Assembly (NCBI RefSeq): GCF_040954835.1
Contig: NC_090709.1
Span: forward strand, 39,221,475 to 39,285,474
Length of the DNA: 64,000 bases
Source of the DNA: Lepisosteus oculatus
Taxonomy: Eukaryota; Chordata; Actinopteri; Semionotiformes; Lepisosteidae
Reading direction: 5' to 3'
How positions within the stretch are numbered: position 1 is the stretch's first letter; every line of letters begins with the position of its first letter. A program made the translations under genes and the position numbers. Positions 1 to 64,000 of this stretch are shown one piece after another. Below the pieces are notes generated by a model. It was not told the origin of the DNA and did no database searches. It saw only the letters and a list, made by a program, of their open reading frames with translations.

Positions 1-190
1 TCTCTCTCTGGGAATGTCACATGGGGGTCAGGGGTCAAGAGTCAGGGGTCAGGGTCGATGTGATGTTCTGTGACAGGAGCCCTTTCAGGTCTCTGTGACA
101 AAGTCTCCTCTCTCTCTGGGAATGTCACACGGGGGTCAGGGGTCAGGGGTCAGGGTCGATGTGATGTTCTCCCTCCCTCTTTCCCCCCAG
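1..190 (+). repeat. ATF6B intron end with a ~108-bp tandem duplication
   Basis: This is the 3' end of an ATF6B intron, ending in TTCCCCCCAG at 181-190. A segment starting TCTCTCTCTGGGAATGTCAC at 1 recurs at 109, about 108 bp away, and both copies carry G-rich GGGGTCAGGGGTCA runs. No coding sequence is seen. Confidence 0.7.
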
Positions 191-3100
191 CATCACGGAC
201 AGGAAGCTGCACCCCACGCTACAGGAGGGGGCGCTGTCGCCCTCGGGCAGGCGGCTCCTGGAGTTCCAGCAGAGGCAGGAGGCGGGGGGGGTAGGGGGCG
301 AGGCGGGCAGGGCCGACCGCCCCGCAGCGCAGAGGGACGAGGACAGGAGGGAAGCAGGGGAAGGCGGACAGAGAGACGCCAGACTCCTACCAGTTCAGGT
401 GTGTGCCCAGGGTCTGCCTCTGTGAGTTACTGCGCAGTTTGTGTCAGGGAGAGGAGTGCCTCTGGGGTCTGTGTGAGGGTCTGGACTCCTCTCTCTGTGT
501 GAGGAGTGTCTCTGGGGTCTGTGTGAGGGTCTGGACTCCTCTCTCTGTGTGAGGAGTGTCTCTGGGGTCTGTGTGAGGGTCTGGACTCCTCTCTCTGTGT
601 GAGGAGTGTCTCTGGGGTCTGTGTGAGGGTCTGGACTCCTCTCTCTGTGTGAGGAGTGTCTCTGGGGTCTGTGTGAGGGTCTGGGCTCCTCTCTCTGCGT
701 GTGCTTTGTTGATCTGACCTGAGTGTGTCTGTTAGGAACGTGAGCGAGGTGTTCAGCGATGTGAAGGACCTGGTGCTCAGAGATATCGACCGTCTCTTCA
801 CCTCCTCGGACTGCAGACAGTTCAACCGCACGGAGTCTCTCAGGTGAGGCGGGGCTGTGCGTGCCTCTTCTGCCCGCGGGGGGGGTGTCTTACCCCCGTA
901 CTGTGTATCTGACACCCCCCCGTCTCCCGCAGGCTGGCCGACGAGCTGCGGGGCTGGGTGCACAGGCACCAGATCGACAGGAAGAAGTCTGGAGGGAAAC
1001 TGCAGCCAGTGAAGAAGGCCAAGATAGCACAGGTACCCCTCTCTCAGTCCAGTGTGTGTGTGTGAACCCCTCTCTCTCTCAGTGCAGTGTGTGTGTGTGA
1101 ACCCCCCTCTCTCAGTGCAGTGTGTGTGTGAACCCCTCTCTCTCTCAGTCCAGTGTGTGTGTGTGAACCCCTCTCTCTCAGTGCAGTGTGTGTGTGAACC
1201 CCCCCCTCTCTCAGTGCAGTGTGTGTGTGAACCCCCCTCTCTCTCAGTGCAGTGTGTGTGTCTGAACCCCCCTCTCTCTCAGTGCAGTGTGTGTGTGAAC
1301 CCCTCTCTCTCTCAGTGCAGTGTGTGTGTGAACCCCTCTCTCTCTCAGTGCAGTGTGTGTGTGAACCCCCCTCTCTCTCAGTCCAGTGTGTGTGTGTGAA
1401 CCCCTCTCTCTCTCAGTGCAGTGTGTGTGTGTGAACCCCCCTCTCTCAGTGCAGTGTGTGTGTGAACCCCCTCTCTCTCTCAGTCCAGTGTGTGTGTGTG
1501 AACCCCTCTCTCTCAGTGCAGTGTGTGTGTGAACCCCCCCCTCTCTCAGTGCAGTGTGTGTGTGAACCCCCCTCTCTCTCAGTGCAGTGTGTGTGTCTGA
1601 ACCCCCTCTCTCTCAGTGCAGTGTGTGTGTGAACCCCTCTCTCTCTCAGTGCAGTGTGTGTGTGAACCCCTCTCTCTCTCAGTGCAGTGTGTGTGTGAAC
1701 CCCTCTCTCTCAGTGTAGTGTGTGTGTGAACCCCCCTCTCTCTCAGTGCAGTGTGTGTGTGAACCCCCTCTCTCTCTCAGTGCAGTGTGTGTGTGAACCC
1801 CTCTCTCTCAGTGTAGTGTGTGTGTGAACCCCCCTCTCTCTCAGTGCAGTGTGTGTGTGAACCCCCCTCTCTCTCAGTGCAGTGTGTGTGTGAACCCCTC
1901 TCTCTCTCAGTGCAGTGTGTGTGTGTGAACCCCTCTCTCTCTCAGTGCAGTGTGTGTCTGAACCCCTCTCTCTCAGTGCAGTGTGTGTGTGAACCCCTCT
2001 CTCTCTCAGTGCAGTGTGTGTGTGAACCCCCCTCTCTCTCTCAGTGCAGTGTGTGTGTGAACCCCTCTCTCTCAGTGCAGTGTGTGTGTGTGAACCCCCC
2101 TCTCTCTCAGTGCAGTGTGTGTGTGAACCCCTCTCTCTCTCAGTGCAGTGTGTGTGTGAACCCCTCTCTCTCTCAGTGCAGTGTGTGTGTGAACCCCCTC
2201 TCTCTCAGTGCAGTGTGTGTGTGAACCCCCCTCTCTCTCAGTGTAGTGTGTGTGTGAACCCCCCTCTCTCTCAGTGTAGTGTGTGTGTGAACCCCTCTCT
2301 CTCAGTGCAGTGTGTGTGTGAACCCCCCTCTCTCTCAGTGCAGTGTGTGTGTGAACCCCTCTCTCTCTCAGTGCAGTGTGTGTGTGAACCCCTCTCTCTC
2401 TCAGTGCAGTGTGTGTGTGAACCCCTCTCTCTCTCAGTGCAGTGTGTGTGTGAACCCCCTCTCTCTCAGTGCAGTGTGTGTGTGAACCCCCCTCTCTCTC
2501 AGTGCAGTGTGTGTGTGAACCCCTCTCTCTCTCAGTGCAGTGTGTGTGTGAACCCCTCTCTCTCTCAGTGCAGTGTGTGTGTGAACCCCTCTCTCTCAGT
2601 GCAGTGTGTGTGTGAACCCCCCTCTCTCTCAGTGCAGTGTGTGTGTGAACCCCCCTCTCTCTCAGTGCAGTGTGTGTGTGAACCCCCTCTCTCTCAGTGT
2701 AGTGTGTGTGTGAACCCCCCTCTCTCTCAGTGCAGTGTGTGTGTGAACCCCCCTCTCTCTCAGTGCAGTGTGTGTGTGAACCCCCCTCTCTCTCAGTGTA
2801 GTGTGTGTGTGAACCCCTCTCTCTCTCAGTGCAGTGTGTGTGTGAACCCCTCTCTCTCAGTGCAGTGTGTGTGTGAACCCCCCTCTCTCTCAGTGCAGTG
2901 TGTGTGTGAACCCCCCTCTCTCTCAGTGTAGTGTGTGTGTGAACCCCCCTCTCTCTCAGTGCAGTGTGTGTGTGAACCCCCCTCTCTCTCAGTGCAGTGT
3001 GTGTGTGAACCCCCCTCTCTCTCAGTGTAGTGTGTGTGTGAACCCCTCTCTCTCTCAGTGCAGTGTGTGTGTGAACCCCCCTCTCTCTCAGTCCAGTGTG

Positions 3101-6100
3101 TGTGTGTGAACCCCCCTCTCTCTCAGTGCAGTGTGTGTGTGAACCCCCCTCTCTCTCAGTGTAGTGTGTGTGTGAACCCCTCTCTCTCTCAGTCCAGTGT
3201 GTGTGTGTGAACCCCTCTCTCTCTCAGTGCAGTGTTCATGTACTGGAGTGTCCAGTCAGTGTGTGTGTGTGAACCCCTCTCTCTCTCAGTGCAGTGTTCA
3301 TGTACTGGAGTGTCCAGTCAGTGTGTGTGTATGAACCCCTCTCTCTCTCAGTGCAGTGTTCATGTACTGGAGTGTCCAGTCAGTGTGTCTGTGTGAACCC
3401 CTCTCTCTCTCTCAGTGCAGTGTTCATGTACTGGAGTGTCCAGTCAGTGTGTCTGTGTGAACCCCTCTCTCTCTCAGTGCAGTGTTCATGTACTGGAGTG
3501 TCCAGTCAGTGTGTCTGTATGAACCCCTCTCTCTCTCAGTGCAGTGTTCATGTACTGGAGTGTCCAGTCAGTGTGTCTGTATGAACCCCTCTCTCTCTCA
3601 GTGCAGTGTTCATGTACTGGAGTGTCCAGTCAGTGTGTCTGTATGAACCCCTCTCTCTCTCAGTGCAGTGTTCATGTACTGGAGTGTCCAGTCAGTGTGT
3701 GTGTATGAACCCCTCTCTCTCTCAGTGCAGTGTGTGTGTGAACCCCCCCCTCTCTCAGTGCAGTGTGTGTGTGAACCCCCCTCTCTCAGTGCAGTGTGTG
3801 TGTGAACCCCTCTCTCTCTCAGTGCAGTGTGTGTGTGAACCCCTCTCTCTCTCAGTCCAGTGTGTGTGTGAACCCCTCTCTCTCTCAGTCCAGTGTGTGT
3901 GTGTGAACCCCTCTCTCTCTCAGTGTAGTGTGTGTGTGAACCCCTCTCTCTCTCAGTGCAGTGTGTGTGTGAACCCCCTCTCTCTCAGTGCAGTGTGTGT
4001 GTGTGAACCCCTCTCTCTCTCAGTGCAGTGTGTGTGTGAACCCCCCTCTCTCTCAGTGCAGTGTGTGTGTGAACCCCCCTCTCTCTCAGTGCAGTGTGTG
4101 TGTGAACCCCTCTCTCTCTCAGTGCAGTGTGTGTGTGAACCCCTCTCTCTCAGTGTAGTGTGTGTGTGAACCCCCCTCTCTCTCAGTGCAGTGTGTGTGT
4201 GAACCCCCCTCTCTCTCAGTGCAGTGTGTGTGTGAACCCCTCTCTCTCTCAGTGCAGTGTGTGTGTGTGAACCCCTCTCTCTCTCAGTGCAGTGTGTGTC
4301 TGAACCCCTCTCTCTCAGTGCAGTGTGTGTGTGAACCCCTCTCTCTCTCAGTGCAGTGTGTGTGTGAACCCCCTCTCTCTCTCAGTGCAGTGTGTGTGTG
4401 AACCCCTCTCTCTCAGTGCAGTGTGTGTGTGTGAACCCCCCTCTCTCTCAGTGCAGTGTGTGTGTGAACCCCTCTCTCTCTCAGTGCAGTGTGTGTGTGA
4501 ACCCCTCTCTCTCTCAGTGCAGTGTGTGTGTGAACCCCCCTCTCTCTCAGTGCAGTGTGTGTGTGAACCCCCTCTCTCTCAGTGTAGTGTGTGTGTGAAC
4601 CCCCCTCTCTCTCAGTGTAGTGTGTGTGTGAACCCCTCTCTCTCAGTGCAGTGTGTGTGTGAACCCCCCTCTCTCTCAGTGCAGTGTGTGTGTGAACCCC
4701 TCTCTCTCTCAGTGCAGTGTGTGTGTGAACCCCTCTCTCTCTCAGTGCAGTGTGTGTGTGAACCCCTCTCTCTCTCAGTGCAGTGTGTGTGTGAACCCCC
4801 CTCTCTCTCAGTGCAGTGTGTGTGTGAACCCCCCTCTCTCTCAGTGCAGTGTGTGTGTGAACCCCTCTCTCTCTCAGTGCAGTGTGTGTGTGAACCCCTC
4901 TCTCTCTCAGTGCAGTGTGTGTGTGAACCCCTCTCTCTCAGTGCAGTGTGTGTGTGAACCCCCCTCTCTCTCAGTGCAGTGTGTGTGTGAACCCCCCTCT
5001 CTCTCAGTGCAGTGTGTGTGTGAACCCCCCTCTCTCTCAGTGTAGTGTGTGTGTGAACCCCCCTCTCTCTCAGTGCAGTGTGTGTGTGAACCCCCCTCTC
5101 TCTCAGTGCAGTGTGTGTGTGAACCCCCCTCTCTCTCAGTGTAGTGTGTGTGTGAACCCCTCTCTCTCTCAGTGCAGTGTGTGTGTGAACCCCTCTCTCT
5201 CAGTGCAGTGTGTGTGTGAACCCCCCTCTCTCTCAGTGCAGTGTGTGTGTGAACCCCCCTCTCTCTCAGTGTAGTGTGTGTGTGAACCCCCCTCTCTCTC
5301 AGTGCAGTGTGTGTGTGAACCCCCCTCTCTCTCAGTGCAGTGTGTGTGTGAACCCCCCTCTCTCTCAGTGTAGTGTGTGTGTGAACCCCTCTCTCTCTCA
5401 GTGCAGTGTGTGTGTGAACCCCCCTCTCTCTCAGTCCAGTGTGTGTGTGTGAACCCCCCTCTCTCTCAGTGCAGTGTGTGTGTGAACCCCCCTCTCTCTC
5501 AGTGTAGTGTGTGTGTGAACCCCTCTCTCTCTCAGTCCAGTGTGTGTGTGTGAACCCCTCTCTCTCTCAGTGCAGTGTTCATGTACTGGAGTGTCCAGTC
5601 AGTGTGTGTGTGTGAACCCCTCTCTCTCTCAGTGCAGTGTTCATGTACTGGAGTGTCCAGTCAGTGTGTGTGTATGAACCCCTCTCTCTCTCAGTGCAGT
5701 GTTCATGTACTGGAGTGTCCAGTCAGTGTGTCTGTGTGAACCCCTCTCTCTCTCTCAGTGCAGTGTTCATGTACTGGAGTGTCCAGTCAGTGTGTCTGTG
5801 TGAACCCCTCTCTCTCTCAGTGCAGTGTTCATGTACTGGAGTGTCCAGTCAGTGTGTCTGTATGAACCCCTCTCTCTCTCAGTGCAGTGTTCATGTACTG
5901 GAGTGTCCAGTCAGTGTGTCTGTATGAACCCCTCTCTCTCTCAGTGCAGTGTTCATGTACTGGAGTGTCCAGTCAGTGTGTCTGTATGAACCCCTCTCTC
6001 TCTCAGTGCAGTGTTCATGTACTGGAGTGTCCAGTCAGTGTGTGTGTATGAACCCCTCTCTCTCTCAGTGCAGTGTGTGTGTGAACCCCCCCCTCTCTCA

Positions 6101-9100
6101 GTGCAGTGTGTGTGTGAACCCCCCTCTCTCAGTGCAGTGTGTGTGTGAACCCCTCTCTCTCTCAGTGCAGTGTGTGTGTGAACCCCTCTCTCTCTCAGTC
6201 CAGTGTGTGTGTGAACCCCTCTCTCTCTCAGTCCAGTGTGTGTGTGTGAACCCCTCTCTCTCTCAGTGTAGTGTGTGTGTGAACCCCTCTCTCTCTCAGT
6301 GCAGTGTGTGTGTGAACCCCCCTCTCTCTCAGTGCAGTGTGTGTGTGTGAACCCCTCTCTCTCTCAGTGCAGTGTGTGTGTGAACCCCCCTCTCTCTCAG
6401 TGCAGTGTGTGTGTGAACCCCCCTCTCTCTCAGTGTAGTGTGTGTGTGAACCCCTCTCTCTCTCAGTCCAGTGTGTGTGTGTGAACCCCTCTCTCTCTCA
6501 GTGCAGTGTGTGTGTGAACCCCCCTCTCTCTCAGTGCAGTGTGTGTGTGAACCCCCCTCTCTCTCAGTGTAGTGTGTGTGTGAACCCCTCTCTCTCTCAG
6601 TGCAGTGTGTGTGTGAACCCCCCTCTCTCTCAGTCCAGTGTGTGTGTGTGAACCCCTCTCTCTCTCAGTGCAGTGTGTGTCTGAACCCCTCTCTCTCTCA
6701 GTGCAGTGTTCATGTACTGGAGTGTCCAGTCAGTGTGTGTGTATGAACCCCTCTCTCTCTCAGTGCAGTGTTCATGTACTGGAGTGTCCAGTCAGTGTGT
6801 GTCTGTATGAACCCCTCTCTCTCTCAGTGCAGTGTTCATGTACTGGAGTGTCCAGTCAGTGTGTGTGTATGAACCCCTCTCTCTCTCAGTGCAGTGTTCA
6901 TGTACTGGAGTGTCCAGTCAGTGTGTGTGTGTGAACCCCTCTCTCTCTCAGTGCAGTGTTCATGTACTGGAGTGTCCAGTCAGTGTGTCTGTGTGAACCC
7001 CTCTCTCTCTCAGTGCAGTGTTCATGTACTGGAGTGTCCAGTCAGTGTGTCTGTATGAACCCCTCTCTCTCAGTGCAGTGTTCATGTACTGGAGTGTCCA
7101 GTCAGTGTGTCTGTGTGAACCCCTCTCTCTCTCAGTGCAGTGTTCATGTACTGGAGTGTCCAGTCAGTGTGTGTGTATGAACCCCTCTCTCTCTCAGTGT
7201 AGTGTTCATGTACTGGAGTGTCCAGTCAGTGTGTCTGTATGAACCCCTCTCTCTCTCTCAGTGCAGTGTTCATGTACTGGAGTGTCCAGTCAGTGTGTCT
7301 GTATGAACCCCTTTCTCTCTCAGTGCAGTGTTCATGTACTGGAGTGTCCAGTCAGTGTGTGTGTGTGAACCCCTCTCTCTCTCAGTGCAGTGTTCATGTA
7401 CTGGAGTGTCCAGTCAGGGTGTCTGTATGAACCCCTCTGTCTCTCTGTTGTTGTAGAAAGCTCAGCAGAAGAAAACAAACTTCTCCAGATACCTGCCTGT
7501 CCAGTCCCATCGCTCTCTGGACAGGTGAGTCCCTCCTGTCTGTGTCTGACGGGCCTGGGCTGACCCCAGGGCACTGTGGGGGCTGGGTCCCCACCAGCTG
7601 GTCAGTTATAGTGACCCTGTGAACCTCTCTGTTTCATGCCTGTGGTGTCTCCTTCACCTGCCTGTCTCTCTCGCAGTCAGTTGCAGGTGTACCCTGGTGC
7701 TGAGCTGAGCTACAGTGACTTCCTGGACGCCATAGACCGCAGAGAGGACACCTTCTATGTCGTCTCCTTCAGACGGGTAAGAGAGTCCAGGAGAGGGGCC
7801 GGAGCAGGGCAGAGGTCTGGAGACAATATAGAGTTGATCCGAGGAAACGAAACAGCTTGTTCCCCACCCCCACCCCCCTCTGTGTACAGCAGAGCCTCCT
7901 GTCCTGACTGGAGGAGCTCACCCAGCTGTGTCTGGAGAGAAGCCAGGGTATCGGCTTCAACCACAGGGCTGGGCAGCCTGTTCCCCACCCCCACCCCCCT
8001 CTGTGTACAGAAGAGCCTCCTGTCCTGACTGGAGGAGCTCACCCAGCTGTGTCTGGAGAGAAGCCAGGGTATCGGCTTCAACCACAGGGCTGGGCAGCTT
8101 GTTCCCCACCCCCACCCCCCTCTGTGTACAGAAGAGCCTCCTGTCCTGACTGGAGGAGCTCACCCAGCTGTGTCTGGAGAGAAGCCAGGGTATCGGCTTC
8201 AACCACAGGGCTGGGCAGCCTGTTCCCCACCCCCACCCCTCTCTGTGTACAGAAGAGCCTCCTGTCCTGACTGGAGGAGCTCACCCAGCTGTGTCTGGAG
8301 AGAAGCCAGGGTATCGGCTTCAACCACAGGGCTGGGCAGCCTGTTCCCCACCCCCACCCCCCTCTGTGTACAGAAGAGCCTCCTGTCCTGACTGGAGGAG
8401 CTCACCCAGCTGTGTCTGGAGAGAAGCCAGGGTATCGGCTTCAACCACAGGGCTGGGCAGCTTGTTCCCCACCCCCACCCCCCTCTGTGTACAGCAGAGC
8501 CTCCTGTCCTGACTGGAGGAGCTCACCCAGCTGTGTCTGGAGAGAAGCCAGGGTATCGGCTTCAACCACAGGGCTGGGCAGCCTGTTCCCCACCCCCACC
8601 CCCCTCTGTGTACAGAAGAGCCTCCTGTCCTGACTGGAGGAGCTCACCCAGCTGTGTCTGGAGAGAAGCCAGGGTATCGGCTTCAACCACAGGGCTGGGC
8701 AGCTTGTTCCCCACCCCCACCCCCCTCTGTGTACAGAAGAGCCTCCTGTCCTGACTGGAGGAGCTCACCCAGCTGTGTCTGGAGAGAAGCCAGGGTATCG
8801 GCTTCAACCACAGGGCTGGGCAGCCTGTTCCCCACCCCCACCCCCCTCTGTGTACAGAAGAGCCTCCTGTCCTGACTGGAGGAGCTCACCCAGCTGTGTC
8901 TGGAGAGAAGCCAGGGTATCGGCTTCAACCACAGGGCTGGGCAGCCTGTTCCCCACCCCCACCCCCCTCTGTGTACAGAAGAGCCTCCTGTCCTGACTGG
9001 AGGAGCTCACCCAGCTGTGTCTGGAGAGAAGCCAGGGTATCGGCTTCAACCACAGGGCTGGGCAGCCTGTTCCCCACCCCCACCCCCCTCTGTGTACAGA

Positions 9101-11105
9101 AGAGCCTCCTGTCCTGACTGGAGGAGCTCACCCAGCTGTGTCTGGAGAGAAGCCAGGGTATCGGCTTCAACCACAGGGCTGGGCAGCTTGTTCCCCACCC
9201 CCACCCCCCTCTGTGTAAAGATGGCCTGACTCGGGGTCAACAGAAACAGACACACTGGCGCTTAAGACGTGGACACAGACGCTGTGACCCCAACAGTGGG
9301 ACAGGCCCTCTGGAGAGCACCGACTGGCCCCATTATTAGGAATTCTTGGTGACCGTGTCTGCAGGGCAGGGCTGGAAAAGTGTGGCCCAGCTTCCTGTTC
9401 CTTCTCACACATGACTTCCTGTTCGGCCACATCTGGATCAGGGATCAGCTGACACAGGCGGGCAGGACTCTGGGATTAGTGCGCCTTAAAATGAGTGAAT
9501 TCCCAATTAATTAACCCCTGCTGCTCTTGTAGGACCACCTGCTGCTGCCAGCAACCAGCCACAACAAGACCACACGACCCAAGATGTCTCTGGTCATGCC
9601 AGCCATCTCTGTGAACGGTATGAACCCCCCTCTCTCTCTCTCAGTGCAGTGTTCATGTACTGGAGTGTCCAGTCAGTGTGTGTGTATGAACCCCTCTCTC
9701 TCAGTGCAGTGTTCATGTACTGGAGTGTCCAGTCAGTGTGTCTGTATGAACCCCTCTCTCTCTCAGTGCAGTGTTCGTGTACTGGAGTGTCCAGTCAGTG
9801 TGTGTGTATGAACCCCTCTCTCTCTCAGTGCAGTGTTCATGTACTGGAGTGTCCAGTCAGGGTGTCTGTGTGAACCCCTCTCTCTCTCAGTGCAGTGTTC
9901 ATGTACTGGAGTGTCCAGTCAGGGTGTCTGTGTGAACCCCTCTCTCTCTCAGTGCAGTGTTCATGTACTGGAGTGTCCAGTCAGTGTGTGTGTATGAACC
10001 CCTCTCTCTCTCAGTGCAGTGTTCATGTACTGGAGTGTCCAGTCAGTGTGTCTGTGTGACCCCCTCTCTCTCTCAGTGCAGTGTTCATGTACTGGAGTGT
10101 CCAGTCAGGGTGTGTGTATGAACCCCTCTCTCTCTCAGTGCAGTGTTCATGTACTGGAGTGTCCAGTCAGTGTGTCTGTATGAACCCCTCTCTCTCTCAG
10201 TGCAGTGTTCATGTACTGGAGTGTCCAGTCAGTGTGTCTGTATGAACCCCTCTCTCTCTCTGTGCAGTGTTCATGTACTGGAGTGTCCAGTCAGTGTGTG
10301 TGTATGAACCCCTCTCTCTCTCAGTGCAGTGTTCATGTACTGGAGTGTCCAGTCAGTGTGTGTGTGTGAACCCCTCTCTCTCTCAGTGCAGTGTTCATGT
10401 ACTGGAGTGTCCAGTCAGTGTGTGTGTATGAACCCCTCTCTCTCTCTCAGTGCAGTGTTCATGTACTGGAGTGTCCAGTCAGGGTGTCTGTATGAACCCC
10501 TCTCTCTCTCAGTGCAGTGTTCATGTACTGGAGTGTCCAGTCAGTGTGTCTGTATGAACCCCTCTCTCTCTCAGTGCAGTGTTCATGTACTGGAGTGTCC
10601 AGTCAGTGTGTCTGTATGAACCCCTCTCTCTCTCAGTGCAGTGTTCATGTACTGGAGTGTCCAGTCAGTGTGTCTGTGTGAACCCCTCTCTCTCTCAGTG
10701 CAGTGTTGGTGTACTGGAGTGTCCAGTCAGGGTGTATTAACCCCTCTGTCTCTCTCTGTGTCTCCAGAGTCCCTCTATAACTCCTCTCAGGGTTATGAGG
10801 TCATGATGCAGGTGGACTGTGAGGTCATGGACACTCGCATCATCCAGATCAAGTCCTCCGCCGTGCCGCCCTCCCTGCGTGACCCCCCCCACCCCCCGTC
10901 CCCCCATCACCCCGGCAACCACACCACCCTGCGCGGGCGCCACGGCGACGGCCACCACCACGTCCCCTCCGGGGGGACCACCGCCCCCTCCTCGCCCAGG
11001 GGCGGGGCCAGGGGCGGCCCCCACCGACGGTTGCCGAGGAGACCCGTCGCCGGGGAAGGCGGGGCCTATTTCATCGGCCCGGAGGGGGAGGAGGAGACGG
11101 TGTGA
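191..11105 (+). CDS. atf6b: ATF6B, 3' part: S1P site and ER-lumenal domain (partial, 7 exons)
   Basis: ATF6-type transcription factor: a membrane-anchored bZIP precursor cleaved by Golgi site-1/site-2 proteases during ER stress. Only the C-terminal (lumenal) part is here; the bZIP and membrane segment lie upstream of the window. Exons: 191-421, 736-843, 933-1032, 7457-7524, 7677-7776, 9533-9617, 10768-11105 (stop TGA 11103-11105). Phases join without a frame break to give about 343 residues. Diagnostic stretches are [51 protein letters not shown] and [20 protein letters not shown]. An RRLL tetrapeptide at 249-260 fits a site-1 protease site. NVS, NRT, NKT, NSS and NHT sequons suit a lumenal domain. 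The first exon uses the strong donor at 422 (GTGAGT), not the GT at 399, because only that restores frame into the next exon. The tail (Pro/His/Gly-rich, ending in acidic EGEEETV) looks lineage-specific. ATF6B is preferred over ATF6 from [27 protein letters not shown] and the MHC context. Confidence 0.88.
436..712 (+). repeat. 50-bp minisatellite, about 5 copies, ATF6B intron
   Basis: The 50-bp unit contains GTGTGAGGGTCTGGACTCCT followed by CTCTCTGTGTGAGGAGTGTC. Copies are nearly identical. The same unit, in the same orientation, forms the roughly 88-copy array in VPS52 intron 16 (48.2-52.6 kb). Confidence 0.95.
1033..7440 (+). repeat. Compound 33/62-bp minisatellite filling ATF6B intron 3
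   Basis: The whole intron is tandem repeat. Two related units alternate in blocks. The first is a 33-34-bp unit, CAGTGCAGTGTGTGTGTGAA plus CCCC and a CT tract. The second is a 62-bp unit that additionally carries TTCATGTACTGGAGTGTCCA, which includes the perfect hairpin ACTGGA-GTG-TCCAGT. The 62-bp form occurs at about 3210-3720, 5550-6060 and 6690-7440. The intron donor at 1033 (GTACCCCTCTCTCAG) reads like a repeat-unit start, and the last unit runs directly into the real acceptor ending at 7456. Confidence 0.95.
1809..6318 (+). repeat. Higher-order tandem duplication of ~2.34 kb inside the ATF6B intron 3 array
   Basis: Unit order and individual variants from about 1809-3975 recur at about 4151-6318, at a constant offset of 2342-2343 bp. 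Even the block of eight 62-bp units at 3230-3720 is reproduced at 5573-6063. Such fidelity in a variant-rich array points to a recent segmental duplication, or to an assembly duplication of an unresolved repeat. Confidence 0.85.
7855..9218 (+). repeat. 121-bp tandem repeat, ~11 copies, ATF6B intron 5
   Basis: Period is exactly 121 bp with very few substitutions (for example CAGCCTG/CAGCTTG and TACAGAAG/TACAGCAG). Each unit holds a pyrimidine tract with CTCTGTGTACAG (acceptor-like) and, about 60 nt later, AGCCAGGGTATCGG (donor-like). The final copy is broken at GTGTAAAGATGG near 9217. Confidence 0.95.
9219..9532 (+). other. Non-repetitive intron remainder before ATF6B exon 6
   Basis: About 310 bp of unique intron sequence ends in the acceptor CTGCTCTTGTAG at 9532. 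No further gene or structured element is seen. Confidence 0.5.
9618..10740 (+). repeat. 62-bp minisatellite, ~18 copies, ATF6B intron 6
   Basis: The array fills the intron. The true donor after GTGAAC-G is GTATGAACCCCCCTCTCTCT, which is itself the start of the repeat unit (GTATGAACCCCTCTCTCT). The array runs into the acceptor TCTCCAG ending at 10767. Confidence 0.95.
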
Positions 11106-11469
11106 GGGGGGTCGGGGGTCGGGGGTCGGGGGTCGGGAGAGAGCGAGGGATGGATGGACGAGGAATGTTTATCTCACCTCGGACTGGGGAGTGTGTGCGT
11201 GTGTGCGTGTGTGCGTGTGTGCGTGCGTGTGTGAGTGTGTGAGTGTGTGAGTGCGTGTGTGTGCGTGAGGGAGTGAGACTGTGACATTGAGAGAGTGAGA
11301 GGGTGTGAGAGGGTGTGATTGCGAGAGAGCCCCTCTCCTGCTGCTCTGTGAATCCCTCCAGCGCGTTCAGACCGCGGTCCTGTTCATACTCTGGCCTTGT
11401 GGGTCCGGGTTCGAGCCTCCTGTCTGTCTCGGCCCACAGGGATGTACATTGTCGGGGTGTCCTTCTGAG

Positions 11470-12120
11470 TCTCTGCACGCCTGTCTGTACACCTGTCTGT
11501 CTGTACACCTGTCTGTCTCTCTCTCTGTACACCCGTCTGTCTGTACGCCTGTCTGTCTCTCTCTCTGTACGCCTGTCTGTACACCTGTCTGCCTCTGTGT
11601 CTGTCTGTACACCTGTCTGTCTGTACGCCTGTCCGTCTCTCTCTCTGTACACCTGTCTGCCTCTGTGTCTGTCTGTACACCTGTCTGCCTGTACGCCTGT
11701 CCGTCTCTCTCTCTGTACACCTGTCTGTCTGTACACCTGTCTGCCTGTACGCCTGTCCGTCTCTCTCTCTGTACACCTGTCTGCCTCTGTGTCTGTCTGT
11801 ACACCTGTCTGCCTGTACGCCTGTCCGTCTCTCTCTCTGTACACCTGTCTGTCTGTACACCTGTCTGTCTCTCTGTCTGTACGCCTGTCCGTCTCTCTCT
11901 CTGTACACCTGTCTGCCTCTGTGTCTGTCTGTACACCTGTCTGCCTGTACGCCTGTCCGTCTCTCTCTCTGTACACCTGTCTGCCTCTGTGTCTGTCTGT
12001 ACACCTGTCTGTCTCTCTCTCTGTACGCCTGTCCGTCTCTCTCTCTGTACACCTGTCTGTCTGTACACCTGTCTGTCTCTCTCTCTGTACACCTGTCCGT
12101 CTCTCTATCACTGTGAGTGT
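11470..12120 (+). repeat. GTACACCTGTCTGTCT-type array in the ATF6B 3'UTR
   Basis: Interleaved short repeats of CTGTACACCTGTCTGTCT, CTGTACGCCTGTCCGTCT and CTGCCTCTGTGTCTGT. The array is free of stops in several frames of both strands, which gives artefactual long ORFs rich in Cys/Leu/Ser (+) or Thr/Asp/Arg (-). Confidence 0.9.
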
Positions 12121-12452
12121 CTGACAGGTGTCCAGAGCTGCGCACAGAGACGAGGGAGGACAGACAGGCAGGTCACTCAGTGGGACGCACGAGCACTTAG
12201 ACTGACCCCCCCCCCCGGAGGGCGCGGGGCGGGTGGGTATCGGCTGGCCCAGAGCACGCTGGGAAGGGTCCAGCTCAGAGCGGCGCCCCAGGGGCCTGGG
12301 CGGGTCTGCGCGGTCTGTCCCCACTGTGTTTTCCTTTCCTTTCTCGTCCCTGGCATCGGCCACAAACAAAATGTGCTCGGTCTCGTTTTCTTTCTTTTTA
12401 TACCGCTCCTATTTAACAGAAGACACGAGTTTGGATTTCCAGGAATAATTCT

Positions 12453-12458
12453 AATAAA
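12453..12458 (+). terminator. atf6b: Polyadenylation signal AATAAA (ATF6B)
   Basis: Canonical AATAAA 1.35 kb after the ATF6B stop, in AT-rich single-copy sequence and followed by GT-rich TTGTGCTGTTGGG. The 39-bp satellite begins about 115 bp downstream. Confidence 0.8.
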
Positions 12459-12572
12459 GCGTTTTGGATGTAAACAGTGGAGCAGTGTCTTGTGCTGTTG
12501 GGATGAGCACCGGTTTCACAGCCTCGCACACTGACAGAGACTGCGTCGCGCCCCAGAGCACCCAGCTGAGGG

Positions 12573-15500
12573 AACAGAGAGAGACACCAGAGTCTGGAGC
12601 AGCCAGGAGTCTAGAGAGAGAGACACCAGAGTCTAGAGCAGCCAGGAGTCTACAGAGAGAGACACCAGAGTCTGGAGCAGCCAGGAGTCTACAGAGAGAG
12701 ACACCAGAGTCTAGAGCAGTCAGGAGTCTACAGAGAGAGACACCAGAGTCTAGAGCAGTCAGGAGTCTACAGAGAGAAACACCAGAGTCTGGAGCAGTCA
12801 GGAGTCTACAGAGAGAAACACCAGAGTCTAGAGCAGCCAGGAGTCTACAGAGAGAAACACCAGAGTCTGGAGCAGTCAGGAGTCTACAGAGAGAAACACC
12901 AGAGTCTAGAGCAGCCAGGAGTCTACAGAGAGAAACACCAGAGTCTGGAGCAGTCAGGAGTCTACAGAGAGAGACACCAGAGTCTAGAACAGTCAGGAGT
13001 CTACAGAGAGAGACACCAGAGTCTGGAGCAGTCAGGAGTCTACAGAGAGAAACACCAGAGTCTGGAGCAGTCAGGAGTCTACAGAGAGACACCAGAGTCT
13101 AGAGCAGCCAGGAGTCTACAGAGAGAGACACCAGAGTCTAGAGCAGTCAGGAGTCTACAGAGAGAAACACCAGAGTCTAGAGCAGTCAGGAGTCTACAGA
13201 GAGAGACATCAGAGTCTAGAGCAGTCAGGAGTCTACAGAGAGAGACACCAGAGTCTGGAGCAGTCAGGAGTCTACAGAGAGAGACATCAGAGTCTAGAGC
13301 AGTCAGGAGTCTACAGAGAGAGACATCAGAGTCTAGAGCAGTCAGGAGTCTACAGAGAGAAACACCAGAGTCTGGAGCAGCCAGGAGTCTAGAGAGAGAA
13401 ACACCAGAGTCTGGAGCAGTCAGGAGTCTACAGAGAGAGACACCAGAGTCTAGAGCAGCCAGGAGTCTACAGAGAGAGACACCAGAGTCTAGAACAGCCA
13501 GGAGTCTACAGAGAGAGACACCAGAGTCTAGAGCAGCCAGGAGTCTACAGAGAGAGACATCAGAGTCTAGAGCAGTCAGGAGTCTACAGAGAGAGACACC
13601 AGAGTCTGGAGCAGTCAGGAGTCTACAGAGAGAGACACCAGAGTCTAGAGCAGTCAGGAGTCTACAGAGAGAGACACCAGAGTCTAGAGCAGTCAGGAGT
13701 CTAGAGAGAGAAACACCAGAGTCTGGAGCAGTCAGGAGTCTAGAGAGAGAGACACCACAGTCTAGAGCAGTCAGGAGTCTACAGAGAGAGACACCAGAGT
13801 CTGGAGCAGTCAGGAGTCTACAGAGAGAAACACCAGAGTCTGGAGCAGTCAGGAGTCTAGAGAGAGAAACACCAGAGTCTGGAGCAGTCAGGAGTCTAGA
13901 GAGAGAGACACCACAGTCTAGAGCAGTCAGGAGTCTACAGAGAGAGACACCAGAGTCTGGAGCAGTCAGGAGTCTACAGAGAGAGACACCAGAGTCTAGA
14001 GCAGTCAGGAGTCTACAGAGAGAGACACCAGAGTCTGGAGCAGTCAGGAGTCTAGAGAGAGAGACACCACAGTCTAGAGCAGTCAGGAGTCTACAGAGAG
14101 AGACACCAGAGTCTGGAGCAGTCAGGAGTCTACAGAGAGAGACACCAGAGTCTAGAGCAGTCAGGAGTCTACAGAGAGAGACACCAGAGTCTGGAGCAGT
14201 CAGGAGTCTAGAGAGAGAGACACCAGAGTCTGGAGCAGTCAGGAGTCTACAGAGAGAAACACCAGAGTCTAGAGCAGTCAGGAGTCTACAGAGAGAAACA
14301 CCAGAGTCTGGAGCAGTCAGGAGTCTACAGAGAGAGACACCAGAGTCTGGAGCAGTCAGGAGTCTACAGAGAGAAACACCAGAGTCTGGAGCAGTCAGGA
14401 GTCTACAGAGAGAAACACCAGAGTCTAGAGCAGTCAGGAGTCTACAGAGAGAAACACCAGAGTCTGGAGCAGTCAGGAGTCTACAGAGAGAGACATCAGA
14501 GTCTAGAGCAGTCAGGAGTCTAGAGAGAGAGACACCAGAGTCTGGAGCAGCCAGGAGTCTAGAGAGAGAAACACCAGAGTCTGGAGCAGTCAGGAGTCTA
14601 CAGAGAGAGACATCAGAGTCTGGAGCAGTCAGGAGTCTACAGAGAGAAACATCAGAGTCTAGAGCAGTCAGGAGTCTACAGAGAGAAACACCAGAGTCTG
14701 GAGCAGTCAGGAGTCTACAGAGAGAAACACCAGAGTCTGGAGCAGTCAGGAGTCTACAGAGAGAAACACCAGAGTCTAGAGCAGTCAGGAGTCTACAGAG
14801 AGAGACACCAGAGTCTAGAGCAGCCAGGAGTCTAGAGAGAGAAACACCAGAGTCTGGAGCAGTCAGGAGTCTAGAGAGAGAAACACCAGAGTCTGGAGCA
14901 GTCAGGAGTCTAGAGAGAGAAACACCAGAGTCTGGAGCAGTCAGGAGTCTACAGAGAGAAACATCAGAGTCTAGAGCAGTCAGGAGTCTACAGAGAGAAA
15001 CACCAGAGTCTAGAGCAGTCAGGAGTCTAGAGAGAGAAACACCAGAGTCTGGAGCAGTCAGGAGTCTACAGAGAGAAACACCAGAGTCTGGAGCAGTCAG
15101 GAGTCTACAGAGAGAGACACCAGAGTCTGGAGCAGTCAGGAGTCTACAGAGAGAAACACCAGAGTCTAGAGCAGTCAGGAGTCTACAGAGAGAGACACCA
15201 GAGTCTGGAGCAGTCAGGAGTCTACAGAGAGAAACACCAGAGTCTGGAGCAGTCAGGAGTCTACAGAGAGAAACACCAGAGTCTGGAGCAGTCAGGAGTC
15301 TACAGAGAGAAACACCAGAGTCTGGAGCAGTCAGGAGTCTACAGAGAGAGACATCAGAGTCTAGAGCAGTCAGGAGTCTACAGAGAGAAACACCAGAGTC
15401 TGGAGCAGTCAGGAGTCTACAGAGAGAAACACCAGAGTCTGGAGCAGTCAGGAGTCTACAGAGAGAGACACCAGAGTCTAGAGCAGTCAGGAGTCTACAG

Positions 15501-18500
15501 AGAGAGACACCAGAGTCTGGAGCAGTCAGGAGTCTACAGAGAGAGACACCAGAGTCTGGAGCAGTCAGGAGTCTACAGAGAGAAACACCAGAGTCTGGAG
15601 CAGTCAGGAGTCTACAGAGAGAAACACCAGAGTCTGGAGCAGTCAGGAGTCTACAGAGAGAAACACCAGAGTCTGGAGCAGTCAGGAGTCTACAGAGAGA
15701 AACACCAGAGTCTGGAGCAGTCAGGAGTCTACAGAGAGAGACACCAGAGTCTGGAGCAGTCAGGAGTCTACAGAGAGAGACACCAGAGTCTGGAGCAGTC
15801 AGGAGTCTACAGAGAGAAACATCAGAGTCTGGAGCAGCCAGGAGTCTACAGAGAGAAACATCAGAGTCTAGAGCAGTCAGGAGTCTACAGAGAGAAACAT
15901 CAGAGTCTGGAGCAGCCAGGAGTCTACAGAGAGAAACACCAGAGTCTGGAGCAGTCAGGAGTCTACAGAGAGAGACACCAGAGTCTGGAGCAGTCAGGAG
16001 TCTAGAGAGAGAGACACCAGAGTCTGGAGCAGTCAGGAGTCTACAGAGAGAAACACCAGAGTCTGGAGCAGTCAGGAGTCTACAGAGAGAAACACCAGAG
16101 TCTGGAGCAGTCAGGAGTCTACAGAGAGAAACACCAGAGTCTGGAGCAGTCAGGAGTCTACAGAGAGAAACACCAGAGTCTGGAGCAGTCAGGAGTCTAC
16201 AGAGAGAGACATCAGAGTCTAGAGCAGTCAGGAGTCTACAGAGAGAAACACCAGAGTCTGGAGCAGTCAGGAGTCTACAGAGAGAAACACCAGAGTCTGG
16301 AGCAGTCAGGAGTCTACAGAGAGAGACACCAGAGTCTAGAGCAGTCAGGAGTCTACAGAGAGAGACACCAGAGTCTGGAGCAGTCAGGAGTCTACAGAGA
16401 GAGACACCAGAGTCTGGAGCAGTCAGGAGTCTACAGAGAGAAACACCAGAGTCTGGAGCAGTCAGGAGTCTACAGAGAGAAACACCAGAGTCTGGAGCAG
16501 TCAGGAGTCTACAGAGAGAAACACCAGAGTCTGGAGCAGTCAGGAGTCTACAGAGAGAGACACCAGAGTCTGGAGCAGTCAGGAGTCTACAGAGAGAGAC
16601 ACCAGAGTCTGGAGCAGTCAGGAGTCTACAGAGAGAAACATCAGAGTCTGGAGCAGCCAGGAGTCTACAGAGAGAAACATCAGAGTCTAGAGCAGTCAGG
16701 AGTCTACAGAGAGAAACATCAGAGTCTGGAGCAGCCAGGAGTCTACAGAGAGAAACACCAGAGTCTGGAGCAGTCAGGAGTCTACAGAGAGAGACACCAG
16801 AGTCTGGAGCAGTCAGGAGTCTAGAGAGAGAGACACCAGAGTCTGGAGCAGTCAGGAGTCTACAGAGAGAGACACCAGAGTCTGGAGCAGTCAGGAGTCT
16901 ACAGAGAGAAACACCAGAGTCTAGAGCAGTCAGGAGTCTACAGAGAGAAACACCAGAGTCTAGAGCAGTCAGGAGTCTAGAGAGAGAAACACCAGAGTCT
17001 GGAGCAGTCAGGAGTCTAGAGAGAGAGACACCAGAGTCTGGAGCAGTCAGGAGTCTAGAGAGAGAGACACCAGAGTCTAGAGCAGTCAGGAGTCTACAGA
17101 GAGAGACACCAGAGTCTAGAGCAGTCAGGAGTCTAGAGAGAGAGACACCAGAGTCTGGAGCAGCCAGGAGTCTAGAGAGAGAGACACCAGAGTCTAGAGC
17201 AGTCAGGAGTCTAGAGAGAGAAACACCAGAGTCTAGAGCAGTCAGGAGTCTACAGAGAGAGACACCAGAGTCTAGAGCAGTCAGGAGTCTAGAGAGAGAA
17301 ACACCAGAGTCTGGAGCAGTCAGGAGTCTAGAGAGAGAGACACCAGAGTCTAGAGCAGTCAGGAGTCTACAGAGAGAGACACCAGAGTCTAGAGCAGTCA
17401 GGAGTCTAGAGAGAGAGACACCAGAGTCTGGAGCAGCCAGGAGTCTAGAGAGAGAAACACCAGAGTCTGGAGCAGTCAGGAGTCTACAGAGAGAGACACC
17501 AGAGTCTGGAGCAGTCAGGAGTCTAGAGAGAGAGACACCAGAGTCTAGAGCAGTCAGGAGTCTACAGAGAGAAACACCAGAGTCTGGAGCAGTCAGGAGT
17601 CTACAGAGAGAGACACCAGAGTCTAGAGCAGTCAGGAGTCTACAGAGAGAGACACCAGAGTCTGGAGCAGCCAGGAGTCTACAGAGAGAAACATCAGAGT
17701 CTGGAGCAGCCAGGAGTCTACAGAGAGAGACATCAGAGTCTAGAGCAGTCAGGAGTCTACAGAGAGAAACACCAGAGTCTAGAGCAGTCAGGAGTCTACA
17801 GAGAGAGACATCAGAGTCTGGAGCAGTCAGGAGTCTACAGAGAGAAACATCAGAGTCTGGAGCAGTCAGGAGTCTACAGAGAGAAACATCAGAGTCTGGA
17901 GCAGTCAGGAGTCTACAGAGAGAAACAAAAAGTCTAGAGCAGTCAGGAGTCTACAGAGAGAAACACCAGAGTCTGGAGCAGTCAGGAGTCTACAGAGAGA
18001 GACACCAGAGTCTGGAGCAGTCAGGAGTCTACAGAGAGAGACACCAGAGTCTGGAGCAGTCAGGAGTCTACAGAGAGAAACACCAGAGTCTGGAGCAGTC
18101 AGGAGTCTACAGAGAGAGACACCAGAGTCTGGAGCAGTCAGGAGTCTACAGAGAGAGACACCAGAGTCTGGAGCAGCCAGGAGTCTAGAGAGAGAGACAC
18201 CAGAGTCTAGAGCAGTCAGGAGTCTACAGAGAGAGACACCAGAGTCTGGAGCAGTCAGGAGTCTAGAGAGAGAGACACCAGAGTCTGGAGCAGTCAGGAG
18301 TCTAGAGAGAGAAACACCAGAGTCTGGAGCAGTCAGGAGTCTACAGAGAGAGACACCAGAGTCTGGAGCAGTCAGGAGTCTAGAGAGAGAGACACCAGAG
18401 TCTAGAGCAGTCAGGAGTCTACAGAGAGAAACACCAGAGTCTGGAGCAGTCAGGAGTCTACAGAGAGAGACACCAGAGTCTAGAGCAGTCAGGAGTCTAC

Positions 18501-20009
18501 AGAGAGAGACACCAGAGTCTGGAGCAGTCAGGAGTCTACAGAGAGAGACACCAGAGTCTGGAGCAGTCAGGAGTCTACAGAGAGAAACACCAGAGTCTGG
18601 AGCAGTCAGGAGTCTACAGAGAGAGACACCAGAGTCTGGAGCCGTCAGGAGTCTACAGAGAGAGACATCAGAGTCTAGAGCAGTCAGGAGTCTACAGAGA
18701 GAGACACCAGAGTCTGGAGCAGTCAGGAGTCTACAGAGAGAGACACCAGAGTCTAGAGCAGTCAGGAGTCTACAGAGAGAGACACCAGAGTCTGGAGCAG
18801 TCAGGAGTCTACAGAGAGAAACACCAGAGTCTGGAGCAGTCAGGAGTCTACAGAGAGAAACACCAGAGTCTGGAGCAGTCAGGAGTCTACAGAGAGAAAC
18901 ACCAGAGTCTGGAGCAGTCAGGAGTCTAGAGAGAGAAACACCAGAGTCTAGAACAGCCAGGAGTCTACAGAGAGAGACACCAGAGTCTGGAGCAGCCAGG
19001 AGTCTACAGAGAGAGACACCAGAGTCTGGAGCAGTCAGGAGTCTACAGAGAGAGACACCAGAGTCTAGAGCAGTCAGGAGTCTACAGAGAGAGACACCAG
19101 AGTCTAGAGCAGTCAGGAGTCTACAGAGAGAGACACCAGAGTCTAGAGCAGTCAGGAGTCTACAGAGAGAGACACCAGAGTCTAGAGCAGTCAGGAGTCT
19201 ACAGAGAGAGACACCAGAGTCTGGAGCAGTCAGGAGTCTACAGAGAGAGACACCAGAGTCTAGAGCAGTCAGGAGTCTACAGAGAGAGACACCAGAGTCT
19301 GGAGCAGTCAGGAGTCTACAGAGAGAGACACCAGAGTCTAGAGCAGTCAGGAGTCTACAGAGAGAGACACCAGAGTCTGGAGCAGTCAGGAGTCTACAGA
19401 GAGAGACACCAGAGTCTGGAGCAGTCAGGAGTCTACAGAGAGAAACATCAGAGTCTGGAGCAGTCAGGAGTCTACAGAGAGAAACACCAGAGTCTAGAGC
19501 AGTCAGGAGTCTACAGAGAGAAACACCAGAGTCTGGAGCAGTCAGGAGTCTACAGAGAGAGACACCAGAGTCTGGAGCAGTCAGGAGTCTACAGAGAGAG
19601 ACACCAGAGTCTGGAGCAGTCAGGAGTCTACAGAGAGAAACACCAGAGTCTGGAGCAGTCAGGAGTCTACAGAGAGAAACATCAGAGTCTGGAGCAGTCA
19701 GGAGTCTACAGAGAGAAACACCAGAGTCTGGAGCAGTCAGGAGTCTACAGAGAGAGACACCAGAGTCTGGAGCAGTCAGGAGTCTACAGAGAGAAACACC
19801 AGAGTCTAGAGCAGTCAGGAGTCTACAGAGAGAGACACCAGAGTCTAGAGCAGTCAGGAGTCTACAGAGAGAAACACCAGAGTCTAGAGCAGTCAGGAGT
19901 CTACAGAGAGAGACACCAGAGTCTGGAGCAGTCAGGAGTCTACAGAGAGAAACACCAGAGTCTGGAGCAGTCAGGAGTCTACAGAGAGAAACACCAGAGT
20001 CTGGAGCAG
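12573..20009 (+). repeat. 39-bp satellite array, ~190 copies, between ATF6B and RING1
   Basis: The unit is CAGGAGTCTACAGAGAGAGA followed by CACCAGAGTCTGGAGCAGT. The variants shuffle among copies: TACAG/TAGAG, GAGAC/GAAAC, CACC/CATC, CTGG/CTAG, CAGT/CAGC. Period is 39 bp over 7.4 kb, with one local disruption near 17930 (GAAACAAAAAGTC). Runs of units recur as higher-order blocks, for example a common order around 15430-15960 and 16280-16800. The array occupies the whole intergenic interval. Confidence 0.97.
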
Positions 20010-20029
20010 GGAGAAGGTTATTTCAGTGT

Positions 20030-20395
20030 AGTTTCCAGGTGACGAGGGCGGCCGGTCCCGTCTCGGAGTTCGAGTCCCAGGGGTCTCGGTCCCAGGCCTG
20101 CGTGCGAGAGAAGCCCATCTCGGGGGACTCGCTGCAGGGAGACGATACTGTTCAGCCGGTGAGCGGACTGGACGAAAGATGGCAGCAGATGGGGGCACCA
20201 AGCATTATCTGTCAGCAAACCAATACAGAGAGAGCAGAATGTCAGCACCCTTTACTTCCTTCCTTCCTTCACACATGTCTCTTCCTGGACAGTCGACAGG
20301 AGCTGAGTCGTCCCTCACGGGTGAGAAACAGCCCTGTCCTGTATTGATCAGTCCAGCTCCTGGCTTTCTACAGCGAGATGAGTCTATTTGGTATT
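20030..20395 (+). other. Intergenic sequence upstream of the RING1 promoter
   Basis: Single-copy sequence with no supportable ORF. GAGTTCGAGTCCCAG near 20067 resembles a Pol III B box and may be a tRNA-derived SINE fragment. Confidence 0.4.
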
Positions 20396-20399
20396 CGTG

Positions 20400-20790
20400 A
20401 GGAGGGCCTGTGACGTCGGCCAGTCCGCTGCCGCTGCCGCTGTCTCCTCCAGCCCACCAGGCGGCGCTGTCGCACGTCCAAGCATGACGCGCCACGCCGC
20501 CGGAAGTCCGGCTGCGTCGCTTCCGGCGTCAAGATGGCCGCCAGCTAGGAGCGCCCAGCCAGGCACTTTTGTTTACATTCCTCCCGATTGTGTTTCGTTG
20601 CGGACACGGAGGTGGCGGGGAGGGAAAAACAAAATTGCCCACGGAAGAAATAAAATCCCGAAGGAAGCGCAGCGAAAGCGAAGCGCCTTCTGTGGCGCAG
20701 AGCAGGACGGGCCGCGGAGCGGAGGAGCGACGCGACACCGAGTTGGGAGAAACTTCGACCGCAGCGGCCGCGTCTCCCGGCCTGAGTGGG
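20400..20790 (+). promoter_or_regulatory. ring1: Probable RING1 CpG-rich promoter and 5' untranslated exon
   Basis: CpG-dense patch with a CRE-like TGACGTCG (20411-20418), a CTCF-like CCCACCAGGCGGCGCTG (20453-20469), an ETS site CCGGAAGT (20500-20507), and CTTCCGG followed by AAGATGGCCGCC (20520-20543, ETS/YY1-like). It lies 2.8 kb upstream of the RING1 start codon, which sits in an exon with its own acceptor, so an untranslated first exon is expected here. Its donor is uncertain: a GTGGGT/GTGAGT in the next repeat, or the GTAAGT at 21229. Confidence 0.65.
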
Positions 20791-21128
20791 TGTGGAAGTG
20801 TCTCGTCTCCTATCTGTCCCCGAGTGAGTGTGGAAGTGTCTCGTCTCTGCTCCCGAGTGGGTGTGGGAGTGTCTCGTCTCCCGGCCCGAGTGGGTGTGGA
20901 AGTGTCTCGTCTCCCGGCCCGAGTGAGTGTGGAAGTGTCTCGTCTCTGTTCCCGAGTGAGTGTGGAAGTGTCTCGTCTCGTCTCCCGGCCCGAGTGGGTG
21001 TGGAAGTGTCTCGTCTCGTCTCGTCTCGTCTCCCGGCCCGAGTGGGTGTGGAAGTGTCTCGTCTCGTCTCGTCTCCCGCCCCGAGTGAGTGTGGAAGTGT
21101 CTCGTCTCCCGGCCCCAGTGAGTGTGGA
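20783..21128 (+). repeat. ~35-bp CpG-rich repeat with donor-like GTGAGT, ~10 copies
   Basis: The unit reads CCGAGTGGGTGTGGAAGTGT then CTCGTCTCCCGG. Each unit carries GAGTGAGT or GAGTGGGT, a potential 5' splice site. Some copies have extra CTCGT runs. The array directly follows the proposed RING1 first exon. Confidence 0.85.
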
Positions 21129-21159
21129 ATTGTAGCGTCGCGTATCGGGTGGGTTTGGA

Positions 21160-23312
21160 CACTCCCAGTGCACAGCAGTCTGCTGGTCCACTCCGGCTTT
21201 TACAGACGGTTGTATGCAGCTGTGAACTGTAAGTCTCATGGGCGACACTGGAAGACCTGGAGCGGATCAGACTGCTGCGCACTGGGAGTCTGACTGACAG
21301 CACTGTCACACCTGGAGCGGATCAGACTGCTGCGCACTGGGAGTCTGACTGACAGCACTGTCACACCTGGAGCGGATCAGACTGCTGCACACTGGGAGTC
21401 TGACAGCACTGTCACACCTGGAGCGGATCAGACTGCTGCACACTGGGAGTCTGACAGCACTGTCACACCTGGAGCGGATCAGACTGCTGCACACTGGGAG
21501 TCTGACTGACAGCACTGTCACACCTGGAGCGGATCAGACTGCTGCGCACTGGGAGTCTGACTGACAGCACTGTCACACCTGGAGCGGATCAGACTGCTGC
21601 GCACTGGGAGTCTGACTGACAGCACTGTCACACCTGGAGCGGATCAGACTGCTGCGCACTGGGAGTCTGACTGACAGCACTGTCACACCTGGAGCGGATC
21701 AGACTGCTGCGCACTGGGAGTCTGACTGACAGCACTGTCAGACCTGGAGCGGATCAGACTGCTGCGCACTGGGAGTCTGACTGACAGCACTGTCACACCT
21801 GGAGCGGATCAGACTGCTGCGCACTGGGAGTCTGACTGACAGCACTGTCACACCTGGAGCGGATCAGACTGCTGCGCACTGGGAGTCTGACTGACAGCAC
21901 TGTCACACCTGGAGCGGATCAGACTGCTGCGCACTGGGAGTCAGACTGACAGCACTGTCACACCTGGAGCGGATCAGACTGCTGCGCACTGGGAGTCTGA
22001 CAGCACTGTCAGACCTGGAGCGGATCAGACTGCTGCACTGTCACACCTGGAGCGGATCAGACTGCTGCGCACTGGGAGTCTGACTGACAGCACTGTCACA
22101 CCTGGAGCGGATCAGACTGCTGCGCACTGGGAGTCTGACAGCACTGTCAGACCTGGAGCGGATCAGACTGCTGCACTGTCACACCTGGAGCGGATCAGAC
22201 TGCTGCGCACTGGGAGTCTGACTGACAGCACTGTCACACCTGGAGCGGATCAGACTGCTGCACACTGGGAGTCTGACTGACAGCACTGTCACACCTGGAG
22301 CGGATCAGACTGCTGCGCACTGGGAGTCTGACAGCACTGTCACACCTGGAGCGGATCAGACTGCTGCACACTGGGAGTCTGACTGACAGCACTGTCACAC
22401 CTGGAGCGGATCAGACTGCTGCGCACTGGGAGTCTGACTGACAGCACTGTCACACCTGGAGCGGATCAGACTGCTGCGCACTGGGAGTCTGACTGACAGC
22501 ACTGTCACACCTGGAGCGGATCAGACTGCTGCGCACTGGGAGTCTGACTGACAGCACTGTCACACCTGGAGCGGATCAGACTGCTGCGCACTGGGAGTCT
22601 GACTGACAGCACTGTCACACCTGGAGCGGATCAGACTGCTGCGCACTGGGAGTCTGACTGACAGCACTGTCACACCTGGAGCGGATCAGACTGCTGCGCA
22701 CTGGGAGTCTGACTGACAGCACTGTCACACCTGGAGCGGATCAGACTGCTGCGCACTGGGAGTCTGACTGACAGCACTGTCACACCTGGAGCGGATCAGA
22801 CTGCTGCACACTGGGAGTCTGACAGCACTGTCACACCTGGAGCGGATCAGACTGCTGCGCACTGGGAGTCTGACTGACAGCACTGTCACACCTGGAGCGG
22901 ATCAGACTGCTGCGCACTGGGAGTCTGACTGACAGCACTGTCACACCTGGAGCGGATCAGACTGCTGCGCACTGGGAGTCTGACTGACAGCACTGTCACA
23001 CCTGGAGCGGATCAGACTGCTGCGCACTGGGAGTCTGACTGACAGCACTGTCACACCTGGAGCGGATCAGACTGCTGCGCACTGGGAGTCTGACTGACAG
23101 CACTGTCACACCTGGAGCGGATCAGACTGCTGCACACTGGGAGTCTGACAGCACTGTCACACCTGGAGCGGATCAGACTGCTGCGCACTGGGAGTCTGAC
23201 TGACAGCACTGTCACACCTGGAGCGGATCAGACTGCTGCGCACTGGGAGTCTGACTGACAGCACTGTCACACCTGGAGCGGATCAGACTGCTGCACTGTC
23301 ACACCTGGAGCT
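21160..23312 (+). repeat. 55-bp array (~38 copies) with an inverted copy at its left edge
   Basis: The direct array spans 21254-23312. The unit contains CACCTGGAGCGGATCAGACT, then GCTGCGCACTGGGAGTCTGA and CTGACAGCACTGT. Most units are 55 bp; a 51-bp variant lacks one GACT. At about 21160-21193 the reverse complement of the unit core occurs (ACTCCCAGTGCACAGCAGTC), so the first direct unit and this copy could form a foldback with a ~60-nt loop. The array sits in the 5' intron of RING1. Confidence 0.92.
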
Positions 23313-23364
23313 GTGAGTCTGATGGCACTTTCTCTATTTTGTCTCCTCAGGGACAAGAAACAAC

Positions 23365-26300
23365 ATGGCCACCCCAGCAACAGCACAGAACCCCAACAAG
23401 ACGTGGGAGCTGAGTCTGTATGAGTTACACAGAACTCCGCAGGTAAGAGGGAGCTGTCTGTCTCTGGGAACTCGTGTCCAGTCAGTGTGTGTGTATGAAC
23501 CCCTCTCTCTCAGTGCAGTGTTCATGTACTGGAGTGTCCAGTCAGTGTGTCTGTATGAACCCCTCTCTCTCTCAGTGCAGTGTTCATGTACTGGAGTGTC
23601 CAGTCAGTGTGTCTGTATGAACCCCTCTCTCTCTCAGTGCAGTGTTCATGTCCTGGAGTGTCCAGTCAGGGTGTGTGTATGAACCCCTCTCTCTCTCAGT
23701 GCAGTGTTCATGTACTGGAGTGTCCAGTCAGTGTGTCTGTATGAACCCCTCTCTCTCTCAGTGCAGTGTTCATGTACTGGAGTGTCCAGTCAGTGTGTGT
23801 GTATGAACCCCTCTCTCTCTCAGTGCAGTGTTCATGTACTGGAGTGTCCAGTCAGTGTGTCTGTATGAACCCCTCTCTCTCTCAGTGCAGTGTTCATGTC
23901 CTGGAGTGTCCAGTCAGGGTGTGTGTATGAACCCCTCTCTCTCTCAGTGCAGTGTTCATGTACTGGAGTGTCCAGTCAGGGTGTGTGTATGAACCCCTCT
24001 CTCTCTCCTGTGCAGGAGGCGATCATGGACGGGACAGAAATCGCTGTCTCTCCCCGCAGTCTCCACAGTGAGCTCATGTGCCCCATCTGCCTGGACATGC
24101 TGAAGAACACCATGACCACCAAGGAGTGTCTCCATCGCTTCTGCTCCGACTGCATCGTCACTGCGCTGCGGTCAGGGTACGAGCCAGCCTCCTCTGCACA
24201 GGGTGACACCCAGCGTCTGCCTGCCTGCCTGTCTGTCTGTCTGGGCCGCTGGCCCTGTCAATAACCCCTCTGTCTCCAGTGTGATGATCCCTGTGGGTTA
24301 ACCCCTCTGTCTCTCTCCGGGGTGATGATCCCTGTGGGTTAACCCCTCTGTCTCTCTCCGGGGTGACGATCCCTGTGGATGAACCCCCCTGTCTCTCTCC
24401 GGGGTGACGATCCCTGTGGATGAACCCCTCTGTCTCCAGTGTGATGATCCCTGTGGGTTAACCCCTCTGTCTCTCTCCGGGGTGATGATCCCTGTGGACT
24501 AACCCCCCTGTCTCTCCCTGTGGACGACCCCCCTGTCTCTCCAGGAACAAGGAGTGCCCGACCTGCAGGAAGAAGCTGGTGTCGAAGCGCTCCCTGCGGC
24601 CCGACCCGAACTTCGACGCCCTGATCTCCAAGATCTACCCCAGCCGGGACGAGTACGAGGCCCACCAGGACCGGGTGCTGGCCCGGCTCAGCCGGCTGCA
24701 CAACCAGCAGGCGCTGAGCTCCAGCATCGAGGAGGGGCTCAAGATGCAGGCCATGCACAGGTACCGGGCCGCACTGGACTGGCACCGGCGCCGACTGGAC
24801 TGGACCACACTGGACTGACACAGGTGCTGATCGGACTGGACTGGACCACACTGGACTGGCACCGGCGCCGACTGGACTGGACTGGACCACACTGGACTGG
24901 CACAGGCGCCGACTGGACTGGACTGGACCACACTGGACTGACACAGGTGCTGATCGGACTGGACTGGACTGGCCCACAGCGGACTGGACTGGACTGGACC
25001 ACACTGGATTGGCACAGGCGCCGACTGGACTGGGCCGGGCCTGACTGACACGGGCACCGACTGGACTGGACTGGATCACACTGGATTGGCACAGGCGCCG
25101 ACTGGACTGGGCCGGGCCTGACTGACACGGGCACCGACTGGACTGGACTGGATCACACTGGACTGACACAGGTGCTGATTGGACTGGACTGGACTGGCCC
25201 ACAGCGGACTGGACTGGACTGGCCCACAGCGGACTGACACAGGTGCTGATCGGACTGGACTGGACTGGCCCACACTGGACTGACACAGGTGCTGATCGGA
25301 CTGGACTGGACTGGTGCTGATCGGACTGGACTGGCCCACACTGGACTGACACAGGTGCTGATCGGACTGGACTGGACTGGCCCACACTGGACTGACACAG
25401 GTGCTGATCGGACTGGACTGGACTGGCCCACAGCGGACTGACACAGGTGCTGACCGGACTGGCCCGGCCCGGAGCTCCCCAGCGGGCCCGGCGCTGACCC
25501 ACTCCCCCTCCCCCCCAGGGCCCAGCGGGTCAGGAAGCAGCAGCACGAGAGTGACAACACCACCTTCAGCGGCGGGGAGGACAACTGCGACTCGCGGTCC
25601 CACGTGTCCCACGGCTCGGCCCAGAGCGCCGGCGCCGCCCCGCCCGAGGCCGGGCCCAGCCGGCACAAGCGCTCCCGGGCCTCCGACGACTCGGACCGGG
25701 CCAGCCCCCCGCCCCACGAGAGCTCGGGCTCCGAGATCGAGCTGGTGTTCTGCCCACACCCCCTGCTGGTGGACAGGGAGCAGTACAGCCAGACCAGGTA
25801 CTGGAGAGAGGAGTGAGAGAGACAGGAGAGACAGGAGAGACAGGAGAGACGGGAGAGAGAGGAGTGAGAGAGAGGAGAGAGAGATCGAGCTGGTGTTCTG
25901 CCCACACCCCCTGCTGGTGGACAGGGAGCAGTACAGCCAGACCAGGTACTGGAGAGAGGAGTGAGAGAGACAGGAGAGACGGGAGAGAGACAGGAGAGAG
26001 AGGAGTGAGAGAGAGGAGAGAGAGATCGAGCTGGTGTTCTGCCCACACCCCCTGCTGGTGGACAGGGAGCAGTACAGCCAGACCAGGTACTGGAGAGAGG
26101 AGTGAGAGAGAGGAGAGACAGGAGAGACAGGAGAGAGTGGGAGAGAGGAGAGAGATAGAGACAGGATAGAGAGATGACAGGAGAGGGGGACAGGACAGAG
26201 AGGAGAGAGAGAGAGGAGAGACAGGAGAGAGTGGGAGACAGGAGAGAGGAGAGAGATAGAGAGATGACAGGAGAGGGGGACAGGACAGAGAGGAGAGACA

Positions 26301-27959
26301 GGAGAGAGTGGGAGACAGGAGAGAGGAGAGAGATAGAGACAGGATAGAGAGATGACAGGAGAGGGGGACAGGACAGAGAGGAGACAGAGAGGAGAGAGAC
26401 AGGACTCACTCCCTGACTGTCTCTTTTTCTCTGACTGTCTCCCTGTCTCCCTCTCTCTCCCTGCGTCTCCCTTCCCACCTGTCTCTCTCTCTCTCTCCCC
26501 CTCCCTCCCTGTCTCTCTCTCTCTCCCCCTCTCTTCTACCCTGCCCTTCTCTCTCTCCCCCTCCCTCCCTGCCTGTCTCTCTCTCTCTCTCCCGCCCGTC
26601 TCCCTGTCTCTCTCTCAGGTACGTCAAGACGACAGCCAACGCCACAGTGGACCACCTGTCCAAGTACCTGGCCCTGCGCATCGCGCTGGAGGAGAGACAG
26701 GCGGACAGGCAGGCGGGGGGCGAGGGGGGCGAGGGGGGCGCCGGCGCGGCCAGCCTGCAGGACGTCAGCGAGAAGCAGTACACCATCTACATCACCACCA
26801 CAGCGGGGCAGTTCACCGTGAGTGTCCCCCCCTCCTGTCCTCTCCTCTCCCCCCCTCCTGTCCTCTCTCCCTCTCTCCTGTCCCCTCCTTTCCCCTCTCC
26901 TGTCCCCTCCTTTCCCCTCTCCTGTCCCCTCTCCCCCTCTCCTGTCCTCTCTCCCCCTCTCCTGTCCTCTCTCCCCCCCTCCTGTCCTCTCTCCCTCTCT
27001 CCTGTCCTCTCTCCCTCTCTCCTGTCCCCTCCTTTCCCCTCTCCTGTCCTCTCTCCCCCTCTCCTGTCCTCTCCCCCTCTCCTGTCCTCTCTCCCTCTCC
27101 TGTCCCCTCCTTTCCCCTCTCCTGTCCCCTCCTTTCCCCTCTCCTGTCCTCTCTCCCCCTCTCCTGTCCTCTCTCCCTCTTCTGTCCTCTCTCCCCCTCT
27201 CCTGTCCTCTCCCCCTCTCCTGTCCTCTCCTTTCCCCTCTCCTGTCCTCTCTCCCCCTCTCCTGTCCTCTCCTTTCCCCTCTCCTGTCCTCTCTCCCCCT
27301 CTCCTGTCCTCTCCCCCCCTCCTGTCCTCTCTCCCTGTCCTGTCTCCTCCTGTTCTATCTCTCACTCTGACAGTGAGACAGGTTCTCTCACTCTCTGACG
27401 GTGAGACAGGTTCTCTCTCTGACAGACACTCAATGGCTCTCTCTCTCTGACAGTGAGACAGGTCCTCTCTCTCTCTCTGACAGTGAGGCAGGTCCTCTCC
27501 CCCTCTCCTGTCCTCTCTCCCTCTCCTGTCCCCTCCTTTCCCCTCTCCTGTCCTCTCCCCCCCTCCTGTCCTCTCCTTTCCCCTCTCCTGTCCTCTCTCC
27601 CCCCCTCCTGTCCTCTCTCTCCCCCTCCTGTCCTCTCTCCCTGTCCTGTCTCCTCCTGTTCTATCTCTCACTCTGACAGTGAGGCAGGTTCTCTCACTCT
27701 CTGACGGTGAGACAGGTTCTCTCTCTGACAGACACTCAATGGCTCTCTCTCTCTCTGACAGTGAGGCAGGTCCTCTCTCTCTCTCGCTGACAGTGAGACA
27801 GGTCCTCTCTCTCTCTCGCTGACAGTGAGACAGGTCCTCTCTCTCTCTCTCTCACAGACGCTCAATGGCTCTCTCACTCTGGAGCTCGTGAACGAGAAGT
27901 TTTGGAAGGTCAGCAAACCCCTCGAGCTGTACTACGCCCCCACCAAGGAGCAGAAGTGA
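23365..27959 (+). CDS. ring1: RING1, E3 ubiquitin ligase of Polycomb repressive complex 1
   Basis: Catalytic PRC1 subunit that mono-ubiquitinates histone H2A in the nucleus. Exons: 23365-23442, 24016-24176, 24545-24760, 25519-25797, 26619-26817, 27858-27959. Phases fit and give 344 aa (human RING1 is about 406, RNF2 about 336). The start is [20 protein letters not shown], the RING1 N terminus. The C3HC4 RING has C48, C51, C64, H66, C69, C72, C84 and C87. A Ser/Asp-rich linker with a basic KRSRASDD follows. The RAWUL (Cbx/RYBP-binding) domain covers about residues 222-344 and ends [16 protein letters not shown]1 rather than RNF2 is favoured by the N terminus, the Gly/Ala-rich insert after LRIALEERQ, and linkage to RPS18/VPS52. 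The start exon has its own acceptor CTCCTCAG at 23350. Introns are packed with minisatellites, two of which copy exon ends. Confidence 0.95.
23476..24003 (+). repeat. 62-bp minisatellite, ~8 copies, RING1 intron 1
   Basis: Same unit and same gene-sense orientation as the ATF6B arrays. It ends in GTATGAACCCCTCTCTCTCT, which continues into the real acceptor CCTGTGCAG at 24015. Some copies have TGTCCTGG instead of TGTACTGG. Confidence 0.95.
24270..24540 (+). repeat. ~41-bp repeat, ~6 copies, RING1 intron 2
   Basis: Unit GTGATGATCCCTGTGGGTTA plus ACCCCTCTGTCTCTCTCCGG. Its second half (AACCCCTCTGTCTCTC) resembles the tail of the 62-bp family. It runs up to the acceptor CTCTCCAG at 24544. Confidence 0.88.
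24765..25465 (+). repeat. ACTGG-based array in RING1 intron 3
   Basis: Nested repeats of ACTGGACTGG, GGCACCGGCGCCGACTGG, CTGACACAGGTGCTGATCGG and GGCCCACAGCGG, with about 45-80-bp higher-order periods. Long antisense ORFs here are artefacts of the repeat. Confidence 0.9.
25730..26092 (+). repeat. ring1: RING1 exon 4 3' end and donor in three tandem copies
   Basis: The last ~65 nt of exon 4 (GAGATCGAGCTGGTGTTCTG ... CAGACCAG|GTACTGG) are repeated with their donor at about 25881-25945 and 26033-26086, separated by GAGAGACAGG purine repeats. The downstream copies lack any pyrimidine tract or acceptor. All three donors are identical. Reading on from any copy hits a TGA within seven codons (RYWREE-stop). 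Confidence 0.95.
25803..26617 (+). repeat. Purine-rich block switching to pyrimidine-rich block, RING1 intron 4
   Basis: 25803-26403 is GAGAGACAGGAGAGA-type purine-rich DNA, apart from the two exon copies. 26404-26617 is CTCCCTGTCTCTCTCT-type pyrimidine-rich DNA and ends in the acceptor of exon 5. The two halves are imperfect reverse complements and could fold as a hairpin in the pre-mRNA. Confidence 0.85.
26822..27850 (+). repeat. CT-rich arrays with partial copies of the exon 6 acceptor, RING1 intron 5
   Basis: CCTCTCCTGTCCTCTCTCCC repeats fill 26822-27360 and 27495-27660, with GACAGTGAGACAGGTTCTCT repeats between and after. Two stretches near 27423 and 27729 read CAGACACTCAATGGCTCTCT, which matches the exon 6 start (CAG|ACGCTCAATGGCTCTCT) and so places decoy acceptors inside the intron. 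Confidence 0.85.
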
Positions 27960-28079
27960 GGGAGGGGTCCAGCTCTCACCCTGTCTCACCCCTCCTGCGT
28001 CTGGACAGACAAGTTTTGCTCTGCTCTACGAGATGGAAGCTGATTCTGGAGTTTTCTACAGCCTGTTTTATACCGAAGG

Positions 28080-28085
28080 AATAAA
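28080..28085 (+). terminator. ring1: Polyadenylation signal AATAAA (RING1, proximal)
   Basis: First AATAAA, 121 bp after the RING1 stop (TGA 27957-27959), followed by CT/GT-rich sequence. Confidence 0.7.
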
Positions 28086-28089
28086 TCTG

Positions 28090-29060
28090 TCCTCTCTCTC
28101 TGTACAGTGTCTCTCTGTCCTCTCTCTGTGTACAGTCTCCCTCTGTCCTCTCCTTTTCTCTGTACAGCGTGTCTCTCTGTCCTCTCTCGCTGTAGTATGT
28201 CTCTCGGTCCTCTCTCTCTGTACAGTGTCTCTCTGTCCTCTCTGTGTACAGTCTCTCTCTGTCTCTATACAGTGTCTCCCTCTGTCCTCTTTTTCTCTGT
28301 ACAGTGCGTCTCTCTGTACTCTGTCTCTCATTGTCCTCTCTCGCTGTAGTGTGTCTCTCTCTGTACAGTGTGTAACACCTGTCTCTTTCTCCCAGCCTGT
28401 GTGCAGGGTGTCTGTCCTGCCCGTCTCTCTCTCTTTACAGTGTGTTATCACAGAGCTCTGTCTCTCTCTCTCTGTACAGTGTTATCACAGAGCCCTGTCT
28501 CTCTCTCTCTGTGCAGTGTTATCACAGAGCCCTGTCTCTCTCTCTCTGTACAGTGTGTTATCACAGAGCCCTGTCTCTCTCTCTCTGTGCAGTGTGTTAT
28601 CACAGAGCCCTGTCTCTCCCTCTGTAGTGTGTTATCACAGAGCCCTGTCTCTCTCTCTCTGTGTGCAGTGTGTTATCACAGAGCCCTGTCTCTCTCTCTC
28701 TGTACAGTGTGTTATCAGAGCCCTGTCTCTCTCTCTGTACAGTGTTTTCAGAGCCCTGTCTCTCTCTCTGCGCAGTGTTATCTCCGAGCTGACTGACACA
28801 CTGACGCTCTGACACATTGACGTACACACTGACTCTGACACATTGACACTGACTGAAATATTGACACACTGACTGAAACACTGACATTAACGTACACACT
28901 GACTCTCTGACACATTGACACTCTGACACTGACTGACTGAAACACTGACACACTGAAGTACACACTTATTGACACTCTGACACTGAAACACTGACACATT
29001 GACACTCTGACACTGACTGACTGAAACACTGACACACTGAAGTACACACTGACGCACTGA
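28090..29060 (+). repeat. CTCTCTGTACAGTGT repeats and GACACACTGAC repeats downstream of RING1
   Basis: 28090-28430 has irregular TCTCTCTGTACAGTGTCTCT repeats. 28430-28790 is a ~37-bp unit with GTACAGTGTGTTATCACAGA. 28795-29060 is a ~45-bp degenerate repeat of ACTGACTGAAACACTGACAC. No gene is seen. Confidence 0.8.
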
Positions 29061-29161
29061 TTAAAACACACTTGCGCCCCGACACACAGCCCCCTCCCTG
29101 TGCTGAGCTGATCCCTCTGGTAGAGACACACTAGTCCTGCGTCTGTCTGCTCCCGTCCCAC

Positions 29162-29167
29162 AATAAA
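29162..29167 (+). terminator. Possible distal polyadenylation signal AATAAA
   Basis: CCCACAATAAACTTTTCTAG lies in single-copy sequence 1.2 kb after the RING1 stop. It could be an alternative RING1 3' end. Confidence 0.4.
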
Positions 29168-29329
29168 CTTTTCTAGAAGCGCAGACCCTCTCGGTCTCGT
29201 TATTGGGGGAGGTGGCCCTCGCCCCCGGTAGTGCTGTAGTGCGTGTGTGTGTGTGCGTGGTGTCTGGTCGGACGGGCGGGTGCGTGCTTTCCCGTGTGCG
29301 GAGGCCCTGCAGGAAGTGCCCACCTGCGC

Positions 29330-29540
29330 CACTTCCTGCCTCTGCGGGAGCACACCGAGGGGGCGGGCCCAGCTCCCCGATTGGCCGAGGCAGAGAGGAA
29401 GGGCAGAGGCCGCTCCCCGATTGGCTGGGCCTGCGTCACCTGCGGGATGGAGCCAAACGCCGCCCTGCTGGGGAGACACCGGAAGAGCAGAGGGGCAGGG
29501 GCGCCCCCCGCTGGCAGGTGGGTGACACCAGTACCCCCCC
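29330..29540 (+). promoter_or_regulatory. GC-rich patch with paired inverted CCAAT boxes
   Basis: CCCCGATTGGC occurs twice, near 29376 and 29416, about 40 bp apart. GGGGGCGGGCC is adjacent, and GGCAGGTGGGTGAC downstream (29513-29526) could be a donor. GCGCCCCCCGCTGGCA (29501-29516) is a near-match to a reverse CTCF motif. It may be an unannotated promoter, a decayed SINE pair or nothing; no ORF supports a protein gene. Confidence 0.3.
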
Positions 29541-29764
29541 TCCCAGGGGCGCAGCTGAAAGGGGGGCGGGGTTTGAGTCCAGGCCTCTCGGACAGCGTAC
29601 TCCCACTGGCGGGGTGGAGGAGCCCCAGCCCGAGCAGTACAGGGTCACGGGCCCCAGCAAGAGACCCCCCGTCTCTCTGTGAAGGACTGGGCTCACAGCG
29701 GCCCCCGTCCTCCTCCAGCCCAGCTCCTGCAGGGAGTCCTCCGGTCCCAGCGACTGTCCACAGT

Positions 29765-30078
29765 GAGGCATCTGTGTGTGTGCACACTGTCCCAGGTCTG
29801 GCACTGTCCTCTGTGTGTGTGTGCACACTGTCCCAGGTCTGGCACTGTCCTGTGTGAGTTTGTGTGCACTGTTGCAGGTCTGGCACTGTCTGTGTCTGTC
29901 TGTGCGCTGTCCCAGGTCTGGCACTGTCCTGTGTGTGTGTGAGTGAGTGAGAGAGAGAGAGCACTGTCCCAGGTCTGGCACTGTCCTGTGTGTGTGTGTA
30001 CGCTGTCCCAGGTCTGGCACTGTCCTGTGTGTGTGTGTGTGCACTGTCCCAGGTCTGGCACTGTCGTGTGTGTGTTTA
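29765..30078 (+). repeat. ~40-bp GT-rich repeat, ~7 copies
   Basis: Unit GTCCCAGGTCTGGCACTGTC followed by CTGTGTGTGTGTG, in the RING1-RPS18 spacer. Variants include a ~65-bp unit carrying GAGTGAGAGAGAG. Confidence 0.9.
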
Positions 30079-30405
30079 TTGTATAATCCAGTGTATTCTT
30101 AACGCGATGTTGGATTATATGGTAGTTGCAGTTTGGTGTGGCGATGCCAAAAGCAACTCTCCACCCTTTTGGAGGGACACTGAAGTGATAGCTGAATAGC
30201 ACAGCTTGGGACAAAACACCAGGCCCAAGCAGGAGCTTCCCCCAACCCCTCAGGGTCACGACACAGCCGGAGCGAGCTCCCCCCTACCCCACACCTGATC
30301 GAGGGCCACGCTCCCCCTGTGCCAGATGACTGAGCGGCGCGAGCCCCCACCCCCACAGACCACACACCAGGCAGAGGGCAGACACAGACGTGAGTGTGCT
30401 GGGCA
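30079..30405 (+). other. Single-copy spacer between the 29.8-30.1 kb array and the RPS18 3' end
   Basis: No gene or repeat recognised. Confidence 0.4.
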
Positions 30406-30407
30406 CG

Positions 30408-30413
30408 TTTATT
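30408..30413 (-). terminator. rps18: Polyadenylation signal AATAAA (RPS18)
   Basis: The minus strand reads AATAAA about 25 nt after the RPS18 stop codon, a very short 3'UTR as usual for ribosomal protein genes. Confidence 0.9.
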
Positions 30414-30435
30414 GAGGAGGACAGAGGGACAGAGT

Positions 30436-33287
<2,852 letters not shown>

Positions 33288-33420
33288 CTTGTCCGCGGGT
33301 CCCGTCGCAAAGAGGCAGAGGCCGCGCTCTCGCGAGACTATATCGCGGGATCTCCGGGGAGGGGCTTCCGGTTCCGGCGCCCGACCGCCGCCGCCCCCTC
33401 CCGAATGCCGTCCGGTGGGG
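33288..33420 (-). promoter_or_regulatory. rps18: RPS18 promoter with TOP-like start region and TCTCGCGAGA element
   Basis: Just upstream of the ATG exon the minus strand reads GCCTCTGCCTCTTTGCGACG, a 5'TOP-like pyrimidine tract of the type found at ribosomal protein gene starts. The palindrome TCTCGCGAGA (33328-33337) and GCGATATAG follow. The patch is CpG-rich. The exact start site is inferred. Confidence 0.7.
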
Positions 33421-34290
33421 AAACACGGACCGAGTTCTTCTTGTGGGCCGCTGTCGCTGCCTTTTTAAGAGGACGGCGCTCTAAGTGGTGGTGGTGGTGG
33501 GGAGAAAAAAGAAACGGTTTTAAACGACTCCCCGTGATTCTTTAAAAAAAGAAAAGAAAAGGTCTTCCTTCGGTGCGGAAGAGAGCCGCCGGCCCGGCCC
33601 CTGTGCGGCCGGTGTGTCCCCAGGTTTTCCTTCCCCCTCGACTCTGAAACTCGGATCAGCTCGTCGGCACCTTCGCCGGACTGACTTTATTATTTAATAT
33701 TTTGGTGCCCTCCGGGCCAGCGGGCGCTGGGTTTACGACGCCATTGGCTGTACTGTTGCGCGGTGCACTGGGGACTGACATGGCTTTCGAAGGCTGCGTG
33801 TTTCACTGTGGCGTTAAAAGCAGTTTCCCCCCTGATGGGCACAGAGGGGTCCGTTCTGCCTGGTGTTGGGGACAGTTTCCTCACCGAGAGAGGCGTTTGG
33901 ACTGCGGGGTACCTTCGTGTGCGGAGAGCCACAGTTATACCCCACTGACAGGGAGCTGGAAACCCCTCCGCCAGCCCGGCCAGCCCGTCCGGGACCGGGA
34001 CCGGGACCGGGACCGGACACAGCCGGTAGTGTTGGGTCCGTCCCAGTGTGTTCACACGATCCCGCCCCGTGTGTTTGTCCTCTGCACGAGTGCGAGGAAA
34101 CGCTTCCGCGCCCGTCCGCTCCAGTCCAAAGACATGAAATAAATCGCCACAAACATCAACACGGAACAGCCGCAGCGACAACGAGAAGTTTAATAACACA
34201 CGACTTGGATAACACATCCGTGTGAGCCAGCGGGAGGGGCAGAGTTCAGTAATCTGACAGCTGGAGGGGAAGAAGCCGTCTCTGAAGCTG
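33421..34290 (+). other. RPS18-VPS52 spacer, proximal part
   Basis: CpG-rich then mixed sequence, with GGGACC repeats near 33991-34015. ORFs here are short and without recognisable similarity. No gene is called. Confidence 0.4.
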
Positions 34291-34295
34291 GAAGT

Positions 34296-34545
34296 CTGCG
34301 CCTTTAATAATAATAATAATCATAATAATAATAATGAACTTTATTTTATATAGCGCCTTTAAGGTGGATGCTGCACATTGGTGGTGGTGGAGGGGAGTCC
34401 CCATTACCTGTAAAGCGCTTTGAGTGGAGTGTCCAGAAAAAGCGCTATATAAGTAAAAGCAATTATTAATTATTATTATTTAAAGGTGGCTTCTCAAAGC
34501 GCTTTACAGAATGACAGCAACAATAAATCCCCCCCAAAAATAGCT
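34296..34545 (+). mobile_element. Dispersed non-autonomous repeat with AAGCGCTTTA palindromes
   Basis: AT-repeat edges (AATAATAATAATC, TTATTAATTATTATTATT) enclose TTTATATAGCGCCTTTAAGG, GTAAAGCGCTTTGAGTG and AGCGCTATATAAG. CTCAAAGCGCTTTACAG follows in inverse orientation. This sequence type is common in fish genomes (recalled, not searched). Confidence 0.6.
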
Positions 34546-34689
34546 CCTATAACGCTGACCGGAGGGAAGGAGGGAGATAAAGTGAGGAACCGGGATGGCT
34601 GGTGTCCTGAACGATACTCCCAGCCTTCCTGAGACAGCGGGTAGTACAAATGCCCACCGTACAGGGGAGCTGAACTCTTTTTTTAGATT

Positions 34690-35335
34690 AAGTTTTTATT
34701 TAAACAGCAGAAATACAAGGGGGGAGACAAAATATTAAAACAGATACAAAAATAGACACTTGACAGCCGGAGGAATTCACAATTATAACAGCTAAAAATT
34801 AAACTTTTTACATAATTCCACGTGTTCCGACGGAGATTTTGCCTTTTGATTCTTTAAATGTCTAATCGAGTTTAAATAAAAAAAGAATTCTACCTTAAAA
34901 GCATTAATAGAGGGAGGATTCGCCAAAATAATTAACAGATTAATTACGAAGACGTATCGTTTATCCAAATCAGGTCTAATAAAATATAAAATAATATAAA
35001 AATCTCACAATTTAACATTTAACTTTAAATATTTAACAACAACATTTTGAAAATCTATCCAAAACAATTATGTATATATTTATTAACAATTAACAAACAC
35101 ACGTAACACAGATTCCTCATTCTCATTATTACAAAATACACATCAGTCATCTCGATCGTGTTTGAATCCAGAAAGTGTCAATTTAACCGGATAAAAATCT
35201 ATGAACAATCTTAAATGTTATTTCTTTAACTTCATCTGAAAGACAGTATCGATCAGTATCATTTATTTTATATTTAAATATACATTTTATTGGAATATAT
35301 TCCAATTTATTTTATATTCGAGTTCGCCGCATATG
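34690..35335 (-). mobile_element. L1/Tx1-type LINE 3' remnant (broken ORF2 C terminus)
   Basis: The minus strand from about 35310 reads ELEYIPIKCIFKYKI, then DTDRYCLSDEVKEITFKIVH, RFYPVKLTLSGFKHDRDD, a stop, then CVFCNNENE. This is the pattern of the post-RT region and C-terminal Cys motif of L1/Tx1 LINEs. Downstream pieces such as ANPPSINAFKVEFF fit the family's C-terminal tail. At least one frameshift and several stops show it is dead. It sits in the bidirectional RPS18-VPS52 spacer. Confidence 0.7.
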
Positions 35336-35570
35336 CACACAGCTAAAACTACATATAGAGTTTATAAATCTGAACATTGTCGTATGATGAAATGGTCCAT
35401 CCCGTCCATGCGACATGTTCTTCACATCAGCTACGATCTTTACGGCAAAAAAATAATAATTCAATAATAATTCAATAATAAAACCCATTAAAAAAAACCC
35501 TCAGCGCAGAGCACGCCGGGAGGCGGGCGCGGGGGCTGCTGGGAGGCGGAGGACCCGGATGCGGGCAGTG

Positions 35571-38500
35571 ATGGCGGCGGTGCTCCAGACTGCGGACGCC
35601 GGCCCGGCTGTCAGCGCCATGGCGTACCTGCAGGACGAGGTACGTGCAGCGCCTCCGCCCCGGGAGAGACACGGGGAGCGCCGGCGGGCGGCTCCTTGCT
35701 CACTCGTACGTGTGTGTGTTTGTATACACGTCCCTCTCCCCCATAGCCAGCTCCCAGCCTCTTACTGCTCACACAGGGGTCTCTCAGGGAGACAGGTGTG
35801 TGTTCCCCGTGTTACGGCTCTCCCTCTGTCTGTGTCTCCTCTCCCCTGTGTTAAGGCTCTCCCCCGGTCTGGCTCTCCTCTCCCTCTGTCTGTGTCTCCT
35901 CTCCCCTGTGTTAAGGCTCTCCCCCCGGTCTGGCTCTCCTCTCCCCCCGGTCTGTGTCTCCTCTTCCCTGTGTTATGGCTCTCCCCCCGGTCTGTGTCTC
36001 CTCTTCCCTGTGTTATGGCTCTCCCCCTGGTCTGTGTCTCCTCTTCCCTGTGTTTTGGCTCTCCCCCCGGTCTGGCTCTCCTCTCCCCCCGGTCTGTGTC
36101 TCCTCTCCCCTGTGTTACGGCTCTCCCCCTGGTCTGTGTCTCCTCTCCCCCTGGTCTGTGTCTCCTCTCCCCCATGTTACGGCTGTCCCTCGGTCTCTCT
36201 CCACAGATGAAGTCTGACCCAGATGACATTCCTGCTCTCAATCTGGGTGACCTGGACCTGACCTCTGACGAGTTCATCCTCGATGAAGTGGACAGTGAGT
36301 GTAGAGTTGTGTGAGAGTGTGGGCTTGTAGTGTGTGTGTGGTGTACACTTTAACACAGCGAGTGTAGAGTTGTGTGAGAGTGTGGGCTTGTAGTGTGTGT
36401 GGTGTACACTTTAACACAGCGAGTGTAGAGTTGTGTGAGAGTGTGGGCTTGTAGTGTGTGTGGTGTACACTTTAACACAGCGAGTGTAGAGTTGTGTGGG
36501 TTTGTAGTGTGTGTGTGTGGTGTACACTTTAACACAGCGAGTGTAGAGTTGTGTGAGAGTGTGGGTTTGTAGTGTGTGTGTGTGGTGTACACTTTAACAC
36601 AGCGAGTGTAGAGTTGTGTGAGAGTGTGGGCTTGTAGTGTGTGTGGTGTACACTTTAACACAGTGAGTGTAGAGTTGTGTGAGAGTGTGGGTTTGTAGTG
36701 TGTGTGGGGTGTACACTGTAACACAGCGAGTGTAGAGTTGTGTGAGAGTGTGGGTTTGTAGTGTGTGTGTGGTGTACACTGTAACACAGCGAGTGTAGAG
36801 TTGTGTGAGAGTGGGCTTGTAGTGTGTGTGGTGTACACTTTAACACAGTGAGTGTAGAGTTGTGTGAGAGTGTGGGCTTGTAGTGTGTGTGGGGTGTACA
36901 CTTTAACACAGTGAGTGTAGAGTTGTGTGAGTGGGTTTGTAGTGTGTGTGTGGTGTACACTTTAACACAGCGAGTGTAGAGTTGTGTGAGTGGGTTTGTA
37001 GTGTGTGTGTGGTGTACACTTTAACACAGCGAGTGTAGAGTTGTGTGAGTGGGTTTGTAGTGTGTGTGTGGTGTACACTTTAACACAGCGAGTGTAGAGT
37101 TGTGTGAGAGTGTGGGTTTGTAGTGTGTGTGGTGTACACTTTAACACAGCGAGTGTAGAGTTGTGTGAGTGGGTTTGTAGTGTGTGTGTGGTGTACACTT
37201 TAACACAGCGAGTGTAGAGTTGTGCGAGTGGGTTTGTAGTGTGTGTGTGGTGTACACTTTAACACAGCGAGTGTAGAGTTGTGTGAGAGTGTGGGTTTGT
37301 AGTGTGTGTGTGTGGTGTACACTTTAACACAGCGAGTGTAGAGTTGTGTGAGAGTGTGGGTTTGTAGTGTGTGTGTGTGTCTCTAACAGTTTCTGTGCTC
37401 ACAGTCCACATCCAGGCTAATCTGGAGGATGATCTGGTGAAGGAGGCTCTGAAAACGGTAAGACTGACCCCTGACCCTGACTGACCGCAGACTCACTGAC
37501 TGACAGACTGACCCTGACTGACCCCAGACTCACTGATCCCCTGACCCCGACTGACCCCAGACTCACTGACCAACAGACTGACCAACAGACTGACCAACAG
37601 ACTGACCAACAGACTGACCAACAGACTCACTGACCCCAGACTCACTGACCAACAGACTGACCCCAAACCCGAGACTCACTGATCCAAGACTCACTGACCC
37701 CCTGACCCTGACTGACCCCAGACTCACTGACCAACAGACTGACCCCAAACCCCAGACTCACTGACCCCAGACTCACTGACCCCAGACTGACCCTCTCTCC
37801 CAGGGTGTGGACCTGAGGCAGTATTCACAGACACACTGACCCCAGACTGACCCTCTCTCCCAGGGTGTGAACCTGAGGCGGTACTCACACACACACTGAC
37901 CCCAGACTGACCCTCTCTCCCAGGGTGTGGACCTGAGGCAGTACTCACACACACACTGACCCCAGACTGACCCTCTCTCCCAGGGTGTGGACCTGAGGCG
38001 GTACTCACACACACACTGACCCCAGACTGACCCTCTCTCCCAGGGTGTGGACCTGAGGCGGTACTCACACACACACTGACCCAGACTGACCCTCTCTCCC
38101 AGGGTGTGGACCTGAGGCGGTACTCACACACACACTGACCCCAGACTGACCCTCTCTCCCAGGGTGTGGACCTGAGGCAGTACTCCAAGCAGGTGGAGGC
38201 GGAGCTGCAGCAGATCGAGCAGGCCTCCATCAGGGACTGTATCCTCTCTGGGCCCTCCCCTCCTCGTGGGGGGCGGGGCCTCGGTCACAGCAGCACCACT
38301 GAGATCGCAGCTCAGCGCAGGGGGGGCGGGGCCTCGGTCACAGCAGCACCACTGAGATCGCAGCTTGGTGCAGGGGGGGCGGGGCCTCGGTCACAGCAGC
38401 ACCACTGAGATCGCAGCTCGGTGCAGGGGGGCGGGGCCTCAGGCATGGAGCCTTCACTGAGATCGCAGCTCAGCGCAGGGGGGGCGGGGCCTCGGTCACA

Positions 38501-41500
38501 GCAGCACCACTGAGATCGCAGCTCAGCGCAGGGGGGCGGGGCCTCAGTCACAGCAGCACCACTGAGATCGCAGCTCAGCGCAGGGGGGCGGGGCCTCGGT
38601 CACATCGCCGCCAATGAGATCGCAGCTCAACGCAGGGGGGGCGGGGCCTCGGTCACCTTATCTGGCCGATCCTTCAAGGATTCCCAGAGAGACCTGCTGG
38701 GCTGCTCGTTCCAGTCACCCGCTACTCTCTGCGTACAGAGGACTCTCCCTTCCTCTTCCCTGAAGGCCCCCCCACTGGTGTCGGTGTGGATCCTGACACA
38801 CACAAAGCCTGGTGCTGGCAGGGTCCGTACCGCTGGCCCGGTCCTGTCCGGTTCAGAGCTCTGTGCGTCTCTTTCGGGCGTGACGGCGCGGGTGTCCAGG
38901 CCTGTCCTCGTGTGTCTGTCCTTAAACCCCCCGTCCTCCAGACATCAAGGAGAGTCAGAACATCGCCTCCCTGCACAACCAGATCACGGCCTGCGACTCC
39001 ATCCTGGAGGTGAGAGGTCACAGCCTGTCAGTGTGTGTGTATGAACCCATCTCTCTCTCAGTGCAGTGTTCATGTACTGGAGTGTCCAGTCAGTGTGTGT
39101 GTATGAACCCCTCTCTCTCTCAGTGCAGTGTTCATGTACTGGAGTGTCCAGTCAGTGTGTGTGTATGAACCCCTCTCTCTCTCAGTGCAGTGTTCATGTA
39201 CTGGAGTGTCCAGTCAGGGTGTCTGTATGAACCCCTCTCTCTCTCAGTGCAGTGTTCATGTACTGGAGTGTCCAGTCAGTGTGTCTGTATGAACCCCTCT
39301 CTCTCTCAGTGCAGTGTTCATGTACTGGAGTGTCCAGTCAGTGTGTCTGTGTGAACCCCTCTCTCTCTCAGTGCAGTGTTCATGTACTGGAGTGTCCAGT
39401 CAGTGTGTGTGTATGAACCCCTCTCTCTCTCAGTGCAGTGTTCATGTACTGGAGTGTCCAGTCAGTGTGTCTGTATGAACCCCTCTCTCTCTCAGTGCAG
39501 TGTTCATGTACTGGAGTGTCCAGTCAGTGTGTGTGTATGAACCCCTCTCTCTCAGTGCAGTGTTCATGTACTGGAGTGTCCAGTCAGTGTGTGTGTATGA
39601 ACCCCTCTCTCTCTCAGTGCAGTGTTCATGTACTGGAGTGTCCAGTCAGTGTGTGTGTATGAACCCCTCTCTCTCTCAGTGCAGTGTTCATGTACTGGAG
39701 TGTCCAGTCAGTGTGTGTGTATGAACCCCTCTCTCTCCAGCGGATGGAGCAGATGCTCAGTAACTTCCAGAGTGACCTGTCCTGCATCAGCAGTGAGATC
39801 CAGTCCCTGCAGGAGCAGTCGGTGGCCATGAACGTCAAGCTGAAGAACCGCCAGTCCGTCCGCAGCGAGCTGAGCCAGCTGGTGGACGAGCTGGTGGTGC
39901 CCAGCAGCATGATCGCGTGAGGCTGACCGCGGCGCGTCCTGACCGCGGGGAGACTGACCGCGGGGAGACTGACCGGCAGGCGCGTCCTGACCGCGGGGAG
40001 ACTGACCGGCAGGCGCGTCCTGACCGCGGGGAGACTGACCGGCAGGCGCGTCCTGACCGCGGGGAGACTGACCGCGGGGAGTTTGGTCTGAGTCGTGTTC
40101 TGACCGCAGGGAGACTGACCGGCAGGCGGGTCCTGACCGCGGGGAGACTGACCGCAGGGAGACTGACTGCTGGGAGTGTGGTCTGAGTCGTGTCCTGACC
40201 GCAGGGAGACTGACCGCTGGGAGTGTGGTCTGAGTCGTGTCCTGACCGCAGGGAGACTGACCGGCAGGCGGGTCCTGACCGCGGGGAGACTGACCGCTGG
40301 GAGTGTGGTCTGAGTCGTGTCCTGACTGCTGGGAGTGTGGTCTGAGTCGTGTCCTGACCGCAGGGAGACTGACCGCTGGGAGTGTGGTCTGAGTCGTGTC
40401 CTGACCGCAGGGAGACTGACCGGCAGGCGGGTCCTGACCGCGGGGAGACTGACCGCAGGGAGACTGACTGCTGGGAGTGTGGTCTGAGTCGTGTCCTGAC
40501 TGCTGGGAGTGTGGTCTGAGTCGTGTCCTGACCGCGGGGAGACTGACCGCAGGGAGTGTGGTCTGAGTCGAGTCCTGACCGCGGGGAGACTGACCGCTGG
40601 GAGTGTGGTCTGAGTCGTGTCCTGACCGCAGGGAGACTGACCGCTGGGAGTGTGGTCTGAGTCGTGTCCTGACCGCAGGGAGACTGACCGGCAGGCGGGT
40701 CCTGACCGCGGGGAGACTGACCGCAGGGAGACTGACTGCTGGGAGTGTGGTCTGAGTCGTGTCCTGACTGCTGGGAGTGTGGTCTGAGTCGTGTCCTGAC
40801 CGCGGGGAGACTGACCGCAGGGAGTGTGGTCCGAGTCGCGTCCTGACCGCGGGGAGACTGACCGCTGGGAGTGTGGTCCGAGTCGAGTCCTGACCGCGGG
40901 GAGACTGACCGCTGGGAGTGTGGTCCGAGTCGCGTCCTGACCGCGGGGAGACTGACCGCTGGGAGTGTGGTCCGAGTCGCGTCCTGACCGCGGGGAGACT
41001 GACCGCTGGGAGTGTGGTCCGAGTCGCGTCCTGACCGCGGGGAGACTGACCGCTGGGAGTGTGGTCCGAGTCGTGTCCTGACCGCGGGGAGACTGACCGC
41101 GGGGAGTTTGGTCCGAGTCGCGTCCTGACCGCGTTGGTCGGTCGGTCGGTCAGTCCGGCGGTGAGTAACCCCCACTGTCCCCCCGCCGTCCCCCCCAGGA
41201 CCGTCCTGGACAGCGCAGTGACGGGGCAGGACTTCGTGGAGCAGCTGCAGGAGCTCAACAACAAGATCAACTACGCGAAGGAGCAGAGCTTCCGGGAGAC
41301 GCTGGCCTGCGCCGACATCCAGGACACGCTGGACAAGCTGCGGGTCAAGGTGGGGGCCGGGCGCGGGGGGCCGGGCGCGGGGGGGGCGGTCTCGGGGTCT
41401 CCGTCTCTGAGCGTCTGTCCCCTGCCCGCAGGCCGTCTCCAAGATCCGCGAGTTCATCCTGCAGAAGGTCTACTCCTTCCGCAAGCCCATGACCAACTAC

Positions 41501-44500
41501 CAGATCCCCCAGAACACCCTGCTCAAGTACAGGTACCGCCCCACCCCTCCGCCCGGGGGTCCCCCCCTGTCTGGTTCGCTCGCCGCGGGGGTTCGTCATC
41601 CGTCTCTGACTGTCCCACTCTCTCTCCTGTCTCTCTGACTCTCTCAATTTTTCAGTTCAGTCCAAGGTGCTTTATTAGCATGACCGATGGGTACAATCAG
41701 TGTTGCCACAGCAAATAAAATAATGAAATTAACACAAAATAAAAGTAAAATAAAATCTACAGACGTTTACATCAAAGACATGTCATAAAATATTGACATA
41801 TACTGTGGACAAAAGGAGACAGACTCACTGGTCCTCAGACTGGGACAGGAGATCACACACTGTATTATTATTATTGAGAGACAGGCTCACTGTCTGTTCC
41901 TCAGGCTGGAACAGGAGATCACACACTGGATTATTATTATTGAGAGACAGGCTCACTGTCTGTTCCTCAGGCTGGGACAGGAGATCACACACTGTATTAT
42001 TATTATTGAGAGACAGGCTCACTGTCTGTTCCTCAGGCTGGGACAGGAGCTCACACACTGGCCTGCCAGTTCAGTGGAGTTCCCTCCTCCTCCCTCTCCC
42101 AGTAGGATGGGGACCCGCTGGGATTCTGGCAGGGGCGGGGACTCTGGGACGAGAGGTCGGAGTTCAGGGAAGACTCGTCTCTCTGCAGGTTCTTCTACCA
42201 GTTCCTGCTGGCCAACGAGCGCCAGGTGGCGAAGGAGGTCAGGGACGAGTATGTGGACACCATGAGCAAGATGTACTACAGCTACTTCAAGTCCTACACC
42301 GGCAGGCTGATGAAAGTGCAGGTCTGAGGCCAGAGGGACACACGCGTCTGTCTGTCCACTGTCTGTCTGTCCGACTGCCACACCTGTCCACTGACTGTCT
42401 GTCTGTCCGACTGCCACACCTGTCCACTGACTGTCTGTCTGTCCGACTGCCACGCCTGTCCACTGACTGTCTGTCTGTCCGACTGCCACGCCTGTCCACT
42501 GACTGTCTGCCTGTCCGACTGCCACGCCTGTCCACTGACTGTCTGCCTGTCCGACTGCCACGCCTGTCCACTGACTGTCTGCCTGTCCGACTGCCACGCC
42601 TGTCCACTGACTGTCTGCCTGTCCGACTGCCACGCCTGTCCACTGACTGTCTGCCTGTCTGTCTGTCCCTCCATCTGCTGCACCTGTCCACTGACTGTCT
42701 GCCTGTCCACTGACTGTCTGCCTGTCCACTGACTGTCTGTCCGTCCGACCGCCCCGCCTGTCCACTGTCCGTCCGACCGCCCCGCCTGTCCACTGACTGT
42801 CTGCCTGTCTGACCGCCGTGCCTGTCCACTGACTGTCACGCCTGTCCACTGACTGTCCGGGCTCCAGCTGGCCGCAGTGTCCCCCCTGACCCCTGCCCCT
42901 CTCTGTCCCTCTGCCCCAGTACGAGGAGGTTGCTGATAAAGACGACCTCATGGGTGTGGAGGACACAGCCAAGAAAGATATCCTTCAGGGAGCAGGGCAG
43001 CGGGGCGCCGGGGGGCTGGGTGGCACTGTGGGGTTCGTGTGTGTAGTGAGGCTGTCTCAGAGAGGTTTGGTGTTATTGTGCAGTGAGATTGTGCAAGACT
43101 GGTGTGGTGGTGTGTGGTTTGTGTGTGTAGTGAGGCTGTCTCAGAGAGGTTTGGTGTTATTGTGCAGTGAGATTGTGCAAGACTGGTGTGGTGGTGTGTG
43201 GTTTGTGTGTGTAGTGAGGCTGTCTCAGAGAGGTTTGGTGTTATTGTGCAGTGAGATTGTGCAAGACTGGTGTGGTGGTGTGTGGTTTGCGTGTGTAGTG
43301 AGGTTGTCTCAGAGAGGTTTGTGTAATTGTGGGGTTCGTGTGTGTAGTGAGGTTGTCCAAGAGAGGTTTGGTGTTATTGTGTTATTGTGCAAGGTGTGGT
43401 GGTGTTGTGTGGTTCGTGTGTGAAGTGAGGTCGTGTAAGAGGGGTTTGTGTAATTGTGGGGTTCGTGTGTGTAGTGAGATTGTCCAAGAGAGGTTTGGTG
43501 TTATTGTGTTGTTAGTGTGTGTGCAGTGAGATTGTGCGAGAGTGGTGTGGCGGTGTTGTGTGGTTCGTGTGTGTAGTGAGGTTGTCCAAGAGAGGTTTGG
43601 TGTTATTGTGAGATTGTGCGAGAGTGGTGTGGCGGTGTTGTGTGTGCACCACAGTCGTTGTGCGGTTGTGTAACGGTAGTGTGGCCCCAGTGTTTCTCCT
43701 TGACCCAGTGAACGGTTCTTCTCCAAGCCCTCTCTGAAGAGCAGGAACACCATCTTCACGCTGGGCCAGAGGGGGACGATACTGAGTCCCACCGAGTTGG
43801 AGGGGCCCATCCTGGTACCCCACACTGCCCAGAGGAGTGACAACAGGGTAAATACAGCCACCCCCCTCTCAGTGCAGTGTTCATGTACTGGAGTGTCCAG
43901 TCAGTGTGTGTGTATGAACCCCTCTCTCTCTCAGTGCAGTGTTCATGTACTGGAGTGTCCAGTCAGTGTGTGTGTATGAACCCCTCTCTCTCTCAGTGCA
44001 GTGTTCATGTACTGGAGTGTCCAGTCAGTGTGTGTGTATGAACCCCTCTCTCTCTCAGTGCAGTGTTCATGTACTGGAGTGTCCAGTCAGTGTGTCTGTA
44101 TGAACCCCTCTCTCTCTCAGTGCAGTGTTCATGTACTGGAGTGTCCAGTCAGTGTGTCTGTGTGAACCCCTCTCTCTCTCTCAGTGCAGTGTTCATGTAC
44201 TGGAGTGTCCAGTCAGGGTGTCTGTATGAACCCCTCTCTCTCTCAGTGCAGTGTTCATGTACTGGAGTGTCCAGTCAGTGTGTGTGTATGAACCCCTCTC
44301 TCTCTCAGTGCAGTGTTCATGTACTGGAGTGTCCAGTCAGTGTGTCTGTATGAACCCCTCTCTCTCTCAGTGCAGTGTTCATGTACTGGAGTGTCCAGTC
44401 AGTGTGTGTGTATGAACCCCTCTCTCTCTCAGTGCAGTGTTCATGTACTGGAGTGTCCAGTCAGTGTGTGTGTATGAACCCCTCTCTCTCTCAGTGCAGT

Positions 44501-47500
44501 GTTCATGTACTGGAGTGTCCAGTCAGTGTGTCTGTATGAACCCCTCTCTCTCTCAGTGCAGTGTTCATGTACTGGAGTGTCCAGTCAGTGTGTCTGTATG
44601 AACCCCTCTCTCTCTCAGTGCAGTGTTCATGTACTGGAGTGTCCAGTCAGTGTGTCTGTATTAACCCCTCTCTCTCAGTGCAGTGTTAATGTACTGGAGT
44701 GTCCAGTCAGTGTGTGTGTATGAACCCCTCTCTCTCTCAGTGCAGTGTTCATGTACTGGAGTGTCCAGTCAGGGTGTGTATTGACTCCTCTCTCTCTGTG
44801 TCTCAGTACCCCTACGAGACTCTGTTCCGCAGTCAGCACTACGCTCTGCTGGACAACAGCTGCCGGGAGTTCCTCTTCCTGTGTGACTTCTTCATGGTGA
44901 CAGGAAGCTCCGCCCAGGACCTCTTCAACTGCATCATGGGAAAGACGCTCAGCATGTTCCTGGTAGGTGAGGAGGAGGAGGAGGAGGGTGGGGTTCGGGG
45001 CGCAGGGCCCCGAGCTCAGCCGCTGTGCGCCCCTCTGTCTCCCCGCAGAAACACATGTCCTCCTACGTGTCGGACTGCTACGACAGCATCGCCGTCTTCC
45101 TCTGCATCCACATCATCTTGAGGTTCCGGGCCATCACGGCCAAGAGGAACGTCCCGGCGCTGGACAAGTCAGTCTGTCCGCCTGCTGCTGCTGAGTCTCT
45201 CTTCAGACTCCCTGTGTTGCTGGTGCTGTGTTGCTCTGTGTTGCCCAGTGTTGATGGTGCTGTGCTGTCGCTCTGTGTTGCCCAGTGTTGATGGTGCTGT
45301 GCTGTCGCTCTGTGTTGATGGTGCGGTGTTGCTCTGTGTTGACTTGTTGCCCAGTGTTGATGGTGCGGTGTTGCTCTGTGTTGACTTGTTGCCCAGTGTT
45401 GATGGTGCGGTGTTGCTCTGTGTTGCCCAGTGTTGATGGTGTGGTGTTGCTCTGTGTTGCCCAGTGTTGATGGTGTGGTGTTGCTCTGTGTTGACTTGTT
45501 GCCCAGTGTTGATGGTGCAGTGTTGCTCTGTGTTGCCCAGTGTTGATGGTGCAGTGTTGCTCTGTGTTGCCCAGTGTTGATGGTGCAGTGTTGCTCTGTG
45601 TTGCCCAGTGTTGATGGTGCAGTGTTGCTCTGTGTTGCCCAGTGTTGATGGTGCAGTGTTGCTCTGTGTTGCCCAGTGTTGATGGTGCAGTGTTGCTCTG
45701 TGTTGCCCAGTGTTGATGGTGCAGTGTTGCTCTGTGTTGCCCAGTGTTGATGGTGCAGTGTTGCTCTGTGTTGCCCAGTGTTGATGGTGCGGTGTTGCTC
45801 TGTGTTGCCCAGTGTTGATGGTGCGGTGTTGCTCTGTGTTGCCCAGTGTTGATGGTGCGGTGTTGCTCTGTGTTGCCCAGTGTTGATGGTGCGGTGTTGC
45901 TCTGTGTTGACTTGTTGCCCAGTGTTGATGGTGCAGTGTTGCCCAGTGTTGACTTGTTGCCCAGTGTTGATGGTGCGGTGTTGCTCTGTGTTGCTGTAGG
46001 TACTGGGAGGCTGTGCTGGAGCTCTTGTGGCCCCGATTTGAGCTGATCCTGGAGATGAACATCCAGAGCATCAGGAACACTGACCCTCAGAGACTGGGGA
46101 TACTGGACACCAGACCACACTACGTCAGTACTGACCGGTGACACTCACTGACCCTCAGAGACTGGGAATACTGGACACCAGACCACACTACGTCAGTACT
46201 GACCGGTGACACTCACTGACCCTCAGAGACTGGGGATACTGGACACCAGACCACACTACGTCAGTACTGACCGGTGACACTCACTGACCCTCAGAGACTG
46301 GGGATACTGGACACCAGACTACACTACGTCAGTACTGACCGGTGACACTCACTGACCCTCAGAGACTGGGGATACTGGACACCAGACCACACTACGTCAG
46401 TACTGACCGGTGACACTGACCCTCAGAGACTGGGGATACTGGACACCAGACCACACTCCGTCAGTACTGACCCGTGACTCAGACTGACCCTCAGAGACTG
46501 GGGATACTGGACACCAGACCACACTCCGTCAGTACTGACCGGTGACTCACACTGACCCTCAGAGACTGGGAATACTGGACACCAGACCACACTCGGTCAG
46601 TACTGACCGGTGACACTCACTGACCCTCAGAGACTGGGAATACTGGACACCAGACCACACTACGTCAGTACTGACCGGTGACACTCACTGACCCTCAGAG
46701 ACTGGGAATACTGGACACCAGACCACACTCGGTCAGTACTGACCGGTGACACTCACTGACCCTCAGAGACTGGGGATACTGGACACCAGACCACACTACG
46801 TCAGTACTGACCGGTGACACTGACCCTCAGAGACTGGGGATACTGGACACCAGACCACACTCCGTCAGTACTGACCCGTGACTCAGACTGACCCTCAGAG
46901 ACTGGGGATACTAGACACCAGACCACACTCCGTCAGTACTGACCGGTGACACTGACCCTCAGAGACTGGGGATACTGGACACCAGACCACACTCCGTCAG
47001 TACTGACCCGTGACTCAGACTGACCCTCAGAGACTGGGGATACTGGACACCAGACCACACTCCGTCAGTACTGACCGGTGACTCACACTGACCCTCAGAG
47101 ACTGGGAATACTGGACACCAGACCACACTCGGTCAGTACTGACCGGTGACACTCACTGACCCTCAGAGACTGGGGATACTGGACACCAGACCACACTACG
47201 TCAGTACTGACCGGTGACACACACTGACCCTCAGAGACTGGGGATACTGGACACCAGACCACACTACGTCAGTACTGACCGGTGACACTCACTGACCCTC
47301 AGAGACTGGGGATACTGGACACCAGACCACACTCCGTCAGTACTGACCGGTGACACTCACTGACCCTCAGAGACTGGGAATACTGGACACCAGACCACAC
47401 TACGTCAGTACTGACCGGTGACACACACTGACCCTCAGAGACTGGGAATACTGGACACCAGACCACACTACGTCAGTACTGACCGGTGACTCAGACTGAC

Positions 47501-50500
47501 CCTCAGAGACTGGGGATACTGGACACCAGACCACACTCCGTCAGTACTGACCGGTGACACACGCTGACCCTCAGAGACTGGGGATACTGGACACCAGACC
47601 ACACTACGTCAGTACTGACCGGTGACACACGCTGACCCTCAGAGACTGGGAATACTGGACACCAGACCACACTCCGTCAGTACTGACCGGTGACTCACAC
47701 TGACCCTCAGTGACTGGGGATACTGGACACCAGACCACACTCGGTCAGTACTGACCGGTGACACACACTGACCCTCAGACACCAGCCCACACTCCGTCAG
47801 TACTGACCGGTGACACACTGACCCTCAGACACCAGCCCACACTCGGTCAGTACTGACGCGCTGCCCGTGTCGGTGTCTGTCCTCAGATCACCCGGCGGTA
47901 CGCGGAGTTCTCCTCCGCGATCGTCAGCATCAACCAGACCTTCCCCAACGAGAAGACCCACACCCTGCTGGGCCAGCTGCAGGTACGCACGAGGAGGAGG
48001 AGGAGGAGGCAGCCCTCCGGCGCTGCAGGGGCGCGGGCCCCAGTCCGCACGGTAACGCGCTCTCGGTCCTCCTTGGCAGGTGGAAGTGGAGAACTTCGTC
48101 CTGAAGATGGCGGCCGAGTTTCCCTCCAGGAAGGACCAGCTCATCTTCCTCATCAACAACTACGACATGATGCTGAGCGTGCTCATGGTGAGACAGAGAC
48201 ACGTGGTCTGGACACTGGGTGTCTCTGGGGTCTGTGTGAGGGTCTGGACTCCTCTCTCTGTGTGAGGGGTGCCTCTGGGGTCTGTGTGAGGGTCTGGACT
48301 CCTCTCTCTGTGTGAGGGGTGTCTCTGGGGTCTGTGTGAGGGTCTGGACTCCTCTCTCTGTGTGAGGAGTGCCTCTGGGGTCTGTGTGAGGGTCTGGGCT
48401 CCTCTCTCTGTGTGAGGAGTGTCTCTGGGGTCTGTGTGAGGGTCTGGACTCCTCTCTGTGTGAGGGGTGTCTCTGGGGTCTGTGTGAGGGTCTGGACTCC
48501 TCTCTCTGTGTGAGGAGTGCCTCTGGGGTCTGTGTGAGGGTCTGGGCTCCTCTCTCTGTGTGAGGAGTGTCTCTGGGGTCTGTGTGAGGGTCTGGACTCC
48601 TCTCTCTGTGTGAGGGGTGTCTCTGGGGTCTGTGTGAGGGTCTGGACTCCTCTCTCTGTGTGAGGAGTGTCTCTGGGGTCTGTGTGAGGGTCTGGACTCC
48701 TCTCTCTGTGTGAGGAGTGTCTCTGGGGTCTGTGTGAGGGTCTGGACTCCTCTCTCTGTGTGAGGAGTGTCTCTGGGGTCTGTGTGAGGGTCTGGACTCC
48801 TCTCTCTGTGTGTGAGGAGTGTCTCTGGGGTCTGTGTGAGGGTCTGGACTGCTCTCTCTGTGTGAGGAGTGCCTCTGGGGTCTGTGTGAGGGTCTGGACT
48901 GCTCTCTCTGTGTGAGGAGTGTCTCTGGGGTCTGTGTGAGGGTCTGGACTCCTCTCTCTGTGTGAGGAGTGTCTCTGGGGTCTGTGTGAGGGTCTGGACT
49001 CCTCTCTCTGTGTGAGGAGTGTCTCTGGGGTCTGTGTGAGGGTCTGGACTCCTCTCTCTGTGTGAGGAGTGTCTCTGGGGTCTGTGTGAGGGTCTGGACT
49101 CCTCTCTCTGTGTGAGGAGTGTCTCTGGGGTCTGTGTGAGGGTCTGGACTCCTCTCTCTGTGTGAGGAGTGCCTCTGGGGTCTGTGTGAGGGTCTGGACT
49201 CCTCTCTCTGTGTGAGGGGTGTCTCTGGGGTCTGTGTGAGGGTCTGGACTCCTCTCTCTGTGTGAGGGGTGTCTCTGGGGTCTGTGTGAGGGTCTGGACT
49301 CCTCTCTCTGTGTGAGGGGTGTCTCTGGGGTCTGTGTGAGGGTCTGGACTCCTCTCTCTGTGTGAGGGGTGTCTCTGGGGTCTGTGTGAGGGTCTGGACT
49401 CCTCTCTCTGTGTGAGGGGTGTCTCTGGGGTCTGTGTGAGGGTCTGGACTCCTCTCTCTGTGTGAGGGGTGTCTCTGGGGTCTGTGTGAGGGTCTGGGCT
49501 CCTCTCTCTGTGTGAGGGGTGTCTCTGGGGTCTGTGTGAGGGTCTGGACTCCTCTCTCTGTGTGAGGGGTGCCTCTGGGGTCTGTGTGAGGGTCTGGGCT
49601 CCTCTCTCTGTGTGAGGAGTGTCTCTGGGGTCTGTGTGAGGGTCTGGGCTCCTCTCTCTGTGTGAGGGGTGTCTCTGGGGTCTGTGTGAGGGTCTGGGCT
49701 CCTCTCTCTGTGTGAGGGGTGTCTCTGGGGTCTGTGTGAGGGTCTGGGCTCCTCTCTCTGTGTGAGGGGTGTCTCTGGGGTCTGTGTGAGGGTCTGGACT
49801 CCTCTCTCTGTGTGTGAGGGGTGTCTCTGGGGTCTGTGTGAGGGTCTGGACTCCTCTCTCTGTGTGAGGAGTGTCTCTGGGGTCTGTGTGAGGGTCTGGA
49901 CTCCTCTCTCTGTGTGAGGAGTGTCTCTGGGGTCTGTGTGAGGGTCTGGACTCCTCTCTCTGTGTGAGGGGTGTCTCTGGGGTCTGTGTGAGGGTCTGGA
50001 CTCCTCTCTCTGTGTGAGGGGTGTCTCTGGGGTCTGTGTGAGGGTCTGGACTCCTCTCTCTGTGTGAGGGGTGTCTCTGGGGTCTGTGTGAGGGTCTGGA
50101 CTCCTCTCTCTGTGTGAGGGGTGTCTCTGGGGTCTGTGTGAGGGTCTGGACTCCTCTCTCTGTGTGAGGGGCGTCTCTGGGGTCTGTGTGAGGGTCTGGA
50201 CTCCTCTCTCTGTGTGAGGGGCGTCTCTGGGGTCTGTGTGAGGGTCTGGACTCCTCTCTCTGTGTGAGGGGCGTCTCTGGGGTCTGTGTGAGGGTCTGGA
50301 CTCCTCTCTCTGTGTGAGGGGCGTCTCTGGGCTCTGTGTGAGGGTCTGGACTCCTCTCTCTGTGTGAGGGGCGTCTCTGGGCTCTGTGTGAGGGTCTGGA
50401 CTCCTCTCTCTGTGTGAGGGGCGTCTCTGGGGTCTGTGTGAGGGTCTGGACTGCTCTCTCTGTGTGAGGGGCGTCTCTGGGGTCTGTGTGAGGGTCTGGA

Positions 50501-53500
50501 CTCCTCTCTCTGTGTGAGGGGTGTCTCTGGGGTCTGTGTGAGGGTCTGGACTCCTCTCTCTGTGTGAGGGGTGTCTCTGGGGTCTGTGTGAGGGTCTGGA
50601 CTCCTCTCTCTGTGTGAGGGGTGTCTCTGGGGTCTGTGTGAGGGTCTGGACTCCTCTCTCTGTGTGAGGGGTGTCTCTGGGGTCTGTGTGAGGGTCTGGA
50701 CTCCTCTCTCTGTGTGAGGAGTGTCTCTGGGGTCTGTGTGAGGGTCTGGACTCCTCTCTCTGTGTGAGGAGTGTCTCTGGGGTCTGTGTGAGGGTCTGGA
50801 CTGCTCTCTCTGTGTGAGGGGTGTCTCTGGGCTCTGTGTGAGGGTCTGGACTCCTCTCTCTGTGTGAGGGGTGTCTCTGGGGTCTGTGTGAGGGTCTGGA
50901 CTCCTCTCTCTGTGTGAGGGGTGTCTCTGGGCTCTGTGTGAGGGTCTGGACTCCTCTCTCTGTGTGTGTGGAGTGTCTCTGGGGTCTGTGTGAGGGTCTG
51001 GACTCCTCTCTCTGTGTGTGGAGTGTCTCTGGGGTCTGTGTGAGGGTCTGGACTCCTCTCTCTGTGTGAGGAGTGTCTCTGGGGTCTGTGTGAGGGTCTG
51101 GACTCCTCTCTCTGTGTGAGGAGTGTCTCTGGGGTCTGTGTGAGGGTCTGGACTCCTCTCTCTGTGTGAGGAGTGTCTCTGGGCTCTGTGTGAGGGTCTG
51201 GACTCCTCTCTCTGTGTGAGGGGCGTCTCTGGGGTCTGTGTGAGGGTCTGGACTCCTCTCTCTGTGTGAGGGGCGTCTCTGGGCTCTGTGTGAGGGGCGT
51301 CTCTGGGCTCTGTGTGAGGGTCTGGACTCCTCTCTCTGTGTGAGGGGCGTCTCTGGGCTCTGTGTGAGGGTCTGGACTCCTCTCTCTGTGTGAGGGGCGT
51401 CTCTGGGCTCTGTGTGAGGGTCTGGACTGCTCTCTCTGTGTGAGGGGCGTCTCTGGGGTCTGTGTGAGGGTCTGGACTCCTCTCTCTGTGTGAGGGGTGT
51501 CTCTGGGGTCTGTGTGAGGGTCTGGACTCCTCTCTCTGTGTGAGGGGTGTCTCTGGGGTCTGTGTGAGGGTCTGGACTCCTCTCTCTGTGTGAGGGGTGT
51601 CTCTGGGGTCTGTGTGAGGGTCTGGACTCCTCTCTCTGTGTGAGGGGTGTCTCTGGGGTCTGTGTGAGGGTCTGGACTCCTCTCTCTGTGTGAGGGGTGT
51701 CTCTGGGGTCTGTGTGAGGGTCTGGACTCCTCTCTCTGTGTGAGGGGTGTCTCTGGGCTCTGTGTGAGGGTCTGGACTCCTCTCTCTGTGTGAGGGGTGT
51801 CTCTGGGGTCTGTGTGAGGGTCTGGACTCCTCTCTCTGTGTGAGGAGTGTCTCTGGGGTCTGTGTGAGGGTCTGGACTGCTCTCTCTGTGTGAGGGGTGT
51901 CTCTGGGCTCTGTGTGAGGGTCTGGACTCCTCTCTCTGTGTGAGGAGTGTCTCTGGGGTCTGTGTGAGGGTCTGGACTCCTCTCTCTGTGTGAGGAGTGT
52001 CTCTGGGGTCTGTGTGAGGGTCTGGACTCCTCTCTCTGTGTGAGGAGTGTCTCTGGGGTCTGTGTGAGGGTCTGGACTGCTCTCTCTGTGTGAGGGGTGT
52101 CTCTGGGCTCTGTGTGAGGGTCTGGACTCCTCTCTCTGTGTGTGTGGAGCGTCTCTGGGGTCTGTGTGAGGGTCTGGACTCCTCTCTCTGTGTGAGGAGC
52201 GTCTCTGGGGTCTGTGTGAGGGTCTGGACTCCTCTCTCTGTGTGAGGAGCGTCTCTGGGGTCTGTGTGAGGGTCTGGACTCCTCTCTCTGTGTGAGGAGT
52301 GTCTCTGGGGTCTGTGTGAGGGTCTGGACTCCTCTCTCTGTGTGAGGAGTGTCTCTGGGGTCTGTGTGAGGGTCTGGACTCCTCTCTCTGTGTGAGGAGT
52401 GTCTCTGGGGTCTGTGTGAGGGTCTGGACTCCTCTCTCTGTGTGAGGAGTGTCTCTGGGGTCTGTGTGAGGGTCTGGACTCCTCTCTCTGTGTGAGGAGT
52501 GTCTCTGGGGTCTGTGTGAGGGTCTGGACTCCTCTCTCTGTGTGAGGAGGGTCTCTGGGGTCGGTGTGAGGGTCTGGACTCCTCTCTCTGTGTGAGGGGT
52601 GCCTCTGGGGTCTGTGTGAGGGTCTGTTTGAACTTTCTCTCCCTGCCAGGAAAGGGCATCGGATGACAGCAAGGAGGTGGAGGGTTTCCAGCAGCTCCTC
52701 CATGCCAGAACTCAGGTGGGTCAGCAGTGGACTCAGGGCTGTGCAGTGAGGATCCCGCTGGGCTTACCGTAGATCACAAGGTCTCATGGAGATCCCCTCT
52801 CTGGCTCCCAGGAGTTCATCGAGGAGATCCTCTCCCCACCCTTCGGCGGGATGATCGCGTTCGTGAAGGAGAGCGAGGCTCTGATGGAGAAGGGTCAGCT
52901 GGACCGGCTGAAGAACGATGAAGGTGAGAGAGGAGGAGGAGGAGGAGGTAATTCCCCTCCCAGTGCAGTGTTAGTGTCCTGGAGTGTCCAGTCTCTCTCT
53001 CTCTCTCTCAGTCAGGGTCACTCAGCTGGTCAGAGGGTTCTCCAGCACCTGGAAGCAGTCGGTGGAGAGCCTCAGTCAGGACGTCATGAGGTCCTTCACC
53101 AACTTCAAGAACGGAACCGGGATCATTCAGGTACAGACTGAGCCTCCTGCCTCTCTCCAGTGTGAGTGTGTGAGTGTCCTGTCTCTCTCACTCTCAGGTG
53201 TGTCCTGTCTCTTGCTCGCTCTCTCTCTTGCTGTCTCAGGTGTGTCCCGTCTCTTGCTCGCTCTCTCTCTTGCTGTCTCAGGTGTGTCCCGTCTCTTGCT
53301 CGCTCTCTCTCTTGCTGTCTCAGGTGTGTCCCGTCTCTTGCTCGCTCTCTTGCTGTCTCAGGTGTGTCCCGTCTCTTGCTCGCTCTCTCTCTTGCTGTCT
53401 CAGGTGTGTCCCGTCTCTTGCTCGCTCTCTCTTGCTGTCTCAGGTGTGTCCCGTCTCTTGCTCGCTCTCTCTTGCTGTCTCAGGTGTGTCCTGTCTCTTG

Positions 53501-54441
53501 CTCGCTCTCTCTCTTGCTGTCTCAGGTGTGTCCCGTCTCTTGCTCGCTCTCTCTCTTGCTGTCTCAGGTGTGTCCCGTCTCTTGCTCGCTGTCTCTCGCT
53601 GTCTCAGGTGTGTCCTGTCTCTTGCTCGCTCTCTCTCTTGCCGTCTCAGGTGTGTCCTATCTCTCGCTGTCAGTCTCTCTCTCTCTTGCTGTCTCAGGTG
53701 TGTCCTGTCTCTCGCTGTCAGTCTCTCTCTCTTGCCGTCTCAGGTGTGTCCTGTCTCTTGCCGTCTCAGGTGTGTCCTGTCTCTCTCGCTGTCTCAGGTG
53801 TGTCCTGTCTCTCTCGCTGTCTCAGGTGTGTCCTGTCTCTCTCGCTGTCTCAGGTGTGTCCTGTCTCTTGCTCGCTCTCTTTCTCTTGCGGTCTCAGGTG
53901 TGTCCTGTCTCTTGCTCGCTCTCTCTCTTGCAGTCTCAGGTGTGTCCTGTCTCTTGCTCGCTCTCTCTCTTGCTGTCTCAGGTGTGTCCTGTCTCTTGCT
54001 CGCTCTCTCTCTTGCTGTCTCAGGTGTGTCCTGTCTCTTGCTCGCTCTCTCTCTTGCTGTCTCAGGTGTGTCCTGTCTCTTGCTCGCTCTCTCTCTTGCT
54101 GTCTCAGGTGTGTCCCGTCTCTTGCTCGCTCTCTCTCTTGCTGTCTCAGGTGTGTCCCGTCTCTTGCTCGCTCTCTCTCTTGCTGTCTCAGGTGTGTCCC
54201 GTCTCTTGCTCGCTCTCTCTCTTGCTGTCTCAGGTGTGTCCCGTCTCTTGCTCGCTCTCTCTCTTGCAGTCTCAGGTGTGTCCTGTCTCTCTCTTGCAGT
54301 CTCAGGTGTGTCCTGTCTCTCTCTTGCAGTCTCAGGTGTGTCCTGTCTCTCTCTCTCTCTTGCTGTCTCAGGTGTGTCCTGTCTCTCTCTCTCTCTCGCT
54401 GTCTCAGGTGTGTCCTGTCTCTCTCGCTGTCTCAGGTGTGT

Positions 54442-54478
<37 letters not shown>

Positions 54479-54629
54479 CCAGGGTGCGCTGACCCAGCTG
54501 ATCCAGTACTACCACGGCTTCCACAAGGCCCTGTCCCAGCCGGCGTTCCGGACCCTGGCGGTGCGCTCCGAGCTCATCAACCTGCACCACCTCATGGTGG
54601 AGGTGAAGAAGCACAAGCCCAACTTCTGA
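35571..54629 (+). CDS. vps52: VPS52, GARP/EARP tethering complex subunit
   Basis: GARP/EARP subunit that tethers endosome-derived vesicles at the trans-Golgi network/recycling endosomes with VPS51, VPS53 and VPS50/54. Exons: 35571-35639, 36207-36294, 37405-37457, 38163-38238, 38942-39009, 39741-39916, 41199-41349, 41432-41532, 42189-42321, 42920-42977, 43714-43847, 44807-44962, 45049-45167, 46000-46123, 47887-47982, 48080-48187, 52650-52715, 52812-52923, 53012-53130, 54483-54629. All phases agree and give 717 aa (human 723). Landmarks are [12 protein letters not shown], coiled-coil [54 protein letters not shown] and [17 protein letters not shown] 35559 is in frame four codons upstream and is an alternative start; 35571 is preferred for its MAA-type beginning and GTGATGG context. 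Intron 10 is AT-AC. Most introns are minisatellites. Confidence 0.96.
35790..36190 (+). repeat. ~38-bp repeat, VPS52 intron 1
   Basis: Unit GTCTGTGTCTCCTCTCCCCT then GTGTTACGGCTCTCCCCC. It leads into the acceptor CTCTCCACAG at 36206. Confidence 0.88.
36291..37385 (+). repeat. vps52: ~60-bp array derived from the exon 2 donor, VPS52 intron 2
   Basis: The real donor GACA|GTGAGTGTAGAGTTGTGT is copied about 17 times in a ~60-bp unit ending GGTGTACACTTTAACACA. In about 14 copies the decoy donor is GCGAGT; three (near 36660, 36848 and 36908) keep GTGAGT. Confidence 0.93.
37485..38162 (+). repeat. vps52: Arrays in VPS52 intron 3, including six copies of the exon 4 acceptor
   Basis: 37485-37800 has irregular CTGACCCCAGACTCACTGACC repeats. 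From 37795 a 60-bp unit carries CTCTCTCCCAG|GGTGTGGACCTGAGGCGGTACTC, the acceptor and first ~24 nt of exon 4. Six decoys precede the real site at 38163. Decoy reading frames meet TGA after CACACACAC. Confidence 0.95.
38265..38660 (+). repeat. ~53-bp array with tandem GC boxes, VPS52 intron 4
   Basis: Unit CACTGAGATCGCAGCTCAGC followed by GCAGGGGGGGCGGGGCCTCG, about 7 copies. Each holds a GGGGCGGGGC GC box (Sp/KLF-type). Confidence 0.9.
38661..38941 (+). other. Single-copy remainder of VPS52 intron 4
   Basis: Unique sequence ending in the acceptor CGTCCTCCAG at 38941. No further element is recognised. Confidence 0.4.
39026..39738 (+). repeat. 62-bp minisatellite, ~11 copies, VPS52 intron 5
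   Basis: Gene-sense orientation. The last unit GTATGAACCCCTCTCTCTCC-AG is itself the acceptor of exon 6 (starts 39741). Confidence 0.95.
39920..41145 (+). repeat. GC-rich CTGACCGCGGGGAGA array, VPS52 intron 6
   Basis: Mosaic of CTGACCGCGGGGAGACTGAC, CGGCAGGCGGGTC and CGCTGGGAGTGTGGTCTGAG units, with higher-order blocks of about 190-260 bp. CpG-rich, and stop-free in two minus-strand frames. Confidence 0.9.
41645..42064 (+). repeat. Fish-type interspersed repeat plus 66-bp tandem repeat, VPS52 intron 8
   Basis: 41645-41765 (CAGTCCAAGGTGCTTTATTA, GTGTTGCCACAGCAAATAAA) resembles a dispersed element common in ray-finned fish. 41826-42062 is a 66-bp unit (ATTGAGAGACAGGCTCACTG) in about 3.6 copies. 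Confidence 0.65.
42340..42860 (+). repeat. ~36-bp CTGTCTGTCCGACTGCC array, VPS52 intron 9
   Basis: Unit CTGTCCACTGACTGTCTGTC then TGTCCGACTGCCACGC, about 14 copies with variants. The donor of the preceding exon is the unusual CAG|GTCTGA. Confidence 0.9.
42978..43713 (+). other. vps52: AT-AC (U12-type) intron of VPS52 with an internal ~76-bp repeat
   Basis: The donor is AAGAAAG|ATATCCTTCAG, the U12 AT-AC consensus ATATCCTT. The branch site is TTTCTCCTTGAC (TCCTTGAC at 43697-43704), and the 3' end is GTGAAC|GGTTCTTCTCC, 10 nt beyond the branch A. Only this AT-AC pairing restores the reading DTAKK-G-FFSKPSL. The interior (43030-43640) is a tandem repeat with GTTTGTGTGTGTAGTGAGGC and GGTTTGGTGTTATTGTGCAG. 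Confidence 0.93.
43865..44785 (+). repeat. 62-bp minisatellite, ~15 copies, VPS52 intron 11
   Basis: Gene-sense orientation. It begins just after the donor (GTAAATACAGCC) and continues into the acceptor CTCTCTGTGTCTCAG ending at 44806. Confidence 0.95.
45185..45990 (+). repeat. 34-bp array ending in the acceptor of VPS52 exon 14
   Basis: Unit TGTTGATGGTGCAGTGTTGC then TCTGTGTTGCCCAG, about 22 copies. The real acceptor GTTGCTCTGTGTTGCTGTAG (ends 45999) is a variant of the unit end, so each copy has an acceptor-like CCCAG. Confidence 0.93.
46078..47870 (+). repeat. vps52: ~66-bp array copying the 3' end of VPS52 exon 14 and its donor 26 times
   Basis: The last ~45 nt of exon 14 (CTGACCCTCAGAGACTGGGG ... 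CAGACCACACTAC) and its donor GTCAGTACTGACCGGTG are repeated across the whole intron. Copies vary at GGGGAT/GGGAAT and at CACTAC/CACTCC/CACTCG before the donor, but GTCAGTACTGAC is essentially invariant. The real site is the first copy (exon end 46123, followed by ITRRYAEF in the next exon). The last two units are shortened (about 47770-47860). Confidence 0.97.
48195..52628 (+). repeat. 50-bp minisatellite, ~88 copies, VPS52 intron 16
   Basis: Unit GTGTGAGGGTCTGGACTCCT then CTCTCTGTGTGAGGAGTGTC, identical to the ATF6B array at 0.44-0.71 kb and in the same gene sense. Positional variants are GAGGGGTGT/GAGGAGTGT/GAGGGGCGT, GGGGTC/GGGCTC and ACTCCT/ACTGCT/GCTCCT. All three minus-strand frames stay open for about 4.5 kb because no unit phase carries a stop. 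Confidence 0.98.
52960..53011 (+). repeat. Solitary copy of the 62-bp family as the 3' half of VPS52 intron 18
   Basis: The 88-bp intron 18 contains CAGTGCAGTGTTAGTGTCCTGGAGTGTCCAGT followed directly by the CT tract and CAG acceptor. One unamplified unit therefore forms the branch/acceptor half of the intron. Confidence 0.85.
53140..54478 (+). repeat. ~42-bp array with CTCAG|GTGTGT junctions, VPS52 intron 19
   Basis: Unit TCTCAGGTGTGTCCTGTCTC then TTGCTCGCTCTCTCTCTTGC, about 32 copies, some shortened. Each unit juxtaposes a pyrimidine tract plus CAG with GTGTGT. Confidence 0.93.
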
Positions 54630-54639
54630 GGGACAGGGC

Positions 54640-55070
54640 TCGGCTGTGTCTGTGTGTGTCTGTGTGTGTCTGTGTGTGTCTGTGTGTGTCTGTGTGTGTC
54701 TGTGTGTGTCTGTGTGTGTCTGTGTGTGTCTGTGTGTGTCTGTGTGTGTCTGTGTGTGTCTGTGTGAGCGCGCTGGTTCAGTGGTTCCCCCTGCTGGAGA
54801 GACTGTGTGTGTGTGTGTGTCTGTGTGTGTTGGTTCAGTGGTTCCCCCTGCTGGAGAGACTGTGTGTGTGTCTGTGTGTGTGTCTGTGTGTGTGTCTGTG
54901 TGTGTTGGTTCAGTGGTTCCCCCTGCTGGAGAGACTGTGTGTGTGTCTGTGTGTGTTGGTGCAGTGGTGCCCCCTGCTGGAGAGACTGTGTGTGTGTCTG
55001 TGTGTGTGTCTGTGTGTGTTGGTGCAGTGGTGCCCCCTGCTGGAGAGACTGTGTGTCTGTGCCTGTGTCT
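54640..55070 (+). repeat. GTGTGTCT microsatellite and five CTCF-like motifs in the VPS52 3'UTR
   Basis: 54650-54770 is a (TGTGTGTC)n microsatellite. Then a ~50-75-bp unit with CCCCCTGCTGGAGAGACTGT occurs five times (about 54787, 54845, 54919, 54970 and 55033). On the minus strand it reads CTCCAGCAGGGGGCACCAC (last two copies) or CTCCAGCAGGGGGAACCAC (first three), close to the CTCF motif. Confidence 0.88.
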
Positions 55071-55329
55071 GCAGGGCTCTGTGCTGCCCTGGAGAGACAG
55101 ACAGACAGGCAGAGAGAGCGAGACGGGTCGAGAGACCCCTGGGCTGGGGGGGGGGGGGTGGTGACCGCTGTCCAGCAGGAGGGGGCGCCCTGCCCTGCCC
55201 CTCCGCCCGGTCCGGTCCGGTCCGTCCCGTGGAGCAGTGAAACGCACCAGCTGTGGACTCCCCAGGACTGTGACCCCGCTGTGACCCCGCTGTGACCCCG
55301 CTGTGTGTGTTTAGCTGCAGTCTGCCCTG

Positions 55330-55335
55330 AATAAA
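55330..55335 (+). terminator. vps52: Polyadenylation signal AATAAA (VPS52)
   Basis: TGCCCTGAATAAAGACCC, 700 bp after the VPS52 stop, followed by GT-rich CCTGTTGTGTGTCC. Confidence 0.85.
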
Positions 55336-55604
55336 GACCCTGCTGGCTCTCACTCCTGGTCCTGTTGTGTGTCCAGGATTCTGTGTCCGCTGTCGGGGGG
55401 GGGGTACCCCAAGATGGGCGGCAGGTGAGTGGAGGGGCAAGGCTGAGGTGGGGGGGTGGCTACTGCCCCTGCACCCCACGTGCGTCCAGGGGGGTGACCC
55501 CGGACCGACCGACGTCATCCCGACACCAGGACCCCGCAGTGAGGAGCGACCCGGCCCGTCGGCACCAGCGCGCGCTCTCGGGTATTGGGGTACCCGCTGA
55601 CTGA

Positions 55605-56365
55605 GAGGAGGAGGGGAGTGGGGGCACTGGTCTGGTGAGAGGAGGAGGGGGCACTGGTCTGGTGAGAGGAGGAGGAGGAGGGGAGGGGAGTGGGGGCACT
55701 GGTCTGGTGAGAGGAGGAGGGGAGTGGGGGCACTGGTCTGGTGAGAGGAGGAGGGGAGTGGGGGCACTGGTCTGGTGAGAGGAGGAGGGGAGTGGGGGCA
55801 CTGGTCTGGTGAGAGGAGGAGGAGGAGGGGAGTGGGGGCACTGGTCTGGTGAGAGGAGGAGGAGGAGGGGAGTGGGGGCACTGGTCTGGTGAGAGGAGGA
55901 GGGGAGTGGGGGCACTGGTCTGGTGAGAGGAGGAGGGGAGTGGGGGCACTGGTCTGGTGAGAGGAGGAGGGGGCACTGGTCTGGTGAGAGGAGGAGGGGG
56001 CACTGGTCTGGTGAGAGGAGGAGGGGAGGAGGGGAGTGGGGGCACTGGTCTGGTGAGAGGAGGAGGGGGCACTGGTCTGGTGAGAGGAGGAGGGGAGTGG
56101 GGGCACTGGTCTGGTGAGAGGAGGGGGAGGAGGGGGCACTGGTCTGGTGAGAGGAGGAGGAGGGGAGTGGGGGCACTGGTCTGGTGAGAGGAGGAGGGGG
56201 CACTGGTCTGGTGAGAGGAGGAGGGGAGTGGGGGCACTGGTCTGGTGAGAGGAGGGGGAGGAGGGGGCACTGGTCTGGTGAGAGGAGGGGGAGGAGGGGG
56301 AGGAGGGGGCACTGGTCTGGTGAGAGGAGGAGGAGGGGAGTGGGGGCACTGGTCTGGTGAGAGTG
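55605..56365 (+). repeat. ~34-bp GA/GT-rich array downstream of VPS52
   Basis: Unit GGAGTGGGGGCACTGGTCTG then GTGAGAGGAGGAGG, about 22 copies with variable GAGGAGG runs. Confidence 0.93.
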
Positions 56366-57100
56366 GGGTACAGGTCAGGTGAGAGCAGGAGGAGTGGGGG
56401 TCAGTCTGTAATAGAAGCAGCCCTGTTGTTGTTGTGATTTTGAACACACACACCAGTGACAGAAGCAGGACTAGTGAACACGACACCCCCATCAGGAGTG
56501 GAAGAGAGAGCTCAGGCTCTGCTCCGTGCCGGGGGGCGATGTGCTCGTTCCTCTCGGCTGGGGGTCTCTCTCGAGGGCACGACGCCGCATCAGTCTGGGG
56601 AGCAGAGGGAGTGCTGTGCTCGGACTCGGAGGAGCAGGACCGAGCCGGACTGCTGCCCTCAGACTCGTGAGCTGTACAGCCGACAGCAGAGCCTCCTGCT
56701 CTCTGAGCTCATGCAGCACCAGCCACAGGGGTCACACTGACAGGTAGGGGTACAGGCTGGGTTCCCCTGCCATCTTTTCCCAGATTTTCATGACTATCCA
56801 GAGGCCGACAGTGGGAAGACAGGTGTGGACGGGGAGTTGGGAGGGAGGTGAGGAGCTCTCTGCTGTCTGTATTTCTTCCTCTGTGGCGTCTCTCTGCTCG
56901 TCTCTTTTTCTCAGTCCAGCTGCATGTGGTCTGTGAAACAGCAGCTTCGCAGTGCTGAGCTGGGATTAGGACCGGTGGGTTGCAGAGTTCAGGGTTCGAT
57001 TCCAGAGGGGGACACAGCTCTTGTATCCCAGAGACAGGTACTTCAGTTACTGTTCTGATATCATGTTTTATTATAGAGGTGTATTGTAGACAGTGTAGTG
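56366..57100 (+). other. Intergenic sequence with a B-box-like element
   Basis: Single-copy sequence. AGGGTTCGATTCCAGAG near 56988 resembles a Pol III B box (tRNA-derived SINE piece). No ORF has recognisable similarity. Confidence 0.4.
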
Positions 57101-60100
57101 TTGACAATAGTGTGCTGACGTCTCATGAAGGCTGTACCTTAACACTCGCATTTAGTGACACTGTGTGCTAAATGCTCACCTGTACTGTGCTTTAGTACTT
57201 GAACCTGTGTACAGTTGTAATACTCAGACCAGTGAGCTGAACACATGCCTGTACTGAGCTTTAATACTCAACACACCTGTGCGCTGAACTAAAACCTTTA
57301 TTCTGCTTCAGAACTCAACCCTGTGTGCTCAGCTCTCACCTGTACTGTAGTTTAATACTCAGACACACCTGTGTACTGATTCTTCAACTGTACTGCGCTT
57401 TAATAATCAGGGACAGATCAGTGTGCTGAATTATCACCTGTATTGAGCTGCAATGATGACACTGACACACCTGTGTGAAGAACTCTAATATGGACAGTTG
57501 TAACACTCAGACCTGTGTACTGGACTCTGTACGCTGTACTATAATACTCCAAGACACACCTGTGTGCTGTACTCTCAACTGTACTGAGTTTTAATACTCA
57601 ATGACAAGCCAGTATTCTGAACCCTTGTAGTGTACTGTAATACTCACAGCTGGACTGAACTCACCTGTAGTGAACTTGAATTCTCACACCTGTGTACTGA
57701 ACTCTCTCCTACACTGAGCTTTAATACTCTGACACACCTGTGTGCTGAACTGTATTGTTTTAGTATTTGAACCTTAGTGCTGAATTGTTGCCTCTGCTTT
57801 TGTAGTACTCAAACTTGTGTACTGAACTCTCGGCTGTATTGAGCTTTAATACTTTTTGACACACCTGTGTGACGAACCCTAATATGTACAGTTGTATTAC
57901 TCAGACCTGTGTACTGAACTCTGAATGCTGTGCTATAATACTCCATGACACATCTGTGTACTAAATTCTCAACTGTACTGTCCTGTAATAATGACAGTTC
58001 TGTGTGCTGAATTCTCCACTTTAATTAACGACTGATCGGTGTGCTGTGCTGAACTTAACTACTCAATGACAAACCAGTACTATGTGCCGTTCCCTGTCCT
58101 ATGATTTAACACTCAAATCTGTGTACTAAACTCTCCTGTGCTGAATGTTAATACCCAGTGTCACACCAGTGTGCTGAGCTCTCGCCTGTAATCCAGCCCA
58201 ATTCTAAATCCTGTGATAAACCTGTGTGTAACACCTGTGTGCTGAACTCTCAACTTGCTTAGACTGGTTATTAAATCTCGCTAACAAAATAAACTTACAG
58301 TATTGTACAAATTTCATATTAAATGCACCTTTGTGAACGTGCTGTATGTTGGCCACATCCTTCCTGCTCACTAGCTGCTGTACACACACATGAAATGGGC
58401 TCTCCTACCAACCTTAATCCATTCTGGTCTTTTTGATCTGACGTCTGTATTTCAATCGAAGCCTCACTGTCGTGTGTTTGACTTTCTGCTGGTCCGCTCC
58501 TCTGTTGTGAGAGAGCACTGTCTCCTTCTCCAAGGGATCAGCCAGGAAGGAGACGGGTCATAAACACGGACACTGATGTGGGTCTCCTCCACAAGTCCCA
58601 TCCAGCAAGCACAGGTTGTGCAGCACATTTCACCCAGAACTGTTCAACATCTGTGTGCTGAGCTGACAAGTAGTGTTTGTGGGTAGAACAGTCTTGAAAT
58701 CGAGCTGTTGAATTCAGTTCACCTGCACTCGTTCAGATCACAAACACAGCCTGTGACACAGCATGTCCTCCAGAAATATAAGACCTGCAGGAATGTCTCT
58801 TTTATGTGTGATCTTCCATCAAATTTACTGCTTTTTTCCACAATATTTAAGGAATCTAAAAAGTCGCTGTATTGGTTTCATGAAAATATTTTACATGAAT
58901 ATAGTGGCAACATCTCTTGGTCAAGAGCATGTTTACAGTGTAAGAGGGCTGCTTTCACGTCTCTGATGTTTTGTTGCCTTGTTCTGAACTGCAGACCGTG
59001 ATGGTGATATGGTGTTGCTCAGACAGTACATTGTAACTTCATCTCTGTTGTGAGGTGGAGGTTGTACACGTGGTAGTTTCATTGTCGTTTGAAACACACT
59101 CATCATCGATTCAGTATAACCTGGAAATGTAAAAAATATTAACATTCTCGTGTAATACTCAGTCACGTGTGCTGAACTCTCACCTGTACTGTTGTAACTC
59201 AGACCTGTGTAATGACCCTCACATGTAGTACTGGAACCTGTATCCTGAACTCACCTGTACTGAGCTTTAATTCTGAAACATGTACTGAACTCTGCTCCTG
59301 TACTGTAATACTTTACAGTTAATCTTTCCCCTGTATTGTGCTGTAATATTCAAGTCTGTGTTCTGAGCTTTTACATGTACTATTGTAATCAGAACTGTGT
59401 GCTAAGCTCTTAACTGTACATTGTACTGTAGAACTGAGATCTGTTTTATAACCTCCCATGTACTGTTGTAATACTGAAATGTGTGTAATGACTCAACCTG
59501 TGTGCTGAACTTTGGCTTGTACTGCTGTTACTGTCTTGTGTGCTGTACTGAGCTTCAGTTGTTTAAACTTATGTACTGAACTGTTCCTGTACTGTTGTGA
59601 TTCTCAGAGCTGTATACTGATCTGTGTTCCTGTACTGTTGTAACATTGAGAGCTGTGTACTGAACTCACTTGTACTGAGTTTAAATGTTGAAACGTGGAC
59701 TGAACTCTGCTTCTGTACAGCTGTAACAGTCACATATGTAATGTCCCTAACATGTATTGTTGAAGTTGTCAGATTGTGTACTGAAGTCTCTGTACTGTTA
59801 TAACTCTCGCCTGTACTGAGCTTTATTTCTGCACTATGTACTGAACTCTGCTCCTACAGTGAGCTTGAATTCTGAAACATGGACTGAACTCTGCTCCTGC
59901 ACTGTTGTAATACTCAGCCCTGTGTACTAAGCTTTCCCCTGTATTGTGCTGTAATATTCATGTACTATTGTAATAATCAGAACTGTATGCTAAGCTCTTA
60001 GCTGTCCCTTGTTCTGTACTGAACTCACTTGTACTGAGTTTATATTTTAAAACTTCTACTGAACTCTGCTCCTGTACACCAGTGGTACTCGGACATGTCC

Positions 60101-61040
60101 CTAACCTGTATTGTTGGAGTTGTCAGATTGTTTACTGAACTTTACTGTATTTTATAGTAATTTGCTGTTTACCTGTACTAAGCTTACATTCTGAAACATG
60201 TACTGTTGTTGTACTCAGCCCTGTGTGTTGAGCTTTCTCCTGTATTCTGCTGTAATATTCAAGCCTGTGTTCTGAGCTCTTCCCTGTATTAATGTAATCA
60301 GCACTGTGTACTCAACTCTCTGCTTAACTTTTGAAAGGGGTGTACTTGACTACATTAAGGTGAAATTCTTTAAATGTACACTGAAATTTTTTCTCAAGTG
60401 TTTGTAGTGAACCCTACACCTCTCCTTCTGTTCCACTGCCCTTAGTGTTGTACTGAACTCTCTTGTGTATCTCACACTACACTGTAGAAGTACTCTGCCT
60501 TAAATACTGCTTTTTTATTACTGGTATAGTACTTAGACCTGTTCCCTGACTCTGCTTGTAGTGTTGTATGGATAGTCTTGGTGCTGAACTCTGTACCTGT
60601 ACTGCTGTTAATGTGAACAGTGTTGTTTTCTCATGTACATTATTGTAATACTCAACACTCCTCCCTCAACTCTCACAGGTGTATCTCACTATACTGCTGT
60701 CGTAAGTCTCATGGCCTAAGTTCATACCTGTAATGTAGTTGTTAGCCCAGTGCCCTCTCTGTGCTTGTATTGTTGTAATTCTTGTGGGTATGTGCTGAAC
60801 TCTGTACCTGTGCTGTTGTGATAGGCTGACTGGTGTTGTCCTCTCCTGTACATTGTTGTAATACTGAACACTCCCCCCTTAACTGTCACACATACTGTCC
60901 AGTGTGCAGCCCTGTGTCCTCATCTCCCACCCCTGCTGCAGTAACACTTCAGCCTTTTCCTGCTCTCTTTGACCTTGACTTGTAGTGTTCAGACCTGTGT
61001 TGAACTGTACATCTGTCCTCTGCATTAATCTTGACACACT
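57100..61040 (+). repeat. Highly diverged ~45-50-bp tandem repeat, ~3.9 kb
   Basis: Recurrent words CCTGTGTACTGAACTCTC, CCTGTACTGAGCTTTAATACTCA and GTACTGTTGTAATACTCAGA repeat at roughly 45-60 bp with heavy substitution and indels. A non-repeat segment lies at about 58250-59130. It is AT-richer and far older-looking than the arrays to its left. No gene is seen. Confidence 0.75.
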
Positions 61041-61537
61041 GAGCTTTTACCTGTGTTGTCAGCACAGTGATGGAGTGGTGTATCAGATTTATCATAATTT
61101 CCTGATCATGGCTGGGGTCTGGTGTAAGGACTCTGAACTCAATGTGGGTAAGTTCACCCCTGGTGCTCTCTGTACTCCAGCACAGAGCTGTGCCTGTTAT
61201 TTGCACAACTCGCAGGGGTCCTGGTGTCATCTTGATCATGAAAAGCAACCTGACTGGAGAACAGCTGTGTCAGGAGCAGAGCTGGTGGAGCTGTGAATAA
61301 AGTCACTATGGGGAGGTGGTGAATATTAACTCAGGGGCTGGTCACACCCCATCTCATGATTCTCACAGTCAGGGGGCCGGTGTTCTCTCCTGTCACTGTA
61401 CCCAAACCCCCACGCTGCAGCCTCAGACAGAAAGGAAAGAGGCACCCTTATTAAAGTCACAGCTTCCATTTGCAATCACTGCAGCAAGAGGCGTCTGGCT
61501 CAGAGATGGAGGGAGGGGAAAGGCACTTACAGCCTTT
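61041..61537 (+). other. Single-copy intergenic sequence
   Basis: Contains an isolated AATAAA at about 61296. No coding evidence is seen. Confidence 0.35.
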
Positions 61538-61830
61538 AGCCAGCAGAGGGCAGGGTGTCTCTAAACATCTGCCTCTTCCCCCACCTTGATTCTTTAGCAG
61601 AGTGATCCCCTCCAGGCTGCACTACATTTCCCAGCAGGCCATGAGGGAATGGTGGCCAATAGGCTGCCTCCCATGGGTTACTGATGCAGCTGTTAATTCT
61701 AGGCTGTAGCCAGTGTGTATAATGAGGGGGGTGGAGTAGAGCTCATGCAGAGGGCTGGGAGAACTGCATCACCCACAAGGACCTGCTCCATTCAGTCACC
61801 TGACCCCTGGGACAAAGATGATTGGTCAGA
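61538..61830 (+). promoter_or_regulatory. Promoter-like patch: CTCF-, ZNF143- and CCAAT-like motifs
   Basis: TAGCCAGCAGAGGGCAGGGT (61538-61557) fits the CTCF core. ACTACATTTCCCAGCAGGCC (61621-61640) fits the ZNF143/SBS consensus. A forward CCAAT lies at 61656 and an inverted one (ATTGG) at 61821. This would be consistent with a promoter for a gene beyond the window. No first exon can be assigned. Confidence 0.45.
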
Positions 61831-62780
61831 AGACATTTGAAAAGCAGGCAGTGACAGAGGGTGGTAGTGCTGTTGGAGGAGCAGAGATAGAAAAGAGCTC
61901 TCGCCTCCAACACCGAAACTGATCTGAGAGTTTATAGACCTACTGCTCAGTGGTCCTGTTGTTCAGGTCGCTGCAGGGGAGGGGGGCTGGTGACCCTCTG
62001 ATGGGATTCACTCTGGGAGAATGAGGAAACAAGTAACAGCTGATCCTCATGACTGCTCTCACCTCCTGGCCAGGGGAGTCTCTCACACAGAAGCTAAACC
62101 CAGTAGTTTTTCATCTTTTTCAGCGCAGAGGGGACGAGGGACCTGTCCTGACCCACTGTGCAGTTCACAGTCCCCATCCTTCTCCTACTGCAGCTGAGGC
62201 AAAGCTGGACAGCTCTCAGGACAGACACTCACAGCCACAAGGTAAGGAAACAGGGCTCTTTATTCACAGTTTGAGATGAAGCGTTCCAGAAACCACAAGA
62301 CAAACCTCTAGTTCTTCTCCCAACTGTAGCTAGACGTGCAGTTGGCTTCCCCAGGCCTCTGTGAAGACAAGTCAGACTCCCAGCTCCCAGGCTCAGCAGT
62401 CAGACCTCCTCCCCCGACACAGCTCAGCTCTGCAGCTCTTCCCTCCTGCTCTGCTCAGCACAACTGCTCTCTGTCCCCAGCAGCACCAGACTGAAGGCCT
62501 CCCCTCCTGCCTTTTAACTGTCTCCCCACCAATCGTCTTCCACCAATTAGGCAGGTGATTATAGACTGCAGGTTGTTCTCCTGGGCCTCGTTGGGGATGA
62601 TCCCATATAAAAATCAGACTGTTAAACGAGGACTGGAGCTTGTTTTGGGTCTCAGGATTAATCTTGCTGGATGTCCTACAGGCTCCCCTGTGTTGGGGCT
62701 CAGTTGTTCCTAAAAAATCAATAAAAATAAAAGTGTAATTATGTGAATATTTGTGCAAATTGAATGAAAACCAAGCATCT
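61831..62780 (+). other. Single-copy intergenic sequence
   Basis: No ORF, splice-consistent exon or repeat with recognised identity. CTTTATTCACAG at 62257 would be AATAAAG on the minus strand but has no gene attached. Confidence 0.35.
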
Positions 62781-62784
62781 TGTT

Positions 62785-63400
62785 TTCTACAGGTTTTGAT
62801 CCCACAGCCTCTGTGTTAGAAGCCCAGAGCTCTTCTACTGAGCCACAGTGTCTCTGTGAGTCTGGGGCTCCTGTGTGCTCTTGGCCTTCCCAGCTCAGGG
62901 TTCGAGAGTGAGGGATAAAAGACAGACCGAATGAGCTCTCCTTCAGGACAGGAGCCAGTGGAGGAGTGGAGATGGTGCTGAGCTCCTGAGCACAAGGTTG
63001 TGGGTTCGAGTCCTGGCTGAGAGCTGAGATGAATTTGCAGTGTGATCCTCCCCAGCAGTGAGAGGGTGAGAAGTAAAAGCCCACAGCCCTTGTGTCTTTA
63101 TTTATCAGTGTTACTGTCCACAAGAATTAAATTAACAAAAGCTCCAGGTCCTTCCAGGATTTGAACCCACAACCTCCAGGCAGAAGTCCAGAGCTCTTCC
63201 CCTGAGCCACAGCGTGTCTTTGTAGGTGTGGGGCTCCTGTGGGCTCTTGGTCTTCTTCCCAGTTCAGGGCTGAAACGGAGGGATAAGAGACAGACCGAAT
63301 CCCTCTCCACTCCGGGCAGCAGATGGAGGAGTGGAGACGGTGCTGAGCTCATGACCGCAAGGTTGTGGGTTCAAATCCTGGCCGGTCCCTGGTAAGTATC
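62785..63400 (+). mobile_element. tRNA-derived SINE-like module, duplicated in tandem (~365 bp apart)
   Basis: Each module has a minus-strand tRNA-like head and a plus-strand B box. On the minus strand the first copy has A box TGGCTCAGTAGAAGAGC with a TCT anticodon-position loop and GTGGGATCAAAACC; the second has TGGCTCAGGGGAAGAGC with GTGGGTTCAAATCC. The plus-strand B boxes are GGTTGTGGGTTCGAGTCC (62995) and GGTTGTGGGTTCAAATCC (63360). Stems are mismatched, so these are not functional tRNAs. Confidence 0.7.
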
Positions 63401-64000
63401 ACCCAGGTGAGTATCCAAGGTAAGTATGTGGGCTGGGTAGACAGGAGGGGTAGACAGGGCTAGGCAGGAGGGTGGGAGTCAGGTTGAGAGGGTGGGGTAG
63501 GTAGGACAGGCAGGGCCAGGTAGTGCAGGTAGGAGGAGGGTGGGGTAGACAGGCCCAGCTAGCAGGTGGGGGCAGGTCAGCTGAGAGAGGACAGGCAGGG
63601 CTGGGAGGTGCAGGCAGGGGGTTAGGTAGAGGGGGTAGATAGGGGTAGGAGAGGTAGACAGGTGCAGGCAGCAGCAGGAGGTGGGTGGGGTAGGCAGGAC
63701 CAGGTAGGGTAGAATAGCAGGGGGGTGGGGTAGGTTAGGGGAGACAGGGGGTTAGGTAGAGCTGGGAGGGGCAGGCAGGGTCAGGTGAGGCAGGAGGTGG
63801 CCTGGGCTGAGGAGGAGAGAGTAAGAGAAGGAGCAGAGAGGAGCCCAGGCCACAGGGGGGGGGACAGATAGGAGGGGGAGAGAGGGTCAGATAGGGGGGG
63901 GTTAGGGTAGGTAGAGGGGTGAGGCAGGAGGTGGCCTGGGTGGAGGAGAGAGTAAGAGGAGGAGCCCAGGCCACAGGGGGGTTAGGTAGGGTAGAGAAGG
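63400..64000 (+). repeat. Degenerate G-rich GGTAGGCAGG-type repeat
   Basis: Irregular GGGGTAGGTAGG, AGGCAGGGCCAGG and GAGGCAGGAGGTGGCCTGGG words continue to the window end. A ~130-bp block recurs at 63786 and 63919 (GTGAGGCAGGAGGTGGCCTG). No gene is seen. Confidence 0.7.

Follow-up and report, generated by a model that had tools for sequence, protein, structure and literature searches.

A minisatellite across the exon 14/intron 14 boundary of VPS52 in Lepisosteus oculatus repeats the splice donor 26 times

Minisatellites lying across an exon–intron boundary have been described in amphioxus as "mirages", in Adh3, in the globin genes BflGb6 and BflGb9 and in troponin C, with similar repeats in PGBD5, and are reported to leave splicing undisturbed (PMC3087553, PMC3902484). 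In human segmental duplications, minisatellite expansions likewise affect vertebrate genes, some of them at exon–intron boundaries; there, 30-bp units are on average present four times, in recent paralogues, with some repeats inferred to make novel introns (PMC2812944). Intron gain by tandem duplication is a further related process, in which exon sequence is reportedly duplicated together with splice signals (PMC4974935, PMC2891723).

Here an array at the end of exon 14 of VPS52 is described from a window of 64,000 nucleotides of the Lepisosteus oculatus genome (GCF_040954835.1, NC_090709.1, positions 39,221,475 to 39,285,474); all features are on its forward (+) strand and are numbered from its first letter. 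The gene is VPS52, as its 20 exons give an intact frame of 717 amino acids when joined, with Pfam matches to Vps52_C (2.5e-132) and Vps52_CC (3.1e-69). Exon 14 (46000..46123; 124 nt, ending in phase 0), numbered by protein alignment and supported by the intact joined frame and Pfam, is closed by the donor TAC|GTCAGTACTGAC, whose intronic 12-mer (46124..46135) is a perfect 12-bp palindrome. Joining this first donor to the acceptor at 47886 yields the conserved, intact VPS52 frame into exon 15 (47887..47982; protein alignment, intact joined frame), and the two exons are parted by one intron with no protein gap against the human sequence.

An earlier note, made from the letters of the sequence, had proposed a minisatellite of the exon 14 end and its donor with 26 extra, near-perfect copies, and this structure is confirmed as real at 46124–47857: the 12-mer GTCAGTACTGAC occurs 27 times, all identical, once as the authentic donor at 46124 and 26 times downstream, the last copy starting at 47846. 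All 26 units (46124..47845) open with the donor palindrome; their length is 68 nt in 21 cases, 64 nt in 3, and 52 and 50 nt in one case each. Tandem Repeats Finder reports 46077–47779 with a period of 68 and 25.2 copies, plus 47726–47857 with a period of 50. The exon-derived part, put at about 45 nt by the note, is the last 45 nt of exon 14 with 0–3 differences in 24 of the 26 units, and is shorter in the final two, which are truncated. The stretch from the 27th palindrome to the authentic 3' splice site of intron 14 (47846..47886) leaves 41 nt between the start of that last copy and the acceptor AG, and since there is so little room its TACTGAC may act as the branch point. A 7-nt direct repeat, ACTGACC, is found in exon 14 (46079..46085) and again in the intron (46130–46136), 51 nt apart, and could possibly have seeded the first duplication.

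With respect to the amphioxus mirages, the VPS52 array shows the same three properties, namely a tandem repeat across the exon–intron boundary, splice signals within the units (27 of 27 donors identical) and a pattern of concerted evolution with a diverged edge (17 distinct types among 26 units, the block D-E-F present twice, and the two truncated last units), and it thus fits this rare, already described kind of repeat. Across the 24 complete units, divergence was not significantly correlated with position (Spearman 0.26, P = 0.22). The difference is partly one of scale, since BflGb6 has 6 and 3 units in two haplotypes, while VPS52 has 26 extra units, none of which has lost its donor; in addition, this mirage is in a vertebrate gene, two neighbouring genes are affected, and the surroundings form a regional minisatellite domain. 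Compared with the human repeats of PMC2812944, the VPS52 array concerns a conserved gene, has 26 extra units and leaves the reading frame unaltered. Intron gain by tandem duplication (PMC4974935 and PMC2891723) was considered and rejected, because no new intron has arisen in former exon sequence and the copies sit within a single intron. In the literature searched, which mostly excluded subscription journals, no vertebrate boundary-spanning array of this size was recognised.

The earlier note had contrasted an invariant donor core with a drifting exon part. The invariance holds, with 0 of 12 variable columns, but the contrast with the exon-derived part (7 of 45) does not (Fisher P = 0.33), and donor invariance was accordingly rejected as a sign of selection, column shuffling over the 21 units of 68 nt giving P = 0.094. 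Nor does strength distinguish the correct site. On a local matrix the authentic exon 14 donor scores 1.47, the lowest of 21 donors, the 20 others, scored leave-one-out so that each was absent from its own matrix, ranging from 3.0 to 11.9; of the 26 copies that follow it, 11 have an identical score (TAC before the cut), 5 a higher one (TCG, 1.86) and 10 a lower one (TCC, −0.86). The authentic donor is therefore not picked out among the copies by strength alone. A second GT 14 nt inside intron 14, CCG|GTGACA (46138..46143), scores 5.61 against 1.47 for the authentic donor, and the identical 9-mer recurs in 19 of the 26 units. The true exon 15 acceptor, at 3.1, is one of the two lowest among 24.

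When two equal donors stand in tandem, the first one is used (PMC6783452), and long flanking introns favour the exon-proximal site, short ones the intron-proximal site (PMC9225289). The earlier note had called the choice of the first donor an open question; for a pair of equal donors these studies answer it, and the same rule may apply to 27 weak ones. We consider, at a probability of roughly two in three, that the locus is a mirage-type minisatellite whose correct donor would be kept through exon definition between long flanking introns. A tandem duplication would have happened to span the exon 14/intron 14 boundary, and slippage or unequal exchange would then have expanded the duplicated unit to 26 extra copies, the region being one in which minisatellites generally appear to inflate introns. 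The donor copies would be tolerated because exon 14 is recognised as a unit: with a long intron on either side (832 and 1763 nt), the donor nearest to the exon 14 acceptor would win by pairing across the 124-nt exon, the next donors giving exons of 192, 260, 328 nt and upwards. Extension of exon 14 to any later copy meets an in-frame TGA at codon six of the intron; such transcripts should go to nonsense-mediated decay.

Certain observations count against this combination of mirage and exon definition. None of the 21 donors scores lower than the authentic one, and the stronger GT at 46138 is just 14 nt downstream; where strengths are unequal the stronger site mostly wins, in 86% of events in PMC9225289 and likewise in PMC6783452. 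That the GT at 46138 would go unused is judged from reading frame only, which splicing there would shift, and in-frame inserts of 33 nt, too, would leave the frame intact. For weak duplicated donors, PMC9225289 describes larger exons being skipped, with the upstream site still winning in small and medium constructs.

The inserts in question belong to a suggestion of the earlier note, by which 33-nt segments might be spliced in as in-frame repeats, giving VPS52 isoforms that differ in length. The sequence CCCTCAG followed by an in-frame 33 nt and a donor had been attributed to every unit; it is present in 24 of the 26, of which 23 are open, so that by letters 23 of 26 units hold an acceptor, an open segment of a multiple of three and a donor, and the open segments encode three 11-residue peptides (in 10, 12 and 1 units). 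Scored with a small local matrix, 12 of the 26 acceptor-like sites (3.4–3.9) at least match the true exon 15 acceptor, but the other 14 fall below it (−3.0 to 1.7), and among the 24 segments 12 lack PHY, one has RLHY and one begins with a stop. Within a unit, just 31–35 nt separate the donor from the acceptor-like AG, and introns of that length are too short for vertebrates, so micro-exon use would need skipping of units; inclusion is conceivable but weakly supported, and such isoforms seem very improbable. Somewhat less improbable, though still unlikely, is that RNA structure hides the decoys, the palindromic donors pairing in 12-bp stems and the first one staying freer. In a folding model of 45900–48000 under three pairing spans, 0.87–0.88 of palindrome bases are paired with another palindrome and the authentic donor has an unpaired fraction of 0.25–0.33 against a decoy mean of 0.18–0.19; three controls with broken palindromes, however, mask the donors about equally (decoy means 0.21–0.25, authentic 0.25–0.41).

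The decoys could instead be useful, 26 U1-binding sites raising local U1 and aiding a very weak authentic donor, with the array under selection. The bottom rank of that donor among those scored agrees with this, as does the intactness of all 27 copies against GC for GT in 14 of 18 copies of the array at exon 2, but set beside the neighbouring columns the invariance of the donor does not reach significance, and intactness can be inherited by copies of recent common ancestry; we hold this to be quite improbable, placing it between the masking by RNA structure and the micro-exons. An assembly artefact, with the array collapsed, expanded or misjoined, is the least probable of these alternatives. 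Long arrays are error-prone, yet the units of this one fall into 17 types and include indel variants, its end is truncated, the neighbouring introns carry arrays that are comparable in size but unrelated to it, and one genome search gave no match elsewhere: with 46000–46200 as query all 25 matches fell at this locus, in a search that skips very common words and leaves uniqueness unproven.

The exon 14 array is accompanied by others. Such copies are present at four of the 62 exon edges that were mapped across RING1, VPS52 and an ATF6B-like gene, and at none of 59 exon cores of chaperonins from other parts of the genome; the neighbouring third gene is one that we take to be ATF6B. In VPS52 the exon 4 acceptor, together with the first 20 nt or more of the exon, has 6 extra copies in units of about 60 nt (37804..38162), the authentic acceptor copy being the last, at 38163. 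In RING1 the exon 5 end and donor (CAG|GTACTG) have 2 further copies in 141-nt units with the authentic copy first (25798..26175), and the exon 7 acceptor with 20 nt of exon has 2 further copies, at 27418 and 27724 (27418..27857), each with 3 mismatches of 28 and CT-rich, the weakest among the four cases. Extension to decoys meets an in-frame stop also at RING1 exon 5, at all six VPS52 exon 4 decoys and at both RING1 exon 7 decoys. The VPS52 exon 4 array is less well explained by exon definition, since for acceptors order was without effect in PMC6783452. A 59-nt array beginning at the VPS52 exon 2 donor (36292..37380) has 18 exact donor-core matches, of which 14 show GC for GT; the 4 that have GT comprise the authentic donor and three copies.

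Regionally, arrays occur in every one of the 23 mapped introns that reach 250 nt, with a median non-array remainder of 52 nt, and 6 of the 7 introns below 250 nt are without them; the exon 14 array sits in a patchy, megabase-scale minisatellite domain. For the 62-bp minisatellite a genome-wide search, in which very common words are skipped, gave no match, an outcome that carries no information on its copy number. A subtelomeric location was rejected, the window being at 39.2 Mb on a contig of 60.0 Mb.

As ancestral intron lengths, we take the sequence outside arrays in RING1, VPS52 and the ATF6B-like gene (median 52 nt). The array itself lengthened intron 14 and may, by growing, have brought about the very regime that protects the correct donor, and we put forward tentatively, as a doubtful idea, that otherwise compact introns, when inflated past a threshold of 200–250 nt, make intron-side copies harmless, the array building its own protection. 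If this were true, boundary-spanning arrays in long introns would be free to grow without limit, selection would act against two-copy arrays wherever the intron is short, and boundary copies would be confined to long introns.

Overall, the locus offers a natural test of splice-site choice among identical sites. The published competition experiments cited here set two sites against each other; VPS52 presents 27 identical donors and 7 near-identical acceptors. As the coding copy is at the exon in both VPS52 arrays, the exon-proximity rule can be tested by ordinary RNA sequencing. If order of transcription were the only rule, the wrong site would be expected for the acceptors, whereas under exon definition the correct one is expected for donors and acceptors alike.

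The window, which is the plus strand of contig C14 from 39221475 to 39285474, holds three genes, of which VPS52 and RING1 were placed by tblastn with human protein sequences as queries. The 20 exons of VPS52 (35571–54629) join into an unbroken 717-aa frame that matches Vps52_C (2.5e-132) and Vps52_CC (3.1e-69) in Pfam, and the six coding exons of RING1 join into 344 aa with a RAWUL match (3.5e-21). The third gene (191–11106), which we tentatively take to be ATF6B, comprises seven exons set by eye that give no single frame throughout when joined, so its exon edges are less certain. By eye, VPS52 introns 4 (38239–38941) and 10 (42978–43713) resemble U12-type introns, with the 5' ends GTATCCTC and ATATCCTT respectively and the 3' terminus AC in intron 10.

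The end of VPS52 exon 14 (46000–46123, plus strand, delimited by tblastn and the joined frame) is copied together with its donor 26 times into the following intron, as the earlier note had read it. The donor, GTCAGTACTGAC, recurs as 27 identical 12-mers between 46124 and 47857, and 45 nt of the exon are present with 0–3 differences in each of the 24 long units (21 of 68 nt and 3 of 64 nt), two further units being truncated to 52 and 50 nt; the stretch from the first base of the last donor copy to the acceptor AG is 41 nt. The further claim of an invariant donor beside a drifting exon part is not supported by column counts, as variable columns number 0/12 versus 7/45 (Fisher P = 0.33), and column shuffling confined to the 21 units of 68 nt left the invariance unsupported (P = 0.094). 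The exon at 46079 and, 51 nt further on, the intron at 46130 share ACTGACC, and judging by sequence this 7-nt direct repeat may have been the seed of the first duplication. The 26 units fall into 17 types, among which the run D-E-F is seen twice in the unit order, showing later block duplications.

Donor strength was scored with a matrix built from 20 further GT donors in RING1 and VPS52, a set without those of VPS52 exons 4, 8 and 10; this matrix and the acceptor matrix are small and local. The reference donors score 5.3 to 12.4 (3.0 to 11.9 when none contributes to its own score) and the authentic exon-14 donor, at 1.47, is the lowest among the 21. Grouped by the preceding letters, the copies score the same as the authentic donor (TAC, 11 copies), 1.86 (TCG, 5) or -0.86 (TCC, 10). 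A second GT, CCG/GTGACA, scores 5.61; the 9-mer is present in 19 of the 26 units, and its first copy lies at 46138, 14 nt inside intron 14, where splicing would shift the frame. Strength therefore does not single out the right donor, and the matrix favours a wrong one. Among 24 acceptors scored, those of exons 14 and 15 rank lowest (2.3 and 3.1).

In a designed library (PMC6783452), the first of two equal donors was predominantly used, order preference was absent for two equal acceptors, and the stronger site dominated where strengths were unequal. In human data and minigenes (PMC9225289), long flanking introns go with a preference for the site nearest across the exon and short ones with a preference for the site nearest across the intron, with the switch between the two at 200–250 nt and the stronger site dominant in 86% of 5' events. 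The introns on either side measure 832 and 1763 nt for exon 14 and 705 and 703 nt for exon 4, sizes that place both exons in the exon-defined class with the exon-proximal site expected. At both exons, exon definition would choose the exon-proximal site; at exon 4, transcription order by itself would point to the wrong acceptors. An argument against a simple exon-proximity account is the stronger GT at 46138. Array-free VPS52 introns measure 86–97 nt, and intron 14 minus its array would fall far short of 250 nt (41 nt if counted from the last donor), so that a two-copy stage would fall in the class preferring the downstream donor. On this rests the idea, which we consider rather unlikely, that the array, by growing, protects itself. 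In predicted RNA folds the palindromes pair with each other over 0.87–0.88 of their bases and, since donors are about equally hidden when the palindrome is broken in the model, the explanation is not rested on RNA structure.

Exon 14 read past its first donor gives VSTDR and then a stop. CCCTCAG followed by an in-frame 33-nt segment had been ascribed to every unit and is found open in 23 of 26, being absent or closed in three; the segment has the right size in 24 units, one of these opening with a stop, and the last two units hold 17 nt. Three peptide readings, in 10, 12 and 1 units, account for the open segments. Between each unit donor and the end of the CCCTCAG in that unit are 35 nt (22 units), 31 nt (3) or 33 nt (1), and 31–35 nt would be too short an intron in a vertebrate. 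By the local matrix, the acceptor-like sites score 3.4 to 3.9 in 12 units and -3.0 to 1.7 in 14.

Copied edges were sought within the window for 62 exon edges (30 donors and 32 acceptors; RING1 and VPS52 contribute 49 and the ATF6B-like gene 13), using 20 exon and 8 intron bases and allowing up to 20% mismatch. Four were copied, namely the donors of VPS52 exon 14 (26 copies) and RING1 exon 5 (2) and the acceptors of VPS52 exon 4 (6) and RING1 exon 7 (2), the last being the weakest case with CT-rich copies; none of the 13 edges of the ATF6B-like gene was. At all four edges the copies are intronic, so that the copy adjoining the exon is the coding one. RING1 exon 5, when extended, gives RYWREE and a stop, all six VPS52 exon-4 decoy acceptors give a GVDLR- or GVNLR-like reading and then a stop, and both RING1 exon-7 decoys meet a stop. 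As control, 59 of 62 PF00118 (chaperonin) matches plus 40-nt flanks, spread over 11 loci of roughly 9–10 kb, yielded no copies when tiled 28-mers were each searched inside their own locus; three matches, one each on C17 (locus L028), C1 (L029) and C12, are omitted, and the control is not equal to the edge scan, its search space being 10 kb versus 64 kb and its exon limits approximate. A fifth array (36292–37380) starts at the VPS52 exon-2 donor and holds 18 exact donor-core matches; GC replaces GT in 14 of these 18 copies, against 0/27 changed in the exon-14 array.

Arrays of period at least 10 and at least 3 copies make up 65% of the window, and those of at least 2.5 copies 89% of RING1 and VPS52 intron bases. 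The three genes have 30 mapped introns, of which all 23 of at least 250 nt contain arrays (median remainder 52 nt) and 6/7 shorter ones are free of them; 161 of 4209 exon bases lie inside arrays, versus 2780 expected from random placement. Within 38.72–39.79 Mb of C14, arrays are present in 18 of 20 2-kb samples (one sample is half N), against 1/20 elsewhere, covering 2.4% of that sample's length, the latter set spanning 12 contigs and including three samples on C14 at 10, 25 and 50 Mb. Arrays occur in 2 of 13 fetched PF00118 loci (1.2% and 9.4% covered) and, further along C14, in 9/20 1-kb samples, all within 35–41.5 Mb. The window thus lies in a patchy regional minisatellite domain, which as far as sampled is not a genome-wide trait.

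This domain (C14, about 35–41.5 Mb) surrounds the three genes, whose human counterparts lie in the MHC region. The contigs seen range from 78.9 Mb (C1) down to 12.0 Mb (C30), at a guess large and small chromosomes of the kind seen in gars. A 62-nt family recurs in several introns in both orientations (plus strand, 1063–7402, mostly a 33-nt relative by TRF, 9632–10715, 23474–23992, 39027–39722 and 43866–44757; reverse, 30524–30827), and its 16-mers are also found in 7 of 40 C14 samples, one of the seven having just two. An array of this family ends at most 10 nt from the exon in RING1 intron 2 and in VPS52 introns 5 and 11, and there its CT-rich tail is the acceptor tract. An ATF6B-like intron carries a 121-nt unit (7853–9221; 11.3 copies, 98% alike) that by eye is not exon-derived. 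Between that gene and RING1 lie about 190 copies of a 39-nt unit (12574–20009). As the unit length is divisible by 3, frames stay open for up to 1857 codons, and these are no evidence of a gene.

Human repeat expansions at exon–intron boundaries are on record (PMC2812944); no vertebrate boundary-spanning array of similar size was recognised in the literature searched, which had partial coverage. The exon-14 array is real and well described by an existing term, the amphioxus "mirage" minisatellite, and is unusual in its copy number and regional context. Its effects on splicing are predicted ones, and as a natural experiment it can be used to test how splice sites are chosen.
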